Below, piece by piece: positions 1-64,000 of a stretch of 64,000 nt of DNA. The first letter of the stretch is position 1. The number at the start of each line of letters is the position of its first letter. This DNA comes from Pseudomonas borbori (GTDB taxonomy: Bacteria; Pseudomonadota; Gammaproteobacteria; Pseudomonadales; Pseudomonadaceae), in contig NZ_FOWX01000012.1 of assembly GCF_900115555.1 (NCBI RefSeq), positions 1 to 64,000 on the forward strand. The letters run 5' to 3'. Both the position numbers and the translations under genes were made by a program. The notes beneath the pieces were generated by a model, which saw nothing but the letters and a program-made list of their open reading frames with translations, had not been told where the DNA came from and did no database searches.

Positions 1-333
1 GCGCGCCCAGTCGAAGGCCACCGGCACATCGCCGTCGAGCAGCAGCTGGCCGCTGGCGAGCAGCGCCGCGATGCGTGGCTCGATCTGCGCCGGGTCGATC
101 TGGTCCGGCCAGTCGCCCATCAGGCCCATGATCACCGCCCGGTCGCTGCCGTGACCGACCCCGGTGGCCGACAGCGAGCCATACAGGCGCACTTCCACGC
201 GCCGCACCCGCGCCAGCAGGCGCCGCTCGCGCAGCGCGCCGACAAACAGCGCGGCAGCGCGCATGGGGCCGACGGTATGCGAGCTGGAAGGCCCGATACC
301 GATCTTGAACAAATCGAACACACTGATAGCCAC
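1..333 (-). CDS. sdaB: L-serine ammonia-lyase (serine dehydratase), N-terminal part
   Basis: Partial: 111 codons are visible and the frame runs off the left edge. The protein begins V(M)AISVFDLFKIGIGPSSSHT, the hallmark start of bacterial iron-sulfur L-serine dehydratases; the GPSSSHT.GPMRAA segment is the family signature. The enzyme deaminates serine to pyruvate and ammonia. The start is a GTG at 333 with CAGGAG a few bases upstream. In P. aeruginosa (recalled) sdaB lies beside cbcX, and the choline, betaine, sarcosine, glycine, serine route feeds this enzyme, so the location next to the Cbc genes fits catabolism of quaternary amines. The symbol rests on that synteny; the sequence alone does not separate sdaA from sdaB. 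Confidence 0.9.
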   Translation of the reverse strand, partial: MAISVFDLFKIGIGPSSSHTVGPMRAAALFVGALRERRLLARVRRVEVRLYGSLSATGVGHGSDRAVIMGLMGDWPDQIDPAQIEPRIAALLASGQLLLDGDVPVAFDWAR

Positions 334-784
334 AACGATCTCCTGCAGGCATTCCCGCTTTGCGGCCATCATCGGGATTTGCGCAAAGCGCAGGAGTCTC
401 ACACCGACGCGTTCGTGTCCAAAGCCGTCAGACCGGCAATCGAGGGGCCGAACGGGGGCGATTCGGTGCGGCGCTAGCTGGCGTCGCCTTGCCGCACCGC
501 CAGGCAGTAGCCGTTCTTATCAAACAACCTGAATGTCATTGATTTTATGGGTTATGACGTTCTTTGTGGGAGGGGCCGGGCGGCGTCTGGACGACGAGGG
601 ATCTCCTACGCCTCGCCACGAGCAGATGCGACGCCTGTAGTTCTGCCAGCGACCCGATGCGTAGGCAGCGACCCGCTTTCGGCGCAATGATCCGACGCCC
701 ATGCCCGGCCAGCAGCCGTTCGTCTCGCCAGGCTCATGGCCAGAAACCCCAAAGGGATCCGTCACTCGCCATATGGATAAGCCG
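334..784. promoter_or_regulatory. Divergent intergenic region between serine dehydratase and ChoX-type binding protein
   Basis: About 450 bp with no convincing gene. It must hold the promoters of both divergent genes. A perfect 10-bp palindrome TTTGCGCAAA lies at 378-387, about 45 bp upstream of the dehydratase start, and is a plausible regulator site (GbdR controls such genes in P. aeruginosa, but I could not match its motif confidently). Around 567-600 there is a TGTGGGAGGGG stretch resembling the dispersed repeat that also occurs inside recC. Confidence 0.4.
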
Positions 785-1723
785 ATGAATTTTCCCAAGC
801 ACTACCTGCTGGCGCTCGCCCTGAGCGGCCCGCTGCTGGCCCACGCCGCCGAACCCGCCAGCTGCGACCTGGTGCGTCTGGCCGACGTCGGCTGGACCGA
901 CCTGATCACCACCAACGCCGTAACCCGCCTGCTGCTCAACGAACTGGGCTACCGCTCCCAGGTCAAGCGCCTGTCGGTGCCGGAGACCTTCAAGGCGCTG
1001 CACGACAACGAGCTCGACGTGTTCCTCGACACCTGGCTGCCCAGCTCGGAGAAAGACATCCGCCCCTACCTGGACGACGGTTCGGTGGAGCTGCTGGCGG
1101 TCAACCTGGAGGGCGCGAAGTACACCCTGGCGGTCAATCAGGCCGCGCACGCAGCCGGCCTCGAGGACTTCCGCGACATCGCCAGATTCCGCCAGCAACT
1201 GGGCGGCAAGATCTACGGCATCGAACCGGGCAACAGCGGCAACCAGCTGATCCAGCAGATGATCGACAAGAACATCTTTGACCTCGGCGGATTCGAACTG
1301 GTGGAGTCCAGCGAGTCGGCCATGATCCTGCATGTCAAACGCACCGATCACCTGAATAAATGGGCGGTGTTCCTCGGCTGGGAACCGCACCCCATGAACA
1401 ACCAGCTGAACATGCGCTACCTGACGGGAGGCGATGACTACTTTGGCCCCAACCTGGGGGGCGCCACCGTCTACACCACGGTGCGCAAGGGCTTTGCCAC
1501 GCAATGCCCGAACCTCGGCCGACTGTTCAGAAACATGCGTTTCAGCCTGCAGATGGAAAACGACCTGATGGAGGCGATCCTCAATCAGAACACCACCCCC
1601 AGGCGCGAGGCCAAGGCCTGGCTGAAGGCCCACCCGCAGGTACGCGCGCAATGGCTCGAAGGCGTGACCCGGCGCGACGGCAGCGTGGCGGATTTGCCAT
1701 CGGACAGCAAAAAAACGCCCTGA
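785..1723 (+). CDS. ChoX-family choline/betaine-type periplasmic binding protein
   Basis: 312-residue ABC-transporter binding protein with a Sec signal peptide (MNFPKHYLLALALSGPLLAHA, cleaved before AEPAS). It is a paralogue of CbcX encoded 3 kb downstream. The aromatic box that holds the quaternary ammonium group in ChoX is retained: W37 (VGWTD), W84 (DTWLP), Y113 (KYTLAV) and W199 (LGWEPHPM). It probably delivers choline, betaine or carnitine to the CbcVW core; the exact ligand cannot be read. It is separated from cbcV by 660 bp, so it is probably transcribed separately. An ATG at 773 is an alternative start; neither start has a strong ribosome site. Confidence 0.85.
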   Translation: MNFPKHYLLALALSGPLLAHAAEPASCDLVRLADVGWTDLITTNAVTRLLLNELGYRSQVKRLSVPETFKALHDNELDVFLDTWLPSSEKDIRPYLDDGSVELLAVNLEGAKYTLAVNQAAHAAGLEDFRDIARFRQQLGGKIYGIEPGNSGNQLIQQMIDKNIFDLGGFELVESSESAMILHVKRTDHLNKWAVFLGWEPHPMNNQLNMRYLTGGDDYFGPNLGGATVYTTVRKGFATQCPNLGRLFRNMRFSLQMENDLMEAILNQNTTPRREAKAWLKAHPQVRAQWLEGVTRRDGSVADLPSDSKKTP

Positions 1724-2384
1724 AATTGAATTTTTTTCATTCCCCCGCAGCCCCCGGGATACGCCGGCTACACTTGTATCAATAGCTGAAGACCACGGCC
1801 GGCGCGGGTTTCAGCCTGGGTCGAGGGCTGAAAAGCCCTGTTATGGTTTTTCCGCCAGCGTCATGTCGTCGTCCAATACGTCAGAGTCGTAAACCGACAA
1901 TTGCCGCGATCCGAAGACTATATCGTTGAGTCAGCCGATTTCGTCGCTGCCGCCTCCAGAGGAGATGGCAGACCGCAGCCCCACAGCTCCGGACCGAATA
2001 ACAGATAAGCGCTGGCAGCACCTTTTGGCTGCCAGCCCAACAAGAAAATTTCGGATGTACGCGCATCTCGGTTCGAGATGTGAACTCCCAGGGATTGGGC
2101 TTCTCAACGCTGCCAGAGGGTTTGGAAAGCAGTTTGCACTACGGCAAGGCAAGGTTCACTCGCCAGCAGGCTCGAGCAGCGCCCATGACCCATAAGGTTC
2201 CAGGCGTGTGTATGGGTTGTGCCTGAGCGCCCTGCAACCCGTCCGGCAAACGATCTTCCAGCACTCGAAACCATGTCCACACCCACAGGCAAGTACAGTC
2301 GGCATCACCTGACGAACGCCCCGATGGCGCGCGGCAGGTTCCATGTAGCTGATCTGGATGTCTACTGAAGGGGAACTACCCATC
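1724..2384. promoter_or_regulatory. Long leader/intergenic region upstream of cbcV
   Basis: About 660 bp without a supportable gene on either strand. The short open frames here lack ribosome sites and recognisable sequence. It presumably carries the cbcVWX promoter and regulator sites. I see no clear terminator after the upstream binding-protein gene. Confidence 0.35.
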
Positions 2385-3581
2385 ATGCAGTCTGGAAAAA
2401 TCGTCGTCGAAAATCTCTACAAGGTTTTTGGCGCACAGCCACAAGAAGCAATCGACCTGCTCAAGCAGGGTTGGAGCAAGGACAAGATCCTCGCCGAGAA
2501 GGGTGCGGTAATCGGCGTCAGCGACGTGTCCTTCAGCGTCGAGGAGGGTGAAATCTTCGTCCTCATGGGCCTCTCCGGTTCGGGCAAGTCCACCCTGATC
2601 CGCCTGATCAACCGCCTGGTCGAGCCATCGGCCGGCAACGTCTACATCGACGGGCAGAACGTCGCCAAACTGCCGAAGAAGCAACTGATCGACCTGCGTC
2701 GCCGCGACATGAGCATGGTCTTCCAGTCCTTCGCCCTGATGCCCTCGCGCACCGTGCTGGACAACGCCGCCTTCGGCCTCGAGGTGGCCGGCAAGGGTCG
2801 CAAGGAACGCGAGAAGCGGGCCATGGAAGTGCTCAAACAGGTCGGTCTCGACACCTTCGCCCACAAGTATCCCCACGAGCTCTCCGGCGGCATGCAGCAA
2901 CGCGTCGGCCTGGCCCGCGCCCTGGCGGTGGACCCCTCGATGATCATCATGGACGAGGCGTTTTCCGCCCTCGACCCGCTCAAGCGCCGCGAGATGCAGG
3001 ACGTGCTGTTGGAGCTGCAGAAGACCCACAGGCGCACCATCATCTTCGTCTCCCACGACATTGAAGAAGCCATGCGCATCGGCACGCGCATCGGCATCAT
3101 GGAAGGCGGCAAGCTGATCCAGGTCGGCACCCCGCAGGAGCTGGTCGACAACCCGGCCAACGACTACGTGCGCAACTTCTTCGACACCGTCGACACCAAC
3201 CGCTACCTCACCGCCGGCCAGCTCAAGGCCGACAGCGTGCCGCTGTTCGTGCATAACGGCAAAGCACCGGACGCGCACACGGTGTCCCAGGCGCTGCAGG
3301 CGCTGGACAAGCACTATGCCTTCATCGTCGACGAGAACCACCGCTTCTACGGCTCCATCAGCCTGGAGAAAATCGCCCTGCTGGTCGAAGGCGGCCAGAC
3401 CATAGGCCTCGACCAAGCGCTGTTGAAACAGATCAGTCCGGTACCGGAAGACATGCCGCTGGATCAGGTGATCGGGCGTCTGGTGGACAACGAGGGACCG
3501 ATCCCGGTCGTCGACGGCAAAGGCATCTACTGCGGCGCCATCAGCAAGGGTCGCCTGCTGACCCGCATGCAGGGGGAATGA
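2385..3581 (+). CDS. cbcV: Choline/betaine/carnitine ABC transporter ATP-binding protein
   Basis: 398-residue ProV/OpuAA-type ATPase. Walker A GLSGSGKST is at 62-70, the signature LSGGM at 166-170, Walker B IIMDE at 187-191, followed by an SHD H-loop. The C-terminal ~120 residues form the CBS-domain region typical of osmoprotectant transporters. ATG 2385 is preferred over an in-frame ATG at 2358 because GAAGGGG lies just upstream and the protein then begins at the conserved N-terminus (MQSGKIVVENLYKVFG). The gene is followed after one base by cbcW and then cbcX. The order V-W-X and the neighbouring serine dehydratase match the P. aeruginosa Cbc locus. Confidence 0.93.
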   Translation: MQSGKIVVENLYKVFGAQPQEAIDLLKQGWSKDKILAEKGAVIGVSDVSFSVEEGEIFVLMGLSGSGKSTLIRLINRLVEPSAGNVYIDGQNVAKLPKKQLIDLRRRDMSMVFQSFALMPSRTVLDNAAFGLEVAGKGRKEREKRAMEVLKQVGLDTFAHKYPHELSGGMQQRVGLARALAVDPSMIIMDEAFSALDPLKRREMQDVLLELQKTHRRTIIFVSHDIEEAMRIGTRIGIMEGGKLIQVGTPQELVDNPANDYVRNFFDTVDTNRYLTAGQLKADSVPLFVHNGKAPDAHTVSQALQALDKHYAFIVDENHRFYGSISLEKIALLVEGGQTIGLDQALLKQISPVPEDMPLDQVIGRLVDNEGPIPVVDGKGIYCGAISKGRLLTRMQGE

Positions 3582-3582
3582 C

Positions 3583-4464
3583 ATGAGCGACAAGAAACTC
3601 GACCTGGGCAGCTGGGTCAACGACGTGGTCCAGCACCTGCTGGACAACTACAGCGGCGGCTTCGACAGCATCGGCAGCGTGGTCAGCGGCTTCTCCGAGG
3701 GCATCGAGAGCGTCCTGATGCTGCCGCCGGCCTGGCTGCTGATCGCCATCTTCGTCGGCCTCGGCCTGTGGCGCATCGGCGCGCGCTTCGCCGCCTTCAC
3801 CGCGGTGTCGTTCATCCTCATCGTCCTCACCGGCTTCTGGGAACAGACCGTGGTGACCCTCGGCCTGACCTTCTCCGCCACCCTGATCAGCCTGATGCTG
3901 GGCATCCCGCTGGGTATCTGGGCCGCCACCAGCGAACGGGTGGCCACCATCATCCGGCCGATCCTCGACTTCATGCAGACCATGCCGGCCTTCGTCTACC
4001 TGATTCCGGCGGCCATGCTGTTCGGCCTCGGCCGCGTACCGGGGATCATCGCCACGGTGATCTTCGCCATGCCGCCGGCGGTGCGTCTGACCAACCTGGG
4101 CATCCGCCAGGTCAACAAGGAAATCATCGAGGCCGGCCAGTCGTTCGGCTGCAACAGCCGCCAGCTGCTGTTCAAGGTGCAGTTGCCGAACGCCATGCCG
4201 TCGATCATGGCCGGGGTCAACCAGACCATCATGATGGCCCTGTCGATGGTGATCATCGCCTCGATGGTCGGCGCCGGCGGCCTGGGTAACGACGTACTGG
4301 CGAGCATCCAGCGCCTGGATATCGGTCTAGGCTTCGAGAGCGGCATGGCCGTGGTGTTGCTGGCGATCATCCTCGACCGCATCACCGAAAGCTTCGGCAC
4401 CAAGCAAACCGAGAAACGCGGCAGCCTGATCAGTTGGGTGAGCGCGAAATTTCAAAGCCAGTAA
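3583..4464 (+). CDS. cbcW: Choline/betaine/carnitine ABC transporter permease
   Basis: 293-residue inner-membrane permease of the ProW/OpuAB type. It has several hydrophobic segments and the EAA-loop region 'NKEIIEAGQSFGCNSRQLLFKVQLP' (quoted here in part only as EAGQSFGCNSRQLL), which contacts the ATPase. It starts one base after the cbcV stop, with its ribosome site GGGGGA inside the end of cbcV, so translation is probably coupled. With CbcV it forms the membrane core used by several binding proteins. Confidence 0.93.
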   Translation: MSDKKLDLGSWVNDVVQHLLDNYSGGFDSIGSVVSGFSEGIESVLMLPPAWLLIAIFVGLGLWRIGARFAAFTAVSFILIVLTGFWEQTVVTLGLTFSATLISLMLGIPLGIWAATSERVATIIRPILDFMQTMPAFVYLIPAAMLFGLGRVPGIIATVIFAMPPAVRLTNLGIRQVNKEIIEAGQSFGCNSRQLLFKVQLPNAMPSIMAGVNQTIMMALSMVIIASMVGAGGLGNDVLASIQRLDIGLGFESGMAVVLLAIILDRITESFGTKQTEKRGSLISWVSAKFQSQ

Positions 4465-4499
4465 GGCCTTCACTTCTCCATTCATACAGGACGTCATAG

Positions 4500-5444
4500 A
4501 TGAACAAGTTGAAAAGCATTGCCGGGATTAGCCTGCTGTCCTGCGCCCTGCTGCAAAGCGCCTGGGCCCAGGAGCCGGAAAGCTGCAAGCAGGTGCGTTA
4601 CGCCGAAATCGGCTGGGCCGACATCGCCGCCACCACCGGCGTGGCCATGACCCTGAGCGAAGGCCTGGGCTACCAGACCCGCAAGATCATGGCGTCGGTG
4701 CCGATCGCCTTCACCGGCGTGCAAAAGGGCCAGATTGATGTATTCCTCGGCTACTGGGCGCCCTCGATGGACCCGGTGATCGAGCCGTTCCTCAAGGATG
4801 GCGGAATCAAGGTGCTGCCGACCGCCAACCTGGAAGGCGCCAAGTACACCCTGGCGGTGCCGACCTATGCGGCCGAAGCCGGCCTCAAGAGCTTCCAGGA
4901 CATCGCCAAGTTCAAGAAGGAACTGGACGGCAAGATCTACGGCATCGAGCCCGGCAACGACGGCAACCTGCTGATCGAAAAAATGATCAAGGGCGACCAG
5001 TTCGGCATGGGCCAATTCCGCATGGTCGAATCCAGCGAAGCCGGCATGCTGGTGCAGGTGCAGCGCGCGGTGAAGAAGAAGCAACCGGTGGTGTTCCTCG
5101 GCTGGGCCCCGCACCCGATGAATACCCAGTTCGACATCACCTACCTGGAAGGCGGCGATGACATCTTCGGCCCGGACTACGGCGCGGCCAAGGTCTACAC
5201 CGTGGTCCCGGCGGACTACGAAGCGCGTTGTGCCAACATGGGCAAACTGCTGAACAACCTGCAGTTCAGCGTCGAGATCGAGAGCCAGCTGATGGAGAAG
5301 GTGCTGGAGAAAGAAGACCCGGCCGTAGTGGCGAAAAACTGGATCAAGGCCAACCCGCAGATGCTCGACAAGTGGCTGGCCGGGGTCACCACCTACGACG
5401 GCCAGGACGGCATCGCCGCCGTGAAGAAACACGTCGGCCTGTAA
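4500..5444 (+). CDS. cbcX: Choline/betaine/carnitine ABC transporter binding protein
   Basis: 314 residues with a Sec signal peptide ending at SAWA/Q. It belongs to the ChoX family. The cation-pi box is complete: W39 (IGWAD), W86 (GYWAP), Y116 (KYTLAV) and W202 (LGWAPHPM), with spacings of 47, 30 and 86 that closely follow ChoX of Sinorhizobium (W43, W90, Y119, W205 from memory). It lies 35 bp downstream of cbcW with AGGA before the ATG, completing the cbcVWX operon. It is the cognate periplasmic receptor for choline and possibly betaine or carnitine. Confidence 0.93.
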   Translation: MNKLKSIAGISLLSCALLQSAWAQEPESCKQVRYAEIGWADIAATTGVAMTLSEGLGYQTRKIMASVPIAFTGVQKGQIDVFLGYWAPSMDPVIEPFLKDGGIKVLPTANLEGAKYTLAVPTYAAEAGLKSFQDIAKFKKELDGKIYGIEPGNDGNLLIEKMIKGDQFGMGQFRMVESSEAGMLVQVQRAVKKKQPVVFLGWAPHPMNTQFDITYLEGGDDIFGPDYGAAKVYTVVPADYEARCANMGKLLNNLQFSVEIESQLMEKVLEKEDPAVVAKNWIKANPQMLDKWLAGVTTYDGQDGIAAVKKHVGL

Positions 5445-5536
5445 CGCCTAGCGCCGGCAATCCGCAACCACTTAAAGCAACCCTCAGCTGCGAGGCCTAA
5501 CGGTCATCGCCTGAGTCGTTGCGCCGAGATTTTTAC

Positions 5537-5552
5537 CTGTTGCCCGCAACAG
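5537..5552. repeat. Perfect inverted repeat between cbcX and the BetX-like gene
   Basis: CTGTTGC-CC-GCAACAG, two 7-bp arms around a 2-bp centre, 85 bp upstream of the next start. No T-run follows, so it is not an intrinsic terminator. It could be an operator for the downstream gene or an mRNA stem; no factor can be assigned. Confidence 0.4.
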
Positions 5553-5636
5553 AACCCGTAGGAGCCACGCGTTACCCAGCAAGACCCGCAATGAAAATCC
5601 ATCTGCACTGCTACTCACACTGACGGAGCACTATCA

Positions 5637-6494
5637 ATGCGCAACCTGAAGACCTTCTGCCTGCAAGGCCTCGGCGTCGCCGCCCTGGCCCTGGGCATGA
5701 CCACCGCCATGGCGGCGGACAAGCCCACCCTGACCATCGGCTACGTCAACGGCTGGGACGACAGCGTCGCCGCCACCCACGTCGCCAGCGAAATCCTCAA
5801 GAGCAACCTCGGCTACACGGTCGAGCTGAAAGCGGTCGAGCCGGCCATCATGTGGCAGGGCGTGGCCCGCGGCGACCTCGACGTCACCCTTTCCGCCTGG
5901 CTGCCGGTCACCCACGGCGAGTACTACGCCAAGATGAAGGACAAGGTGGATATCCTCGGCACCAACTACGCAGGCGCGAAGATCGGCCTGGTGGTCCCGG
6001 ATTACGTCGAGGCCAAGACCATCGAAGACCTGAACAAGAGCAAAGCAGCCTACGACGGCAAGATCACCGGCATCGACGCCGGCGCCGGCGTGATGCGCCG
6101 CACCGAAGAAGCCATCGAGAAATACAAACTGGACTTCAAGCTGATGCCGAGTTCCGGCCCGGCGATGGCCATCGCCCTGGCCCGCGCCGAGAAGAAGCAG
6201 GAGGCCATCGTGGTTCCCGGCTGGATTCCGCACTGGATGTTCGCCAAGTGGAAACTGCGCTTCCTCGAAGACCCACAGAATGTCTTCGGTGCAGCCGAGC
6301 ATATCGACACCGTGGCCAGCATGGGCATGCAAGCCAAGGCTCCGGAAGCCGCCGCCTTCCTCAAGAAATTCTCCTGGGGGCCAGAAGAAGTGGGCGCGGT
6401 GATGTTGGCCGTCAGCGAAGGCGTCAAGCCGGAACAGGCCGCCAAGGACTGGGTCGCCGCCAACCCCGAGCGCGTGGCCGGCTGGTTGAAGTAA
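5637..6494 (+). CDS. betX: Glycine betaine-type periplasmic binding protein (OpuAC/BetX-like)
   Basis: 285 residues with signal peptide MRNLKTFCLQ...TTAMA/ADKP. It belongs to the OpuAC/ProX family rather than the ChoX family: YVNGWDDS (W40), LSAWLPVTH (W88) and VVPGWIPHW (W196, W200) supply the aromatic ligand box. It resembles the lone betaine receptor BetX of P. aeruginosa, which works with the shared Cbc core; the symbol is by that similarity. GGAG precedes the ATG, it is separated from cbcX by 190 bp, and it ends in its own terminator. It is probably an independently regulated glycine betaine receptor. Confidence 0.8.
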   Translation: MRNLKTFCLQGLGVAALALGMTTAMAADKPTLTIGYVNGWDDSVAATHVASEILKSNLGYTVELKAVEPAIMWQGVARGDLDVTLSAWLPVTHGEYYAKMKDKVDILGTNYAGAKIGLVVPDYVEAKTIEDLNKSKAAYDGKITGIDAGAGVMRRTEEAIEKYKLDFKLMPSSGPAMAIALARAEKKQEAIVVPGWIPHWMFAKWKLRFLEDPQNVFGAAEHIDTVASMGMQAKAPEAAAFLKKFSWGPEEVGAVMLAVSEGVKPEQAAKDWVAANPERVAGWLK

Positions 6495-6515
6495 GCACGG
6501 CTACAGCAACAACGG

Positions 6516-6539
6516 AAAGCGGGCTTCGGCCCGCTTTTT
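6516..6539 (+). terminator. Rho-independent terminator after the BetX-like gene
   Basis: AAGCGGGC-TTCG-GCCCGCTT with a UUCG tetraloop, followed by a T-run. It closes the quaternary-amine transport cluster. Confidence 0.85.
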
Positions 6540-6690
6540 GGTTTCTGATATTTGTACTCGACCGCACCCCGGCAATTCGCAGGACCGGCTGGGGACCAGG
6601 AGCCACTGCGCCGAAAAGGACCACGTTCATTGCTCGGCCGGAACCCGCGCTAGAATTAATCCGCGCCCTTTTCCCTGCCGAGGATTCGCC

Positions 6691-7488
6691 ATGCAGCCTG
6701 CAATGCCGTTCTTTCGCGAGGCCGGTGCCGGCCCCGGGGTGGTCTGCCTGCACTCGAACGCCAGTACGTCGAGCCAGTGGCGGGCATTGCTGGAGCTCTT
6801 GGCGCCGCGCTTTCATGTGCTGGCCGCCGACTCGCTGGGGGCGGGGCGGAGTCCGGCCTGGCCCGGCGAGCGGGCGGTCGCGCTGCGCGACGAAGTGGCC
6901 CTGCTCGAGCCGCTGTTTGCCCGCGCCGGCGAGCCCTTTGCCCTGGTCGGCCATTCCTATGGCGCGGCGGTGGCCTTGATCGCCGCGCTCAGCCAGCCCC
7001 GGCGCGTTCGCGCCCTGGCCCTGTATGAACCGACCCTGTTTGCCCTGCTCGATGCCGAATCCCCGCCGCCGAACGCCGCCGACGGCATCCGCAGCACCGT
7101 GGCGATCGCGGCCGCGGCGCTGGAGGCGGGCAACCCGCAGGGTGCAGCCGAGTGTTTTATCGACTACTGGATGGGCGCAGGCAGCTGGGCGCGCATGCCC
7201 GAGTCGCGCCAAGGCCCTATCACCACCTCGATCGGCAATGTGCGCAGCTGGGCCGGGGCCTTGCTCAATGAGCCCACGCCGCTTACGGCCTTCGCCGAGC
7301 TGGATATTCCGGTGCTGTACATGCTGGGCCAGGACTCGCCGGCCTCCTCCCTGGGCGTCGCCCGACTGCTGACCCGGACCTTGCCGCGGGTCGAGATGGT
7401 CGAGTTCGCGGGCGTCGGGCACATGGGCCCGATCACCCACCCGCAGCGGGTCAACGAGACGATCTTGCGCTTTCTCGAACGGGTCTGA
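6691..7488 (+). CDS. Alpha/beta hydrolase
   Basis: 265-residue alpha/beta-hydrolase fold protein. The nucleophile elbow is GHSYGA (S89); a catalytic histidine is visible in GVGHMGP near the C-terminus and a candidate acid in LGQDSP. The N-terminus GPGVVCLHSNAS carries the oxyanion-hole region in modified form (HSNA instead of HG). ATG 6691 is chosen because of GAGGA just upstream; longer in-frame extensions overlap the terminator of the previous gene. There is no signal peptide, so it is cytoplasmic. The substrate is unknown and the neighbours do not define it. Confidence 0.85.
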   Translation: MQPAMPFFREAGAGPGVVCLHSNASTSSQWRALLELLAPRFHVLAADSLGAGRSPAWPGERAVALRDEVALLEPLFARAGEPFALVGHSYGAAVALIAALSQPRRVRALALYEPTLFALLDAESPPPNAADGIRSTVAIAAAALEAGNPQGAAECFIDYWMGAGSWARMPESRQGPITTSIGNVRSWAGALLNEPTPLTAFAELDIPVLYMLGQDSPASSLGVARLLTRTLPRVEMVEFAGVGHMGPITHPQRVNETILRFLERV

Positions 7489-7589
7489 GGCGACTCGGTG
7501 GAAAACGCTCCGCGGGTTTTCCAGCCTACCCAGTCCTGGCCCGCTTCGCCCTGTTCCCTGTTCCCTTCGGGAGCCGGCCCGATCGGTAG

Positions 7590-7820
7590 TTAAAAATGGA
7601 TCTCCGCGTTCTTGATCCCCAGTTCGCGCAGCTCGTCGATCAATTCATCCAGATGGACAAAGGACTCGACCTCCTCGCGCTCATCGACCAGGAAGTAACT
7701 TCTCCCCGCATCCTTCTTGAAGAACACGATCCACTCCTTGAGGTTGGTCGGGTTGGCGATCACATGGGTGTCGAAGGTGACGCCCTCGGCATGTTTGCTT
7801 TTAACGTCGTTACGGTTCAT
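7590..7820 (-). CDS. Small hypothetical protein
   Basis: 76 residues (MNRNDVKSKHAEGVTFDTHV...), acidic at the C-terminus (LDELIDELRELGIKNAEIHF), with no signal peptide or membrane segment. It looks like a compact alpha/beta cytosolic protein. I do not recognise the family. An in-frame GTG/ATG extension to 7871 is possible, but ATG 7820 gives a better N-terminus. It is divergent from the SulP gene and shares a 113-bp promoter region with a perfect palindrome. Confidence 0.65.
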   Translation of the reverse strand: MNRNDVKSKHAEGVTFDTHVIANPTNLKEWIVFFKKDAGRSYFLVDEREEVESFVHLDELIDELRELGIKNAEIHF

Positions 7821-7881
7821 CTCGGTCACCCGCTGGTTGGTGCTCGCGCACACCTGTGCGCTCAGTGTCAAAGAGGCGCTT

Positions 7882-7902
7882 TATTATCACCGCATGATAA
7901 TA
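7882..7902. promoter_or_regulatory. Palindromic operator candidate between small protein and SulP gene
   Basis: TATTATCA-CCGCA-TGATAATA: two perfect 8-bp arms around a 5-bp spacer, AT-rich in a GC-rich background, 31 bp upstream of the SulP start. The symmetry and position suggest a regulator site controlling one or both divergent genes. The regulator is unknown. Confidence 0.5.
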
Positions 7903-7933
7903 TCACGCACATCCACTGACCGAGGAGATCACC

Positions 7934-9589
7934 ATGATTGCGCTAGGCGAAGCCTGGAAGGCCGGCTTGCTCGGACGCAAGCACTGGCTGAGCAACCTGG
8001 TCGCCGGGGTGATCGTCGGGATAGTCGCGCTACCGCTGGCCATGGCCTTTGCCATCGCCTCGGGGGTCAAGCCCGAGCAAGGCATCTATACGGCGATCGT
8101 TGCCGGCGTGCTGGTATCCCTGTTCGGCGGCAGTCGCGTGCAAATCGCCGGGCCGACCGGGGCGTTCATCGTGATTCTGGCGAGCATCACCGCCGCGCAC
8201 GGCATCGATGGCTTGCAGATCGCCACCATGATGGCCGGCGTCATGCTGCTGTTGCTCGGCATCACCCGGCTCGGCGCGATCATCAAATTCATCCCGGCGC
8301 CGGTGATCGTGGGCTTCACCGCCGGGATCGGGGTGATCATCTGGGTTGGCCAGTGGCAAGACTTCTTCGGCTTGCCCAAGGTCGACGGCGAGCATTTCCA
8401 CGAGAAGGTCTGGCACCTGCTGCAAGCGCTACCGGACCTGCACCCGGCCACCACGCTGCTGGCCATCCTCAGCCTGGGCCTGGTGCTGTTTTCCCCCAGG
8501 TTGCCGGGCCTCAAGCGCGTGCCGGGCCCGCTGGTGGCGATGCTGCTGGTCACGCTGATCCAGGCGCTGTTCCAGTTCGACGGTGTGGCCACCATCGGCA
8601 GCGCCTTCGGCGGTATCCCCCGGGGCTTGCCCGAGTTCGGCCTGCCCGATGTCAGCCTGGCGCGGGTGATCGAGCTGATCGGCCCGGCCTTTGCGATTGC
8701 CATGCTCGGGGCGATCGAGTCGCTGCTGTCGGCGGTGGTGGCCGACGGCATGACGGGCAGCAAGCATGATTCCAACCAGGAACTGATCGGCCAGGGCATC
8801 GCCAACCTGGCCGCGCCGCTGTTCGGCGGCTTCGCCGCCACTGGCGCGATTGCGCGCACCGCCACCAATATCCGTAACGGCGGCAACAGCCCGCTGGCCG
8901 GCGTCATGCACGCGCTCACCCTGCTGCTGATCATCCTGTTCCTCGCCCCGCTGGCGTCCGACATTCCGCTGTGCGCGCTGGCGGCGATCCTGTTCGTGGT
9001 CGCCTACAACATGAGCGAACTGCGCCACTTCAAGCGCATGGTGCTGCGGGCGCCGCGGGCGGACGTGGCAATCCTGCTGATCACCTTCGGCCTCACGGTA
9101 TTCAGCGACCTGGTGGTCGCGGTGAACATCGGCGTGATCCTGGCGATGCTGCATTTCATGCGCCGCATGGCCGCCTCGGTAGAGGTGCAGCAGGTGGTCG
9201 AGCAGGAGCTGGAAGAGGAGTTACGGCTTGGCGGGCATAGCCGCCTGCCGCCCGGGGTGCTGGTGTACACGATCGAAGGGCCGCTGTTCTTTGCCGCGGC
9301 GGAGAACTTCGAGCGCGCCCTGGCACAAACCCATACCGATCCGCAGATGCTGGTGATTCGCCTGAACCGCGTCCCCTTCATGGACATCACCGGCCTGCAG
9401 ACGCTGGAGGAAGTCATCCAGCAACTGCACAAACGCCAGATCGTGGTGAAACTCTGCGAGGCCAACCGCAAGGTGCTGGCCAAGCTGGACAAGGCCGGCA
9501 TCCTGCAACAGGTCGGTGCGGCGCATTATCACCCCGACTTCAACGCCGCGCTGGGCGCCTACCAGGAGCGCGAGCAGGCGCCGGGCTAG
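7934..9589 (+). CDS. SulP-family inorganic anion transporter
   Basis: 551 residues. The N-terminal ~400 residues hold 10-12 hydrophobic segments with the SulP pattern (NLVAGVIVGIVALPLAMAFAIASG, IAGPTGAF, GFTAGIG and the ESLLSAVVADGMTG segment, given here as landmarks). The C-terminal ~110 residues form a STAS domain (VYTIEGPLFFAAAENFE ... FMDITGLQTLEE). Such proteins move sulfate, bicarbonate, chloride or dicarboxylates across the inner membrane; the substrate cannot be told from sequence. GAGGAG precedes ATG 7934. A ribbon-helix-helix protein follows on the other strand, convergent. Confidence 0.9.
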   Translation: MIALGEAWKAGLLGRKHWLSNLVAGVIVGIVALPLAMAFAIASGVKPEQGIYTAIVAGVLVSLFGGSRVQIAGPTGAFIVILASITAAHGIDGLQIATMMAGVMLLLLGITRLGAIIKFIPAPVIVGFTAGIGVIIWVGQWQDFFGLPKVDGEHFHEKVWHLLQALPDLHPATTLLAILSLGLVLFSPRLPGLKRVPGPLVAMLLVTLIQALFQFDGVATIGSAFGGIPRGLPEFGLPDVSLARVIELIGPAFAIAMLGAIESLLSAVVADGMTGSKHDSNQELIGQGIANLAAPLFGGFAATGAIARTATNIRNGGNSPLAGVMHALTLLLIILFLAPLASDIPLCALAAILFVVAYNMSELRHFKRMVLRAPRADVAILLITFGLTVFSDLVVAVNIGVILAMLHFMRRMAASVEVQQVVEQELEEELRLGGHSRLPPGVLVYTIEGPLFFAAAENFERALAQTHTDPQMLVIRLNRVPFMDITGLQTLEEVIQQLHKRQIVVKLCEANRKVLAKLDKAGILQQVGAAHYHPDFNAALGAYQEREQAPG

Positions 9590-9596
9590 CCGCGGA

Positions 9597-9785
9597 TCAT
9601 GACTTGGCGCTGGGGCCGCGCTTGCTCTGGGTGGCGTAGCTGACGCCGTGGCTCTCGAGGTAATCGCGAATCAGCTGGCGCACGACCTGGGAAGGCGTCA
9701 GATCCTGCCCGGCGCACAGCTCCTCGAACGCCTTCTTCTTGACCGGATCGATCAGCACGGTGAGACGCGCAGTCTTGCTTTCCAT
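9597..9785 (-). CDS. Ribbon-helix-helix (CopG-like) small DNA-binding protein
   Basis: 62 residues, MESKTARLTVLIDPVKKKAFEELCAGQ...: a short beta strand (ARLTVLID) followed by two helices (PVKKKAFEELCAG, TPSQVVRQLIRDYLESHG), the MetJ/Arc/CopG ribbon-helix-helix layout. A GTG at 9800 in frame (GTG ATT GGC TAT CTT ATG) is an alternative start. It is convergent with the SulP gene. No toxin partner is adjacent, so it is more likely a stand-alone regulator than an antitoxin. Confidence 0.7.
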   Translation of the reverse strand: MESKTARLTVLIDPVKKKAFEELCAGQDLTPSQVVRQLIRDYLESHGVSYATQSKRGPSAKS

Positions 9786-9806
9786 AAGATAGCCAATCAC
9801 TCAAGT

Positions 9807-9820
9807 TTGATGTTAATCAA
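9807..9820. promoter_or_regulatory. Palindrome upstream of the ribbon-helix-helix gene
   Basis: TTGAT-GTTA-ATCAA, 22 bp upstream of the start. It may be an autoregulatory operator for the small RHH protein, since such proteins usually bind short inverted repeats in their own promoters. This is inference only. Confidence 0.35.
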
Positions 9821-9901
9821 ATTGTAATGGCATAGTCCGCCACTGTCACGGCGCGGGCTTGCCTGCCTGGCCCGGCCACAACCGGCAGGCCGGCATATTT
9901 A

Positions 9902-9915
9902 ATTGATCGATCAAT
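9902..9915. promoter_or_regulatory. BetI operator upstream of betI
   Basis: Perfect 14-bp palindrome ATTGATCGATCAAT followed by AAAAA, 58 bp before betI. A copy differing at one position lies before betB (10850-10863). BetI binds such ATTGA/TCAAT elements in bet promoters and is released by choline. Confidence 0.75.
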
Positions 9916-9973
9916 AAAAACCGTCCTAGACTGCGGTCCACCCAGGGACAGCCCTCAAGCCACGGAGACACCG

Positions 9974-10564
9974 ATGCCCAAGGTCGGAATGCAGCCGATC
10001 CGCCGCTCGCAACTGATTGCGGCCACCCTCGAAGCCGTCGACCAGGTCGGCATGGGCGATGCCAGCATTGCCTATATAGCCCGCCTGGCGGGGGTCTCCA
10101 ACGGCATCATCAGCCATTACTTCAAGGACAAGAACGGCCTGCTCGAGGCCACCATGCGCCACCTGATGCTGGCCCTGAGCACTGCGGTGCGCACCCGCCG
10201 GGCCGCGCTCGAGGACGACAGCCCGCGCGCCCACCTGCGGGCGATGATCGACGGCAACTTCGACGACAGTCAGGTCAACGGTCCGGCGATCAAGACCTGG
10301 CTGGCGTTCTGGGCCAGCAGCATGCACCAGCCGTCCCTGCGCCGCCTGCAGCGGGTCAACGACCAGCGCCTGGACTCCAACCTGTGCTGCCAGTTCCGCC
10401 GCGTCCTCCCCGTGCCGCAGGCCCGCGCCGCCTCGCGCGGCCTGGCCGCCCTGATCGACGGCCTGTGGCTGCGCGGAGCGCTGTCCGGCGGCAGCTTCGA
10501 CACCCGCCAGGCGATCCAGATCGCCTACGACTACCTCGACCAGCAACTGGGCAAGGCGGGCTGA
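9974..10564 (+). CDS. betI: Choline-responsive TetR-family repressor BetI
   Basis: 196 residues. The N-terminal TetR helix-turn-helix ([17 protein letters not shown] ... [19 protein letters not shown]) is followed by the BetI ligand domain, including the strongly conserved tail [10 protein letters not shown] and AYDYLDQQL. It represses betIBA, and choline relieves repression. GGAG precedes ATG 9974. It is separated from betB by 444 bp containing repeats and a second BetI palindrome, so betB-betA probably has its own BetI-controlled promoter instead of relying only on read-through. Confidence 0.95.
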
Positions 10565-10849
10565 GTGCAACGCTGTCCATAAATGACGATGGGACGTTGC
10601 TGATCGCCGTGTGCGCCGGTGCGCATGGCGCACCCTACGGACTGCGGCTCCGCAGCCGCTAGATCACGCCGCCCGCAATGCCGATCGCCGTGTAGGGTGC
10701 GCCGTGCGCACCATTAACAACCCACGCCATGACCTCGGGCGCCGGTGCGCACGGCGCACCCTACGGGCCGCAAGACCCTTTCACCCCGCCTCTACCACCC
10801 TGCCTGTCGCATCCAGGCCAGAGTGGGTCGTTCCCGATTATTTTTGTTG
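10565..10849. repeat. Cluster of three GTGCGC-type palindromic repeats between betI and betB
   Basis: Three copies of a dispersed palindrome lie at 10618-10640, 10692-10712 (inverted) and 10744-10764. The core is GGTGCGCACGGCGCACCC followed by TAC. Related copies occur at 18418-18438, 19668-19688 and 58381-58401 in this window. They resemble REP elements; their placement between betI and betB may stabilise or terminate the betI transcript. Confidence 0.8.
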
Positions 10850-10863
10850 ATTGATCGTTCAAT
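10850..10863. promoter_or_regulatory. Second BetI operator, upstream of betB
   Basis: ATTGATCGTTCAAT followed by AAAAATA, differing from the site before betI at one base. It lies about 150 bp upstream of the betB start, indicating an additional BetI-controlled promoter for betBA. Confidence 0.7.
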
Positions 10864-11008
10864 AAAAATAACGTAGGCTGATTTTCACTCTTTTCCGGCC
10901 TGGACATTGTCGCCGCGCGCGACACCTGACCCCGCCGATCCATCTGGCCAGGGCGCAGCGAAGCCGCCAGCCAGCCTTGCCAAGACAACCGACAACAGAG
11001 GACTGCCC

Positions 11009-12481
<1,473 letters not shown>

Positions 12482-12494
12482 CCACCGAAACCCT

Positions 12495-12549
12495 TGTAGG
12501 AGCGGGCCATGCCCGCGATAGCGTTTCGTGGGCATGGCCCGCTCCTACA
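12495..12549. repeat. Dispersed palindrome (TAGGAGCGGGCCATG family)
   Basis: Long imperfect inverted repeat: TGTAGGAGCGGGCCATGCCC pairs with the arm ending GGGCATGGCCCGCTCCTACA. A second copy with the same arms lies between recD and recB (44579-44645). It sits directly after the betB stop and may act as an mRNA stem loop. Confidence 0.85.
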
Positions 12550-12565
12550 CAGTGATCACCACCCC

Positions 12566-12625
12566 GTAGCCCGGATGTAATCCGGGAACAGTCACCGCGT
12601 TTTCCCGGATTGCATCCGGGCTACA
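12566..12625. repeat. Dispersed palindrome (GTAGCCCGGATG family)
   Basis: GTAGCCCGGATGTAATCCGG pairs with CCGGATTGCATCCGGGCTAC. Its right end runs into the AGGAG ribosome site of betA, so the repeat forms most of the betA leader. A diverged half-copy (TTCCCGGATTTCATCCGGAC) lies at about 39161-39180. Confidence 0.85.
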
Positions 12626-12634
12626 GGAGCTTCC

Positions 12635-14320
12635 ATGTCCCAAGAATTCGACTACATCATCATCGGCGCCGGCTCGGCCGGTAACGTGCTGGCCACCCGC
12701 CTGAGCGAAGACCAGGACGTCAGCGTGCTGCTGCTGGAAGCCGGCGGCCCCGACTACCGCCTAGATTTTCGCACCCAGATGCCCGCCGCACTGGCCTTCC
12801 CGCTGCAGGGCCGGCGTTACAACTGGGCCTACGAGACCGAGCCGGAACCCTTCATGAACAACCGGCGCATGGAGTGCGGACGCGGCAAAGGTCTCGGCGG
12901 CTCGTCCCTGATCAACGGCATGTGCTACATCCGTGGCAACGCCCTCGACTACGATGGCTGGGCCAAGGAGAAGGGCCTGGAAGACTGGACCTACCTGGAT
13001 TGCCTGCCGTATTTCAGAAAAGCAGAAACCAGGGACAGCGGCGCCAACGCCTACCACGGTGGCGACGGCCCGGTCAGCGTATGCACGCCGAAGAACGGCA
13101 ACAACCCGCTGTTCCACGCCATGGTCGAGGCCGGGGTGCAGGCCGGCTACCCGCGCACCGACGATCTGAACGGCTACCAGCAGGAAGGCTTCGGCCCGAT
13201 GGACCGCACCGTCACCCCACAGGGCCGGCGCGCCAGCACCGCGCGCGGCTATCTGGACCAGGCCCGCGGCCGGCCGAACCTGCGCATCGTCACCCACGCC
13301 CTCACCGAGCGCATCCTGTTCAGCGGCAAGCGCGCCGTCGGCGTGGCCTACCTGCACGGCGACAGCAACACCCCGACCACCGTCAATGCGCGCCGCGAAG
13401 TGCTGCTGTGCAGCGGCGCCATCGCTTCGCCGCAGATCCTGCAGCGCTCCGGGGTCGGCCCGGCGGCGCTGCTGCGCGAGCTCGACATCCCGCTGGTGCA
13501 TGATCTGCCCGGGGTCGGCGAGAACCTCCAGGACCACCTGGAGCTGTACCTGCAGTACGCCTGCAAGCAGCCGGTGTCGCTCTATCCGGCGCTGCAATGG
13601 TGGAACCAGCCGCCGATCGGCGCCAAATGGCTGCTGCTCGGCAAGGGCACCGGCGCCAGCAACCAGTTCGAGGCCGGCGGCTTCATCCGCACCCGCGCCG
13701 AGTTCGAGTGGCCGAATATCCAGTACCACTTCCTGCCGGTGGCGATCAATTACAACGGCAGCAACGCGGTCAGGGAGCACGGTTTCCAGGCCCATATGGG
13801 CTCCATGCGTTCGCCGAGCCGCGGCCGCATCCGGGCGAAATCCAAGGACCCGCGCCAGCACCCGAGCATCCTGTTCAACTACATGAGCAGCCCGCAGGAC
13901 TGGCAGGAATTCCGCGACGGCATCCGCATCACCCGCGAGATCATGAGCCAGTCGGCGCTCGATCCCTTCCGCGGCCGCGAACTGAGCCCGGGCAAGGAGG
14001 TGCAGAGCGACGCCGAGCTGGACGCCTTCATCCGCGAACATGCGGAAACCGCCTTCCACCCCTCCTGCTCCTGCAAGATGGGCGAGGACGAAATGGCAGT
14101 GGTCGACGGCCAGGGCCGGGTGCACGGTATCGAAGGGCTGCGGGTGGTCGATGCCTCGATCATGCCGCTGATCACCACCGGCAACCTCAACGCGCCGACC
14201 ATCATGATGGCCGAGAAGATCGCCGACAAAATCCGCGGGCGTACCCCGCTGCCGCGCAGCACCGCGCCCTACTACGTGGCGGGCGGCGCGCCGGTGCGAA
14301 ACACCCCGCAGCGTAACTAG
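12635..14320 (+). CDS. betA: Choline dehydrogenase
   Basis: 561-residue GMC-family flavoprotein that oxidises choline to betaine aldehyde at the inner membrane. The FAD-binding motif [18 protein letters not shown] is at the N-terminus, followed by the GMC signatures [15 protein letters not shown] and the [15 protein letters not shown] region. The C-terminal catalytic histidine segment [10 protein letters not shown] and [14 protein letters not shown] are present. AGGAG sits ten bases before ATG 12635. It is convergent with the sigma-factor gene, with only three bases between the two stop codons. Confidence 0.96.
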
Positions 14321-14323
14321 GTT

Positions 14324-15256
14324 TCACTCGAGCAGGGTGGCGCTGGACTGGCCATCCTCCTGCAGGATCGCACGCAGTTGCTTGAGTGCCTCGACCTGGA
14401 TCTGCCGCACCCGTTCGCGGGTCAGGCCGAACTCCTGGCCGATCGCCTCCAGCGTGCAACTGTCGTGGCCACGCAGACCGAAATGGCGCACCACGACCTC
14501 GCACTGCTTGGCGCTGAGACCCGCCAGCCACTTGTCGATGCTATGCGCCAGTTGCTCATCCTGCGCCAGCTCGCAGGGATCTTTGGCATATTCGGCGCTC
14601 AAGGTGTCGAGCAGGGTCGTCGCCGAATCGGATTGGAGCACGGCATCGGTCGAGCCGACCCGCTCCCCCAGCGCCAGTATGCGCTTGACCTCCTCCAGCG
14701 GTTTTGTCAGCAGTCCGGCGATGTCCTCGGCAGTCGGTTCATGCTCGAGCCTACTGGCCAGCAGATGGGCGGCGTGCAGATAGCTATTGAGCCGCTTGGC
14801 GACATGGATCGGCAGGCGGATAGTGCGGGTCTGACTCATGATGGCCCACTCGATGTGCTGACGGACCCACCAGGTGGCGTACGTCGAAAAACGGTAACCC
14901 AGCTCCGGGTCGAACTTGCCCACCGCATGGATCAGCCCGAGATTCCCCTCCTCGATCAGGTCCAGCAGCAGCAAGCCACGGTTGATATAACCTCGGGCAA
15001 TCCGCACCACCAGGCGCAGATTGCTCTCGATCATGCGTTGGCGCGCCAGCGGGTTGCCCTGCTGCGCCAGACGCGCGAAGTACAGTTCCTCTTCCGCACT
15101 GAGCAAAGGACTGAAACCGATTTCGCTCAAATACAGCTGGGTCGCAGTCAACGCCCGCTGGCAGGCGACAGGTTTGCGTTTCTTCCCTGAGCCGCGTTTC
15201 GCTTGAGGTTGAGCGCATTCGTCCTGCTCGGCGCGGCACGATTGCATCGGTTGCAT
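14324..15256 (-). CDS. RpoS-like sigma-70-family sigma factor (second, diverged copy)
   Basis: 310 residues with the full group-2 sigma architecture: region 1.2 ([21 protein letters not shown]), region 2 ([58 protein letters not shown]), region 3 with [15 protein letters not shown], and region 4 ([20 protein letters not shown]). It is clearly closer to RpoS than to RpoD, but differs at positions conserved in Pseudomonas RpoS as I recall it: RQTIERAI is RQHIEWAI and RAVEKFDPE is HAVGKFDPE. It is not beside nlpD or surE, where the housekeeping rpoS sits. ATG 15256 is used; a GTG at 15265 is possible. It lies 145 bp downstream of norR and convergent with betA. Confidence 0.88.
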
Positions 15257-15401
15257 GGCGGTCACTCTCGGTGTAGCGGTTACACCCCCAAGCTAAGGCC
15301 CTGCGCAAAACCGGTGTTGACGCACGTCAATAGCGGTGACCGCTCGGCCAGAGATGCACCGGGCCACTGGCGGCTGCGGGGATGCCGAGTGCCGCCCGGC
15401 G

Positions 15402-16956
<1,555 letters not shown>

Positions 16957-16961
<5 letters not shown>

Positions 16962-17012
16962 AAAGACTACTCAGCGTCATTCAGACCCGTCTCTGCCAGC
17001 GGTCATAAAGAC
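16957..17012. promoter_or_regulatory. Three NorR enhancer sites
   Basis: Three GT-N7-AC elements: GTCATAAAGAC at 16957-16967, GTCATTCAGAC at 16976-16986 and GTCATAAAGAC at 17002-17012. NorR is known to bind three such sites upstream of its sigma-54 target promoters. The first overlaps the norR start codon. Confidence 0.85.
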
Positions 17013-17053
17013 AGCAAAGCATGCAAGTCATTGAAATTATTGGTCTATATAAG

Positions 17054-17069
17054 TGGCACGAATTGTGTA
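17054..17069 (+). promoter_or_regulatory. Sigma-54-type promoter of hmp
   Basis: TGGCACGAATTGTGTA: a perfect -24 element TGGCACG, and a weak -12 element (GTGTA instead of TTGCA) at the right spacing. It lies about 40 bp downstream of the last NorR site and 105 bp upstream of the hmp start, as expected for NorR activation. Confidence 0.65.
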
Positions 17070-17174
17070 ACAACCCAGGCGCCATGAACTTAGCACGTCT
17101 GAGTGCGCCGGCCGAACGCTTCTCGATAATCGCCCGCATGCCTCAGGCTGCACAGCCCACCCAGGAACCACTCA

Positions 17175-18356
17175 ATGCTCACTGCCCAACAACGCACCCT
17201 GATCAAGGCCACAGTGCCGCTGCTGGAAACCGGCGGCGAAGCCCTGACCCGGCACTTCTACCAGCTGATGCTCGGCGAATACCCGCAGGTACGCCCGCTG
17301 TTCAACCAGGCGCACCAGGCCAGCGGCGACCAGCAACGCGCACTGGCCAACGGCGTGCTGATGTACGCCCGCCATATCGACCGCCTGGAGGCGCTCGGCC
17401 CGCTGGTCGGGCAGATCGTCAGCAAGCATGTGTCGTTGCAGATCCTGCCCGAACATTACCCGATCGTCGGCAGTTGCCTGTTGCGGGCGATTCGCGAGGT
17501 GCTCGGCGCAGAGATCGCCACCGACGCGGTGATCGACGCCTGGGGCGCCGCCTATGGCCAGCTGGCGCAGATCCTGATCGACGCCGAAGAGAGCGCCTAT
17601 GCCGCCAATGCCGCAGCCAGCGGCGGCTGGCGCGGCGCCCGCGACTTCCGGGTGGCGCAAAAGATCGTCGAAAGCGAGGAGATCGTCTCCCTGCACCTGG
17701 TGCCGGCAGACGGCGGTGCGCTGCTCGACTTCCGGCCGGGCCAGTACATCGGCCTGCGCCTGCAACTGGAGGGCGAGGAAGTGCGGCGCAACTACTCGCT
17801 GTCGGCCCGCGGCAATGGTCGCGAATACCGCATCAGCGTCAAGCGCGAGCCCGGCGGCAAGGCGTCCAACCACCTGCACGACCGGGTGCAGGTCGGCGAC
17901 CGCCTGGAACTGTTCCCGCCGGCCGGCGATTTCGTCCTGCGCGAGTCGAGCAAGCCGCTGGTGCTGATCAGCGCCGGCGTCGGCATCACCCCGGCGCTGA
18001 GCATGCTCGAGGCCGCGCGCGATCACGGCCGGCCGATCCACTTCATCCATTGCGCCCGGCATGCCGGGGTGCATGCCTTCCGCGACTGGGTCGAGGCGCA
18101 GAGCGAGGCGCACCCGCAGGTCCGGCATTACGTCTGTTACAGCGAGCCGCGCGACCAAGACCAGGCCGATGCCGAGGGTTTTCTGAGCCGCGCGCAACTG
18201 GCCGAGTGGCTGCCGGCCGAACGCGACCTGGACGCCTACTTCCTCGGCCCCAAGCCGTTCATGGCCCAGGTGAAGCAGCACCTGCGCGAACTCGGGGTGC
18301 CGGAGCAGCAGAGCCACTACGAGTTCTTCGGCCCGGCCAGCTCGCTGGAGGCCTGA
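17175..18356 (+). CDS. hmp: Flavohaemoglobin, nitric oxide dioxygenase
   Basis: 393 residues. The globin domain has all Hmp landmarks at the canonical positions: Y29 (B10), Q53 (E7), proximal H85 (SKHVSL) and Y95. It is followed by the FAD domain (RRNYSLSARG, the RxYS motif) and the NAD domain (GVGITPALSMLE, and YFLGPKPFMAQV). It converts NO and O2 to nitrate using NADH. AGGAA precedes the ATG. It is controlled by the divergent NorR and the sigma-54-like promoter. Known as fhp in P. aeruginosa. Confidence 0.96.
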   Translation: MLTAQQRTLIKATVPLLETGGEALTRHFYQLMLGEYPQVRPLFNQAHQASGDQQRALANGVLMYARHIDRLEALGPLVGQIVSKHVSLQILPEHYPIVGSCLLRAIREVLGAEIATDAVIDAWGAAYGQLAQILIDAEESAYAANAAASGGWRGARDFRVAQKIVESEEIVSLHLVPADGGALLDFRPGQYIGLRLQLEGEEVRRNYSLSARGNGREYRISVKREPGGKASNHLHDRVQVGDRLELFPPAGDFVLRESSKPLVLISAGVGITPALSMLEAARDHGRPIHFIHCARHAGVHAFRDWVEAQSEAHPQVRHYVCYSEPRDQDQADAEGFLSRAQLAEWLPAERDLDAYFLGPKPFMAQVKQHLRELGVPEQQSHYEFFGPASSLEA

Positions 18357-18417
18357 GTAGCTCTACAGATCCGCTGTCACCGGCCTGGGTGCGGCACATG
18401 TGTTTCGCCTAACGCCT

Positions 18418-18438
18418 GGTGCGCAAAGCGCACCCTAC
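18418..18438. repeat. GTGCGC-family repeat overlapping the CoA-transferase stop codon
   Basis: GGTGCGCAAAGCGCACCCTA then C. The TAG stop of the minus-strand CoA transferase lies at 18435-18437, inside the CCCTAC end of this element. Confidence 0.75.
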
Positions 18439-19658
18439 AGCACCCCGGCCCGCCGCAGTTCGGCTATCTGCTCCAGGCTCAAGCCCAGCCATTGCTGCAA
18501 CACCTGCTCGGTGTGTTCGCCGAGCAGCGGCGGGGCGTTGCGGTATTGCACCGGGGTCGCCGACAGGCGAATCGGGCTGGCCACCTGCGGCACGCTGCCG
18601 GCCAGCGGATGCGGCAGTTCGACACGCAGGCCGCGGGCCTGGACCTGCGGGTCGGCGAACACCTGCTGCAGGTCGTTGATCGGCCCGCAGGGCACCCCGG
18701 CCTGTTCCAGGGCCGCCAGCCACTCGGCGGTGGTCTTGAATACGGTGGCCTGGCGGAGCAGCGGGATCAGTTCGGCGCGATGGGCGACGCGCGCCTGATT
18801 GGTGGAAAAACGCGGGTCGACGGCCAAAGCCGGAAGGCCGGCGACCTCGCAAAATTTGCGGAACTGCCCATCGTTGCCGACCGTGAGGATGATGTCGCCG
18901 TCGGCGGTGGGAAAGTCCTGGTAGGGCACGATGTTCGGGTGGGCATTGCCCAGCCGGCGCGGCGCCACGCCGGTGGTCAGGTAGTTCATCGCCTGGTTGG
19001 CCAGGCAGGCGACCTGCACGTCGAGCAGGGCCATGTCGATGTGCTGGCCTTGGCCGGTCTGGTCGCGGCTGGCCAGGGCGGCCAGAATCGCCGCGCTCGA
19101 GTACAGGCCGGTGAGGATATCGGTCAGGGCCACACCGACCTTGACCGGCCCGGCGCCCGCTTCGTCGTCGGCGCGCCCGGTCAAGCTCATCAGGCCGCCC
19201 AGGCCCTGGATCATGAAGTCGTAACCGGCGCGCTTGGCGTAGGGGCCGTCCTGGCCGAAGCCGGTGATCGAGCAGTAGATCAGTTTCGGGTTGAGCGCCT
19301 TCAGCGTGGCGTAATCGAGGCCATAGGCGGCCAGGCCGCCGACCTTGAAGTTCTCGATCAGGATGTCGGCCTTGGCCACCATCTCGCGCACCAGGCGCTG
19401 GCCCTCGGCCTGGGTGAAATCCACGGTGAGCGACTGCTTGTTGCGATTGGCCGACAGATAATAGGCGGCCTCGCTGGTGTTCTCGCCCTGGGCATCCTTG
19501 AGGAACGGCGGGCCCCAGTGGCGGGTGTCGTCGCCGACCCCGGGGCGCTCGATCTTGATCACCTCGGCGCCGAGGTCGGCGAGAATCTGCCCGGCCCAGG
19601 GCCCGGCGAGTACGCGGGAGAGGTCGAGTACACGGATATGCGACAGGGCACCGGGCAT
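18435..19658 (-). CDS. CaiB/BaiF-family CoA transferase (probable glutarate CoA-transferase)
   Basis: 407-residue class III CoA transferase. It begins MPGALSHIRVLDLSRVLAGPWAGQ and carries the nucleophilic aspartate in AGYDFMIQGLGG. The neighbour is glutaryl-CoA dehydrogenase, so the likely reaction is transfer of CoA from a donor such as succinyl-CoA to glutarate in lysine/5-aminovalerate catabolism. This follows the P. aeruginosa arrangement beside gcdH. ATG 19658 is chosen for the GGAG just upstream; a longer open frame to 19808 reads through a repeat. Palindromic repeats flank both ends, and the downstream one supplies the stop codon. Confidence 0.9.
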   Translation of the reverse strand: MPGALSHIRVLDLSRVLAGPWAGQILADLGAEVIKIERPGVGDDTRHWGPPFLKDAQGENTSEAAYYLSANRNKQSLTVDFTQAEGQRLVREMVAKADILIENFKVGGLAAYGLDYATLKALNPKLIYCSITGFGQDGPYAKRAGYDFMIQGLGGLMSLTGRADDEAGAGPVKVGVALTDILTGLYSSAAILAALASRDQTGQGQHIDMALLDVQVACLANQAMNYLTTGVAPRRLGNAHPNIVPYQDFPTADGDIILTVGNDGQFRKFCEVAGLPALAVDPRFSTNQARVAHRAELIPLLRQATVFKTTAEWLAALEQAGVPCGPINDLQQVFADPQVQARGLRVELPHPLAGSVPQVASPIRLSATPVQYRNAPPLLGEHTEQVLQQWLGLSLEQIAELRRAGVL

Positions 19659-19667
19659 GGGAACTCC

Positions 19668-19688
19668 GTAGGGTGCGCCGTGCGCACC
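19668..19688. repeat. GTGCGC-family repeat upstream of the CoA transferase
   Basis: GTAGGGTGCGCCGTGCGCAC then C, inverted relative to the copy at the other end of the gene. It sits ten bases upstream of the CoA-transferase start. A related larger inverted repeat (GCTCTGCGCACC ... GGTGCGCAGAGC) is at 19756-19792. Confidence 0.8.
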
Positions 19689-19755
19689 GACAGCAAACAG
19701 GACGTGGATGGGTTCGCCGCAAGGCGACGTAACCCTTCGGGCAATCTGATGGGGG

Positions 19756-19792
19756 GCTCTGCGCACCGCCAGCAAAGCATGGTGCGCAGAGC
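19756..19792. repeat. Inverted repeat between gcdH and the CoA transferase
   Basis: Two perfect 12-bp arms (GCTCTGCGCACC / GGTGCGCAGAGC) around 13 bp. It shares the GTGCGC core with the dispersed family. It may form a stem loop in the gcdH-CoA-transferase transcript and lower expression of the second gene; this is inference. Confidence 0.7.
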
Positions 19793-19817
19793 CTGGGCGG
19801 CCCCGCACACCCTGGCT

Positions 19818-20996
19818 TTAGAAAAACGCCTGAATCCCGGTCTGCGCGCGACCGAGGATCAGCGCATGGACGTCGTGGGTGCCTTCATAGGTATTCACCA
19901 CTTCCAGGTTGACCAGATGCCGGGCCACGCCGAACTCGTCGCTGATGCCGTTGCCGCCGAGCATGTCGCGGGCCAGGCGGGCGATGTCCAGGGACTTGCC
20001 GCAGCTGTTGCGCTTCATGATCGAGGTGATTTCCACCGCGGCGCTGCCTTCGTCCTTCATCCGGCCCAGACGCAGACAGCCTTGCAGGGCCAGGGTGATC
20101 TCGGTCTGCATGTCGGCCAGCTTCTTCTGGATCAGCTGGTTGGCGGCCAGTGGGCGGCCGAACTGCTTGCGATCCAGGCAGTACTGACGCGCGGTGTGCC
20201 AGCAGTCTTCGGCGGCGCCCAGCGCACCCCAGCTGATGCCGTAACGGGCGGAGTTGAGGCAGGTGAACGGCCCTTTCAGTCCACGCACATCGGGGAAGGC
20301 GTTTTCTTCCGGGCAGAACACGTTGTCCATGACGATTTCGCCGGTGATCGAGGCGCGCAGGCCAACCTTGCCGTGGATCGCCGGGGCGCTCAGGCCCTGC
20401 CAGCCTTTTTCCAGGACGAAGCCGCGGATCTCGCCGGCGTCATCTTTGGCCCAGACCACGAAGACATCGGCGATCGGGCTGTTGGTGATCCACATCTTGG
20501 CACCGCTCAGGCGGTAGCCACCGTCGACCTTCTTCGCCCGGGTGATCATCGAGCCCGGGTCGGAGCCATGGTCCGGCTCGGTCAGGCCGAAGCAGCCGAT
20601 GTATTCGCCGCTGGCCAGTTTCGGCAGGTATTTCTGCTTGGTCGCCTCGTTGCCGAACTCGTTAATCGGCACCATTACCAGGGACGACTGCACGCTCATC
20701 ATCGAGCGGTAGCCGGAATCGATACGCTCCACTTCGCGGGCGATCAGGCCGTAGCACACGTAGTTCAGGCCGCTGCCGCCGTAGGCCTCGGGGATGGTCG
20801 CGCCGAGCAGGCCGGTGTCGCCCATCTCGCGGAAGATCGCCGGGTCGGTCTGCTCGTTGCGGAAGGCCAGCTGCACGCGCGGCTTGAGCTTATCGGCGGC
20901 GAACTGCTGGGCGCTGTCGCGCACCATGCGCTCTTCTTCAGTCAGTTGCTGATCGAGCAGCAGCGGGTCGATCCAGTTGAAGCTTGCCTTGGCCAT
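19818..20996 (-). CDS. gcdH: Glutaryl-CoA dehydrogenase
   Basis: 392-residue acyl-CoA dehydrogenase that converts glutaryl-CoA to crotonyl-CoA and CO2. Landmarks are [17 protein letters not shown] (substrate/FAD region), [18 protein letters not shown], and the C-terminal catalytic glutamate in [19 protein letters not shown] 20996 ([19 protein letters not shown]) gives the normal family length; the upstream extension to 21134 lacks homology. It is divergent from the LysR regulator and followed by the CoA transferase, the arrangement seen in the P. aeruginosa glutarate locus. Confidence 0.96.
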
Positions 20997-21189
20997 CGTG
21001 AAAACCTCGAGTTGGGACGGGGGAGTAGCGTCGCGGCCACTGGCCGCGCCCACGGGGTGCATGGGATTGATCCTAGGCCGCATCGGCCCGCGGGGCAAAC
21101 GAGGATTTTGCATGCTGTTGTGCTCTTTACGCACTCCGAGTTAGCTTTGAACGGCATTTAATCCAGAAAATAGTGAGAGTGCCGCACAG

Positions 21190-22098
21190 ATGCGCCGTAA
21201 AATCCCCAGCACCACGGCCCTGATCGCCTTCGAGTCGGCGGCCCGCCACCAGAGCTTCACCCGCGCGGCCGAGGAACTGGCCCTGACCCAGAGCGCCATC
21301 TGCCGGCAGATCGCCGGGCTGGAGGAGTTTCTCAACGTCGAACTGTTTCGCCGCTCGCGGCGCGGAGTCCAACTGACCGAGGCCGGCCTGTCCTACGCCC
21401 GACGGGTCGCCGCGCAACTCGACGCGGTGGAACGCGACACCCTGGCGGTGATGGGCCAGCAAGGCGCCATGAGCATCGAGCTGGCGGTGGTGCCGACCTT
21501 CGGCACCCAGTGGCTGCTGCCGCGCCTGAAGGATTTCCAGCGCCTGCACCCGCAGGTCACGGTCAACCTGACCAACCGTACCCGCCCGTTCCTGTTCGCC
21601 GATACCCAGTTCGATGCCGCGGTGTACTTCGGCGACGCCGACTGGTCCGGTACGGCCTCGCACCGACTGATGCGCGAAAACCCCATGCCGGTGTGCAGCC
21701 CGACGCTGCTCGACGGGCAAAGCGCCCTGAGCGCCGAAGGGATCGCCGGTCTGCCGCTGCTGCAGCAAACCACCCGGCCCTACGCCTGGCGCCAGTGGTT
21801 CGCCTCGCTGGGGTTGAATGTGCCCCGGGACATGAGCGGGCCACGCTACGAACTGTTCTCCATGCTCGCCCAGGCGGCCATGCACGAGATGGGCGTGGCC
21901 CTGATTCCGCCCTTCCTGATTCAACGGGAACTGGCCGAGGGCCGTCTGGTGCTGGCACTGGAACATGCCTGCAACAGCGACAAGGCCTATTACCTGATGA
22001 TTCCCGAGCGCAAGGTGGAATCTGCGGCGCTGCAAAGCTTTCGCGACTGGCTGGTTCGGCAAGCGCGGGACTATTCCCGGGAAAGCGGCCTGGAATAA
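21190..22098 (+). CDS. gcdR: LysR-family regulator of glutarate catabolism
   Basis: 302 residues. The N-terminal winged helix (STTALIAFESAARHQSFTRAAEELALTQSAICRQI, a typical LysR HTH) is followed by a substrate-binding effector domain resembling the GcvA/AmpR group. It is divergent from gcdH with a 193-bp shared region, the usual position for a LysR activator; in P. aeruginosa the equivalent gene is gcdR. The effector is probably glutarate. The symbol rests on synteny. Confidence 0.85.
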   Translation: MRRKIPSTTALIAFESAARHQSFTRAAEELALTQSAICRQIAGLEEFLNVELFRRSRRGVQLTEAGLSYARRVAAQLDAVERDTLAVMGQQGAMSIELAVVPTFGTQWLLPRLKDFQRLHPQVTVNLTNRTRPFLFADTQFDAAVYFGDADWSGTASHRLMRENPMPVCSPTLLDGQSALSAEGIAGLPLLQQTTRPYAWRQWFASLGLNVPRDMSGPRYELFSMLAQAAMHEMGVALIPPFLIQRELAEGRLVLALEHACNSDKAYYLMIPERKVESAALQSFRDWLVRQARDYSRESGLE

Positions 22099-22649
22099 AC
22101 GACAGCAAGCGAAGCAACTGCTCCGGCTGCAGCCCGCCGGGCGCCCTGTCGGGTATTCCTGCTGGCGGCGGCAGCCCCCTTTCAGCATGGCCAGCTCAAG
22201 CCAAACTGACCCCGTAGTCAACAATGTCCGCAACTACAACCTGACGCTCGGTGCCGAGCGCAGGCGTCCAATTTATTGCACAAAAAAGCAGGTGCACCGC
22301 CCTGAACGCTTAGGCTGCACGGTTTATTTGCCCATGCGACAGCCATTTGATGGGCGGCCATTCATGATGCCCATGCCGGCGACGCGAGAAATAGCCGCCA
22401 CCTGCCCTGGCGGCCAGGCGCAGCAAGCCTTTGCCGAAGAGAATGGCCGATAAGTCGCTGAGTGACTTGTAGTTGTCGCAAGGTTTTACTCCCTAACGCC
22501 TTGAAGGACTTATGCTGCGCCTGCAAAATGCCGCCCCGCCCGCAACATAGCTTCTGCTAGGGTGATTTGTGCTGATCCTCCCTTCGCCGACGCACCATCC
22601 GCAGTGCGCCGGTTCATTAAAAAGATAAAGATCACGCAGGAGATTTGAC
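22099..22649. other. Intergenic region upstream of pntAA with a possible gene remnant
   Basis: About 550 bp without a confident gene. On the minus strand an open stretch at 22310-22492 reads ...NYKSLSDLSAILFGKGLLRL... then a His/Arg-rich tail, and looks protein-like, but it has no ATG or GTG start, so it may be a remnant or use an unusual start. The right part (about 22500-22649) must contain the pnt promoter. Confidence 0.3.
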
Positions 22650-23774
22650 GTGCACATCGGTGTTCCTCTCGAAACCCATGCCGGCGAAACGCGGGTAGCC
22701 GCCACGCCCGAAACCATCAAGAAACTGGTCGGCCAAGGCCACCAGGTCACGGTGCAGAGCGGAGCCGGCGTCAGCGCCAGCATTCCCGACAGTGCCTATG
22801 AAGCCGTAGGTGCGGCCATCGGTAGCGCTGCCGCCGCCTTCGGTGCCGATCTGGTGCTGAAAGTGCTGGCCCCGAGCGACGCCGAACTGGCCCAGATGCA
22901 GACCGGCGCGGTGCTGGTCGGCATGCTCAACCCGTTCAGCAACGAGACCATCGCGCGGATCAATGCCCGCGGCATCACCGCCTTCGCCCTCGAAGCCGCG
23001 CCGCGCACCTCGCGCGCGCAGAGCCTCGACGTGCTCAGCTCGCAGGCCAACATCGCCGGCTACAAGGCCGTGCTGCTGGCCGCCCACCATTATCCGCGCT
23101 TCATGCCGATGCTGATGACCGCCGCCGGTACGGTGAAGGCCGCCCGCGTGCTGATCCTCGGCGCCGGCGTCGCCGGCCTGCAGGCCATCGCCACGGCCCG
23201 GCGCCTGGGTGCGGTGATCGAAGCCTCGGACGTGCGCCCGGCGGTCAAGGAGCAGATCGAGTCGCTCGGCGCCAAGTTCGTCGACGTGCCCTGCGAGACC
23301 GACGAGGAGCGCGAATGCGCCGAAGGGGTCGGCGGCTACGCGCGGCCGATGCCGGCCTCGTGGATGGCGCGCCAGGCCAAGGCGGTGCACGAGCGCGCCA
23401 AGCAGGCCGACATCGTCATCACCACCGCGCTGATCCCCGGGCGCAAGGCACCGACCCTGCTGCATGAGAGCACCGTGGCCGAGATGAAACCGGGTTCGGT
23501 GGTCATCGACCTGGCCGCGGCGCAAGGCGGCAACTGCCCGCTGACAGTGGCCGAGCAGGTAATCGTCAGCAACAACGGCGTGACCATTGTCGGCCACAGC
23601 AACCTGGCGGCCCTGGTCCCCGCCGACGCCTCGGCGCTGTACGCGCGCAACCTGCTGGACTTTCTCAAGCTGGTCATCGACAAGGACGGCCAGTTCCACC
23701 TCAACCTCGAAGACGACATCGTCAAAGCGTGCCTGATGTGCCGCGACGGCCAAGTCGTACGAACCAACGGCTAA
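22650..23774 (+). CDS. pntAA: NAD(P) transhydrogenase subunit alpha part 1
   Basis: 374 residues forming domain I (NAD(H)-binding) of proton-translocating transhydrogenase. The Rossmann motif is [21 protein letters not shown], preceded by the alanine-dehydrogenase-like fold ([18 protein letters not shown]). It starts with GTG at 22650 behind CAGGAGAT; no ATG is available nearby. The alpha subunit is split into two genes here, as is usual in Pseudomonas. Together with pntAB and pntB it couples hydride transfer from NADH to NADP+ with proton entry. Confidence 0.95.
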
Positions 23775-23787
23775 GGGGAAAACAACC

Positions 23788-24120
23788 ATGGATATGATTT
23801 CCGACGGTATCTACAACCTGATCATCTTCGTGCTGGCCATCTACATCGGCTATCACGTGGTCTGGAACGTCACCCCGGCCCTGCACACCCCGCTGATGTC
23901 GGTGACCAACGCGATCTCGGCGATCGTCATCGTCGGCGCCATGCTCGCCGCCGCCCTGACCGTGACCCCACTGGGCAAGACCATGGGCACCCTGGCCGTG
24001 GCCCTGGCCGCGGTCAACGTGTTCGGCGGCTTCCTGGTGACCCGGCGCATGCTGGAAATGTTCAAGAAAAAAGCGCCCAAGACGGCAGTAGCCACCGGCG
24101 CGCTGGCGGAGAAGCACTGA
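23788..24120 (+). CDS. pntAB: NAD(P) transhydrogenase subunit alpha part 2
   Basis: 110 residues with three to four hydrophobic helices ([34 protein letters not shown] and [17 protein letters not shown] regions): the membrane part of the split alpha subunit. It lies 13 bp after pntAA, preceded by AAGGGGAAA, and its TGA overlaps the pntB ATG by one base. Confidence 0.95.
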
Positions 24121-25577
24121 TGACCATGAGCATGAACCTGATCACCGTTCTCTACCTGGTCGCCTCGGTGTGCTTTATCCAGGCCCTCAAGGGCCTGTCG
24201 CACCCGACCACATCGCGGCGCGGCAACCTGTTCGGTATGCTCGGCATGGGCCTGGCCATCGTCACCACCGTCGCCCTGGTGTACAAGCTCGGCGCGCAAG
24301 TCAGTACGGAGGGCGGCGCCACCCAGGGTCTGGGCTTCGTCATAGTCGCCCTGCTGGCCGGCGGCTCGGCCGGCACCCTGATGGCCAAGCGCGTGGAAAT
24401 GACCAAGATGCCCGAACTGGTCGCCTTCATGCACAGCATGATCGGCCTGGCGGCGGTATTCATCGCCATCGCCGCGGTGGTCGAGCCGCAGTCGCTGGGC
24501 ATAGTCGCCAGCCTGGGCGATGCGATCCCGGCCGGTAATCGTCTGGAGCTGTTCCTCGGCGCCGCCATCGGTGCCATCACCTTCTCCGGTTCGGTGATCG
24601 CCTTCGGCAAACTCTCGGGCAAGTACCAGTTCCGCCTGTTCAAGAGCGCACCGGTACAGTTCAACGGCCAGCACAAGGTCAACCTGGCGGTCGGCCTGGC
24701 GATTCTCGGCCTCGGCCTGGTCTACACCTTCACCGGCAACCTCGGCGCCTTCGCCCTGCTGGTGGCCCTGGCCTTCGTCATCGGCGTGCTGATCATCATT
24801 CCGATCGGCGGCGCCGACATGCCGGTGGTGGTGTCGATGCTCAACAGCTACTCGGGCTGGGCGGCCGCCGGGATCGGCTTCTCGCTGAACAACTCGATGC
24901 TGATCATCGCCGGCTCCCTGGTTGGCTCGAGCGGCGCGATCCTCTCCTACATCATGTGCAAGGCGATGAACCGCTCGTTCTTCAACGTCATCCTCGGCGG
25001 CTTCGGCGGCGCCACGGATGCCGGCCCGGCCGCCGGCAGCCAGGAGGCGCGCCCGGTCAAATCCGGCTCGAGCGACGACGCCGCCTTCCTCCTGAGCAAC
25101 GCCGACAGCGTGATCATCGTGCCCGGCTACGGCCTGGCCGTGGCCCGCGCCCAGCACGCGCTGATGGAGCTGACCGAGAAGCTGACCCACCGTGGCGTCA
25201 CCGTGAAATTCGGCATCCACCCGGTGGCCGGGCGCATGCCCGGGCACATGAACGTGCTGCTGGCCGAGGCCGAGGTGCCCTACGACATGGTGTTCGAGAT
25301 GGAGGACATCAACTCCGAGTTCGGCCAGGCCGACGTGGTCCTGGTGCTGGGCGCCAACGACGTGGTCAACCCGGCGGCGAAGAACGATCCGAAGTCGCCG
25401 ATCGCCGGCATGCCGATCCTCGAGGCCTACAAGGCCAAGACCGTGATCGTCAACAAGCGCTCGATGGCCAGCGGCTACGCCGGCCTGGACAACGAACTGT
25501 TCTACCTGGACAAGACCATGATGGTCTTCGGCGACGCCAAGAAGGTCATCGAGGACATGGTCAAGGCCGTCGACTGA
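24120..25577 (+). CDS. pntB: NAD(P) transhydrogenase subunit beta
   Basis: 485 residues. About eight membrane helices form domain II, followed by the NADP(H)-binding domain III (IVPGYGLAVARAQHALMEL, KFGIHPVAGRMPGHMNVLLAE, VLVLGANDVVNPAA). The ATG at 24120 overlaps the stop of pntAB, so the three genes are one operon ended by the terminator at about 25600. Confidence 0.96.
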   Translation: MTMSMNLITVLYLVASVCFIQALKGLSHPTTSRRGNLFGMLGMGLAIVTTVALVYKLGAQVSTEGGATQGLGFVIVALLAGGSAGTLMAKRVEMTKMPELVAFMHSMIGLAAVFIAIAAVVEPQSLGIVASLGDAIPAGNRLELFLGAAIGAITFSGSVIAFGKLSGKYQFRLFKSAPVQFNGQHKVNLAVGLAILGLGLVYTFTGNLGAFALLVALAFVIGVLIIIPIGGADMPVVVSMLNSYSGWAAAGIGFSLNNSMLIIAGSLVGSSGAILSYIMCKAMNRSFFNVILGGFGGATDAGPAAGSQEARPVKSGSSDDAAFLLSNADSVIIVPGYGLAVARAQHALMELTEKLTHRGVTVKFGIHPVAGRMPGHMNVLLAEAEVPYDMVFEMEDINSEFGQADVVLVLGANDVVNPAAKNDPKSPIAGMPILEAYKAKTVIVNKRSMASGYAGLDNELFYLDKTMMVFGDAKKVIEDMVKAVD

Positions 25578-25596
25578 CCGCTGCAGCGCATGAGCA

Positions 25597-25626
25597 AACC
25601 CGGCCACTGCGTGCCGGGTTTTTTTC
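25597..25626 (+). terminator. Rho-independent terminator of the pnt operon
   Basis: AACCCGGC ... GCCGGGTT, a perfect 8-bp stem, followed by TTTTTT, 20 bp after the pntB stop. Confidence 0.9.
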
Positions 25627-26012
25627 TGCGCGCAGGAACCCGCCCTTTCGCCTTGCGACTTCTCTGCAGGGCCTCGTCACCGATGCAGATCGGTCTCGCC
25701 CCGCAGCAGGTTTGGATAAAAAGCTGAACTACAGATCAGCGACCCCTGCCAATCAATCTGAAACTGTACCTATAGATAACCACTGCATTTCTATTCAATA
25801 ACAAGATAAAAGTCCGTATTACGCACTACAACACGGCAATTCACTTATAACCCATACAGTTTCCGTATAAAACAGCAAAACAGTTACTAAGCACACTATC
25901 TAATAGCTCAACAATTTAATCCAGCTGTGACTATTGCACCGGTTGCCAGAAGCGGAACATAGGCACCAGGCAAAACACTCTCTAGACCCGCCACAAGCGG
26001 AAGGATGACACC
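25627..26012. promoter_or_regulatory. AT-rich leader of the first DUF1127 gene
   Basis: About 385 bp, strikingly AT-rich for this genome (25730-25920), without a gene. At 25761-25774 it contains AAACTGTACCTATA; the second DUF1127 gene has AAACTGAACCAATA at 26371-26384. Both leaders also share CTGTGACT (25924-25931 and 26398-26405). The duplicated motifs suggest common regulation, possibly by a MocR/GntR-type regulator, but that is a guess. Confidence 0.45.
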
Positions 26013-26228
26013 ATGGGACGTACACTCAGTTCCGACCTGCTTTTTCAAACCCACTCCTCCAGCGCTACCAGCGGTCTGCCGCTGCGCATGGTTGCCGCCC
26101 TGCTCACCTGGCAGCGCCGCATCGTCAGCCGCCGCCAACTGGCGCGCCTGGATGCCCGCCTGCTGGCCGATGCCGGCATCAGCGAGGCCCAGCGCCACGC
26201 CGAGCTGAGCAAGCCGTTCTGGCGCTGA
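26013..26228 (+). CDS. DUF1127-domain miniprotein
   Basis: 71 residues. The C-terminal half is a clear DUF1127 (YjiS-like) motif: RRQLARLDARLLADAGISEAQRHAEL, ending SKPFWR. These are short arginine-rich proteins; some alphaproteobacterial members affect RNA turnover or phosphate/carbon responses, but no function is established here. GGAAGGA precedes the ATG. The next gene encodes a paralogue with the same C-terminal pattern. Confidence 0.85.
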   Translation: MGRTLSSDLLFQTHSSSATSGLPLRMVAALLTWQRRIVSRRQLARLDARLLADAGISEAQRHAELSKPFWR

Positions 26229-26262
26229 GCCCGGCGGCGCAAGCCGCTGCACTCACTCCGAC

Positions 26263-26294
26263 AAACCCGCCCACGCCCAGCGTTGGCGGGTTTT
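26263..26294 (+). terminator. Terminator after the first DUF1127 gene
   Basis: AAACCCGCC(C)ACG ... CGTTGGCGGGTTTT stem loop with a short T-run, 35 bp after the stop. The two DUF1127 genes are therefore probably separate transcripts. Confidence 0.75.
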
Positions 26295-26480
26295 GTCATT
26301 ATGGGGCGACGCAGCAGGGCGGGCAGAACAGATGGTAGCGAGCGCAAGTGGAACAGTTTTTAAAAAACCAAAACTGAACCAATACAATCAAACCCCACTG
26401 TGACTGTCGGCAACACCGATGCCACGCGACCATGGACGCTCATATATCCACACCCGCCCAGCGCGGGAAGGACCATTGCC

Positions 26481-26687
26481 ATGGAGCGCATCCTCAGCAA
26501 CATCACCCCTGCATTCAGCCAGCCATCCGTCACCTGGCTCACCCGCCTGCGCGCCACCTTCAAGCACTGGCTACTCAACGCCCGCACACGCCGCCAGTTG
26601 GCCTTGCTGGACAAGCGCCTGCTCGCCGACGCCGGCATCAGCCCGAGCGAGCGCGAGGCGGAGCTGGCCAAGCCGTTCTGGCAATAG
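26481..26687 (+). CDS. Second DUF1127-domain miniprotein
   Basis: 68 residues, MERILSNITPAFSQPSVTWL..., with C-terminal RRQLALLDKRLLADAGISPSEREAEL ending AKPFWQ. It is a paralogue of the protein encoded 470 bp upstream. ATG 26481 is preferred because GGAAGGACC lies just upstream, as in the first copy; a longer in-frame extension to 26400 is not supported. Confidence 0.85.
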   Translation: MERILSNITPAFSQPSVTWLTRLRATFKHWLLNARTRRQLALLDKRLLADAGISPSEREAELAKPFWQ

Positions 26688-26781
26688 GCCAGGCTGTGCG
26701 CCGGGTTGCGGCTGAGCTAGGATTACTTCCGACAGGCATGCTGTTTGGCGTGCTACCAATGATTACTCGGGAGTTACCAGG

Positions 26782-27099
26782 ATGAACTCTGTACGTCTAT
26801 TCGGCTTTGCCGCCCTGCTGGCTCTTGCCACCACTGCCTCGGCCACCAGCTTCGTAGTCACCACTGACGCCGTGGTCGGCGCCATAGGCGCCACCTCGGA
26901 TGCCACCTCCGACGTCACCTCGTCGCTGGGCGATGACAAGGTAGTGCTCGCTGCCCGTGACGATGCCGCCAGCTTCGTCGCCAGCCAAGGCCACATCCGT
27001 GGCGTGCGGCTGGAAGCCGCCCTGCTGCACATCCGCCAGCAGGCGCCGAACCTGGTCGCCGACGATCTGCAACTGGCACAGGCCATCCTCAGCCTGTAA
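26782..27099 (+). CDS. DUF2388-family secreted protein
   Basis: 105 residues with a Sec signal peptide (MNSVRLFGFAALLALATTASA/T). The mature part holds the DUF2388 pattern: TSDVTSSLGDDKVVLAARDD, AASFVASQGHIRGVRLEAAL, and a helical tail DDLQLAQAILSL. This is a Pseudomonas-restricted family of unknown function, sometimes mislabelled as a Holliday-junction helicase subunit. The next gene encodes a paralogue with a nearly identical core, showing a tandem duplication. AGTTACCAGG precedes the start. Confidence 0.85.
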   Translation: MNSVRLFGFAALLALATTASATSFVVTTDAVVGAIGATSDATSDVTSSLGDDKVVLAARDDAASFVASQGHIRGVRLEAALLHIRQQAPNLVADDLQLAQAILSL

Positions 27100-27262
27100 C
27101 CACAGCCAGGGCATGCCCAGCCGCTGGCTCTGGTTCCCGGCGGGACATTCCGTTAGCCTTGCCGGCCCGACCCGTTCGGCCGGAAGCCTCGTGTGTTGCC
27201 TGCTGGAACCGATACGGGTTCTCGCCGTCAAATCGCCATCGCTCGCTTTTTGGAGACTGCTC

Positions 27263-27583
27263 ATGCATCGTCCGTTGCTCGCCGCTGTTGCGCTGATTGC
27301 GCTGTTCACGGGTGGTGTCCAGGCGCAAACCCTGGTCGCCACCAGCAACATCATCGTTCGCGCGCTGGATCGCACCTTCGATTTCACCTCGGACACCACC
27401 ACCTCGATCCGCGACTCGAAAATCGTCCTCGCCGCGCGTGACGATGCCGCCAGTTTCGTCGCCAGCCAGGGCGCGATCCGTGGCGCACAGCTGGAAGCCG
27501 CGCTCGGCACCATTCGCAGCCGCGTGCCGCAAGCACAGCACGTCTCCGATCAGGTACTGGCCGAAGCCATTCTCGCCAGGTGA
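27263..27583 (+). CDS. Second DUF2388-family secreted protein
   Basis: 106 residues with signal peptide MHRPLLAAVALIALFTGGVQA/Q. The core FTSDTTTSIRDSKIVLAARD, DAASFVASQGAIRGAQLEAAL is nearly the same as the upstream paralogue. TGGAG precedes ATG 27263. The stop codon overlaps the GTG start of the DUF4105 gene (GTGA), so the two are translationally coupled and probably act together in the envelope. Confidence 0.85.
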   Translation: MHRPLLAAVALIALFTGGVQAQTLVATSNIIVRALDRTFDFTSDTTTSIRDSKIVLAARDDAASFVASQGAIRGAQLEAALGTIRSRVPQAQHVSDQVLAEAILAR

Positions 27584-29535
27584 CCCTGACCCGCGCCTGG
27601 CTGCTGGCACTTGCCCTGCTGACCAGTAGCTGCAGCTATGCCGAGTTGCAGCTGGCGCTGGATGGCGCTGCGCTCAGCCGCAGCGAACGGCAGGCCAGCC
27701 AGGCTCTCCTGGCCGAAGCACTCAGCGTCCTTCCTCCCGCTTTCAAGCAGCGCCTGGACCGGCGCGTCAAGGTGCGTTGGCGACCCATGCCGAACGAGGT
27801 CTACGGTCGCGCCGGACGCTTCAGCGGCATCGAACTGAACAGCCAGCTGCTGCCGTCCCTCAGCGATGGCAGCGCCGCCACCACGCCGACCCGGCGTCCG
27901 CACGGTAACGTGCGCCGTGAGCTGCTGGCCACCGTGCTGCACGAGCTGACTCATCTCTACGACCGCGCGCAGCTCTGGCCACAGGAGCAGCAGCGCCTGC
28001 TGCAGCGCTGCCGGCAGCGCCTGGCCAGCCTCGGCGCGGTGGGTTTGTCCGACGCTTGCCGTGGTCAAACCGCGAGGCGCTTCACCCTCAGCGACGACCC
28101 GCTCCTGCTCGACCTGGCCGGCTGGCCACAACGGGTCGGCACGCGCGGCGCACGCGAGCAGGCCAACGGCCAGGTGGCGCGCAGCCCGGATGCCTACGAG
28201 CTGAGCAACCCGCGCGAGTTCGTCGCGGTGAACATGGAGTACTTTCTCCTCGACCCCGGCTACGCCTGTCGCCGGCCCTCGCTGGCGCGTCACCTGCGCG
28301 CGCATTTCGGCGGCTGGACAGCGGCCCGCCAGCAGCCCTGCGCCGACGGTTACGCCTACCTCAACGCCGGCCGCGATTTCGCCCGCCAGCCGCTGGGCAC
28401 ACTCGACCCCGCACGGGTCTACCAGATCGACTACCTGCTCGCCGAGGCCAACCAGCAATGGGCCAGCCGCTGGGGCCACAGCATGCTGCGCCTGGTGATC
28501 TGCGCCCCCGGCCGACCGCGCGGGCCGGATTGTCGGCTGGATCTGGACCAGCACCTGGTGCTGTCCTACCGCGCCTTCGTCGGCGATCTGCAACTGTCCA
28601 GCTGGGACGGCCTGACCGGCGCCTACCCGTCGCGGCTGTTCGTCCTGCCGCTGGAACAGGTGATCGAGGAATACACCAAGGTCGAGCTGCGCAGCCTGGC
28701 CTCGGTGCCGCTGCGGCTCGAGCGCGCCCAACTGGAGCGCCTGGTCACCCGTGCCGCCGAGCAGCACTGGAGTTATGACGGCGACTACTACTTCATCTCC
28801 AACAACTGCGCGGTGGAGACGCTCAAGTTGCTCCGCAGCGGCAGCCAGCACCCTCGCCTGCAGGCGCTCGACAGCATCCTGCCCAACGGCCTGCTCGACA
28901 GCCTGGTGGCGCGCGGCCTGGCCGACCGCAGCGTGCTCGACGACCCGCGCGAGGCCCTGCGCCTGGGCTATCGCTTCGACTCCTTCCGCGAGCGCTACCA
29001 GGCCATGTTCGCGGTGCTGCAGCAGCGCCTGCCGATCGCCCAGGACAACGTCGAAGACTGGCTGGCGCAGAGCGCCGAGGCCCGCCGGCCCTGGTTCGCC
29101 AAGGCCGACCTGCGCGCCAGCGCCGCGCTGCTGCTGCTCGAGCAGGCGGCGCTACGCCGGCAATTGCTGCTGGCCCAGGACGAACTCAAGCGCCGCTACC
29201 TCAGCGGCCGCGCGGCCCAGGATCCGGGCCTGGACAAGGCCGGCGGGGCGCTGGAACAGATTCTTGCCAACAGTGGTTTCCTCAGCCGCCCGGCGGAGCT
29301 GCTCGAGGGCGGTTACGGCCTGCCGCAGCGCGCCGAATGGCAGCGCCTGGAAGCCGAGAGCCGCAGCCGCCAGCAGCAACTGCGCCAGCTCAGCGACGAC
29401 CTCGACCAGGAAGTGCGCAACCTGCTGGAGCCGACGCGCCTGGCCGAACTGGAGGCCAGCGAAGCCAACCTGGTGCAGCTCGGCGAACACCTGCGCGCGC
29501 TGCACAAGGCCAGCGGCGGGCTGCGACTGCCTTGA
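27580..29535 (+). CDS. DUF4105-family envelope protein with N-terminal zincin-like motif
   Basis: 651 residues with an N-terminal signal sequence (TLTRAWLLALALLTSSCSY). Residues 115-225 carry HELTH (121-125) and a downstream REFVAVNMEYFL (E213, E220), which is the HExxH plus glutamate pattern of gluzincin metallopeptidases. Residues ~275-430 are DUF4105, with WGHSMLRL (H300) and SNNCAVETL (C410), a possible Cys/His active site. The C-terminal ~200 residues are helical and probably coiled coil. It starts with GTG overlapping the DUF2388 stop. It is convergent with the M48 lipoprotein gene, with one base between the stops. The function is unknown; an envelope hydrolase is the inference. Confidence 0.8.
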   Translation: MTLTRAWLLALALLTSSCSYAELQLALDGAALSRSERQASQALLAEALSVLPPAFKQRLDRRVKVRWRPMPNEVYGRAGRFSGIELNSQLLPSLSDGSAATTPTRRPHGNVRRELLATVLHELTHLYDRAQLWPQEQQRLLQRCRQRLASLGAVGLSDACRGQTARRFTLSDDPLLLDLAGWPQRVGTRGAREQANGQVARSPDAYELSNPREFVAVNMEYFLLDPGYACRRPSLARHLRAHFGGWTAARQQPCADGYAYLNAGRDFARQPLGTLDPARVYQIDYLLAEANQQWASRWGHSMLRLVICAPGRPRGPDCRLDLDQHLVLSYRAFVGDLQLSSWDGLTGAYPSRLFVLPLEQVIEEYTKVELRSLASVPLRLERAQLERLVTRAAEQHWSYDGDYYFISNNCAVETLKLLRSGSQHPRLQALDSILPNGLLDSLVARGLADRSVLDDPREALRLGYRFDSFRERYQAMFAVLQQRLPIAQDNVEDWLAQSAEARRPWFAKADLRASAALLLLEQAALRRQLLLAQDELKRRYLSGRAAQDPGLDKAGGALEQILANSGFLSRPAELLEGGYGLPQRAEWQRLEAESRSRQQQLRQLSDDLDQEVRNLLEPTRLAELEASEANLVQLGEHLRALHKASGGLRLP

Positions 29536-29536
29536 C

Positions 29537-31198
29537 TCAGCTCCCCATCAACTGATCCAGATCCGGCAGACCCAGTTGCTCCAGCGGGTTTCCCTTGGCC
29601 TTCTGCGGCTTGAACTCACCGATCACGCTGTCACATTGCGCCAACAGGCTTTTACTCTTGCTGCCCTGACAGGTCTGGTAAGCCTGCAGAGCCTGCTCAA
29701 CGCGATCGCCCTGCAAGTGCACCATGATCGCCAGTGGCGCCATCAGCTCCGCGCCCCAGTTGTCCTGGCCACGTTGCAGATAACGCGCGGCCTGATCCGT
29801 CCGGCCCAAGCTGAGCGACAGGCTGATGACCTGGTCATAGCTGGCCAGCGACGCATACTGCCATTCGCTCTTGGGCACCTGTTCGAGGCTGGAGAGCGCC
29901 TGCTTGTAATGGCCCTGTTGCACACCGAGAACAAACTGCAAGGTCTGCGCCCGCAGGCTATTGCGGGTCGGCCCCTTGGCGACCTCGGCGGCCAACTGGC
30001 GCGCCTCCTGTTTGTCGCCCCGATCCAGTGCCTTGGTGGCGCGATTGATCAACACCTGTCCAGCCAGAATTTGACCACTCTTGCCACCTAGCAATGAACG
30101 CTGATAGCTGGCGAGCTGAGGTTTACGTCGGCGCTCGACCCGGTATTCGCTGGCAATGTAGCGGGTCAGCTCGGCCTCACGCTGGGCGGGTAACTGGTGG
30201 GTCTTACCAAAGTCCTGCCACAGGTCGACCGCCGCATACTGAGTCGCCGTCAGGCCACTCTGCACCCCTTGTTCAATCAGCCCTCCAAGCCCTTTTTTGT
30301 GTATGGCCTGGCTGAACAGTTGCTTTTGCTGCGCCTGGTAACGTTGCAACAGGGTCTCGCGGGCGCCTGCGAAACTCTGCAAGCGTTGGATGCTATGCAC
30401 CGCCCCGCGGGGCGAGTATCCCGCCCGGCTCGCCAAGTCGACGGACAAGAGATCTGCCTCGTCTTCCTGGGCACGCGTCCAACTGCTGTTCCAGAAATTG
30501 TCGGTTACGGCTTTGAGCAAAGTCCCCGATAGCGAACTCTGGATAATGGTTTTACCCACCGCATCCGGATCGCCGATCACCCACTTACGCGACGTCCCGC
30601 TTTTCTGGCTTTCCAGACCGCCCACAGTAGCTGCCAGGTTCACAGCATTGACGGAAGCATCGAGCAACTTCTTTTGCTGGTTGAAGAAGTGTTGACGATC
30701 AAGGTGCCCAAGCAACAGGTGCGCAGCCTCATGACCGAGAATCGCCGCCAGCTCATCCTCGCTCTCGATAGCCTGCAAGGTACCGATATTGATGTAGATG
30801 ATGTTCTCTTTGGTGGCCTGGGCACCGAAACTCTCGGAGGCGCTGAAACGCACTCTGATCGCCGGCTTTTCGTGCGGCCAATGCGCCAGCAGTTGACTCA
30901 GCACGCGGTCGCAATAGGCCTGCAACTCGGCGGCCTGGAAACTCTCCACCTGAGCCATCTGCTCGCTCAGGTCGAGTTTGCCAAAACCGCGCACTTCATC
31001 GGGATCGGTCGAGCCCGCCAGGCTGTCGACCAATTTGTTGTTGAGCCAGGGATTGGCCGTGACTTGTTGCAGTTCAAGCGGGCGGGCCCGGGGGCTATCG
31101 ATGAACTTGCCTTGCACAGGTTGCTGATTCACCAGCATCGCATGCTGGCAGCCGCCCAGGGTCAAACAGGTCGCGGCCAGAATGAGTTTCTTAAACAT
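29537..31198 (-). CDS. M48-family metalloprotease lipoprotein with TPR-like C-terminus
   Basis: 553 residues. A lipoprotein signal is visible (MFKKLILAATCLTLGGC, lipid-bearing C17). The M48 catalytic domain has HEAAH (156-160) in ELAAILGHEAAHLLLGHL and the third ligand in QEDEADLLSVDLASRAGY (E244). Residues ~370-520 form TPR-like helical repeats (AGQVLINRATKALDRGDKQEA, LQFVLGVQQGHYKQALSSLE). It resembles BepA/LoiP-type outer-membrane quality-control proteases, but the substrate is unknown. AAGGAC precedes the ATG. It is the last gene of a CHASE2, small-protein, M48 operon. Confidence 0.88.
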   Translation of the reverse strand: MFKKLILAATCLTLGGCQHAMLVNQQPVQGKFIDSPRARPLELQQVTANPWLNNKLVDSLAGSTDPDEVRGFGKLDLSEQMAQVESFQAAELQAYCDRVLSQLLAHWPHEKPAIRVRFSASESFGAQATKENIIYINIGTLQAIESEDELAAILGHEAAHLLLGHLDRQHFFNQQKKLLDASVNAVNLAATVGGLESQKSGTSRKWVIGDPDAVGKTIIQSSLSGTLLKAVTDNFWNSSWTRAQEDEADLLSVDLASRAGYSPRGAVHSIQRLQSFAGARETLLQRYQAQQKQLFSQAIHKKGLGGLIEQGVQSGLTATQYAAVDLWQDFGKTHQLPAQREAELTRYIASEYRVERRRKPQLASYQRSLLGGKSGQILAGQVLINRATKALDRGDKQEARQLAAEVAKGPTRNSLRAQTLQFVLGVQQGHYKQALSSLEQVPKSEWQYASLASYDQVISLSLSLGRTDQAARYLQRGQDNWGAELMAPLAIMVHLQGDRVEQALQAYQTCQGSKSKSLLAQCDSVIGEFKPQKAKGNPLEQLGLPDLDQLMGS

Positions 31199-31214
31199 AC
31201 AGACGTCCTTGTAT

Positions 31215-31580
31215 TTACTTGCCGCAGGCTTGCGAATAGCCCATCACCGCCTTGACCTTGCTGTCCGCCTGCATGCTGGTTTCGGCAACCTTGCGGCAAT
31301 CGAATGCAACGGTCTTGCCCTGATTCAGCTTGACGTCCAGTGGATCAAGCCAGACTTGTCGATCCGCCAGCGCAATCAGAATCAGGTTCTTCTCTTCATC
31401 GAAGCTCAGCACCTGAACCTCGGGAGGCGGCAATTGATCGCGCGCAAGATCGCCGAGAAAGTCGCCTTGGGCGTCATACAGCGCCACCTTCTCCAACGGA
31501 TAGCCGATGATTTTCAGCGGCTCCTGCGCCCAGGTCGGGGCACTGCATAGCAGCAGTCCGATCAGTAGGGTTTTACGCAT
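31215..31580 (-). CDS. Small periplasmic protein of unknown function
   Basis: 121 residues with a Sec signal peptide (MRKTLLIGLLLCSAPTWA/Q). The mature part is mostly beta-like (KIIGYPLEKVALYDAQGDFLG, VWLDPLDVKLNQGK) and holds two cysteines (DCRKV and SQACGK) that could form a disulfide. I do not recognise the family. Its start overlaps the end of the CHASE2 gene by 19 bp and the M48 gene follows 16 bp later, so the three are coupled; it may be the ligand or adaptor between the CHASE2 sensor and the protease. Confidence 0.75.
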   Translation of the reverse strand: MRKTLLIGLLLCSAPTWAQEPLKIIGYPLEKVALYDAQGDFLGDLARDQLPPPEVQVLSFDEEKNLILIALADRQVWLDPLDVKLNQGKTVAFDCRKVAETSMQADSKVKAVMGYSQACGK

Positions 31581-32932
31581 CCTGCATCTCCTTTCTTGTT
31601 TAGCTTGCCAATTCGTTGTTCCCACCAGGCCGCCAGCCTGGGCTCGCCGAGGTAGGCGTAGAACAGGCCGATCACCAGAATCAAACCCAACCAGTCGAGC
31701 GGTGCTATGTGCCACCACAGCGCCAATACGACGCTGGCGCCGATCGCACACAGACTGAGCGCAATGAACCAGAACCGGTAATGGCTCATCCAACGCAACA
31801 GCCGACCTTTATGGGTAATGGGTTTCGCCGGAATCCACAGCGCGACCAGGCCCGCGACCAGCACCAGGCCCATCTCCAGGGCATCGCTTATGCTCACCCC
31901 ACTGATGACCTCGGGGGCGCTACGCCAGTATTCACGGCCTTGAGTAAGCAAGTTATCCAAGGCCATGGCATGCCAGTAGACGCCCGGGAGCTGGCCCTGC
32001 ACCGGGCTCATCACCAGATCCGGAATGCCTCGGATATGCGCGCCCAGCAGGACATGCTTGCCACGCAATACCTCGGCCACCCGTGGGTCGCGCAGTTGAT
32101 TGGCATACAGGGTTCGGGTGTACGGACAGGGTTGTGGCCGTTCGACTGCATTCGCATCGCGCTGCGACCTGACGCTGTCTGTACCGAGCATGCTCAACAG
32201 CTGCATGGCATTGCTGCGTTGACCCCGCACGCCACAGCCGCTCAGGTCAACAAAACGGCTCATCCGTCCGTCACTCCAATAGCCCCAGCGCACCAGCAGA
32301 GGCTCGGCGAACGGTTCCAAGGCACAGGCCTCATCGACGCAGCCTTGCTGGTACATCTGCAGCGCCGGAGTGCGCGAATCGCTTTCGCCAGGCACCAGCA
32401 ACAGCGGGTAACGCTCGCCAAAGCCGCTCCAATTGACCTGTGCCGTGCGGGCGAGCGCCCGCAGCTCCGTGAGCATCTGGGAGCGCCCTTCGGCGTCGCG
32501 ATAATCCGCCAGAATCAGTGGAATGCCTTGCTCGTCGGCACTGCTCAATACGCGCTGCAGGCTTACGGTCGAGCCGCCGTCGTAGCGACGCTGGGTAAAG
32601 AGGACATCGACAAATACCGACTTCGGCTGGTAGCTGAGCAACTGACGCAACAGCCGAGCCTGCTCGTTGTAACGCAACGGCCAGCTCGCCTGCATGCGGG
32701 CCAAGGCCTGATCATCGATGAGCACGACCACCACATCAGCCTGCGCCTGCGCCGGGTAGGACGGTGCAAACATGCGCAGCAACCACGTCTCCGTACTCTG
32801 CTCGGAAGACTCGCGCAAGCCGAACGGATTGAAGAAGGTCACAAACAGCATCAGCAACAGGCCGATCACTGCGCCAGGCTTGGTCAGCAACGGGCTGGTA
32901 CACAGCCAGTTGAAAAGCGCCTTTGCAAACAC
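31562..32932 (-). CDS. CHASE2-domain membrane protein without output domain
   Basis: 456 residues. One N-terminal membrane helix (~20-37) precedes a large periplasmic CHASE2 domain (ADVVVVLIDDQALARM, YQPKSVFVDVLFTQRR, LRGKHVLLGAHIRGIPDLVMSP), followed by three C-terminal helices (~355-435). CHASE2 normally senses a periplasmic signal for a cyclase, kinase or GGDEF output, but here the protein ends ~25 residues after the last helix, so there is no output domain. The GTG start at 32932 has AAGGAA upstream. It is the first gene of an operon with a small periplasmic protein and an M48 lipoprotein. Confidence 0.85.
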   Translation of the reverse strand: MFAKALFNWLCTSPLLTKPGAVIGLLLMLFVTFFNPFGLRESSEQSTETWLLRMFAPSYPAQAQADVVVVLIDDQALARMQASWPLRYNEQARLLRQLLSYQPKSVFVDVLFTQRRYDGGSTVSLQRVLSSADEQGIPLILADYRDAEGRSQMLTELRALARTAQVNWSGFGERYPLLLVPGESDSRTPALQMYQQGCVDEACALEPFAEPLLVRWGYWSDGRMSRFVDLSGCGVRGQRSNAMQLLSMLGTDSVRSQRDANAVERPQPCPYTRTLYANQLRDPRVAEVLRGKHVLLGAHIRGIPDLVMSPVQGQLPGVYWHAMALDNLLTQGREYWRSAPEVISGVSISDALEMGLVLVAGLVALWIPAKPITHKGRLLRWMSHYRFWFIALSLCAIGASVVLALWWHIAPLDWLGLILVIGLFYAYLGEPRLAAWWEQRIGKLNKKGDAGCVKPY

Positions 32933-33046
32933 TGCACATTCCTTTGCCTGATCAGGGCTCGGAATGTGACACAGGACTCAAGTGAAGAAAACAGAAATTT
33001 GACATCAAATTAGTGGCACATTTCCGTGGGCGTCATGCCTCAAGGC

Positions 33047-33451
33047 CTAGCGGATATTCTCTTGCCACTCATCGGGCAACTGCTCGTCCAGATGCAGCCA
33101 GGGCAAACGGCTCTGCACCCAGATATGCCGGTCCGCCGGCGCCAGCTCCGGCTGATCCAGGGTGGCGACGGTGATGTCCAGGGTCTGCGGACTGAGCGTG
33201 GTAAACAGGGTCAGCTGCGCGCCGCAAGTCGGACAGAAACTGCGCGTGCAACTGGCCGAGGAGGCGTACTGGCTGGGCGCACCGGCCAGCCAGCGGAAAC
33301 TCGCCAGCGGCACCGTGAGCCAGGTGGTGACGATGCCGCCGCTGCTACGCCGGCACACCGTGCAATGGCAGTGGGCGATATCGGCCAGGGGGGCGGCGAA
33401 TTGATAGCGCATGGCGCCGCACTGGCAGCCGCCGCTGTGGATCTCGGTCAT
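33047..33451 (-). CDS. GFA (glutathione-dependent formaldehyde-activating-like) family protein
   Basis: 134 residues with the zinc-binding cysteines of the GFA/Mss4-like fold: GGCQCGAMRY, HCHCTVCRRSSGG and SFCPTCGAQL. Most family members are not true Gfa enzymes; the reaction is unknown. It is cytoplasmic. It is divergent from the AEC transporter gene with 160 bp between them. Confidence 0.88.
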   Translation of the reverse strand: MTEIHSGGCQCGAMRYQFAAPLADIAHCHCTVCRRSSGGIVTTWLTVPLASFRWLAGAPSQYASSASCTRSFCPTCGAQLTLFTTLSPQTLDITVATLDQPELAPADRHIWVQSRLPWLHLDEQLPDEWQENIR

Positions 33452-33612
33452 AAGCGCTCCAGGTGCAAGGCAATAGACGGGGCGGAATCAGTAAACAGGA
33501 GCGGCCCCGGCTAAGGCAATCACCCGCTTGCATTGCAAGCCAGCGGATATCGGCCTTGCGCCGCCGCGGCGGGCTGACCAAGATAGGCGCCTGCCACGCG
33601 CCAGGGGTTGCC

Positions 33613-34521
33613 GTGATCGATTTGTTGCTGGCCTTGTGGCCATTGTTCGCCTTGATCGTCGCCGGTTTTTACCTGCGCCGCTGGGACTTCCCCAGCGAAG
33701 CCTTCTGGCCCGGCGCCGAGCGGCTGAACTACTTCATCCTGTTTCCCGCCCTGCTGTTCAGCAGCCTGGCCACGGCGCCGCTGGATAACCCGGCGCTGCC
33801 GCGCCTGGCCCTCGCGGTCATGCTCGGCCTGGGTAGCGCCTGGCTGGCCCTGCTCCTGCTGCGCCGCCTGCGCGGCTGGCCGGCCGGGCGTTTCGGCGCC
33901 TTCAGCCAGGGCGCGCTGCGCTTCAACACCTACCTGGGCCTGGCCGCAGTGGGCAGCCTGTTCGGCCAGGCCGGCCTGACCCTGGCGGCGCTGATGCTGG
34001 CGCTGATGGTGCCGACGGTGAACGTGCTGTCGGTCTGGTCGCTGACCGCCGAGCGCGGCGTCAGCGCGCGCAGCCTGCTGCTGCCGATCCTGAAGAACCC
34101 GCTGATCCTCGCCTGCCTCGGCGGCGCCCTGATCAACCTCAGCGGCCTCGGCCTGCCCGGCGGCAGCGACCGTCTGCTCGGCCTGCTCGCCGCCGCCAGC
34201 CTGCCGCTCGGCCTGCTCTGCGTCGGCGCCGCACTCAAGCCCGAGCAACTCGGCGGCGAGATCCCCGCCCTGGCCTGGAACAGCGGCCTGCGCCTGCTGG
34301 CCATGCCAGTGCTGGCCTGGGCCGTGGCCTTTGGCCTGCGCTTGCCGCCGATGGAAAGCAGCGTGCTGGTGCTGTTCTTCGCCCTGCCGACGGCGCCGAC
34401 CGCCTACGTGCTGACCCGCCAACTGGGCGGCGACAGCCACCTGATGGCCGGCATCATCACCCTGCAGACGCTGCTCGCCGCGGTCAGCCTGCCACTGGCG
34501 TTGCAGTTGCTCGTGCCCTGA
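33613..34521 (+). CDS. AEC-family (auxin efflux carrier-like) transporter
   Basis: 302 residues with about ten hydrophobic helices in the 5+5 AEC arrangement (LLLALWPLFALIVAGFYLRR, LNYFILFPALLFSSLA, ALPTAPTAYVLTRQLGGD). Members export malonate, malate or other organic acids; the substrate is unknown. The GTG at 33613, after AGGGG, matches the family N-terminus; the open frame extends upstream to 33463 but the extension is not hydrophobic. Confidence 0.85.
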   Translation: MIDLLLALWPLFALIVAGFYLRRWDFPSEAFWPGAERLNYFILFPALLFSSLATAPLDNPALPRLALAVMLGLGSAWLALLLLRRLRGWPAGRFGAFSQGALRFNTYLGLAAVGSLFGQAGLTLAALMLALMVPTVNVLSVWSLTAERGVSARSLLLPILKNPLILACLGGALINLSGLGLPGGSDRLLGLLAAASLPLGLLCVGAALKPEQLGGEIPALAWNSGLRLLAMPVLAWAVAFGLRLPPMESSVLVLFFALPTAPTAYVLTRQLGGDSHLMAGIITLQTLLAAVSLPLALQLLVP

Positions 34522-34808
34522 GCGGCGGCAGGACAGGCCGGCCAAGGCCAACCGCCAGCCGACGTCAGGCGACGAAAGCTTGCCGAAAGCTTCGGCGCCT
34601 AGCATCTACCCCACCGCCGGCACCAGACCGGCCTGCTCGGGCGCGGCGTCTTGCACGCTGCCCGGCCAATCCCGACAACAACAAAATGGTGATTGCCATG
34701 CTTCATGCCCCCAGCCTGACCGGCCGCCCCGCACCCTCTCTCCGCCCGCTGAATGCCCTGCGCTGACTCTACCCCGCGCCGTGCCCCACTCACCCCGGAG
34801 AGACCGCC

Positions 34809-35188
34809 ATGCTGACCTTCCTCGGTTTCGCCATGCTCATGACCTTCATGTACCTGATCATGAGCAAGTGCCTGTCCGCCCTGCTCGGTGGCTTCGCCGC
34901 CGGCATCGGCCCGATGATGCTTTTTATTACGGCGTGTTACCGGTGCTGGCCGCAGCGGCCAGCCAGTACGGCATCACTCCGGTGGAGATGACGCGCGCCT
35001 CCATCGTCGGCCAGCCGGTGCACCTGCTGAGTCCGCTGGTACCCTCCACCTACCTGCTGGTCGGCCTGGCCAAGGTCGAATTCGGCGAGCACCAGCGTTT
35101 CACCTTGAAGTGGGCAGTATCGATCTGCCTGTGTATCCTCCTCGCGGCATTGCTGCTGGGAGTATTCCCACTATTCGGCAGGCCGTGA
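34809..35188 (+). pseudogene. CitMHS-family citrate transporter, internally deleted remnant
   Basis: The N-terminus (MLTFLGFAMLMTFMYLIMSK ... FAAGIGPMM, about 37 codons from ATG 34809) matches the start of Mg2+-citrate/H+ transporters, with an ordinary ribosome site (GGAGAGACCGCC). At about 34918 the sequence jumps, in a different frame, to the family C-terminus (DAFYYGVLPVLAAAASQYGI, SIVGQPVHLLSPLVPSTYLL, FTLKWAVSICLC, ending at 35188). An intact member has ~430 residues, so roughly 300 residues are missing. A second small deletion near SALLGG is likely by comparison with remembered homologues. The remnant cannot make a working carrier. Confidence 0.8.
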
Positions 35189-35279
35189 TCGCCGCGCCCT
35201 GAACCCCTACCGCTGCAGCCGGCATTGCCCGGCTTCGGCGCGTAACAACCCCACTGAATGCACACAAGGAAACTGCAAC

Positions 35280-36041
35280 ATGGAGTGGCTGACCAGTCCA
35301 GAAATCTGGATCGCCTTCTTGACCCTGACCGCCCTGGAAATCGTCCTCGGCATCGACAACATCATCATGATCGCCATCCTGGTCGGGCGCATGCCGCCGC
35401 ACATGCAGGCGCGCACCCGCCTGTTCGGCCTGGCCCTGGCGATGGTCACGCGCATCATGCTGCTGCTGTCGATCACCTGGATCATGCGCCTGACCACCGA
35501 CCTGTTCGAGTTGTTCGGTCAGGGCATCTCCGGCCGCGACCTGATCCTGTTCTTCGGTGGCCTGTTCCTTCTATGGAAGAGCAGCAGCGAGATCTACCAC
35601 GGCCTGGAAGGCGAAGACGAGTCCCAGCAGACGCCCAACGGCGCGGCGCGCAACTTCATCGGCACCATCATCCAGATCGCCATCATCGACATCGTCTTCT
35701 CGCTGGACTCGGTGATCACCGCCGTCGGCATGGTCGACCACGTGCCGGTCATGGTCGCCGCCATCATCGTCGCCGTGCTGGTGATGATGCTGGCCGCCGG
35801 TACCATCAGTGCCTTCATCGACAAGCATCCGTCGCTGAAGATGCTGGCGCTGTCGTTCCTCACCGTGGTCGGTACCGTGCTGATCGCCGAAGCCTTCGAA
35901 GTGCATGTGCCAAAAGGTTACGTCTACTTCGCCATGGCCTTCTCGCTGGCGGTGGAAGCGATCAACATCCGCATGCGCACCGCGCGTGGCGGCAAGGCCG
36001 TGGAGCCGGTCAAGCTGCGCATGGATATTCCGGGCGAGTAA
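35280..36041 (+). CDS. TerC-family integral membrane protein
   Basis: 253 residues with seven or more hydrophobic segments and the TerC acidic membrane motifs: EIVLGIDNIIMIAIL near the N-terminus and IVFSLDSVITAVGM in the second half, each with an intramembrane aspartate. TerC/Alx/MeeY-type proteins are linked to metal (manganese) export and tellurium resistance. It ends in a strong terminator and has no operon partner. Confidence 0.88.
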   Translation: MEWLTSPEIWIAFLTLTALEIVLGIDNIIMIAILVGRMPPHMQARTRLFGLALAMVTRIMLLLSITWIMRLTTDLFELFGQGISGRDLILFFGGLFLLWKSSSEIYHGLEGEDESQQTPNGAARNFIGTIIQIAIIDIVFSLDSVITAVGMVDHVPVMVAAIIVAVLVMMLAAGTISAFIDKHPSLKMLALSFLTVVGTVLIAEAFEVHVPKGYVYFAMAFSLAVEAINIRMRTARGGKAVEPVKLRMDIPGE

Positions 36042-36062
36042 AGTCAACCGGATGAACGACAA

Positions 36063-36084
36063 CGGGGCCGCAAGGCCCCGTTTT
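36063..36084 (+). terminator. Rho-independent terminator of the TerC gene
   Basis: CGGGGCC-GCAA-GGCCCCG followed by TTTT, a GNRA-type loop stem 20 bp after the stop. Confidence 0.88.
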
Positions 36085-36085
36085 G

Positions 36086-36563
36086 CTTTCCGCCTGGATG
36101 CCATTCCAGGGTGAACCGCGGCACCGCAACGCGGCGGCTCTGTTCGCGCGCTGGTCGAACGGCATCCTCACCCGCTGTTGGCGGCCGCCAGCCTGCCCCT
36201 GCTGCTGATGCTGGTGGCGGGTTGAAGGCTTGACTTGTCAGGCGTTAAAAATATTGGACTACCCCGCATGCTAAAAACGAAAATATATTCGTTTAAAAAC
36301 AGCTATATAGGCCAATATTTCGCAGTGCCCAGCAGAGCGAGCGCTCGGTTTCCCCCACAAATAGCGCATCATTCGTTTGACATATTTTACGGCTTTGGCA
36401 GACTGGGCCGGTGTTTCGACGGCCAGAGCGCGCCGGGAACAGGCTCAATCGCCTCGCTCCCGACACGCCTGCGCCGCCTAGCAGGCAACAAACAGGAAGC
36501 AGCGCCGCCGCGCCGGCCCTTCCTGCACAGCAACGGCAGGCCCTCCCTGCCCCAAGGTGATCT
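36086..36563. other. Intergenic region upstream of the gamma-glutamyl-GABA hydrolase
   Basis: About 480 bp without a supportable gene. 36150-36225 reads in one frame ...LVERHPHPLLAAASLPLLLM..., ending in a stop at 36225, and may be the tail of a lost membrane protein. 36235-36330 is AT-rich (AAAAATATTGG, AAAATATATTCG) and probably holds the promoter of the downstream hydrolase. Confidence 0.35.
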
Positions 36564-37352
36564 ATGTCCAACAACAACAGCGGCAAACGCAAGCCCGTGG
36601 TCCTCATGTCCATGGGCGTTCAGGAACGTAAAGGGCATGCCTATCAGGTGATGACCCACAAATACATTGTCCCCCTCGTCGAGCTCTCCGGCTGCGTACC
36701 GCTACTGGCACCGACCTGCTGCGGCAGCGACGACCTCGAGCAATACCTCGACATGGTCGACGGCGTGTACCTCACCGGCGCCGGCAGCAACATCGACCCG
36801 GCGCTCTACAACCAGGAAAACCTCACCCCGGACAAGGCCCAGGACCGCGATCGCGACCTGTTCGACCTGCCGCTGATCCGCGCCGCCATCGCCCGTGGCC
36901 TGCCGCTCTTCGGCATCTGCCGCGGCATGCAGGAAATCAACGTGGCCCTGGGTGGCGACATCCACCAGAAACTCTATGCCGTCGGCGACTTCGACGACCA
37001 CCGCGAAGACTCCGACGACCCGGTGGATGTGCAGTACGGCGAAAGCCACAGCGTGCGCCTGGTAGCCGGCAGCTGGCTGGCCGAGTTGCTGGGCAAGGAT
37101 GAGATCAGCACCAACTCGCTGCACGGCCAGGGCATCGCCACCCTGGGCGAAGGCCTCGAGCCGCTGGCCTACGCCGAAGACGGCCTGATCGAAGCCATCC
37201 ATGCGCCCGGCCTGGCGCAGTTCACCCTCGCCGTGCAGTGGCACCCGGAATGGCAGGCCAGCGCAAATCCCGACTCGGTGAAAATCTTCCAGGCCTTCGG
37301 CGCGGCCTGCCGCCAGCGCATGGCGCAGACCACGCCGGCGAACCACCGCTAG
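36564..37352 (+). CDS. puuD: Gamma-glutamyl-gamma-aminobutyrate hydrolase (PuuD-type)
   Basis: 262-residue class I glutamine-amidotransferase-like hydrolase. The nucleophile is C119 in LFGICRGMQEIN, and the His-Glu pair is in VQWHPEW; the TGAGSNIDP loop is family-typical. It releases GABA from gamma-glutamyl-GABA in putrescine catabolism. Pseudomonas carries several paralogues, and this one is not beside other polyamine genes here, so the exact substrate may differ. Confidence 0.85.
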   Translation: MSNNNSGKRKPVVLMSMGVQERKGHAYQVMTHKYIVPLVELSGCVPLLAPTCCGSDDLEQYLDMVDGVYLTGAGSNIDPALYNQENLTPDKAQDRDRDLFDLPLIRAAIARGLPLFGICRGMQEINVALGGDIHQKLYAVGDFDDHREDSDDPVDVQYGESHSVRLVAGSWLAELLGKDEISTNSLHGQGIATLGEGLEPLAYAEDGLIEAIHAPGLAQFTLAVQWHPEWQASANPDSVKIFQAFGAACRQRMAQTTPANHR

Positions 37353-37410
37353 CCGACCGCGCTTGCGCGGCCGAGCACCTGCACGCAGACGCTCGGCCGG
37401 GGTTGGCGGG

Positions 37411-39093
37411 CTATTCGAGGGTGAACCACTGCACCTCGACCCGGCGGTTCTGCTCGCTGTCGGCACCGAGCGGCTCTTCCCAGCCACGGCCGACCAGTTC
37501 GATGCGCTCCTCGGCGATCCCCGGATGGCGCGCCAGCAGCGCCTCCTTGACCGCCTGGGTGCGCTGGCGCGACAGCTCCATGGCCTTCAGCGCCATCTTG
37601 CGCAGCAGCGCCGGGCCGCCCTGACGCTCGAACTCGCCGACCATGGCGTTATCCACATGGCCGCGTAGCAGGACGATGGAGCCGGGGCTGACCTGGAGGA
37701 ACTGCTTGATGGTGTCCAGGTAGTCCTGGTTGTCCTTGGCCTGTTTGTCCAGCTCAGCCGAGTTCGGTTCGAAGAAGAAGCGGATGTCCTTGCTCAGCAG
37801 CGCGTCGCCCTCCAGGGCGACCTTGCCGCTGGTGCGGATCGGCGCGATGGCGATGCTCTGGCCCTTGAACTGGCCGCCCTCGGCCAGTGCCTTGAGGTGC
37901 TGCAGATCAGCGAAGCGCGCCGGATCGGCCGGGTTGCGGATCAGCGCACCATAGGCCAGCACCGAAGACTGGAAGATGCCCTGGAAGGAGCCGGCCGAAT
38001 CGATGCTGCCGTCGAAGAACGCCAGGTTTTCCGGCAGGTTGCTCAGGTGCACCTTGCTCAGCTCGTCGAGGGTTTCTTCCGGGGTCCAGCCGAACGCCTG
38101 GGCGACTACGCCGGCATGGCTTTTCGGATCGTCGCGCAGCAGGCGGTTGCCTTCCAGCAGGCCGTGTACCAGGCCCTTGACGATCTGCGGGTGGGCCGTG
38201 GCGAAACCCTTGTTGACCACCAGGATGTCGGCGACCACCAGCAGGTTGCGGTTGGACACCAGCATCTTCGCCGCGCCGGCGGATTCGGCGACCACTTCAT
38301 CGGTACGCGGCGACCAGCCGACGCAGCCGTTCAGGCGCTGCTTGCCGGTCAATTCCGCGGCGTAGGCATCGCAGGCGATAAAGGCATCCTCGTAGAACAC
38401 CAGGCCCAGCTCGTTCGGCCCCGGCCGGGCGTCCAGGTCGCGCAGCACCTTGACCGGCACGCCGGCTTCGGACGCCAGGTAGCGGATGAAGAACTCGCTC
38501 TCGTTGAACTGGGTGGCGCCGAGCACCTTGCCCTTGAGCTGATTGACGCTGGCGATGGCGCTGTCCACCACCACCTGGTCGGCGCCGCGGGAGAAGGCGA
38601 TCTGCGCCGGCACCGTGACCTCGAACTGCCGGCCGAGCACGGCCAGCACATCGGCAGTGGTGGCCACCGCGGCCATCTGACCGTTGTTCAGCGCCGACCA
38701 TTCCTCGCTCTCGCCCTTGCTCAGGCGCACCTGGAAGCCGTACTGCTTGGCGAAGAAGGAGTCGGGGTTGGGCGCCAGCCCGCCGTTGGCGACGATCAGC
38801 CCGCCGTAACCGGCGTACTCGCTCATGTCGACGTCGATGATGTTGTTCTTCATCTCGTAGGGCGCGGCCGATTGCAGGGTCGGCGTACCGCTTACCGGCT
38901 CGACCGGCACAGGCCCGCCGTCCACCCCGAGGCTGGCGGGCAGGCCGCCGAGCACGCTGTCGCCACCTTCCTTGAGCATGTCCTTGCCGACCAGCCAGGC
39001 GCCCAGGCCAAGCAGGCCGAGCACCAGCACTATGGTCAGCAACTTGCCGGCGGCATTGCCGCGCTGGCGCGCCCTGGGTGCGAATAGATACAT
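37411..39093 (-). CDS. Inner-membrane-anchored NMT1-type binding domain fused to OmpA domain
   Basis: 560 residues from ATG 39093 (GGGAGAGG upstream). One N-terminal membrane helix (LLTIVLVLGLLGLGAWLVG, ~17-35) anchors the protein, facing the periplasm. Residues ~85-400 form a NitT/TauT (NMT1)-like solute-binding domain (YGGLIVANGGLAPNPDSFFAK, QIAFSRGADQVVVDSAIA, NKGFATAHPQIVKGLVHGLL). Residues ~430-560 are OmpA-like (IRFFFEPNSAELD, LLRGHVDNAMV, ELVGRGWEEPL, QNRRVEVQW), expected to bind peptidoglycan. No transporter genes lie nearby, so it probably senses or tethers. It is last in the PspA/AAA cluster but separated from it by 211 bp with repeats. Confidence 0.82.
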   Translation of the reverse strand: MYLFAPRARQRGNAAGKLLTIVLVLGLLGLGAWLVGKDMLKEGGDSVLGGLPASLGVDGGPVPVEPVSGTPTLQSAAPYEMKNNIIDVDMSEYAGYGGLIVANGGLAPNPDSFFAKQYGFQVRLSKGESEEWSALNNGQMAAVATTADVLAVLGRQFEVTVPAQIAFSRGADQVVVDSAIASVNQLKGKVLGATQFNESEFFIRYLASEAGVPVKVLRDLDARPGPNELGLVFYEDAFIACDAYAAELTGKQRLNGCVGWSPRTDEVVAESAGAAKMLVSNRNLLVVADILVVNKGFATAHPQIVKGLVHGLLEGNRLLRDDPKSHAGVVAQAFGWTPEETLDELSKVHLSNLPENLAFFDGSIDSAGSFQGIFQSSVLAYGALIRNPADPARFADLQHLKALAEGGQFKGQSIAIAPIRTSGKVALEGDALLSKDIRFFFEPNSAELDKQAKDNQDYLDTIKQFLQVSPGSIVLLRGHVDNAMVGEFERQGGPALLRKMALKAMELSRQRTQAVKEALLARHPGIAEERIELVGRGWEEPLGADSEQNRRVEVQWFTLE

Positions 39094-39160
39094 GACGCCT
39101 CTCCCTGTCGGATGCGGGCCAGCGGCCCGCCAATCAAAAGTGTTCATAGCCTAAATCGCT

Positions 39161-39265
39161 TCCCGGATTTCATCCGGACTACGGTCTGCGACAACGTAGG
39201 GTGGATAACGCCTTTTTCATCCACCATCGTCGATGGTGGATGGGTGAAGCGTCATCCACCCTACC
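39161..39265. repeat. Two dispersed repeat fragments inside the PspA/AAA cluster
   Basis: A half-copy of the CCGGATG family (TTCCCGGATTTCATCCGGAC, about 39161-39180) is followed by an inverted repeat at 39196-39265 with arms GTAGGGTGGATAACG and CGTCATCCACCCTAC and an inner palindrome CCACCATCGTCGATGGTGG. It lies between the coiled-coil gene and the OmpA-fusion gene and may attenuate read-through. Confidence 0.75.
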
Positions 39266-39304
39266 CAGATCCGTGACCCGGATAAGCCTGGGTGCAGCAG
39301 CCCA

Positions 39305-40162
39305 TCAGTGTCGAAGCGACTGGCCTTGCGCCGGCTTGTCGCCCTGGCCTTGCAGCACATAGCGCGGCAGGCTCTGTTGTTCGTCGAGTTCGAGCACGCC
39401 GAGCAGGTCGCGCTGGCTGTTCAGCCAGCGGCTGGCCTCGTTGAACGAGCTGGTCAGGGCGTTCAGCGCCAGGCCGATCTGTTCCTCGTCGGTGGCCAGC
39501 AGGGTCTGTTCGCGGATCAGGGCGATCTGCTGCTCGATGCGCTGCAGCTCGGCATCCACATGCTCCTGGCGCCGCAGGCCTTCGACATGGGCCGCCTGGC
39601 GCGCGTCTATCACCTGCTTCTGCTGTTCCAGGCTGCGGCGCAGTTCGTCGCTCAGCTCGGCGGCGGCCAGGCGCAGATCGATCTGTTCTTCCTGCTGCTG
39701 CAACTCGGCGCTGTCGCGGGCGGCGGTGTCCGCCACCACGCTCAGCGCCTGGCCGGCGACCAGCAGGCGCAGGTTGAGCCACACCAGTTGCTCCAGGCTG
39801 GCGGCGTGCGAGGCCATCAACGGCGAGCGCGCCAGCAGTTGCAGCACCTCGCGGGCGCGCGCCTCGACCTGCTGCTGACGCTGGCGCTGCGCCGCATCGA
39901 GCAGGGCCAGGCTGGCCTCGTAACGTTGTCCGGCAGGGTCGACCGGCTGCACTTGCCGGGCATCCACGCTGCGACGAAAACGCGCGTTGCGCGCCAGCAG
40001 CGCCAGATAAGCCAGCTCCAGGCCGGCGCCAAGGACCCAAAAGCCGGGGCTGACAAAGGCGCCCAACAAGCCGAACGCCGCCAGGCCGAACCAGTTCGGC
40101 GCCAGCGGCATGCCCAGCGGGCGGGCATTGAAGGCCGCCCATAGGTAGCGTCCGCCACTCAT
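39305..40162 (-). CDS. Membrane-anchored coiled-coil protein
   Basis: 285 residues. The N-terminal ~60 residues hold two hydrophobic segments (WFGLAAFGLLGAFVSPGFWVLGAG, LELAYLALLA). The rest is a long charged helix, strongly coiled coil (AQRQRQQQVEARAREVLQLLA, LQQQEEQIDLRLAAAELSDEL, LEQQKQVIDARQAAHVEGLRR), with no cysteines or enzyme motifs. I do not recognise a named function. Its ATG overlaps the stop of the AAA ATPase gene (ATGA), so it is translationally coupled to it. It is probably a scaffold linking the ATPase or PspA protein to the inner membrane. Confidence 0.8.
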   Translation of the reverse strand: MSGGRYLWAAFNARPLGMPLAPNWFGLAAFGLLGAFVSPGFWVLGAGLELAYLALLARNARFRRSVDARQVQPVDPAGQRYEASLALLDAAQRQRQQQVEARAREVLQLLARSPLMASHAASLEQLVWLNLRLLVAGQALSVVADTAARDSAELQQQEEQIDLRLAAAELSDELRRSLEQQKQVIDARQAAHVEGLRRQEHVDAELQRIEQQIALIREQTLLATDEEQIGLALNALTSSFNEASRWLNSQRDLLGVLELDEQQSLPRYVLQGQGDKPAQGQSLRH

Positions 40163-41808
40163 GGGCTGAGGTTCTCGTCGGCGAGATGGCGCAGGGACTC
40201 GGGCACGAAGGCCATGTCGGTGGCTTCGCGGATGGCGATGCTCATCTGCAGGCGCAGCACCTGCTCGGCCACCGGCGGCTGGTAACCCTGCAGGCAATGC
40301 TCGAGCGCTGCCAAGGGCTGCATCTGCGCGGTGCGCACCTGACGGTAGACCTTCACCGCCAGCGCCTCGGCGGCGCCCGGAGTGAGCAGCAAGGGTAGCG
40401 GCAACTTCACCAGCGCCTTGCTTTCCAGCTTGAGCTCGAAGCGCTTGAGCAGGGCCCTGAGCAGCGCCGCGCTCTCCTCGATTGTGGTGGTCGGCAGCAG
40501 CGGGATCTTCACATCGACCCGACCCGGACGCTTGAGGTCGACCTCGATCAGGTCGGGGCGCGAGGAGGCGAGAATCCAGATCACCTTGCCGCGGTTGTCG
40601 GCGTCGCCCATCTCCTGGGCGATCATCGAGTAGAGGCGCCCGGACAGGCCACTGTCGCCACTGCCGCCATCGCGCTTGCCGAGGGTCTGGTCGGCTTCGT
40701 CGATAAATACGATGCAGCGGCCGAGGCCACGGATCAGGCGGAAGATCTTCTCCAGGTTGCCTTCGCTGGAACCGACCCAACGGTCGCGGAAGTTCTTCAG
40801 CTTGACCACCGGCACCCCGGCCTCGCCGGCCAGGCACTCGACCAGGTAGGTCTTGCCGGTGCCGACCGGGCCGCAAAAGATGTAGCCCTTGGGCAGCGCG
40901 CGCAGGTCGGCGGCCTGCCAGAGCGCCATGTCCTGACGCAGCCAGACTTTCAGCGCGTCCTGGGCGTGGTAATCGTCCAGGGTGCGCTTGGATTCGATGA
41001 ATTCCACCAGGCCGGCGCTGTCGGTTTCCACCAGCTGCTTCTTGGCTTCGACCCAGTCCTGGGCGCCGAGCACCTTGCCCTGGTGGGCGCGGCGCTTGAC
41101 CAGGCTGGCCAGGGCGCTGAGGCTGACCCCGGCCAGGGCCTGCACCGCGCCGTTATCCTCGGCGGCGAAGGCCTTGGGGTGGTCCAGGCGCAGCTGCGCC
41201 AGGCACTGGCCGAGGCTGTCGGCATCCGGCAGCGGCACCTGCACCCGGTCGATGCGCGGGTTATTGGCCACCAGCGGATGCAGGTCATTGAGGTTGTCGG
41301 CGAGCAGCAGGCTGGCGAAGGCCATATCGGCGAACGGCGGCTCGGCAGCCCAGTCGCGCACCAGGCTGGCCAGGCTGGCGCTGGCGAAATCGCCCTGACG
41401 GCTGGCCGGCAGCACCAGCTCGGCGCCGCGCAGGATCACCGCCACATGTTCGCTGTCGCCGCGGCCCAGCGCCTGCAGGTTGGCGCGGTAACGCAGGTAG
41501 CGGCTGATCAGCTCGATCGCCGCGCGCGGCTCATGGGGCCAGGGCTGGATCTTTTCCGCCGCCGGCCACTGGGCGAAACGCTCGCCGCCGCGCAACAGAC
41601 TGAGGCCGTTGCCCGGATCGTAGAGAAACACCAGGTCGAAGGTGCCGAGCAGCCTGGCCTCCAGGTAGCGGGTCAGGCTGACCAGGCGACCGTCCAGCGG
41701 GAAGCGGTCGGCGACATTGCCATAGAGCACGAACTGGCCGTGGGCGCCGCTCTCGTAGGCCAGGCGCAGCTCGTCGAGCCAGGCGGGTGCTTTGCCTTCA
41801 CTGCTCAT
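40159..41808 (-). CDS. AAA ATPase with degenerate N-terminal AAA-like half
   Basis: 549 residues. The C-terminal half is a classical AAA domain: Walker A GPVGTGKT (313-320), Walker B CIVFIDEAD (D370, E371), sensor-1 region WILASSRPD and arginine-finger region LKRPGRVD. The N-terminal ~290 residues look like a degenerate P-loop domain without Walker A (FVLYGNVADRF, HVAVILRGAELVLP, NNPRIDRVQVPLPDADSL), an architecture reminiscent of Ycf46-type AAA proteins. It lies 9 bp after the PspA-like gene and overlaps the coiled-coil gene. Given the ESCRT-III-related neighbour, a Vps4-like role in remodelling PspA polymers is plausible but unproven. Confidence 0.87.
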   Translation of the reverse strand: MSSEGKAPAWLDELRLAYESGAHGQFVLYGNVADRFPLDGRLVSLTRYLEARLLGTFDLVFLYDPGNGLSLLRGGERFAQWPAAEKIQPWPHEPRAAIELISRYLRYRANLQALGRGDSEHVAVILRGAELVLPASRQGDFASASLASLVRDWAAEPPFADMAFASLLLADNLNDLHPLVANNPRIDRVQVPLPDADSLGQCLAQLRLDHPKAFAAEDNGAVQALAGVSLSALASLVKRRAHQGKVLGAQDWVEAKKQLVETDSAGLVEFIESKRTLDDYHAQDALKVWLRQDMALWQAADLRALPKGYIFCGPVGTGKTYLVECLAGEAGVPVVKLKNFRDRWVGSSEGNLEKIFRLIRGLGRCIVFIDEADQTLGKRDGGSGDSGLSGRLYSMIAQEMGDADNRGKVIWILASSRPDLIEVDLKRPGRVDVKIPLLPTTTIEESAALLRALLKRFELKLESKALVKLPLPLLLTPGAAEALAVKVYRQVRTAQMQPLAALEHCLQGYQPPVAEQVLRLQMSIAIREATDMAFVPESLRHLADENLSP

Positions 41809-41817
41809 GGGCGCGCC

Positions 41818-42573
41818 TTACTGGCTTTCGGATTGCGGGTTGCTACCACCCATACTGCGATTGGCCGGCGCCTCGGGGGTGGCCTCCTGGCCCGGCAGGC
41901 TGATGCCTTCCTTGGCGGCGAAATCGGCCAGGGCCTGGTCGGCCAGGGCGTCCATCTCGGCTTCCTTGAGGTTCACTTCGCTCATGTCCATCGAGTCGCG
42001 GGCCATGCGCGCGCGGCCAGCGGCCTGGGTGCGTTCTTCCTCGACCATCTCGTGCAGGCGGTTGAGGGTGTCGCCGGAGCCGCCGATGCTGCTGACCATG
42101 CCGGCGGCCATCTCGTTCATCTCGGCCATGGCGGTCTTCATGCGCAGGTCGTTGATCGCGCCCTTGAGCGCCTCGATCTTGCTGCGCGCGGCGGCCACCG
42201 CCACTTCGCGGGCCTTGGTCAGGTTCTGGTAGGTCTCCTCGGCCTGGGCCAGCTGGCGGCGGTTTTCCTCCAGCTCGCGGCCAAGGTTCTGCAGGCGCAG
42301 GGCGTTCTGCGCGGCGGCCGACTTGTTGCCGGCGCGCAGGTGCGCGGTGGTGCGCGCATGCAGCTCGCGCTCCTCGGCCTCCTGCTTGCGCACCTGGCTC
42401 ATCAGCCGCTCGGCCAGGCCGGCATGGGCGGCCAGGCCCTGGTTGAAGTTGGCGATCTGCTTGCGCAGGTTCTCCTGTTCCAGCTCCAGCAGGGCTTCCG
42501 GGTTCTTGCGCTCCAGGTCCTTGATGAACAGGGAGAGGATGCCTTTGAAGATATTGGTCAGACGAAAGAACAT
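41818..42573 (-). CDS. PspA/IM30-family protein
   Basis: 251 residues, MFFRLTNIFKGILSLFIKDLE..., then long alpha-helical hairpins (LEQENLRKQIANFNQGLAAHA, RELEENRRQLAQAEETYQNL, SKIEALKGAINDLRMKTAMAEM) and a disordered acidic/Ser-rich tail. The N-terminal amphipathic helix fits membrane binding by PspA/Vipp1, which are ESCRT-III homologues. AAGGAG precedes ATG 42573. No pspB, pspC or pspF is adjacent, so this is not the classical Psp operon. It is the first gene of a cluster with an AAA ATPase and coiled-coil protein. Confidence 0.88.
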   Translation of the reverse strand: MFFRLTNIFKGILSLFIKDLERKNPEALLELEQENLRKQIANFNQGLAAHAGLAERLMSQVRKQEAEERELHARTTAHLRAGNKSAAAQNALRLQNLGRELEENRRQLAQAEETYQNLTKAREVAVAAARSKIEALKGAINDLRMKTAMAEMNEMAAGMVSSIGGSGDTLNRLHEMVEEERTQAAGRARMARDSMDMSEVNLKEAEMDALADQALADFAAKEGISLPGQEATPEAPANRSMGGSNPQSESQ

Positions 42574-42730
42574 GGTGTCTCCTTGCGCTATGCGGGCAAT
42601 CCATCGGTACCGGCGCCGCCGGTCAGGCTTGGCGCATTCTTGGCGAGCGCGTCGATTGTTGCAACCTTCTCGGCAATTGGCCGGACTCGGGCCACGACTG
42701 CCGGCGATGGGCACCATCCTACAAAGGCGG

Positions 42731-44566
42731 CTAGAACAGCGGCAGCTGAGCGTGACCGGCGCCGCTCGCGGGCGGCGCTGCAGGCCCGGGCTGGGTGGCC
42801 GGGTCGACAGCCAGGCGCTCGGCCAGGCCCGCCGCGCGCTCGGCGCGGGTGGCGACCGCCTCGCCCAGGCGCGCCGGCAGGCCCCAGATTTCCACCTTGT
42901 GCTTGGCCCGGGTGATGCCGGTGTAGAACAGGCTGCGGCTCAGCAGCGGGCTGGGTTGTTCGGGCAGGACCAACAGCACTTCGGAAAATTCCGAGCCCTG
43001 GCTCTTGTGCACGGTCATGGCGAAGGCGCTGTCGTGGCTGGGCAGCCGCGCCGGGGCGAAGGGCCGGTAGCCGGCCTCGCCTTCGAAGAACACCCGCAGA
43101 CCGAACTCGCTGTGCAGGCAGATGCCGATATCGCCGTTGAACAAACCGAGGGCGTAGTCGTTCTGCCGCACCATCACCGGCCGGCCGACATACCAGCGTT
43201 CGCGGCTGGCGACCTGATTGCGCCTTTTCACCCGCGCCTCCAGCGCTTCGTTGATGCCGGCCACGCCCCAGCTACCTTCGCGCTGGGCGCAGAGGGCGCG
43301 GAAGTCGTTGAAGGCGGCAAAGGCCGCCTGCGGATCGGCGCTTTTCGCCGCGGCGAGAAAGGGCGCATAGCCGCGATCCAGCCGTTCCAGCAGATCGGCG
43401 GGGGTCGGCTGGGCGTTCCAGGCCAGGTCGCTACGCTGTTCTTTGAGCAAACTCAGGGTGCCGCTGACGTCGCCGCCGTTGATCCGCCGGGCCAGCTCGC
43501 CGATGCCGCTGTCGCCGGCGAAGCGGTGGCTGTGGGTCAGCAGCACCACGGCATCGCCCAGGCGTGAAGTGGGTGGTGCGACCGCTACCGGCTGGCCGGT
43601 GATGCGCTGCAGGTCGGCAGCGGCCTGGGCGTCGAAGCCGCGGCCTTCGCAGAGTTCGGCGAATACCGCGCCGGCTTCCACCGCACAGAGTTGGTCCTTG
43701 TCGCCGAGCAGGATCAGCCGCGCGTTGGGCGGCAGGGCATCGACCAGTTTGGCCATCAGCGCCAGGTCGACCATCGAGGCTTCGTCGACCACCAGCACGT
43801 CCAGCGCCAGCGGGTTGGCTGCGTTATGGCGTACCTGCGGGCTGTCGCCACGGCTGCCGAGCAGGCGGTGCAGGGTGCGCGCCTCGTCCGGCAGAGCCGC
43901 CCTGATCGCCTCGCTGACCGGCAGGCTGGCCTTGGCATTGCGGATCGCCTCGGCCATGCGCGCCGCCGCCTTGCCGGTGGGTGCGGCCAGGCCGATGGCC
44001 AGCCGAGCGCCGCCTGGCTGCTCCAGCAACGCGGCGAGCAGGCGCACCACGGTGGTGGTCTTGCCGGTGCCGGGGCCGCCGGAAATCACCGCCAGCCGGC
44101 GCCGCACCGCCTGGGCGGCGGCCAGGCGTTGCCAGTCCGGTTGCTGGGCGTTGAAGGCGAACAGGCGGGTCAGGCTTTCGCTCAGCTGCGCCTCATCGAC
44201 GGCTGGTAGAGCGGCGGCGCGGCTAAGCAGCTGTTCGGCGAGCTGGCGTTCGTAGACCTGGTAGCGCGCCAGATAGAGGCGCTCGCCGACCAGAATCAGC
44301 GGGGTGAAGTCGCCGTCGGTGCCGACCAGGGACGAGGCGGCAAGCCGCACCTGCCACTCGGCCAGCGGCGGCAGGCAGAAGCCGTGTTCCGGCCAGGGCC
44401 GCTGCCCGGCGCGTCGGGCCAGCGGCAGGCAGACATCGCCGTTATCCAGCGCCGCACAGAGCAGCGCGGCCGAGGCCAGCACCAGCGGTTCGGCGGCCGG
44501 GTCGAGGCGGCGCAAGCTGTCGACCAGGGCGCGCTCCAGCGGGCCGAGGGGCAGATCAGGCAGCAT
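42731..44566 (-). CDS. recD: Exodeoxyribonuclease V alpha subunit (RecD)
   Basis: 611-residue 5'-3' helicase of the RecBCD complex. Walker A is GGPGTGKTTTVVRLLAAL, the Walker B-type motif is LDVLVVDEASMVDLALM, and the C-terminal helicase motif is TVHKSQGSEFSEVLLVLP. ATG 44566 (MLPDLPLGPLERALVD) is chosen for GGAG upstream; a longer frame runs into the repeat. It is third in recC-recB-recD order and separated from recB by a palindromic repeat. Confidence 0.95.
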   Translation of the reverse strand: MLPDLPLGPLERALVDSLRRLDPAAEPLVLASAALLCAALDNGDVCLPLARRAGQRPWPEHGFCLPPLAEWQVRLAASSLVGTDGDFTPLILVGERLYLARYQVYERQLAEQLLSRAAALPAVDEAQLSESLTRLFAFNAQQPDWQRLAAAQAVRRRLAVISGGPGTGKTTTVVRLLAALLEQPGGARLAIGLAAPTGKAAARMAEAIRNAKASLPVSEAIRAALPDEARTLHRLLGSRGDSPQVRHNAANPLALDVLVVDEASMVDLALMAKLVDALPPNARLILLGDKDQLCAVEAGAVFAELCEGRGFDAQAAADLQRITGQPVAVAPPTSRLGDAVVLLTHSHRFAGDSGIGELARRINGGDVSGTLSLLKEQRSDLAWNAQPTPADLLERLDRGYAPFLAAAKSADPQAAFAAFNDFRALCAQREGSWGVAGINEALEARVKRRNQVASRERWYVGRPVMVRQNDYALGLFNGDIGICLHSEFGLRVFFEGEAGYRPFAPARLPSHDSAFAMTVHKSQGSEFSEVLLVLPEQPSPLLSRSLFYTGITRAKHKVEIWGLPARLGEAVATRAERAAGLAERLAVDPATQPGPAAPPASGAGHAQLPLF

Positions 44567-44578
44567 GGCGGTACTCCG

Positions 44579-44645
44579 GTAGGAGCGGGCCATGTCCGCG
44601 ATGCTCTTGCGCCGTCGAATTTTCGCGGGCATGGCCCGCTCCTAC
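44579..44645. repeat. Dispersed palindrome between recB and recD
   Basis: Arms GTAGGAGCGGGCCATGTCCG and GCGGGCATGGCCCGCTCCTA then C around ~27 bp; same family as the copy after betB (12495-12549). It fills nearly the whole recB-recD gap. Confidence 0.85.
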
Positions 44646-44656
44646 AAAAGCTGCCA

Positions 44657-47600
44657 TCACCCCTCTCCTTCGAACAGCTTATCCAACGCATCCAGCAGCT
44701 CATCGCCGGGCCGCGAGAAATACACCCCGGCCGTTGGCATGCCGCGCAGGAACAGGTAGTAGGCGCCGCCCAGCTGGCTGTTATCGAAGTCGCTCAGGCG
44801 CTGGCGCAGGAAGCGCCGCAGCGCCACCAGGTAGATAAGGTATTGCAGGTAGTAGTGCTCGCCGGCCAGGGCCTGGAGCAGGCGTTCGCCGCCGTAGTAG
44901 CTGGCGTCCGGGCCGAGCCAGTTGGATTTGTAGTCGGCGATGTACCAGCGCCCATCGTGCTCGAAGGTCAGGTCGATAAAGCCCTTGAGGAAGCCTTTCA
45001 GGTTGTCGAACTCCAGGCGTGCGGCGGCTTCGCGCATCGGCACGGCCAGGCCATGAGCCGGATCGCTGAGGATCGCCCGCAGGCGCTGCAGGTCGAGATT
45101 GGCCACCGGGAAGGTGAAGCCAAGTTCCGGCAGGCGCCGCGCCGCGTGTAGGCTGGCCAAGGTCAGGCCATTGCCGTCGAGGTCGCTGTCGAGCACCTGC
45201 TGCAATTGGCTCAGCGCCACCTCGCTCCAGTCGCTGTCGATGCCGTGGCCGCGCAGCGCCGGTTCGATCAGCTCGGCCAGGGTTGCCTTGCCGCGCGCCC
45301 AGTCCTCCAGAATCGCGTGCAGGCAGGTGCCGGCGCGGGCGCCGCGGGGGAAGGCGAAGAAGCCACTGCCCGGCTCGCTGGCGGCGGGCAGCACCAGGCC
45401 GTCGCGGTCCGGCGCCTCCATGTGCATGCCGGAGGCCAGCCCGGAGAAGCTGCCGATGCGCCAGGCGCTGTGCAGGCTGCGGTTCATCTGCTGCAGCTGC
45501 AGGGGCGGCCGCGCACGGCGTTCACCGGCGGCGCTGGCTTCGCTGTCGCGCAACGCCTGCACGGCCATATGGCCGTGGCTGGCGCCCACCAGCTGCTCGA
45601 TCTCGCCGCGCAGGCCAGCAGGGCCGAGGGCCTGCAGATGGCCGGCGAGTTCGCCCAGGGCATCCTCGCCGGGCAGCTGGCGACCGTGCAGCAGCCAGGC
45701 CAGGGCGCTGCTGTGCAGGCCGGCCTCGCTGAGGCTGCCGTCCTTTTTCGGCTTGCAGTCCACCGGCCCCCAGTGCAGCCAGAGGCGGTCACGGGCCCGG
45801 GTCAGGGCCACGTAGGTCAGGCGCAGGCGCTCGGCGAAGCGCTCGTGGCGGGCGCGCTCACGGTGGACGTCGAACTGCTCGCCACCCAGGTCGAGCAGCG
45901 GCGTGCCGTCGTCGGCGTGGCAGCTGATGTCTTCGCTCTGGCGCAGCAGCGCGCCGTCCCACAGGTAGGGGCAGAACACCAGCGGGTATTCCAGGCCCTT
46001 GGCGGTATGGATGGTGACGATCTGCACCCGCTCGGCATCGCTTTCCAGGCGCAGCAGGGCTTCTTCGCCGTGGGCCTCGGCGCTGCGCTGGGCGTTGAAC
46101 CAGCTCAGCAGTTGTTCCAGCCCGGGGCGTTGCAGGCTCTCGCTCTGCAGCAGTTCGGCCAGGTGCAGCAGGTTGGTCAGGCGCCGTTCGCCATCGACCA
46201 GGGCGAGCAGGCGCGGCGCCACCTGCTGCTCGTCCAGCCAGGCGCGGAAGGCGCGCATGAAACCCTGTTGCTGCCAGAGCTGGTGATAGCGCTCGGCGGC
46301 TTCGCGCTCGGCATCCCAGGCCTGGGCGTCGTCCTGGCAGGCGGCCAGATCGGCGGCGCTGCGGCCGAGCAGACGGCTGGCCAGGGCATAGCGCAGTGCG
46401 CCTTCGCGGCCCGGCTCGGCATAGGCGGCCAGCACCGCGGCCAGTTCGCCGGCCTCTTCGCTGTGCCAGACGTTTTCCTTGCCGCGGCGCACGCTGGGCA
46501 CGCCGCGCGCCGCCAGTTCGGCGGCGACTTCGCCGGCCTGGCGGTGGCTGGCGACCAGCACCGCGATATCGCCGCCTTTCAGCAAGGTGCGCTCGCCCGA
46601 CGCCTCGAAATAGGCCTCGCCACGGCCGCTCGCGGTCAGCAGCGTGGCGATGCGTCGGGCCGTGTCGCGAGCCACCAGGGCGCCGGCCTCGCCTTTGCCG
46701 AGGTAATCGTCGGCCAGCCAGACCAGCGCCAATGGTGCGTCCTGTTCGGCATCGACAACCGGCAGTACCAGCTGCGGCCGCGCCCGCTGGCTGGCGCCGA
46801 CCTGCGGATAGGCCAGGCCCTTTTCGGCGAAGGGCATGGGCCGGTCGAACAACTGGTTGAGCGCGGCGATCAGCTCCGGCGTCGAACGGTGGTTGGTGGC
46901 CAGGCTGTACTGGCGCGCGGCTTCGGCGCGGGCCTGGAGGTAGGTGGCCAGGTCCGCGCCCCTGAAGGCGTAGATCGCCTGCTTGGGGTCGCCGACAAAA
47001 CACAGGTCGCCCTGGTTTTCGTAGATCCGCCGGAACACCTGGTATTGCACCGGGTCGGTGTCCTGGAACTCGTCGATCAGCGCCACCGGGTACTGTTCGC
47101 GCAGGGTGCCGGCCAGGTGGTCGCCACCCTCGCCATAGAGCGCCTGTTGCAGTTTGTTGAGCAGGTCGTCGAAGGCCAGTAGGCGCTGGGCCGCCTTGCG
47201 TTGCGGCAACTGCTCATTGAGCTGGCCGATCAGGCGTACCTGCAGGTCGATCAGGCGCTGCTCGGCTTCGGGCTGCGCGGCCTGCAGCGCCTCGCACAGG
47301 CCTTGCAGGGCATCGGCCAGCGGGCTATCCGGCGCGCTTTCGCCTTTCTTGCTGGCCTTGGCCAGGCCTTCGCGGGACAGCCGCTGGTGCGCCTCGGTCT
47401 TGCCGAACAGCGCGGCGACGTCGCTGAAGTAACCGTCCAGCTCGGCCTGCCAGGCGCCGAGCTTGGCCGGGTTGCACATATTGCTCTTGAAGCCGGCGAA
47501 GGCCTTGAGCTGCTGCAGCCACTCACCGCTCAGTTGCTGCCAGGCATCCCGCGCCTGCTGCCAGGCGTGGCGCAATGCGCTCATCTCGCTGCTGGCACCG

Positions 47601-48202
47601 GGCGGCGGCTCGATGCGCAGGTAGGGCTTGCCCAGGTGGTTGCGCAGACGCTGACGCAGGCTCTGCGGGGTGATCTTCTGCTGTACCAGGAAGGCCGCCC
47701 ACTCCGGCTCGGCGGCCGCCAGCTCGTGGCGCCAGAGGTCGGCGAGCAGGGCGTCGAGGATTTCGCGGTCGTCGTGGGTCAGCTCGTTGTCGAAATCGCC
47801 GCCGGCCTCGAACGCCGCATCCTGCAACGCACGCTGACAGAAGCCGTGGATGGTGAAGATCGCCGCCTCGTCGAAGCCGTGCACCGCCAGCAGCAGACGC
47901 CGATGACTGGCCGTATCCGGGTACTGCGCGTGCAGGCGGTTGAGCAAGTCGTCCGCGCCTGGGCCGTTGTCGTAGACCGCCAGCAGCTCGGCCAGGCGCA
48001 GACGAATGCGTTCGCGCAATTCGGCGGTGGCCGCGGTGGTAAAGGTCACCACCAGAATCTGGCTGACGTTGAGCCGTTTCTCCAGCAACAGCCGGGCGTA
48101 GAGGGCGGTGAGGGTCCAGGTCTTGCCGGTGCCGGCGCTGGCCTCGATCAGCGAGCGGCCGGCGAAGCTGTCCTGCAGCAGATCCAAAGGCGCGCTGGTC
48201 AT
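44657..48202 (-). CDS. recB: Exodeoxyribonuclease V beta subunit (RecB)
   Basis: 1181 residues. UvrD-like helicase domain: Walker A EASAGTGKTWTLTALYARLL near the N-terminus, VALIDEFQDTDPVQYQVFRRIY (motif II), and TIHTAKGLEYPLVFCPY (motif V). The C-terminal RecB nuclease domain carries GFIDLTFEHDGRWYIADYKSNWLG (here cited as landmark positions about 1080-1105), with the catalytic D and K of the DYKS motif. It repairs double-strand breaks and processes ends at Chi. The ATG overlaps the recC stop by four bases. Confidence 0.96.
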   Translation of the reverse strand: MTSAPLDLLQDSFAGRSLIEASAGTGKTWTLTALYARLLLEKRLNVSQILVVTFTTAATAELRERIRLRLAELLAVYDNGPGADDLLNRLHAQYPDTASHRRLLLAVHGFDEAAIFTIHGFCQRALQDAAFEAGGDFDNELTHDDREILDALLADLWRHELAAAEPEWAAFLVQQKITPQSLRQRLRNHLGKPYLRIEPPPGASSEMSALRHAWQQARDAWQQLSGEWLQQLKAFAGFKSNMCNPAKLGAWQAELDGYFSDVAALFGKTEAHQRLSREGLAKASKKGESAPDSPLADALQGLCEALQAAQPEAEQRLIDLQVRLIGQLNEQLPQRKAAQRLLAFDDLLNKLQQALYGEGGDHLAGTLREQYPVALIDEFQDTDPVQYQVFRRIYENQGDLCFVGDPKQAIYAFRGADLATYLQARAEAARQYSLATNHRSTPELIAALNQLFDRPMPFAEKGLAYPQVGASQRARPQLVLPVVDAEQDAPLALVWLADDYLGKGEAGALVARDTARRIATLLTASGRGEAYFEASGERTLLKGGDIAVLVASHRQAGEVAAELAARGVPSVRRGKENVWHSEEAGELAAVLAAYAEPGREGALRYALASRLLGRSAADLAACQDDAQAWDAEREAAERYHQLWQQQGFMRAFRAWLDEQQVAPRLLALVDGERRLTNLLHLAELLQSESLQRPGLEQLLSWFNAQRSAEAHGEEALLRLESDAERVQIVTIHTAKGLEYPLVFCPYLWDGALLRQSEDISCHADDGTPLLDLGGEQFDVHRERARHERFAERLRLTYVALTRARDRLWLHWGPVDCKPKKDGSLSEAGLHSSALAWLLHGRQLPGEDALGELAGHLQALGPAGLRGEIEQLVGASHGHMAVQALRDSEASAAGERRARPPLQLQQMNRSLHSAWRIGSFSGLASGMHMEAPDRDGLVLPAASEPGSGFFAFPRGARAGTCLHAILEDWARGKATLAELIEPALRGHGIDSDWSEVALSQLQQVLDSDLDGNGLTLASLHAARRLPELGFTFPVANLDLQRLRAILSDPAHGLAVPMREAAARLEFDNLKGFLKGFIDLTFEHDGRWYIADYKSNWLGPDASYYGGERLLQALAGEHYYLQYLIYLVALRRFLRQRLSDFDNSQLGGAYYLFLRGMPTAGVYFSRPGDELLDALDKLFEGEG

Positions 48203-51200
48203 GCTTCGTCCTCGTCACTGCCGTGCAACGCATCCAGGGCCGGGCCGTAGAGTTGTTCGGCCAGCGCCTCGAAGCGCGCGTCCAGCGGCTCGCGGTCGCG
48301 GAAGGCCAGGGCGTTCCAGGGGTCCTGGCCTTCGCCGCTCATATAGTCGTTGCCTTGCCACATCACCCGCGCTTCGCTGCGCGCGGCGTCGAGCGGTTCC
48401 TTGCGGCCGGGTTTGCGCCATTTTTTGGCGAAGCCATAACTACACTTGGCCAGCACCGGCAGCGGTTCGCACAGGGCGCTCTTGTAGGCCTCGAGCCAGG
48501 GTTCGAGCAGTTGCAGCGGGTTGCTCAGCGGCCCCAGGCGCCACTCGCTTTTCGGCGACAGCAGGCGGCTGTCGCGGGCGATGCCGGGGGTGGCGGCGCA
48601 GTTGAGCAGCAGGTGGCGCAGCCAGAACGGCGCCAGCTCCCAGGCGCCGAGGTCGCGCAGGCGGTAGTCGAACAGGCCGCTGGCGCTGACCCCGTCGAGC
48701 CAGCCGTGGATGCGCACGCCGGCCAGCTGGATATCCACCAGCAGCGGTTGCGGGACGTCTTGCGGGCGTTCGTCGAACAGGGTCGGGGCGAAGGCGCGGA
48801 TCGGCCCGCGAATCTGCCCCCAGTGGGCCTGGCCCAGCTCGCCCACCGGCAACCAGCCGGAGGCGGCGGCCACGCGGCGTTCCTCGCCCTCGCTCCAGCC
48901 CTGTTCGATGGCCTGCAGCGCCAGCTGACGCAGGCCGTGCTGGCTGGTCCACTCGACGCTGAAGGGTTCGTCGCCGGCCAGGGCCTCCTCGCTCTGCGCC
49001 AGACGCAGGCCGAGGCGCTGTTCCAGCAGGTAGCGCGCCGGGTGCTTGAAGCAGTGGATCAGCTGGCTGGGTTCCAGGGTCAGCGGATCGCCGCCCGGCC
49101 CGTCCGGTTCCGGCGCGGCCAGGGTGCCGGCGAAGGGCTGCGGCGCTTCGACCGCCTGGCTCAGGCGCTGGGCGGCGCGGAACCAGGGCGCGGCAAAACC
49201 GGCCTGGGCGCCGCCGGCGAAATTGCCGGCGGCGAAGGGTTGCAGCGGGTGCTGGTGGGTGATCTGGGTGCTGGCTTTTTTGCTGGTCTCAGATTCGTCG
49301 CGGCTGAAGCCCCTCCCACAAGTTGCGGTCAGATCGATGACATCCAGCAGTTCGCTGACCAGCACCGAGGGTGGCAGTTCGGCGTTGCTGCGCGGGTCGC
49401 GGCCGACGTAGCTGAGGTAGAGGCCGCCGCGCGCCGAGAGGAGGATTTCCAGCAGCAGGTAACGGTCGTCGAGGCGCCGGGCGCGGTCGCCACGCCGCGG
49501 TTTCTGCCCGATCAGGTCGAAGCCGGCCGCCGGGGTGCGCCGCGGCAGGGCGCCATCGTCGAGGCCGAGCAGGCAGACCAGGCGAAACGGCAGGCTGCGC
49601 ATCGGCACCATGGTGCAGAAGGTCACCGCGCCGGTGAGAAAGCCCGAGGCGCCGCCGCCCTGCTCCAGAGCCGAGGTCAGCTGCTGGCGGATCAGCGCCA
49701 GTTCCAGCGGCCGCTCGATGCCGGCAGCCGTGGCCTGATCCTGCAGCGCCGCACAGGCGCGGGAGAGCAGCAACAGGGTGTCGCCGGCCTCGCGCTCGTC
49801 GAACAGGGTGTCGATCAGCGCCAGCAGGGTCTCGCTCCACTCGCCCAGGCTGCGCGGGCGTTGCAGGCTCTGCGCCAGGGCGGCCAGGCGTTCGACGAAG
49901 GCGGCCAGGCGCCCGAGCAACTGCGCGCGACCGCCTTCCAGGGCATCCAGCGGCCAGCTGTCGCCGAGCAGAGGCGCGTGCGCGCCGGCCAGTTTCGGCG
50001 GCGCGGCGAAGCCCAGGAGCAGGCGATCCAGACCCTGGCGCCAGGTGAAGGCGGCATCCGCCGGCAGGCCCAGCTGCTGACGATGCTCGCCATCGCGGCC
50101 CCAGCGCACGCCGGCCTCGCGCAGCCAATCGCGCAGCAGCGGCAGGTCCTCGGCTTCGATGCCGGCGCGGCGGGCGAGCGCCGGTTGCTCCAGCCAGGCG
50201 AGGATTTCCTCGGCGGCGAAGCGGCTGTCGGGCAGGGCGAGCAGGTTGAGGAAGGCTTCGATCAACGGGATTTCCGCGCGCAGGCTGCGGTCGGCCAGGC
50301 TGAAGGGAATGCGGGGTCCGGCCGTCCGGGCAGCGCCGCTTTTAGCCGCGAAAATCGCCTCGATATAGGGCGCGTAACGTTCGATATCCGGGGTCAGCAC
50401 CACCACCTGATCCGGGGTCAGCTCGGGATCGGCGGCGAAGCGGGCGAGCAACTGGTCATGGAGGATTTCCACCTCGCGCAGCGGCGAGTGGGCGATATGC
50501 AGCTCCAGCGAGCGGTCGTCCTCGCGCAACACCAGTCGCTCATCGGCCTGGCGGGTGCGCAGGCGCAGGATGTCGTTCTGCAGCGCCTGCAGCAGGCTGC
50601 TGTCGTGCAGATCCTCATCTTCGGAATACAGACCGATTTCCTGGCTGCCTTCGCTCGAAGCCAGGGAGAACAGGCTGTCGAAGAAGTCGCGGCCCTGCTT
50701 GCCCAGGCTGGCGAGCAGCGGATGGCCAACATCCAGGTACCAGTCATCCGGGCTCAGCTCGGGTTGGCGGGCCAGCTCGCGGATATCGCGAATCTCGCCC
50801 CAGGCCTCACGGCAGGGATTGAGGGCGAAGATCACCACCTCGGTGTGCCGCGCCAGGCCTTCGAGCACGCGCAGGTGGTGGGTCGGCAGGCTGCTGATGC
50901 CGAATACCAGCAGGCGTTCCGGCAGAGCGGCAATGGGCGACGCGTCGTACAGACGGCGCAACAGGTCGTCGAGCAGGCGCGCACGGTGCGGGTGGCCGCC
51001 CTCGGTCAGCTCGCGCCAGAGCAGCGCCTGCCAGGCTTCGTCCGGGCCCAGGCCGAGCAGTTCGTTGCGCTCCCAAGCCGCCAGCCAGTCGTCGCGATAC
51101 AGCAGGTATTGGTCGAATACATCGGCGATCTTGCTGGCCAACGACAGGCGGCGGCGCTCATCGCCGCCCTCCAGGTAATGCGCCAGGCGCGGCGCTTCCG

Positions 51201-51513
51201 CGAGGTTGACCGGCTCGCACAGCCAGTCGTAGAGGCGCCAGGCCAGGGTGGTCGGCGCGAACGCCGATTGCTCGGGCAACTGACCCAGCACCAGGCGCGA
51301 CAGATCCCAGACGAACTTGGCCGGCAACTGCACCTCGAGCTGCATGGCGATGCCCTGCTTGCGCGCCAGTTCCAGGGTCAGCCAACGGCCCATGCCCTGG
51401 CTCGGCACCACCACCAGCGCCGGCGCCAGGGGCTCGCGCAATGGCTGGGCGAGCAGGCTGGTGGCCAGTGCGCCGAGGGTTTCCAGATCGGGAGCGTGAT
51501 AAAGACTGAGCAT
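48199..51513 (-). CDS. recC: Exodeoxyribonuclease V gamma subunit (RecC)
   Basis: About 1104 residues, the Chi-recognition subunit of RecBCD, with the family N-terminus MLSLYHAPDLETLGALATSL and conserved VVVPSQGMGRWLTLELA. ATG 51513 is used; a GTG nine bases upstream is possible. At residues ~731-742 the sequence TCGRGFSRDESE is encoded by a TGTGGGAGGGGCTTCAGCCG-type repeat (49296-49323) that sits in frame in the coding region. RecB follows with a four-base overlap. Confidence 0.95.
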   Translation of the reverse strand: MLSLYHAPDLETLGALATSLLAQPLREPLAPALVVVPSQGMGRWLTLELARKQGIAMQLEVQLPAKFVWDLSRLVLGQLPEQSAFAPTTLAWRLYDWLCEPVNLAEAPRLAHYLEGGDERRRLSLASKIADVFDQYLLYRDDWLAAWERNELLGLGPDEAWQALLWRELTEGGHPHRARLLDDLLRRLYDASPIAALPERLLVFGISSLPTHHLRVLEGLARHTEVVIFALNPCREAWGEIRDIRELARQPELSPDDWYLDVGHPLLASLGKQGRDFFDSLFSLASSEGSQEIGLYSEDEDLHDSSLLQALQNDILRLRTRQADERLVLREDDRSLELHIAHSPLREVEILHDQLLARFAADPELTPDQVVVLTPDIERYAPYIEAIFAAKSGAARTAGPRIPFSLADRSLRAEIPLIEAFLNLLALPDSRFAAEEILAWLEQPALARRAGIEAEDLPLLRDWLREAGVRWGRDGEHRQQLGLPADAAFTWRQGLDRLLLGFAAPPKLAGAHAPLLGDSWPLDALEGGRAQLLGRLAAFVERLAALAQSLQRPRSLGEWSETLLALIDTLFDEREAGDTLLLLSRACAALQDQATAAGIERPLELALIRQQLTSALEQGGGASGFLTGAVTFCTMVPMRSLPFRLVCLLGLDDGALPRRTPAAGFDLIGQKPRRGDRARRLDDRYLLLEILLSARGGLYLSYVGRDPRSNAELPPSVLVSELLDVIDLTATCGRGFSRDESETSKKASTQITHQHPLQPFAAGNFAGGAQAGFAAPWFRAAQRLSQAVEAPQPFAGTLAAPEPDGPGGDPLTLEPSQLIHCFKHPARYLLEQRLGLRLAQSEEALAGDEPFSVEWTSQHGLRQLALQAIEQGWSEGEERRVAAASGWLPVGELGQAHWGQIRGPIRAFAPTLFDERPQDVPQPLLVDIQLAGVRIHGWLDGVSASGLFDYRLRDLGAWELAPFWLRHLLLNCAATPGIARDSRLLSPKSEWRLGPLSNPLQLLEPWLEAYKSALCEPLPVLAKCSYGFAKKWRKPGRKEPLDAARSEARVMWQGNDYMSGEGQDPWNALAFRDREPLDARFEALAEQLYGPALDALHGSDEDEA
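49296..49323. repeat. In-frame dispersed repeat inside recC
   Basis: On the minus strand the sequence is CTTGTGGGAGGGGCTTCAGC then CGCGACG. This is the TGTGGGAGGGG-type repeat that is widely intergenic in Pseudomonas. Here it is read through as CGRGFSRDE inside recC without a frameshift. Confidence 0.7.
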
Positions 51514-51613
51514 GGTGGGCACTGCATCCGTGGCGAAGCGCTAGATTAACCAGTCTGGCGGCGTGGAGCGACCGCCAGTGCTAGGATGGCAGCGCACAAG
51601 GCCAGGAGGCACG

Positions 51614-52741
51614 ATGAACGACACGACCGATGACCCGGTGGATGTATTCCCCTATCTGCAACTGCTCTACGAACGCGGCGGTTCGGACCTGTTCTTCAGT
51701 GTCGGCGCGCCACCGCACATGAAGGTCGAAGGCCATAGCCAGGCGGTCGGCGAACGCCTGCTGAAGGCCGGCGAGGTGCAGCGGCAAGCCTACCAGTTGA
51801 TGACCCAGAAACAGATCATGGAGTTCGAGCGCGATCTGGAGATGAACCTGGCGGTCAGCGTGCAGAACGCCGGGCGCTTCCGGGTCAACGTCTACTACCA
51901 GCGCGGTGAAGTGAGCATGGTGGTGCGCCTGATCAAGAGCCGGATTCCCGACTTCACGGCGCTCGGCCTGCCCAAGCTGCTGGAAAAACTGAGCATGCAG
52001 GACCGCGGCCTGATCCTCATGGTTGGCGCGGCCGGCTCGGGCAAGTCGACCACCCTGGCGGCCATGCTGGACTTTCGCAACCGCCACAAGAGCGGGCATA
52101 TCGTCTGCATCGAAGACCCCATCGAGTTCCTGCACAAACACCAGAAGTCGATCATCGACCAGCGCGAAGTCGGCCTGGATACCCACAGCTTCGCCGACGC
52201 CCTGCGCAACGTGCTGCGCGAGGCGCCGGACGTGATCATGCTCGGCGAGATCCGCGATGCCGCGACCATGCAGCACGCCCTGCACTACGCGGAAACCGGC
52301 CACCTGTGCCTGGCCACCCTGCATGCCACCAGCAGCAGCCACGCGGTCGAGCGGATCGTGCGTTTCTTCCCCGACGAGGCGCGCAAGCAGGTATTGGCCG
52401 ACCTGGCGCAGAACCTGCTGGCGGTGATCGGCCAGCGCCTGGTGCCCGGCGTGACGCAGAAACGCGTGGCCGCAGTGGAGTTGATGCTGGCCACTCCCTA
52501 TATCCGCGACCTGATCCAGCGCGACCAGCTGGACGACCTCCGCGAAGCCACGGCACGGGCGCTGGAACAGGGCCTGCAGACCTTCGACCAGCACCTCTAC
52601 CAGTTGCTCGAAGCCGGCCGGGTCAGCCTGGGCGAGGCGCTCAAGTTCGCCGATTCGCGAACCGACCTAAGCCTCAAGGTCAAGCTGCAGCACGGTTTCG
52701 GCGCCGAGGATGGCGAGTTCAAGGTGCTGCACGACAGCTGA
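51614..52741 (+). CDS. PilT/PilU-family twitching-motility ATPase (PilU-like)
   Basis: 375 residues. Retraction-ATPase landmarks: Walker A MVGAAGSGKSTTLAAML, Asp box HIVCIEDPIEFLHKHQ, Walker B APDVIMLGEIRDAATM, and His box ETGHLCLATLHATSSSHAVERI. The segments GGSDLFFSVGAPPHMKVEG and REVGLDT agree better with PilU than PilT. The strong AGGAGG before ATG 51614 fixes the start. No pilT or other pilus genes are adjacent, so this may be an extra PilU paralogue; the canonical pilU sits next to pilT. Confidence 0.88.
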   Translation: MNDTTDDPVDVFPYLQLLYERGGSDLFFSVGAPPHMKVEGHSQAVGERLLKAGEVQRQAYQLMTQKQIMEFERDLEMNLAVSVQNAGRFRVNVYYQRGEVSMVVRLIKSRIPDFTALGLPKLLEKLSMQDRGLILMVGAAGSGKSTTLAAMLDFRNRHKSGHIVCIEDPIEFLHKHQKSIIDQREVGLDTHSFADALRNVLREAPDVIMLGEIRDAATMQHALHYAETGHLCLATLHATSSSHAVERIVRFFPDEARKQVLADLAQNLLAVIGQRLVPGVTQKRVAAVELMLATPYIRDLIQRDQLDDLREATARALEQGLQTFDQHLYQLLEAGRVSLGEALKFADSRTDLSLKVKLQHGFGAEDGEFKVLHDS

Positions 52742-52951
52742 GGGCGGGAGAGAAACGCTCGCCTATTGCACCGTCGCCAAACGCCCGTTGCGACCACCTG
52801 CAGGCGGTCTCGCGGCGACGCTCGAAATCTGACACCTGCAGAAAGCGGCTGACGCCCAGTGCATTTACGGCTATAGCTAAATGCAGGCCTGGATAAAACC
52901 GTGCTTCATGCATCCAACAACCACAGGCCGGTCGCCAGGGAGGCCGTCGTC

Positions 52952-54598
52952 ATGCTCACCCTGCTCAATCTGCTGTCTGCCGTCGCCCTGCTGATCTGGG
53001 GGACCCACATCGTTCGTACCGGCATCCTGCGGGTGTACGGCTCGCACCTGCGCCAGGTGCTCAGCCACAACGTCAGCAAGCGGCCGATGGCCTTCGCCGC
53101 CGGTATCGGCGTCACCGCCCTGGTGCAGAGCAGCAACGCCACCGCGCTGCTGGTCACCTCCTTCGTCGGCCAGGGCTTGATGGCGCTGCCGCCAGCGTTG
53201 GCGATCATGCTCGGCGCCGACGTCGGCACGGCGCTGATGGCGCGGGTGCTGACCTTCGACCTGAGCTGGCTGTCGCCGCTGCTGATTTTCCTCGGGGTGA
53301 TCTTCTTCCTCTCCCGCCGGCAAACCCGTGCCGGCCAGCTGGGCCGCGTGGGTATCGGTCTGGGCCTGATGCTCCTGGCGCTGGAACTGATCGTCGCCGC
53401 TGCCACGCCGATCACCCAGGCAACCGGAATCAAGGTGCTGTTCGCCTCGCTGACCGGCGACCTGCTGCTGGATGCCCTGATCGGCGCCTTGTTCGCCCTG
53501 ATTTCCTACTCCAGCCTGGCGGCGGTGCTGCTCACCGCGACCCTGGCCGGCGCCGGCCTGATCAGCCTGCCGGTGGCCATCGGCCTGGTGATCGGCGCCA
53601 ATATCGGCAGCGGCCTGCTGGCCTTCCTCACCGCCAGCCTGCAGACCCCGGCGGGACGGCGGGTGGCCCTGGGCAGCCTGCTGTACAAACTGATCGGCCT
53701 GATCGTGGTGATCCCCCTGCTCAACCCGCTGGTGAGCTGGCTGGACAGCCTCGAGTGGCGGCCGGCGGAGCTGGTGATCGGCTTCCACCTGCTCTACAAC
53801 AGCCTGCGCTGCGTGCTGATGCTGCCCACGGTCGGGCCGATGGCGCGCTTCTGCAACTGGCTGCTGCCGGATCGCCCCGACACCAGTGGCGTGGCCCGCC
53901 CGCGCCACCTCGATGCTACGGCACTGGCCACACCGAGCCTGGCGCTGGCCAATGCGGTGCGTGAGACCCTGCGCATCGGCGACCTGATCGATACCATGCT
54001 CAGCCACCTGCTGGAAGTGCTGCGCAGCAACCAGCCGGCGCTGAGCAAGGAGTTGCGCCGCCTGGACGACGACGTCGATGCGCTCTACAGCGCGGTCAAA
54101 CTCTACCTGGCGCAGGTGCCGCGCGAGGCGCTCAGCGAACAGGACAGCCGGCGCTGGGCGGAGATCATCGAGCTGGCGGTCAACCTGGAGCGCGCCGGCG
54201 ACATCATCGAACGCATGCTCGGCAAGGTGCAGGATCAGAAGACCGCACAGCGCCATTCGTTCTCCGAAAGCGGCCTGGAGGAACTGGCCAGCCTGCACGG
54301 GCGGCTGATGGTCAACCTGCGCCTGGGGCTATCGGTATTCCTCTCCGGCGATCCCGAGAGCGCTCGCCAGCTGCTGCGCGAGAAGCGCCGCTTCCGCGCC
54401 CAGGAGCGCCGCCTGGCCCACGCCCACGTCGGCCGCCTGCACCGCCAGGTGGTGCAAAGCATCGAAACCAGCTCGCTGCACCTGGAGCTGATCGGCGACA
54501 TGAAACGCCTCAACTCGCTGTTCTGCAGCAGCGCCTACGTGGTGTTGGAGTCCGCGGACACCGGTGCGCTGCATGCGGAGGAAGTGGGTGGCGAGTAG
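52952..54598 (+). CDS. Na/Pi cotransporter family protein with PhoU-like domain
   Basis: 548 residues. The N-terminal ~310 residues are hydrophobic, with the two QSSNA-type repeats of the NptA family (VTALVQSSNATALLVTSF, and YSSLAAVLLTATLAGAGL). The C-terminal ~220 residues are helical and PhoU-like (LLEVLRSNQPALSKELRRLDDD, ELAVNLERAGDIIERM). It is expected to import or export phosphate with sodium. ATG 52952 follows AGGGAGG; an in-frame upstream start at 52901 is less likely. Confidence 0.88.
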   Translation: MLTLLNLLSAVALLIWGTHIVRTGILRVYGSHLRQVLSHNVSKRPMAFAAGIGVTALVQSSNATALLVTSFVGQGLMALPPALAIMLGADVGTALMARVLTFDLSWLSPLLIFLGVIFFLSRRQTRAGQLGRVGIGLGLMLLALELIVAAATPITQATGIKVLFASLTGDLLLDALIGALFALISYSSLAAVLLTATLAGAGLISLPVAIGLVIGANIGSGLLAFLTASLQTPAGRRVALGSLLYKLIGLIVVIPLLNPLVSWLDSLEWRPAELVIGFHLLYNSLRCVLMLPTVGPMARFCNWLLPDRPDTSGVARPRHLDATALATPSLALANAVRETLRIGDLIDTMLSHLLEVLRSNQPALSKELRRLDDDVDALYSAVKLYLAQVPREALSEQDSRRWAEIIELAVNLERAGDIIERMLGKVQDQKTAQRHSFSESGLEELASLHGRLMVNLRLGLSVFLSGDPESARQLLREKRRFRAQERRLAHAHVGRLHRQVVQSIETSSLHLELIGDMKRLNSLFCSSAYVVLESADTGALHAEEVGGE

Positions 54599-54699
54599 CA
54601 CACAGGCAAAAGACAGCGTGCCTCTGGAGTTGCGTTTGAATAATGCGCAGCGCGGATTTCATTGGGCTACGGGACTGGCGCAGAATTGTCGACGACGGT

Positions 54700-54729
54700 T
54701 TGGTTGCGCCCGGCCCGGCGGTGTAGAAT
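54700..54729 (+). promoter_or_regulatory. Probable sigma-70 promoter of the TPR lipoprotein gene
   Basis: -35 TTGGTT and -10 TAGAAT with an 18-bp spacer, about 35 bp upstream of the lipoprotein gene start. Confidence 0.45.
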
Positions 54730-54763
54730 TGGCCGTTTTTTGCCCGATATGAGACTCGCAGTA

Positions 54764-55594
54764 ATGATCTCGTTCGCCTCACGTTGTCTTTCCATCCTTG
54801 CCTTTTCGCTGCTGTTGGCCGCGTGCCAGAGCACGCCACAAGAAGCCGGCGCGGCCACCGACGAGCTGCTCGGCGACTTTCGCCTGCTCGAACAGAGCCT
54901 GGCCAGTGGCCAGTTGAGCGAGGCCGAAAGCCACCTCGAGTCCCTGCAATCGCGCGCCAGCGGCGACGCCCGCCTGGAGGTCTATCAGCGCCAGCTGGCC
55001 GAGGCCTATCTGCGCCAAGGGCAAACGGCCCTGCAGTCCGGCGATCTGGACCGTGCGACCAAGGCCCTCAGCCAGGCGCGCCAGTTGATGCCGCAGGCAC
55101 CCGCACTGACCACCGGACTGGGTGGCGCGATTGCCCAGGTCCGGCAAAGCGAACTGGCTGCAGCGGATCTTGCCAGCAACGCCGCCGAGCAGGCAGCCGC
55201 TCAGGCCCGGGCCGCACGGGACGAGCAGGTGCGGCAATTGCGCCAGGCCGCCGAGCGTCAGGCGGCTGCGCTCAGGGCGATCCAGTTGCCCGAGGAGGTG
55301 GCGCAGCCCGCCCAACTGATCGACCCGGCCGCGCCCAGCAGCATGATCGCCCTGCCGATGCTGGACAGCCGGGACAACCAGGGCCTCTACCGTCTGCTCG
55401 ATGCGGTCGCCGCGGATGTGGTCAGGTTCCGCTGCGCGGTGGCTATCCAGGTCCGCCAGGCCAGTGACTATCTGTGGCTCGCCCCACTGCTCGAGGCCCG
55501 GATCGAACGTCTCGACCCGGACTTCAGCCCGACCATGAAACAGCTACTCGAGCCCGAGCAGACCCCGCAACTGCTGCTCAGTCCGCAGCGCTAA
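54764..55594 (+). CDS. TPR-like lipoprotein of unknown function
   Basis: 276 residues. The lipoprotein signal is MISFASRCLSILAFSLLLAACQS, with the lipid cysteine in LLAAC. The middle has a TPR-like helical pair (EVYQRQLAEAYLRQGQTALQS, GDLDRATKALSQARQLMPQAP), then an Ala/Gln/Arg-rich coiled coil (AAEQAAAQARAARDEQVRQLRQ) and a C-terminal globular part. An ATG at 54749 adds five residues and is an alternative start. It precedes metN by 150 bp, but no functional link is visible. Confidence 0.8.
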   Translation: MISFASRCLSILAFSLLLAACQSTPQEAGAATDELLGDFRLLEQSLASGQLSEAESHLESLQSRASGDARLEVYQRQLAEAYLRQGQTALQSGDLDRATKALSQARQLMPQAPALTTGLGGAIAQVRQSELAAADLASNAAEQAAAQARAARDEQVRQLRQAAERQAAALRAIQLPEEVAQPAQLIDPAAPSSMIALPMLDSRDNQGLYRLLDAVAADVVRFRCAVAIQVRQASDYLWLAPLLEARIERLDPDFSPTMKQLLEPEQTPQLLLSPQR

Positions 55595-55679
55595 CCGCAA
55601 CGGCATCTGCAGGCCCTGCATTTACTCATGCGTTTTGGCTATAACCATAGGCCTACAAAGATTTTTGCGGCCTAAACAG

Positions 55680-55716
55680 TGCCGGGTAGACTAGGCGCCT
55701 TTGTGCCTACCCGGCA
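55680..55716. repeat. Inverted repeat in the metN leader
   Basis: TGCCGGGTAG ... CTACCCGGCA: two perfect 10-bp arms with a 17-bp loop, 28 bp upstream of the metN start. The left arm overlaps a possible -10 (TAGACT). It could be an operator or a leader stem; it does not match an S-box riboswitch. Confidence 0.5.
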
Positions 55717-55743
55717 GCTCGACAAACCCAAAAGGTTTAATGC

Positions 55744-56751
55744 GTGATCAACTTCCATCAGGTTCACAAGGCGTATCGCGTCAGTGGCCAAGATATCCCC
55801 GCCTTGCAGCCGAGCGACCTGCGGATCGCCCGCGGCGAAGTGTTCGGCATCATCGGCCATTCCGGTGCCGGCAAGAGCACCCTGCTGCGCCTGATCAACC
55901 GTCTGGAGGAACCCACCGGCGGGCGCATCGAGATCGACGGCGAAGACGTCACCGCGCTGGACGCGGCGGGCCTGCGGCGCTTCCGCCAGCGTGTCGGAAT
56001 GATCTTCCAGCACTTCAACCTGCTGTCGTCGAAGACCGTCGCCGCCAACGTCGCCCTGCCGCTGAAGCTGGCCGGGCTGCTGTCGCGCAGTGCCATGGAG
56101 GCACGGGTGGCCGAGCTGCTGGCGCGGGTCGGCCTCAGCGAGCACGCGGGCAAATACCCGGCGCAACTGTCCGGCGGGCAGAAGCAGCGGGTCGGCATCG
56201 CCCGCGCCCTGGCCACCGAGCCGAAGATCCTGCTGTGCGACGAGGCCACCAGCGCCCTCGACCCGCAGACCACCGCTTCGGTGTTGCAACTGCTGGCGCA
56301 GATCAACCGCGAGCTGAACCTGACCATAGTGCTGATCACCCACGAAATGGACGTGATCCGCCGGATCTGCGACCGCGTGGCGGTGATGGACGCCGGCGTG
56401 ATCGTCGAGCAGGGCTCGGTGGCCGAGGTCTTCCTGCATCCGCAACACGCCACCAGCAAACGCTTCGTCCTGGAAGCCGAACAGGTCGACGAAGACGAAC
56501 TGCACGACGACTTCGCCCATGTGCAAGGGCGCATCCTGCGCCTGACCTTCCAGGGCCAGGCTACCTACGCGCCGCTGCTCGGCACGGTAGCGCGCGAGAC
56601 CGGGGTGGATTACAGCATCCTCGCCGGGCGCATCGACCACATCAAGGACACCCCCTACGGCCAGTTGACCCTGGCCCTGACCGGCGGCGACCTGGACGCC
56701 GCGCTGGCGCGCTTTGCCGCCGCCGACGTGCACATGGAGGTGCTGCGCTGA
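55744..56751 (+). CDS. metN: Methionine ABC transporter ATP-binding protein
   Basis: 335 residues. Walker [10 protein letters not shown], signature [10 protein letters not shown], Walker [16 protein letters not shown]-loop ITHEMD. The C-terminal ~75 residues form the NIL (ACT-like) methionine-sensing domain that gives trans-inhibition. It starts with GTG at 55744. Its TGA overlaps the metI ATG, and metQ follows, so the operon imports D/L-methionine. Confidence 0.95.
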
Positions 56752-57428
56752 TGGAGGCTCTCCTGACCCGCCTGTTACCGAACGTCGATTGGGCGGAAAT
56801 CGGCTACGCCAGCCTGGATACCCTGAGCATGCTCGGCGGCTCGCTGCTGTTCACCGTACTGCTCGGCCTGCCCCTGGGCGTGCTGCTGTTCCTCACCGGC
56901 CCGCGGCAGATGTTCGAACAGAAGGCGCTGTACGGCGTACTGTCGCTGCTGGTGAACATCCTGCGCTCGGTGCCCTTCGTCATCCTGCTGATCGTGATGA
57001 TTCCCTTCACCGTGCTGGTCACCGGCACCTCGCTGGGCGTGGCCGGAGCCATCCCGCCGCTGGTGGTGGGCGCCACGCCGTTCTTCGCCCGCCTGGTGGA
57101 AACCGCGCTGCGCGAAGTCGATCGCGGCATCATCGAGGCGACCCAGGCGATGGGCGCGAGCACCCGCCAGATCGTGCTCAACGCCCTGCTGCCCGAGGCG
57201 CTGCCGGGCATCTTTGCCGCGGTGACGGTGACCGCCATCACCCTGGTGTCCTACACCGCCATGAGCGGCCTGATCGGCGGCGGCGGCCTCGGCGACCTGG
57301 CGGTGCGCTACGGCTACCAGCGCTACCAGCCCGACGTGATGCTGGTCACCGTGGTCCTGCTGCTGGTGCTGGTGCAGATTCTGCAAAGCGCCGGCGACAA
57401 GCTGGTGGTGCACTTCTCGCGTAAATAA
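56751..57428 (+). CDS. metI: Methionine ABC transporter permease
   Basis: 225 residues with five membrane helices. The EAA-loop region is VDRGIIEATQAMGASTRQIV, and the C-terminal YTAMSGLIGGGGLGDLAVRYG segment is the family hallmark. The ATG overlaps the metN stop by one base. Confidence 0.95.
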   Translation: MEALLTRLLPNVDWAEIGYASLDTLSMLGGSLLFTVLLGLPLGVLLFLTGPRQMFEQKALYGVLSLLVNILRSVPFVILLIVMIPFTVLVTGTSLGVAGAIPPLVVGATPFFARLVETALREVDRGIIEATQAMGASTRQIVLNALLPEALPGIFAAVTVTAITLVSYTAMSGLIGGGGLGDLAVRYGYQRYQPDVMLVTVVLLLVLVQILQSAGDKLVVHFSRK

Positions 57429-57487
57429 TTGCGCTTTATCGAATCGCGGCTATCCGCCGAACCCGCATCCATCCCACAAGGAGCTTC

Positions 57488-58267
57488 ATGATGAAAAAAT
57501 TGCTGAGCGCCATCGCCGTCGTCGCCGCGTTTTCCAGCGCCGCCCAGGCCGAAACCCTGAACGTGGCGGCCACCGCCGTACCCCACGCGGAAATCCTCGA
57601 GTTCGTCAAACCGACCCTGGCCAAGGAGGGCGTCGAGCTGAACGTCAAGGTCTTCACCGACTACGTGCAGCCCAACGTGCAGGTCGCCGAGAAGCGCCTG
57701 GACGCCAACTTCTTCCAGCACCAGCCGTACCTCGACGAGTTCAACCAGAGCCGCGGCACCGAGCTGACCAGCGTCGCCGGCGTGCATGTCGAGCCCTTCG
57801 GTGCCTATTCGAGCAAGATCGAGGACCTCAAGGACCTGCCGCAGGGCGCCAACGTGGTCATCCCCAACGACGCCACCAACGGCGGCCGCGCCCTGTTGCT
57901 GCTGCAGAAGGCCGGGGTGATCCGCCTGAAGGACGACGCCGGCATCACCGCGAGCGTCAAGGACATCGCCGAGAACCCGAAAGCCATCAAGGTGCGCGAA
58001 CTGGAGGCGGCAACCCTGGCGCGCGTGCTGGGCCAGGTCGACCTGGCACTGATCAACACCAACTACGCCCTGGAAGCCAAGCTCAACCCGACCGAGGATG
58101 CGCTGATCATCGAAGGCAGCGACTCGCCCTACGTCAACATCCTGGTCGCCCGCCCGGACAACCAGGACAGCGCCGCCATGCAGAAACTGGCCAAGGCGCT
58201 GAACAGCCCCGAAGTCAAAGCCTTCATCCTGGAGAAATACCAGGGCGCGGTAGTTCCGGCGTTCTAA
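57488..58267 (+). CDS. metQ: Methionine-binding periplasmic protein
   Basis: 259 residues of the NlpA/MetQ family. The signal peptide MMKKLLSAIAVVAAFSSAAQA has no lipobox cysteine, so this MetQ is likely soluble rather than lipid-anchored. Core motifs are NVAATAVPHAEILEFVKPTL, DANFFQHQPYLDEFN, and INTNYALEAKLNP. AAGGAG precedes tandem ATGs (57488 and 57491). It lies 59 bp after metI and ends at a terminator. Confidence 0.94.
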   Translation: MMKKLLSAIAVVAAFSSAAQAETLNVAATAVPHAEILEFVKPTLAKEGVELNVKVFTDYVQPNVQVAEKRLDANFFQHQPYLDEFNQSRGTELTSVAGVHVEPFGAYSSKIEDLKDLPQGANVVIPNDATNGGRALLLLQKAGVIRLKDDAGITASVKDIAENPKAIKVRELEAATLARVLGQVDLALINTNYALEAKLNPTEDALIIEGSDSPYVNILVARPDNQDSAAMQKLAKALNSPEVKAFILEKYQGAVVPAF

Positions 58268-58293
58268 GCTGTCGCTTCTCCGCTAGTCACATG

Positions 58294-58320
58294 AGCCCGC
58301 TCCCGTAGCGGGCTTTTTCT
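58294..58320 (+). terminator. Rho-independent terminator of metNIQ
   Basis: AGCCCGCT-CCCGT-AGCGGGCT followed by TTTTCTT, 27 bp after the metQ stop. Confidence 0.88.
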
Positions 58321-58368
58321 TGTCGGCAAGTCGTTCTGGTGTGCACGACCTAGGCGGCCCCGCGCACC

Positions 58369-59256
58369 CTAGGGTGCTGGGTAGGGTGCGCCGTGCGCAC
58401 CAGCTTCCAGCAGGCATTCCAGCAGACAGTCCAGCGCCGGCTGGCGCTGCGCCCGGCGCAGCAGCGCGATCAGTTCGCGGTGAAAGGTCAGTTCGCCCAG
58501 TTCCAGCACCCGCAGCCGGGTCGGCCGCTGCAACCACAGGCCGGCGCACGGGACCAGCGAGACGCCGAGGCCGCACTCGACCATGCGCACTATGGCCTCC
58601 AGCTCGTCCAGCTCCAGCGCCTCCTGCACGCTCAGGCGCTGCTCGCGGAGGAACTGGCTGACCAGTCGGCCACCGAAGGAGCGGCGGTCGTAACGCACGA
58701 ACGGCTGCCTGGCGAGGATCTGCAGCGGGTCGTCGCCGGCAACGCTCAATGGCGTGATCAGGACGAAAGGTTCGCGCGCCAGGCCGATCTGCAGCAGTTC
58801 CTTGGGCAACTCGAACGGCGGCTTGATCAGCAGCGCCAGGTCCAGTTCGCCGGCATCCACCCGGCTCAGCAGATCGAGCGACACACCGGGCACCAGCTTC
58901 AGTTCGACCCGCGGCGCCAGTGCCCGAAAGCGTGGCAGGGCGTCGGGCAGCATGCCGGTCTGCAGGCTGGCGATGGCGCCGACCCTCAGCTCGCCCTGCC
59001 ACTCGGCCGCGGCGGTCGGCAGGGCCATCTGCGTATAGAGCGCGAGCATCTGCTCGGCCAGGGGCAGCGCGTGCCGGCCGGCGCCATTGAGCACGGCGGC
59101 GCGGCCGCTGCGGTCGAACAGGCGCACACCCAGGCTCTGCTCCAACACGCGCATCTGCGCGCTGACCGCCGACTGGGTCAGGCCAACCTGCTGACCGGCG
59201 GCAGCGAAGGTGCCATGGCGGGCGACCATCACGAAGGTTCTCAACTCGCGCAACAT
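58369..59256 (-). CDS. LysR-family transcriptional regulator
   Basis: 295 residues with an N-terminal LysR winged helix (LRELRTFVMVARHGTFAAAG, QQVGLTQSAVSAQMRVLEQ) and a substrate-binding domain. The last ten residues, GAHGAPYPAP, are encoded by a GTGCGC-family repeat, so the original C-terminus has been replaced or extended by it. It is divergent from the VOC protein gene with 111 bp between. The regulated genes are unknown; the neighbouring VOC gene is the obvious candidate. Confidence 0.87.
   Translation of the reverse strand: MLRELRTFVMVARHGTFAAAGQQVGLTQSAVSAQMRVLEQSLGVRLFDRSGRAAVLNGAGRHALPLAEQMLALYTQMALPTAAAEWQGELRVGAIASLQTGMLPDALPRFRALAPRVELKLVPGVSLDLLSRVDAGELDLALLIKPPFELPKELLQIGLAREPFVLITPLSVAGDDPLQILARQPFVRYDRRSFGGRLVSQFLREQRLSVQEALELDELEAIVRMVECGLGVSLVPCAGLWLQRPTRLRVLELGELTFHRELIALLRRAQRQPALDCLLECLLEAGAHGAPYPAP
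58381..58401. repeat. GTGCGC-family repeat forming the 3' end of the LysR gene
   Basis: GTAGGGTGCGCCGTGCGCAC then C, identical to the copy at 19668-19688. It lies within the last codons of the minus-strand LysR gene. A further CGCGCACCCTAGGG fragment at 58361-58374 contains its stop codon. Confidence 0.8.
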
Positions 59257-59367
59257 AGCGGGCTCGACTGATCAATTTTGTTTGTGCTTGCGAACAAGGA
59301 TATTCGCTTTCAATCAGTAATGCTGTTGCTGAGAATTGGCCGGACATCGACCATCAGGAGTCTCGCC

Positions 59368-59793
59368 ATGGCACTCGCCCCCTTCCACCTGGCCATTCCC
59401 GTCCACGACCTGGCTGCGGCCCGGCACTTCTACGGCGAGGTATTCGGCTGCGCCGAAGGCCGCAGCAGCGAGCACTGGGTGGACTTCGACTTCTTCGGCC
59501 ACCAGTTGGTGATCCACCAGGCGCCGCAGATGGACTACCAAAGAGCCGCGCACAGCAACCCGGTGGACGGCCACGAGGTGCCGGTGCCGCATTTCGGCGT
59601 GGTGCTGGGCTGGCAGGATTGGCAGCAATTGGCCGAGCGGCTAAAGGCCAGGCACACCCGCTTCGTCATCGAGCCTTACGTGCGCTTCGCGGGCCAGGTC
59701 GGCGAGCAGGCCACCCTGTTCCTCCTCGACCCCAGCGGCAACGCCCTGGAGTTCAAGGCGTTCAAGGATAGGTCCCAACTGTTCGCCAAGTAG
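59368..59793 (+). CDS. VOC (glyoxalase/dioxygenase-fold) family protein
   Basis: 141 residues in two beta-alpha-beta-beta-beta modules: [22 protein letters not shown] and [21 protein letters not shown], ending with [18 protein letters not shown], the typical metal-ligand glutamate segment. Candidate ligands are H and E at these places. The substrate is unknown. CAGGAG precedes ATG 59368. It is divergent from the LysR gene and convergent with senC. Confidence 0.87.
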
Positions 59794-59801
59794 CCCATCG
59801 A

Positions 59802-60437
59802 TCACTTCAGCGGATTGATCAACCCCGGCAACTGCGCCGCCAGTTTTGCGTTGTTCAACGGCGCGCGGATGAAGCCGCGCTGGGTACCGTCCGGGCCGAT
59901 GATCACCAGGTTGCCGCTGTGGTCGACGGTGTAGTTTTCCTGGCTGGTATCGGCCGGGATATAGGGAATGCTCAGCGCATTGGCGAACTTCTGCAGGTTG
60001 GCTTCCTCACCGGTCAGGCCGATGAAGCCGGCATCGAAGTAGGCCAGGTATTTCTTCAACTGCTCCGGGGTGTCGCGCTTGGGGTCGACGCTGACCAGCA
60101 CCACCCGCAGGTTGGCGCGGGTTTGCTCCGGCAACTGGCCCTGCAGCTGGCGCAGTTGGGCGAGGGTCGCCGGGCAGATGTCCGGACAGAAGGTGTAGCC
60201 GAAAAACAGCAGGCTCCACTGCTCCTTGAGCTGATCGACCGCCACCGTCTGGCCATTCTGGTCGATCAGGCTCAGTTCCGGCAGCGCACGGCTCTGCGGC
60301 AGCAGCACGATGCCGGCATCCAGCAGCGCGGTCGGGTCACCCTGACCCTTGCTGGTCAACACCTTGTTGACGGTGAGGCCGAGGACCAGGGCGATGACGG
60401 CGACGAGGATGAAAACGGTTTTCTGGGTTCGGGTCAT
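59802..60437 (-). CDS. senC: SCO1/SenC copper chaperone for cytochrome oxidase
   Basis: 211 residues with one N-terminal membrane helix (TVFILVAVIALVLGLTVN) and a thioredoxin-like domain. The copper-binding CxxxC is FCPDIC (C84, C88), with the distal His in TVDHSGNLVIIGPDG. It helps assemble the CuA centre of cytochrome c oxidase. It is the last gene of the minus-strand assembly operon SURF1, Sco-like, ctaA, cyoE, senC. Confidence 0.94.
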   Translation of the reverse strand: MTRTQKTVFILVAVIALVLGLTVNKVLTSKGQGDPTALLDAGIVLLPQSRALPELSLIDQNGQTVAVDQLKEQWSLLFFGYTFCPDICPATLAQLRQLQGQLPEQTRANLRVVLVSVDPKRDTPEQLKKYLAYFDAGFIGLTGEEANLQKFANALSIPYIPADTSQENYTVDHSGNLVIIGPDGTQRGFIRAPLNNAKLAAQLPGLINPLK

Positions 60438-60448
60438 GACACCAACGA

Positions 60449-61348
60449 TTACAGGTTGAGCAGCAGGTAATGGTCGAGCAACAGGGCGATGAACAGCAGG
60501 AACAGGTACCAGATACTGTACTTGAAGGTGTTGATCGCCGCGTGCGGTTTGCTGTCACGGTACAGCACCCAGGCCCAGTGCAGGAAGCGCCCGCCCAGGC
60601 CGATGGCGCAGACCAGGTAGAGCAGGCCGCTCATGTGGATGGCGTAGGGCAGCAGGCTGACGGCGAACAGCGCGCCGGTGTAGAGCAGGATGTGCACCTT
60701 GGTGTAATGCTCGCCATGGGTCACCGGCAGCATCGGGATGTTGGCTTTGGCGTATTCGGCCTTGCGGTGAATGGCCAGGGCCCAGAAGTGCGGCGGGGTC
60801 CAGGCGAAGATGATCAGCACCAGCAGCAGCGGCTCGGCGGTCAGCTCGCCGGTGACCGCGACCCAGCCAAGCAGCGGCGGCGCGGCACCGGCCAGGCCGC
60901 CGATGACGATGTTCTGCGGCGTGGCGCGCTTGAGAAAGCCGGTATAGATCACCGCATAGCCGAGCAGCGAGGCCAGGGTCAGCCAGGCGGCCAGCTCGTT
61001 GGTGAAGACCAGCAGCAGGCTGAGGCCGGCCACCGCCAGCAGCAGGGCGAAACTCAGCGCCGCCAGCGGGGTGACCCGGCCTTCGGCCAACGGGCGCTTG
61101 TGGGTGCGCGCCATGATCGAGTCGATACGCCGATCCACCACATGATTGACCGCCGCCGCCCCTCCGGCGCACAGGCCGATGCCCAGGTTGCCGAACACCA
61201 GCACCGTCCAGGGCACGCCGGCGCGGGTAGCGAGGAACATGCCGACCAGCGAGGTGATCAGCATCAGCACCACCACCTTGGGCTTGGTCAGTTCCAGGTA
61301 GTCGCGCCAGCTGGCGTGGGCATGATGTTCGCGCAGTAGAGTAGCCAT
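60449..61348 (-). CDS. cyoE: Protoheme IX farnesyltransferase (haem O synthase)
   Basis: 299-residue UbiA-family membrane enzyme with about nine helices. The prenyl-diphosphate motif is [20 protein letters not shown], and a second aspartate-rich loop is in the [18 protein letters not shown] segment. It converts haem B to haem O for cytochrome aa3. GGAGA precedes the ATG. It lies 17 bp downstream of ctaA, and senC follows after 11 bp. Confidence 0.95.
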
Positions 61349-61365
61349 GGGGTCTCTCCTTGTTG

Positions 61366-62472
61366 TTATGGGCGGGGCAGCTCGAGGCTGCCATGCTCTT
61401 GTGGGGTCGACCGGGCGGTCATCCGTGTTGGCCGCGGAGCCATCGGTGTGTCGGTCTTCGCGGTCGAGGTCGCGATCACAGGGGAGCGTACTCGGTAGTT
61501 GACCAGCACCAGAGTCAGCAGCAACAGCGCACCACCGGCGTTATGCGCCACCGCCACCAGCAGCGGCAGATGGAACACCACGTTGCTGATGCCCAGGCCG
61601 ATCTGCGCGCCCAGCGCCAGCAGCAGCAAGCCGGCCAGGCGCGACAAGCCGGCGCGGCGCAGGCGCCAGGCCAGGAGCAGCAGCACCAGAGCCACCACCA
61701 GCGCGCCGAGACGATGGCTCATGTGGATGGCCGTGCGCGCGGCGCTGTCGAGCTGGCCGCCGAGGTAGTTCGGACCGATATGCTGGGTCAGGTGAAAACC
61801 GTTGGCGAAATCCATCGCCGGCCACCATTCGCCGTGACAGGTCGGCAGATCCACGCAGGCGACCGCCGCATAGTTGCTACTGACCCAGCCACCGAGGGCG
61901 ATCTGGCCGATCACCAGCAGCAGGCCGAGCGCGGCCAGGCTGCGCAGGCGCGCGGAAGGCCTGGGCAACGGCGCGGCGGCGCCGGACAGGCGCGGGTGCA
62001 ACCGCAGGCACAACAGGAACAGCAGGCTGAGGGTGGCAAAACCACCGAGCAAATGGCCGGTCACCACTTGCGGCCAGAGCTTCAGGGTGACCGTCCACAT
62101 ACCGAAGGCCCCTTGCAGGATCACCAGCCCGAGCAGCAACAGCGGCAGTTTCAACGGTTGCCCCGGCTCGCCGCGACGACGCAGCGCCTGTACCGCCAGG
62201 GCCAGGATCACCAGACCGAGGCTGCCGGCAAAATAGCGGTGGATCATCTCGTACCAGCCCTTGGCCACCTCCACCGGCGCCTCGGGGAAGCGCACCTCGG
62301 CCAGCGCCTGCTGCTGCTCGCTCATCGGCACCGCGAGAAAGCCGTAGCAACCCGGCCAATCGGGGCAACCCAGCCCCGCGTGGGTCAATCGGGTATAGGC
62401 GCCGAGCAGCACCACCACCACGGCCAGCAGGGTGGCGAACAAGGCCAGGCGATAACCGGGTTTGCCCATCAT
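61366..62472 (-). CDS. ctaA: Haem A synthase (CtaA/COX15)
   Basis: About 368 residues with eight membrane helices. The haem-ligand histidines are visible in [39 protein letters not shown] and HMSHRLGAL. The enzyme oxidises haem O to haem A. Tandem ATGs at 62472 and 62469 follow AAGGAA; either may serve. Confidence 0.94.
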
Positions 62473-62493
62473 CAAGTTCCTTGTTGCTGCGCG

Positions 62494-63078
62494 TCAGCCG
62501 ATCTGGGAAATCTTCAGCAAATGCCGCAGGTCGTTGAGAATCGCCTTGCCCTGGCTGCGGCTGTCGTAACGCAGCACCAGATTGCCGTGCGGATCGACTA
62601 TCCAGAGTTGCGCCCCTTCGACTTTGCCGGCGCTTTCGGCATAGACCCGGGGCTCCAGTCGATAGCGGCTCAACTGCGGAAATTCGCGACGCAGCAACGC
62701 GTCATAGTCATCGGCCAGGGGCTGGGCGCTGGCCAGGGCATGGGAGGCCCGGGCGGTATCCCGATTGAGGCCGATATGAATCTGCCGGGCGAGAAACACC
62801 AGTTGCTTGCAGTCCGCATCGCAGACGCCCGCCACTGTCACCAGCAGCTGCCAGCGCACTTCCTGCGCGCCGCTCACGCCGAGATCCGCGCGGGTCTGGC
62901 CGTTGCCGATCAGCTCGCCGTGGTAGCTGCGGGTTTCCGGCACCCAGAAGCGCCATTGGTACATGGCGCTGGCCAGGATCATCGGGCCGATAACCACGGC
63001 GAGAATCATGACTAGCTGCAGGCGCCCACGGCGACGGCGGCTGGCTGACGCGTCAGGCAGAGTGATGGCTGGGTTCAT
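62494..63078 (-). CDS. Sco-like membrane protein in the cytochrome oxidase cluster
   Basis: 194 residues with one N-terminal membrane helix (LVMILAVVIGPMILASAMY) and a reduced thioredoxin-like fold. A CxxxC motif VCDADC (C86, C90) sits where Sco proteins carry CPxxC, and the C-terminus LWIVDPHGNLVLRYDS resembles the Sco distal segment but lacks its usual His order. It probably helps copper or redox steps in cytochrome oxidase assembly. It overlaps the end of the SURF1 gene by 26 bp and precedes ctaA by 21 bp. Confidence 0.8.
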   Translation of the reverse strand: MNPAITLPDASASRRRRGRLQLVMILAVVIGPMILASAMYQWRFWVPETRSYHGELIGNGQTRADLGVSGAQEVRWQLLVTVAGVCDADCKQLVFLARQIHIGLNRDTARASHALASAQPLADDYDALLRREFPQLSRYRLEPRVYAESAGKVEGAQLWIVDPHGNLVLRYDSRSQGKAILNDLRHLLKISQIG

Positions 63079-63784
63079 GGCGAGTCTCCCGCGCGTTGTG
63101 CAAACCTAAATAGACGAACAGGCCGAGCAAAGCCGTTGCCAGAGCGAACCATTGAACAGCATAGCCCAGGTGCTTGTCCGGGCTCATGGCGACCACCGGC
63201 CAGTCGACCCGCAACGACCCGGGGCCGGGCTGCAGCCGCAGCTCGAACGGCAAGCCCGCGCGACCCAATTGCCGCCAGAGTTCGTCCGGCTTGACCGCGC
63301 CTATCACCCGCGGCCAGGCACTGCTCTGCGGCCCCTGCTGCAGTTGCAGGGCCTCGCCCAGGGGTACGTACACCCTGGCCTGCAGCCGTAGCGGCGTGTC
63401 GGGGGTGGCGAAGGTCGGGGTTATCCGGCGATCCGGCCAGGGCAGCCAGCCGCGATTGAGCAACAGCCACTGGCCGCTGGCCTGGTCATGGAAGGGTTGC
63501 AGGACTTCGACGCCGGCCTGGCCATCACGGGTGCGGTTATCCAGCAGGAAACTGTGCCGCGCATCGAAGTAGCCCTGCAGCTGGACCCGTACATAGGCAG
63601 GATCGGCAAGCTTTGCCAGCTCGGCGATAGCGATAGGTGCGGCCAGTTGCCGAGCCTGATGGGCCGCCAGCAATTGGCGCTTTTCCTCGGCACGCGCCAG
63701 TTGCCAGAAACCCAGGCCGATCAGCCCGGGCAACAGCAGCAGCACCAGCAGACTGGGCAGCCAGCCGGGGCGAAAGGCGCTCAT
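63053..63784 (-). CDS. SURF1-family cytochrome oxidase assembly protein
   Basis: 243 residues from ATG 63784 (MSAFRPGWLPSLLVLLLLPG). Two membrane helices at the ends flank a periplasmic domain with the SURF1 landmarks LGFWQLARAEEK, LLNRGWLPWPDRR, and the C-terminal LGYAVQWFALATALLGLFVYLG. It supports haem insertion into subunit I. An in-frame start at 63832 is possible but less typical. It is the first gene of the assembly operon. Confidence 0.93.
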   Translation of the reverse strand: MSAFRPGWLPSLLVLLLLPGLIGLGFWQLARAEEKRQLLAAHQARQLAAPIAIAELAKLADPAYVRVQLQGYFDARHSFLLDNRTRDGQAGVEVLQPFHDQASGQWLLLNRGWLPWPDRRITPTFATPDTPLRLQARVYVPLGEALQLQQGPQSSAWPRVIGAVKPDELWRQLGRAGLPFELRLQPGPGSLRVDWPVVAMSPDKHLGYAVQWFALATALLGLFVYLGLHNARETRHEPSHHSA

Positions 63785-63859
63785 CGCGTACGCGCCGAAG
63801 CCCGGGCCAAGCTGGTTATACTGCATCTGCAAGACATTCCCCTCCCCCCGGAGTTACGC

Positions 63860-64000
63860 ATGCTCAAGGTCGCAATCGTCCTCTTGCTGTTGGCCACCGT
63901 GGTCAGTCTGTTCAGCGGCCTGTTCTTTCTGGTCAAGGACGAGGGCCGCTCCTCCCGCGTGGTCAACTCCCTGACCGTTCGGGTCACGCTCACCGCCCTG
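63860..64000 (+). CDS. DUF2909 (twin transmembrane) protein, 5' part
   Basis: 47 codons visible (MLKVAIVLLLLATVVSLFSG, LFFLVKDEGRSSRVVN, SLTVRVTLTAL), cut by the window end. It matches the small two-helix DUF2909 protein that lies beside SURF1 in Pseudomonas cytochrome oxidase clusters. CCGGAG precedes the ATG. Divergent from SURF1. Probably involved in oxidase assembly; the function is unknown. Confidence 0.85.
   Translation, partial: MLKVAIVLLLLATVVSLFSGLFFLVKDEGRSSRVVNSLTVRVTLTAL

Follow-up and report, generated by a model that had tools for sequence, protein, structure and literature searches.

Gene organization of the locus

The window analysed here, 64,000 nucleotides of contig NZ_FOWX01000012.1 of Pseudomonas borbori, contains four genes on the minus strand between positions 37411 and 42573. 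In order of transcription they encode a PspA-type protein, a tandem AAA ATPase, a coiled-coil protein and a fusion of a substrate-binding-type domain to OmpA (SBP-OmpA) (Table 1). The preliminary description of this DNA had reported this arrangement, with a 9-base gap and an ATGA overlap, and the coordinates bear it out: pspA ends at 41818 and the ATPase gene starts at 41808, while the latter ends at 40159 and shares 4 bases with the coiled-coil gene, which starts at 40162. The open frame of SBP-OmpA opens at 39147; the most likely start, chosen by us, is 39093, which leaves 211 bases after the end of the coiled-coil gene.

Table 1. Features of the four-gene locus, in order of transcription.
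Feature	Position	Strand	Basis
pspA-type gene (251 aa); its divergent PspA_IM30 subfamily accompanies a tandem AAA ATPase	41818..42573	-	Pfam
C-terminal [KR]xMG motif, R239-S240-M241-G242, proposed ATPase docking tag	41848..41859	-	tails of homologues
Tandem AAA ATPase, 549 aa; inactive D1 ~8-260, active D2 ~284-545 (predicted)	40159..41808	-	Pfam, model, patterns
Walker A of D2, GPVGTGKT, residues 313-320	40849..40872	-	pattern
Pore-loop-like stretch of D2, RWVGSSE, residues 343-349	40762..40782	-	alignment columns
Membrane-anchored coiled-coil protein, 285 aa	39305..40162	-	structure prediction; no credible family
SBP/OmpA fusion, 560 aa, inner-membrane anchor	37411..39093	-	Pfam NMT1 + OmpA

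Of the flanking genes tested, those upstream on the same strand are RecD- and RecB-like, and those on the other side, on the opposite strand, are a Peptidase_C26/GATase gene and TerC. Sigma-54-like sites occurred at chance level in the window (46 matches with at most 2 mismatches, 42.2 expected); no sigma-70-type promoter was found in 37200-42900 and no Rfam family in 36000-44000. PspB and PspC each gave 0 matches genome-wide, in agreement with their claimed absence. A mobile origin was rejected: no plasmid match was obtained by DNA, nor by protein at E 1e-30, and viral contigs contained no relative of the coiled-coil protein. Matches to the AAA ATPase on 10 viral contigs are 25-33% identical and limited to parts of D2. 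A role in anti-phage defence was also discarded: the IetA models match via the AAA domain only, and the coiled-coil matches are weak.

Conservation of the gene set

The ATPase is 97% identical to its homologue in Pseudomonas tumuqii. Of 335 relatives, the scan covered the best 80, and the figures on the 82 ATPase loci given here therefore describe the nearest ones. Within this set (best 80 of 335), the coiled-coil gene was found at 65/82 loci and an SBP-OmpA gene or piece at 54/82 (5 of the 54 being pieces). Conservation as neighbours, proposed earlier as a check, was confirmed for the central pair: the AAA-type PspA is present at the same locus as the ATPase in 76 of the 82 cases (nearest relatives, best 80 of 335). 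The set spans several phyla and, because it recurs across them, is more than a chance association. The 82 loci include one duplicate pair (L022 and L057, same contig, identical PspA); for L022 and L023 the flanks covered 1.5 kb, the PspA gene in L047 is split over two frames, and that of L095 begins at a contig end.

The association was also assessed at the level of genomes. In 38 searchable genomes with the ATPase (of 39 picked by us from the ATPase loci), the AAA-type PspA was present at the locus in 33 and elsewhere in the assembly in 5. Among 299 Pseudomonadota genomes, 2 have the AAA-linked PspA subfamily, both together with a full-length ATPase; a third AAA match (G445, 241.5 bits) has only a weakly PspA-like neighbour, which counts against our main reading. 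So does the outcome for 174 Verrucomicrobiota genomes, in which, at strict cut-offs, the ATPase matches (G748, G807, G924) and the AAA-type PspA matches (G748, G801, G810) agree in one genome, G748. In G807 and G924 the ATPase is adjoined only by a weakly PspA-like gene (E ~1e-8) that does not have the C-terminal motif described below.

PspA and its C-terminal motif

The PspA protein matches PspA_IM30 (PF04012) with 39.8 bits against a cut-off of 33.9, over residues 2-220 (positions 3-216 of the 220 of the model), and is the one such match in the whole genome. A profile of 42 PspA sequences matched none of the solved PspA/Vipp1 chains, even at E 10, which counts against the main reading; polymerisation on the membrane is assumed for this protein.

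The tails of AAA-linked PspAs consist of a variable linker followed by [KR]xM(G). The motif is present in its strict form in 67/76 and in its relaxed form in 75/76 of these proteins (nearest relatives, best 80 of 335), and neither form is found in 34 other PspAs, 10 of which are paralogues from ATPase-bearing genomes. Shuffled tails yielded on average 0.6 strict matches (maximum 4) and 5.1 relaxed ones (maximum 17). Because several rows are close relatives, we repeated the count on 25 representatives with less than 75% identity, and obtained 21/25 (strict) and 24/25 (relaxed). The motif control comprised 65 loci; L125, L126 and L131 (below Pfam cut-off) were without PspA by the models and were dropped, and two AAA-type genes appear in it twice (L156/L171 and L157/L172). 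The strict motif is kept in three AAA-type PspAs that do not adjoin their ATPase (L167, L168, L169); of the other two located away from it, L171 (RANVLGP) has neither form and L172 (KKEMTP) the relaxed form only. These two, and the 9/76 AAA-linked PspAs without the strict motif, of which L091 also lacks the relaxed one, count against the main reading.

Such a distribution would be expected of a docking tag, and we regard the motif as a candidate tag, although its target may instead be a different partner or the membrane. A more specific alternative, which we consider improbable, is that the tail regulates the membrane or the polymer, unrelated to the ATPase, and was inherited through an old operon-borne subfamily. 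Motif and subfamily are indeed confounded by descent, and the C-terminal extension of Vipp1 is reported to regulate self-association (PMC8281802), but the motif is missing from the two AAA-type PspAs that occur without a tandem ATPase in the genome (G801 and G810; best AAA-profile matches 67-68 bits), although this counts as one event, on a long branch. Judged by frame length and pattern, these and other weak AAA matches are probably FtsH-like. The PspA tree, in which the last 45 residues were left out and L047, L057 and L095 were omitted, contains many unresolved forks as well as long branches. The tail motif, specific to AAA-linked PspAs in the sequences compared, is new in this analysis; the main text of Ravi et al. 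2024 (PMC11237479), supplement aside, makes no mention of a C-terminal or conserved PspA motif.

The tandem AAA ATPase

The Pfam AAA match (89.5 bits) covers residues 310-435. The Walker A, Walker B and KRxGRxD patterns of D2 are present in 82/82 sequences and a Walker A pattern in residues 1-250 in 0/82, and the pore-loop-like residues W344, G346 and E349 are kept in 83/83 rows, that is, the window and its 82 nearest relatives (all counts for the best 80 of 335). We take the RWVGSSE stretch to be pore loop 1, after Vps4/p97. Some relatives have Lys for Arg in this stretch, and an Arg-only pattern fits 51/82 (best 80 of 335).

In structure comparisons the best whole-chain match of the ATPase model was Cdc48/p97 (Z 19.3, 462 aligned residues, rmsd 7.0); the Vps4 AAA core gave a Z of 18.7 over 258 aligned residues with an rmsd of 3.4. 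Vps4 has a single AAA module with a beta domain. The model shows one helix (9-19) leading directly into the D1 AAA fold, and its residues 440-549 are helical and strand-free, with no beta domain; no MIT domain was matched by Pfam up to E 1. Because of this architecture (tandem AAA modules, no MIT, no beta domain) orthology to Vps4 was rejected. The enzyme is Cdc48-like, with an inactive D1 and an active D2 as predicted from its motifs, and at most an analogue of Vps4. The ESCRT-III/Vps4-like system put forward in the preliminary description is thus supported in part: the ATPase and the PspA type travel together, and the tail motif found here is in line with it, but a likeness to Vps4 itself is not supported.

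The coiled-coil protein and SBP-OmpA

The coiled-coil protein is predicted to form a membrane hairpin (22-36 and 40-58) followed by a long helical hairpin (114-166 and 172-222; pLDDT 87.7). Neither Pfam nor other family models gave a credible family. Against solved structures, the best match (E 0.0013) was pneumococcal surface protein A, an unrelated namesake of PspA. A fold search yielded nothing above the helical background (best E 0.52), and a second one a best Z of 9.8, in the range typical of helical bundles, with no ESCRT-III/PspA chain among the 50 matches listed, an absence that does not exclude such a relation. The TM 'Snf7' named in the main text of Ravi et al. (PMC11237479) may be this protein; a membrane hairpin is predicted for it, and hhalign gives a probability with PspA of 0.6 on a scale of 0-100. 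Homology to PspA/Snf7 was not detected by profile, sequence-versus-structure or fold comparison.

Where the AAA and coiled-coil genes are adjacent, they overlap in 44 of 48 cases, and 15/65 coiled-coil proteins share a weak ending of the [GS]E[STLGR] type (shuffled mean 2.0, maximum 7; best 80 of 335 relatives). The overlap also speaks for the main reading; both observations would fit an ATPase that acts mainly on the coiled-coil protein, or on clients presented by it, with PspA as a membrane-protecting bystander. We find this very improbable: the smallest sets consist of PspA and AAA, with no detectable coiled-coil gene at 17/82 AAA loci (best 80 of 335 relatives), and the strong, widespread terminal motif belongs to PspA and not to the coiled-coil protein.

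SBP-OmpA has a hydrophobic anchor (~17-36), an NMT1/SsuA-like part (119-345) and an OmpA domain (440-552). The Pfam scores are 41.7 bits for OmpA and 20.5 bits, exactly at the cut-off, for NMT1; in NCBIfam the SBP part is matched best by SsuA, at 33.9 bits, a score far under the cut-off of that model. No lipobox pattern was found in 49 long homologues. OmpA-like peptidoglycan-binding sites have a conserved Asp and Arg. Here, D481 and R511, as well as H479, are each kept in 49/49 rows having a residue at that position.

In relatives, SBP-OmpA accompanies an ABC transporter; none is present beside the Pseudomonas-type operon. The SsuA match and these transporter genes bear on a further possibility, a rather unlikely one in our view, in which the set is an accessory of an ABC importer: SBP-OmpA would capture an SsuA/TauA-type solute, PspA and the ATPase would keep the membrane surrounding the transporter organised or protected, and the Pseudomonas-type operon would be a reduced ligand sensor. 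An SsuBC-like ABC transporter is added at some Verrucomicrobiota, Planctomycetota and Sumerlaeota loci. The row SBP-OmpA, permease, ABC ATPase, coiled-coil, PspA, AAA occurs in L073, L084, L089 and L101; the permease, tested in three of them (L073, L084, L101), is BPD_transp_1. In 7 loci (those four, L088, L100 and L102) an ABC ATPase gene lies immediately before the coiled-coil gene. In Lak megaphages, SBP-OmpA comes together with an ABC ATPase and a permease-like gene; the 25-kb stretch showed no AAA relative. A transport link was also proposed by Ravi et al. 2024 (PMC11237479). However, the permease cluster (c21) is found in no Pseudomonadota locus, the ABC gene in L038, 128 bases after SBP-OmpA, is of another look, and minimal PspA-AAA loci, several of which end at contig edges, have no SBP or ABC gene alongside.

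Proposed mechanism

Overall, we lean slightly towards an ESCRT-III-type system of the bacterial envelope that is equipped with an AAA+ machine of its own, including tag capture and PspA extraction. The gene set and its co-occurrence, the tail motif, the intact D2, the inactive D1 and the residues of peptidoglycan-binding type are features of the sequences; from these we infer the steps that follow. A PspA polymer would form on the cytoplasmic face of the inner membrane, and its flexible C-terminus would offer the [KR]xM(G) tag, to be captured by a hexameric, Cdc48-like tandem ATPase. The active D2 ring may then extract PspA subunits from the polymer, leading to turnover or remodelling. The coiled-coil protein would anchor the ATPase or PspA at the membrane, and SBP-OmpA, in the inner membrane, may tie the site to peptidoglycan and read a periplasmic ligand. 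A wider proposal, which we hold tentatively and would put a little short of even, is that of a bacterial ESCRT-III/ATPase pair of separate evolutionary origin from Vps4, in which [KR]xM(G) recognition is the counterpart of MIT-MIM and PspA turnover is coupled across the inner membrane to a peptidoglycan-anchored solute receptor. The tail motif makes the pairing testable, as one small change should uncouple PspA from the ATPase, and the operon is present in collection strains such as Pseudomonas benzenivorans DSM 8628 (locus L027).

Comparison with known systems

The association of PspA with a tandem AAA+ protein has been published as a genomic prediction by Ravi et al. 2024 (PMC11237479), whose main text lists neighbourhoods with PspA, a tandem AAA+ with inactive N-terminal copy, a TM 'Snf7', an ABC ATPase/permease and PBPB-OmpA (examples OGG56892.1 and AEY64321.1), and already proposes ATP-dependent membrane remodelling. 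The earlier statement that no characterised system has these four parts therefore holds for experiments, as far as we found, and not for the neighbourhood. By description, the P. borbori genes are of like kinds: PspA beside a two-AAA protein with an inactive first copy, and an SBP-OmpA corresponding to the PBPB-OmpA for solute and peptidoglycan. Unlike in that main text, the order is PspA-AAA-CC-SBP/OmpA, no ABC genes lie beside the operon, and a tail motif is described.

With PspFABC of E. coli the locus shares a PspA-family protein, but the genome has no PspB/PspC and the sigma-54-like sites are at chance. Along its whole chain, the ATPase is matched best in structure by tandem ATPases of the classical AAA group, Cdc48/p97 among them; the present enzyme differs in a D1 without Walker A, in having no separate N-domain in the model, and in being encoded in a PspA operon.

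Which ATPase, if any, plays the role of Vps4 for bacterial PspA/Vipp1 was called unclear by Liu et al. 2021 (PMC8281802), and chaperones or PspF have been suggested by Junglas et al. 2024 (PMC11746142). In a survey of ESCRT evolution (PMC10936438), systems of vps4 with ESCRT-III are described as confined to archaea and eukaryotes. The operon resembles ESCRT-III/Vps4 (CdvB/CdvC) in that an ESCRT-III-superfamily protein adjoins a classical-clade AAA protein and that the polymer protein has a short C-terminal motif; it differs in being bacterial and in an ATPase with two AAA modules and without MIT or beta domain. To our knowledge, [KR]xM(G) corresponds to no known MIM. The operon is a compact candidate for an ATPase that would serve PspA as Vps4 serves ESCRT-III.

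Organization and conservation of the operon

The four genes of the operon, encoding PspA, a tandem AAA ATPase, a membrane-anchored coiled-coil protein and a substrate-binding-protein/OmpA fusion (SBP-OmpA), are separated by a 9-base gap (pspA/ATPase), an ATGA overlap (ATPase/coiled-coil) and a 211-base gap (coiled-coil/SBP-OmpA). The genes, their order on one strand, the 9-base gap and the overlap are as given in the preliminary description. The operon's pspA is the only PspA_IM30 match in the genome, and a Pfam search of the whole genome yielded no PspB or PspC; the absence of pspB and pspC claimed earlier holds genome-wide.

Features of the operon, its flank and more distant counterparts (window positions unless a locus is named)
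Feature	Location	Strand	Assignment
pspA	41818-42573	minus	Pfam PspA_IM30
Tandem AAA ATPase	40159-41808	minus	Pfam AAA
Coiled-coil gene	39305-40162	minus	no credible family (Pfam, NCBIfam, PADLOC, PHROGs)
SBP-OmpA gene	37411-39093	minus	Pfam OmpA; NMT1 at its cut-off
recB + recD, operon just downstream	42731-48202		Pfam
Distant relative	L181 (G807) 6947-13512
Distant relative	L182 (G924) 964-8740
PspA-like/AAA pair	L183 (G445) 5553-8927
Phage SBP-OmpA/ABC stretch	L202 10259-15727 (Prevotella phage Lak-A2, MK250019.1)

A full-length ATPase was found in 1 of 79 genomes of the genus sample, the window's own; the remaining 78 gave partial AAA matches (24–35% identity, best E 5e-19). Of the 369 genomes in the class sample, the window's own counted, four gave a match at E 1e-25; the match in G445 spanned residues 255–546 only, with 34% identity. 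A scan of the species-genome collection gave 335 relatives, the best 80 of which were combined with L022 and L023 into 82 loci on 81 distinct contigs. These best 80 included 11 Pseudomonas records, other Pseudomonadota (other Pseudomonadaceae, Lysobacterales, Steroidobacteraceae, Rhodospirillales) and metagenome-assembled genomes of Verrucomicrobiota, Planctomycetota, Acidobacteriota, Sumerlaeota, Deltaproteobacteria/Desulfuromonadales and others. The recB and recD neighbours were retained in 11/11 (cluster c7) and 10/11 (cluster c8) Pseudomonas loci, so the position of the operon is stable in these species, in contrast to the lack of a full-length ATPase in all 78 other sampled congeners.

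The neighbourhood search proposed in the preliminary description placed a PspA of a divergent, AAA-type subfamily at 76, the coiled-coil gene at 65 and SBP-OmpA at 54 (five as pieces) of the 82 loci (best 80 of 335 plus two). In the same set, PspA was directly followed by the ATPase in 63/76 loci, the ATPase by the coiled-coil gene in 48/65 (overlapping in 44 of the 48) and the latter by SBP-OmpA in 47/54 (12 overlapping). The order in Pseudomonadota is PspA-AAA-CC-SBP/OmpA, where CC is the coiled-coil gene. Four loci (L073, L084, L089, L101) read SBP/OmpA-permease-ABC ATPase-CC-PspA-AAA, the ABC genes being confirmed by Pfam in L073, L084 and L101 and assigned by clustering and reading in L089; L023 has CC-AAA-PspA-SBP/OmpA, and other loci PspA-CC-AAA or PspA-AAA. 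In two minimal pairs (L079, L086) a gene for an NfeD-like membrane protein lies downstream of the ATPase; the one tested (L086) scored 21.8 bits against PF24961, under the 26-bit cut-off. Of the six loci lacking PspA, four (L035, L080, L087, L103) start within ~1.8 kb of the ATPase; in each of the five whose genomes were searched (all but L035), an AAA-type PspA was found elsewhere in the assembly, and in G743 it lies ~12 kb from the ATPase on the same contig. Conversely, the AAA-type PspA profile matched 2 of 299 Pseudomonadota genomes, both with the full-length ATPase.

A C-terminal motif in the ATPase-linked PspAs

In the AAA-type PspAs the last conserved helix (ALADFAAxEG) is followed by a linker of 15–32 residues (measured in 66 proteins) and then by [KR]-x-M-G, 0–15 residues before the C-terminal end. 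This strict form occurred within the last 35 residues of 67/76 ATPase-linked PspAs and the relaxed form, [KR]xM, in 75/76 (best 80 of 335 plus two), against means of 0.6 (maximum 4) and 5.1 (maximum 17) after 1000 shuffles per tail. Neither form was present in 34 other PspA-family proteins (24 from the class sample and 10 paralogues from nine ATPase-carrying genomes; 0/34 each). Among 25 representatives of <75% identity, 21 carried the strict and 24 the relaxed motif.

The L091 protein has neither form. A Verrucomicrobiota group has KKEM, KREM or similar, lacking the glycine; L085 and L094 have KTMS, and in L023 the KxMG position reads KEIG, with no relaxed match elsewhere claimed for this protein. 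Exceptions among PspAs away from their ATPase are L171 (RANVLG) and L172 (KKEM). Two Verrucomicrobiota genomes (G801, G810) encode a PspA of the subfamily (252 and 258 bits) without the motif, and the tandem ATPase was not found in them (top AAA-profile match 67–68 bits). Both PspAs share one long branch in an unresolved part of the subfamily tree, and their absence of the motif therefore counts as one event.

A second, weaker ending, [GS]E[STG..], was seen in the last 9 residues of 38/76 PspAs (a count without shuffled control) and in 15/65 coiled-coil proteins (shuffled mean 2.0, maximum 7), mostly in L025–L067.

Properties of the ATPase, coiled-coil protein and SBP-OmpA

The AlphaFold2 model of the ATPase (pLDDT 89.2, 64 sequences) is a tandem AAA protein that matched p97/Cdc48 over the whole chain (Z 19.3, 462 aligned, rmsd 7.0); the second module (D2) alone gave similar scores (Z 18–19) with Vps4, spastin and fidgetin. 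Walker A, Walker B and a KRxGRxD pattern were found in D2 of 82/82 ATPases, a Walker A pattern in the first 250 residues of 0/82, and the Trp of a pore-loop-like stretch in 83/83 alignment rows (window, best 80 of 335 plus two). A MIT domain was absent by Pfam and in the model, and a beta domain was absent in the model. On the tandem architecture and the missing domains, an identity as Vps4 was rejected; the protein would work at most like Vps4.

In the predicted structure of the coiled-coil protein (pLDDT 87.7), a short helix at the start is followed by a membrane hairpin and then by a long helical one; the model matched nothing in the PDB above helical background, and profile comparison revealed no sequence relation to PspA. 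SBP-OmpA carries a hydrophobic anchor at its N-terminus, with no lipobox, and an SsuA/NMT1-like domain, the SsuA score being far under that model's cut-off. Its OmpA domain retains the Asp and Arg typical of peptidoglycan binding in 49/49 proteins.

Distant relatives and phage counterparts

L181 and L182 encode a VWA protein, a weakly PspA-like protein, SBP-OmpA, a coiled-coil protein and a tandem AAA protein; their PspA-like tails share a different end motif, QKI[AS]E. In L183 a weakly PspA-like gene directly precedes a related AAA ATPase, with a TerB-like gene downstream (by eye). In nine Lak megaphage records (tblastn), an SBP-OmpA homologue (E 3.6e-50 against the bacterial profile, one record) adjoins an ABC ATPase (Pfam ABC_tran) and a permease-like gene (phrog_6743; no convincing Pfam match). 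It also lies next to a gene for a membrane coiled-coil protein, which in a small set matched PspA/coiled-coil rows best, though not significantly (E ~0.02). OmpA is unmentioned in the main text of the Lak/huge-phage papers searched.

Relation to published systems

The gene association seen in the operon is real and conserved, and it has been published before. Among the matches listed by literature searches for the gene set there was no experimental study, which agrees with the earlier statement that no characterised Pseudomonas system with these four parts was known, but the association itself was in print (Ravi et al. 2024, PMC11237479). The tail motif was found neither in the main text of that paper nor in a literature search. 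From sequence, we infer a mechanism in which the ATPase may act on PspA, and the motif turns this guess into a specific, cheap test. In the excerpts consulted, Liu et al. 2021 (PMC8281802), Junglas et al. 2024 (PMC11746142) and Makarova et al. 2024 (PMC10936438) leave the question of a bacterial ATPase open or answer it otherwise.

In Ravi et al., PspA occurs together with a protein carrying two AAA copies, the first of them inactive; the authors propose ATP-dependent remodelling and report longer operons with an ABC ATPase, a permease and a PBPB-OmpA protein. The PspA-AAA association is therefore not new. They label a gene of these operons "Snf7 homologue with a TM segment"; this name is not confirmed for the coiled-coil protein, given the lack of a PDB match above background and of a relation to PspA. 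Compared with their longer operons, the window operon is a variant without the ABC genes.
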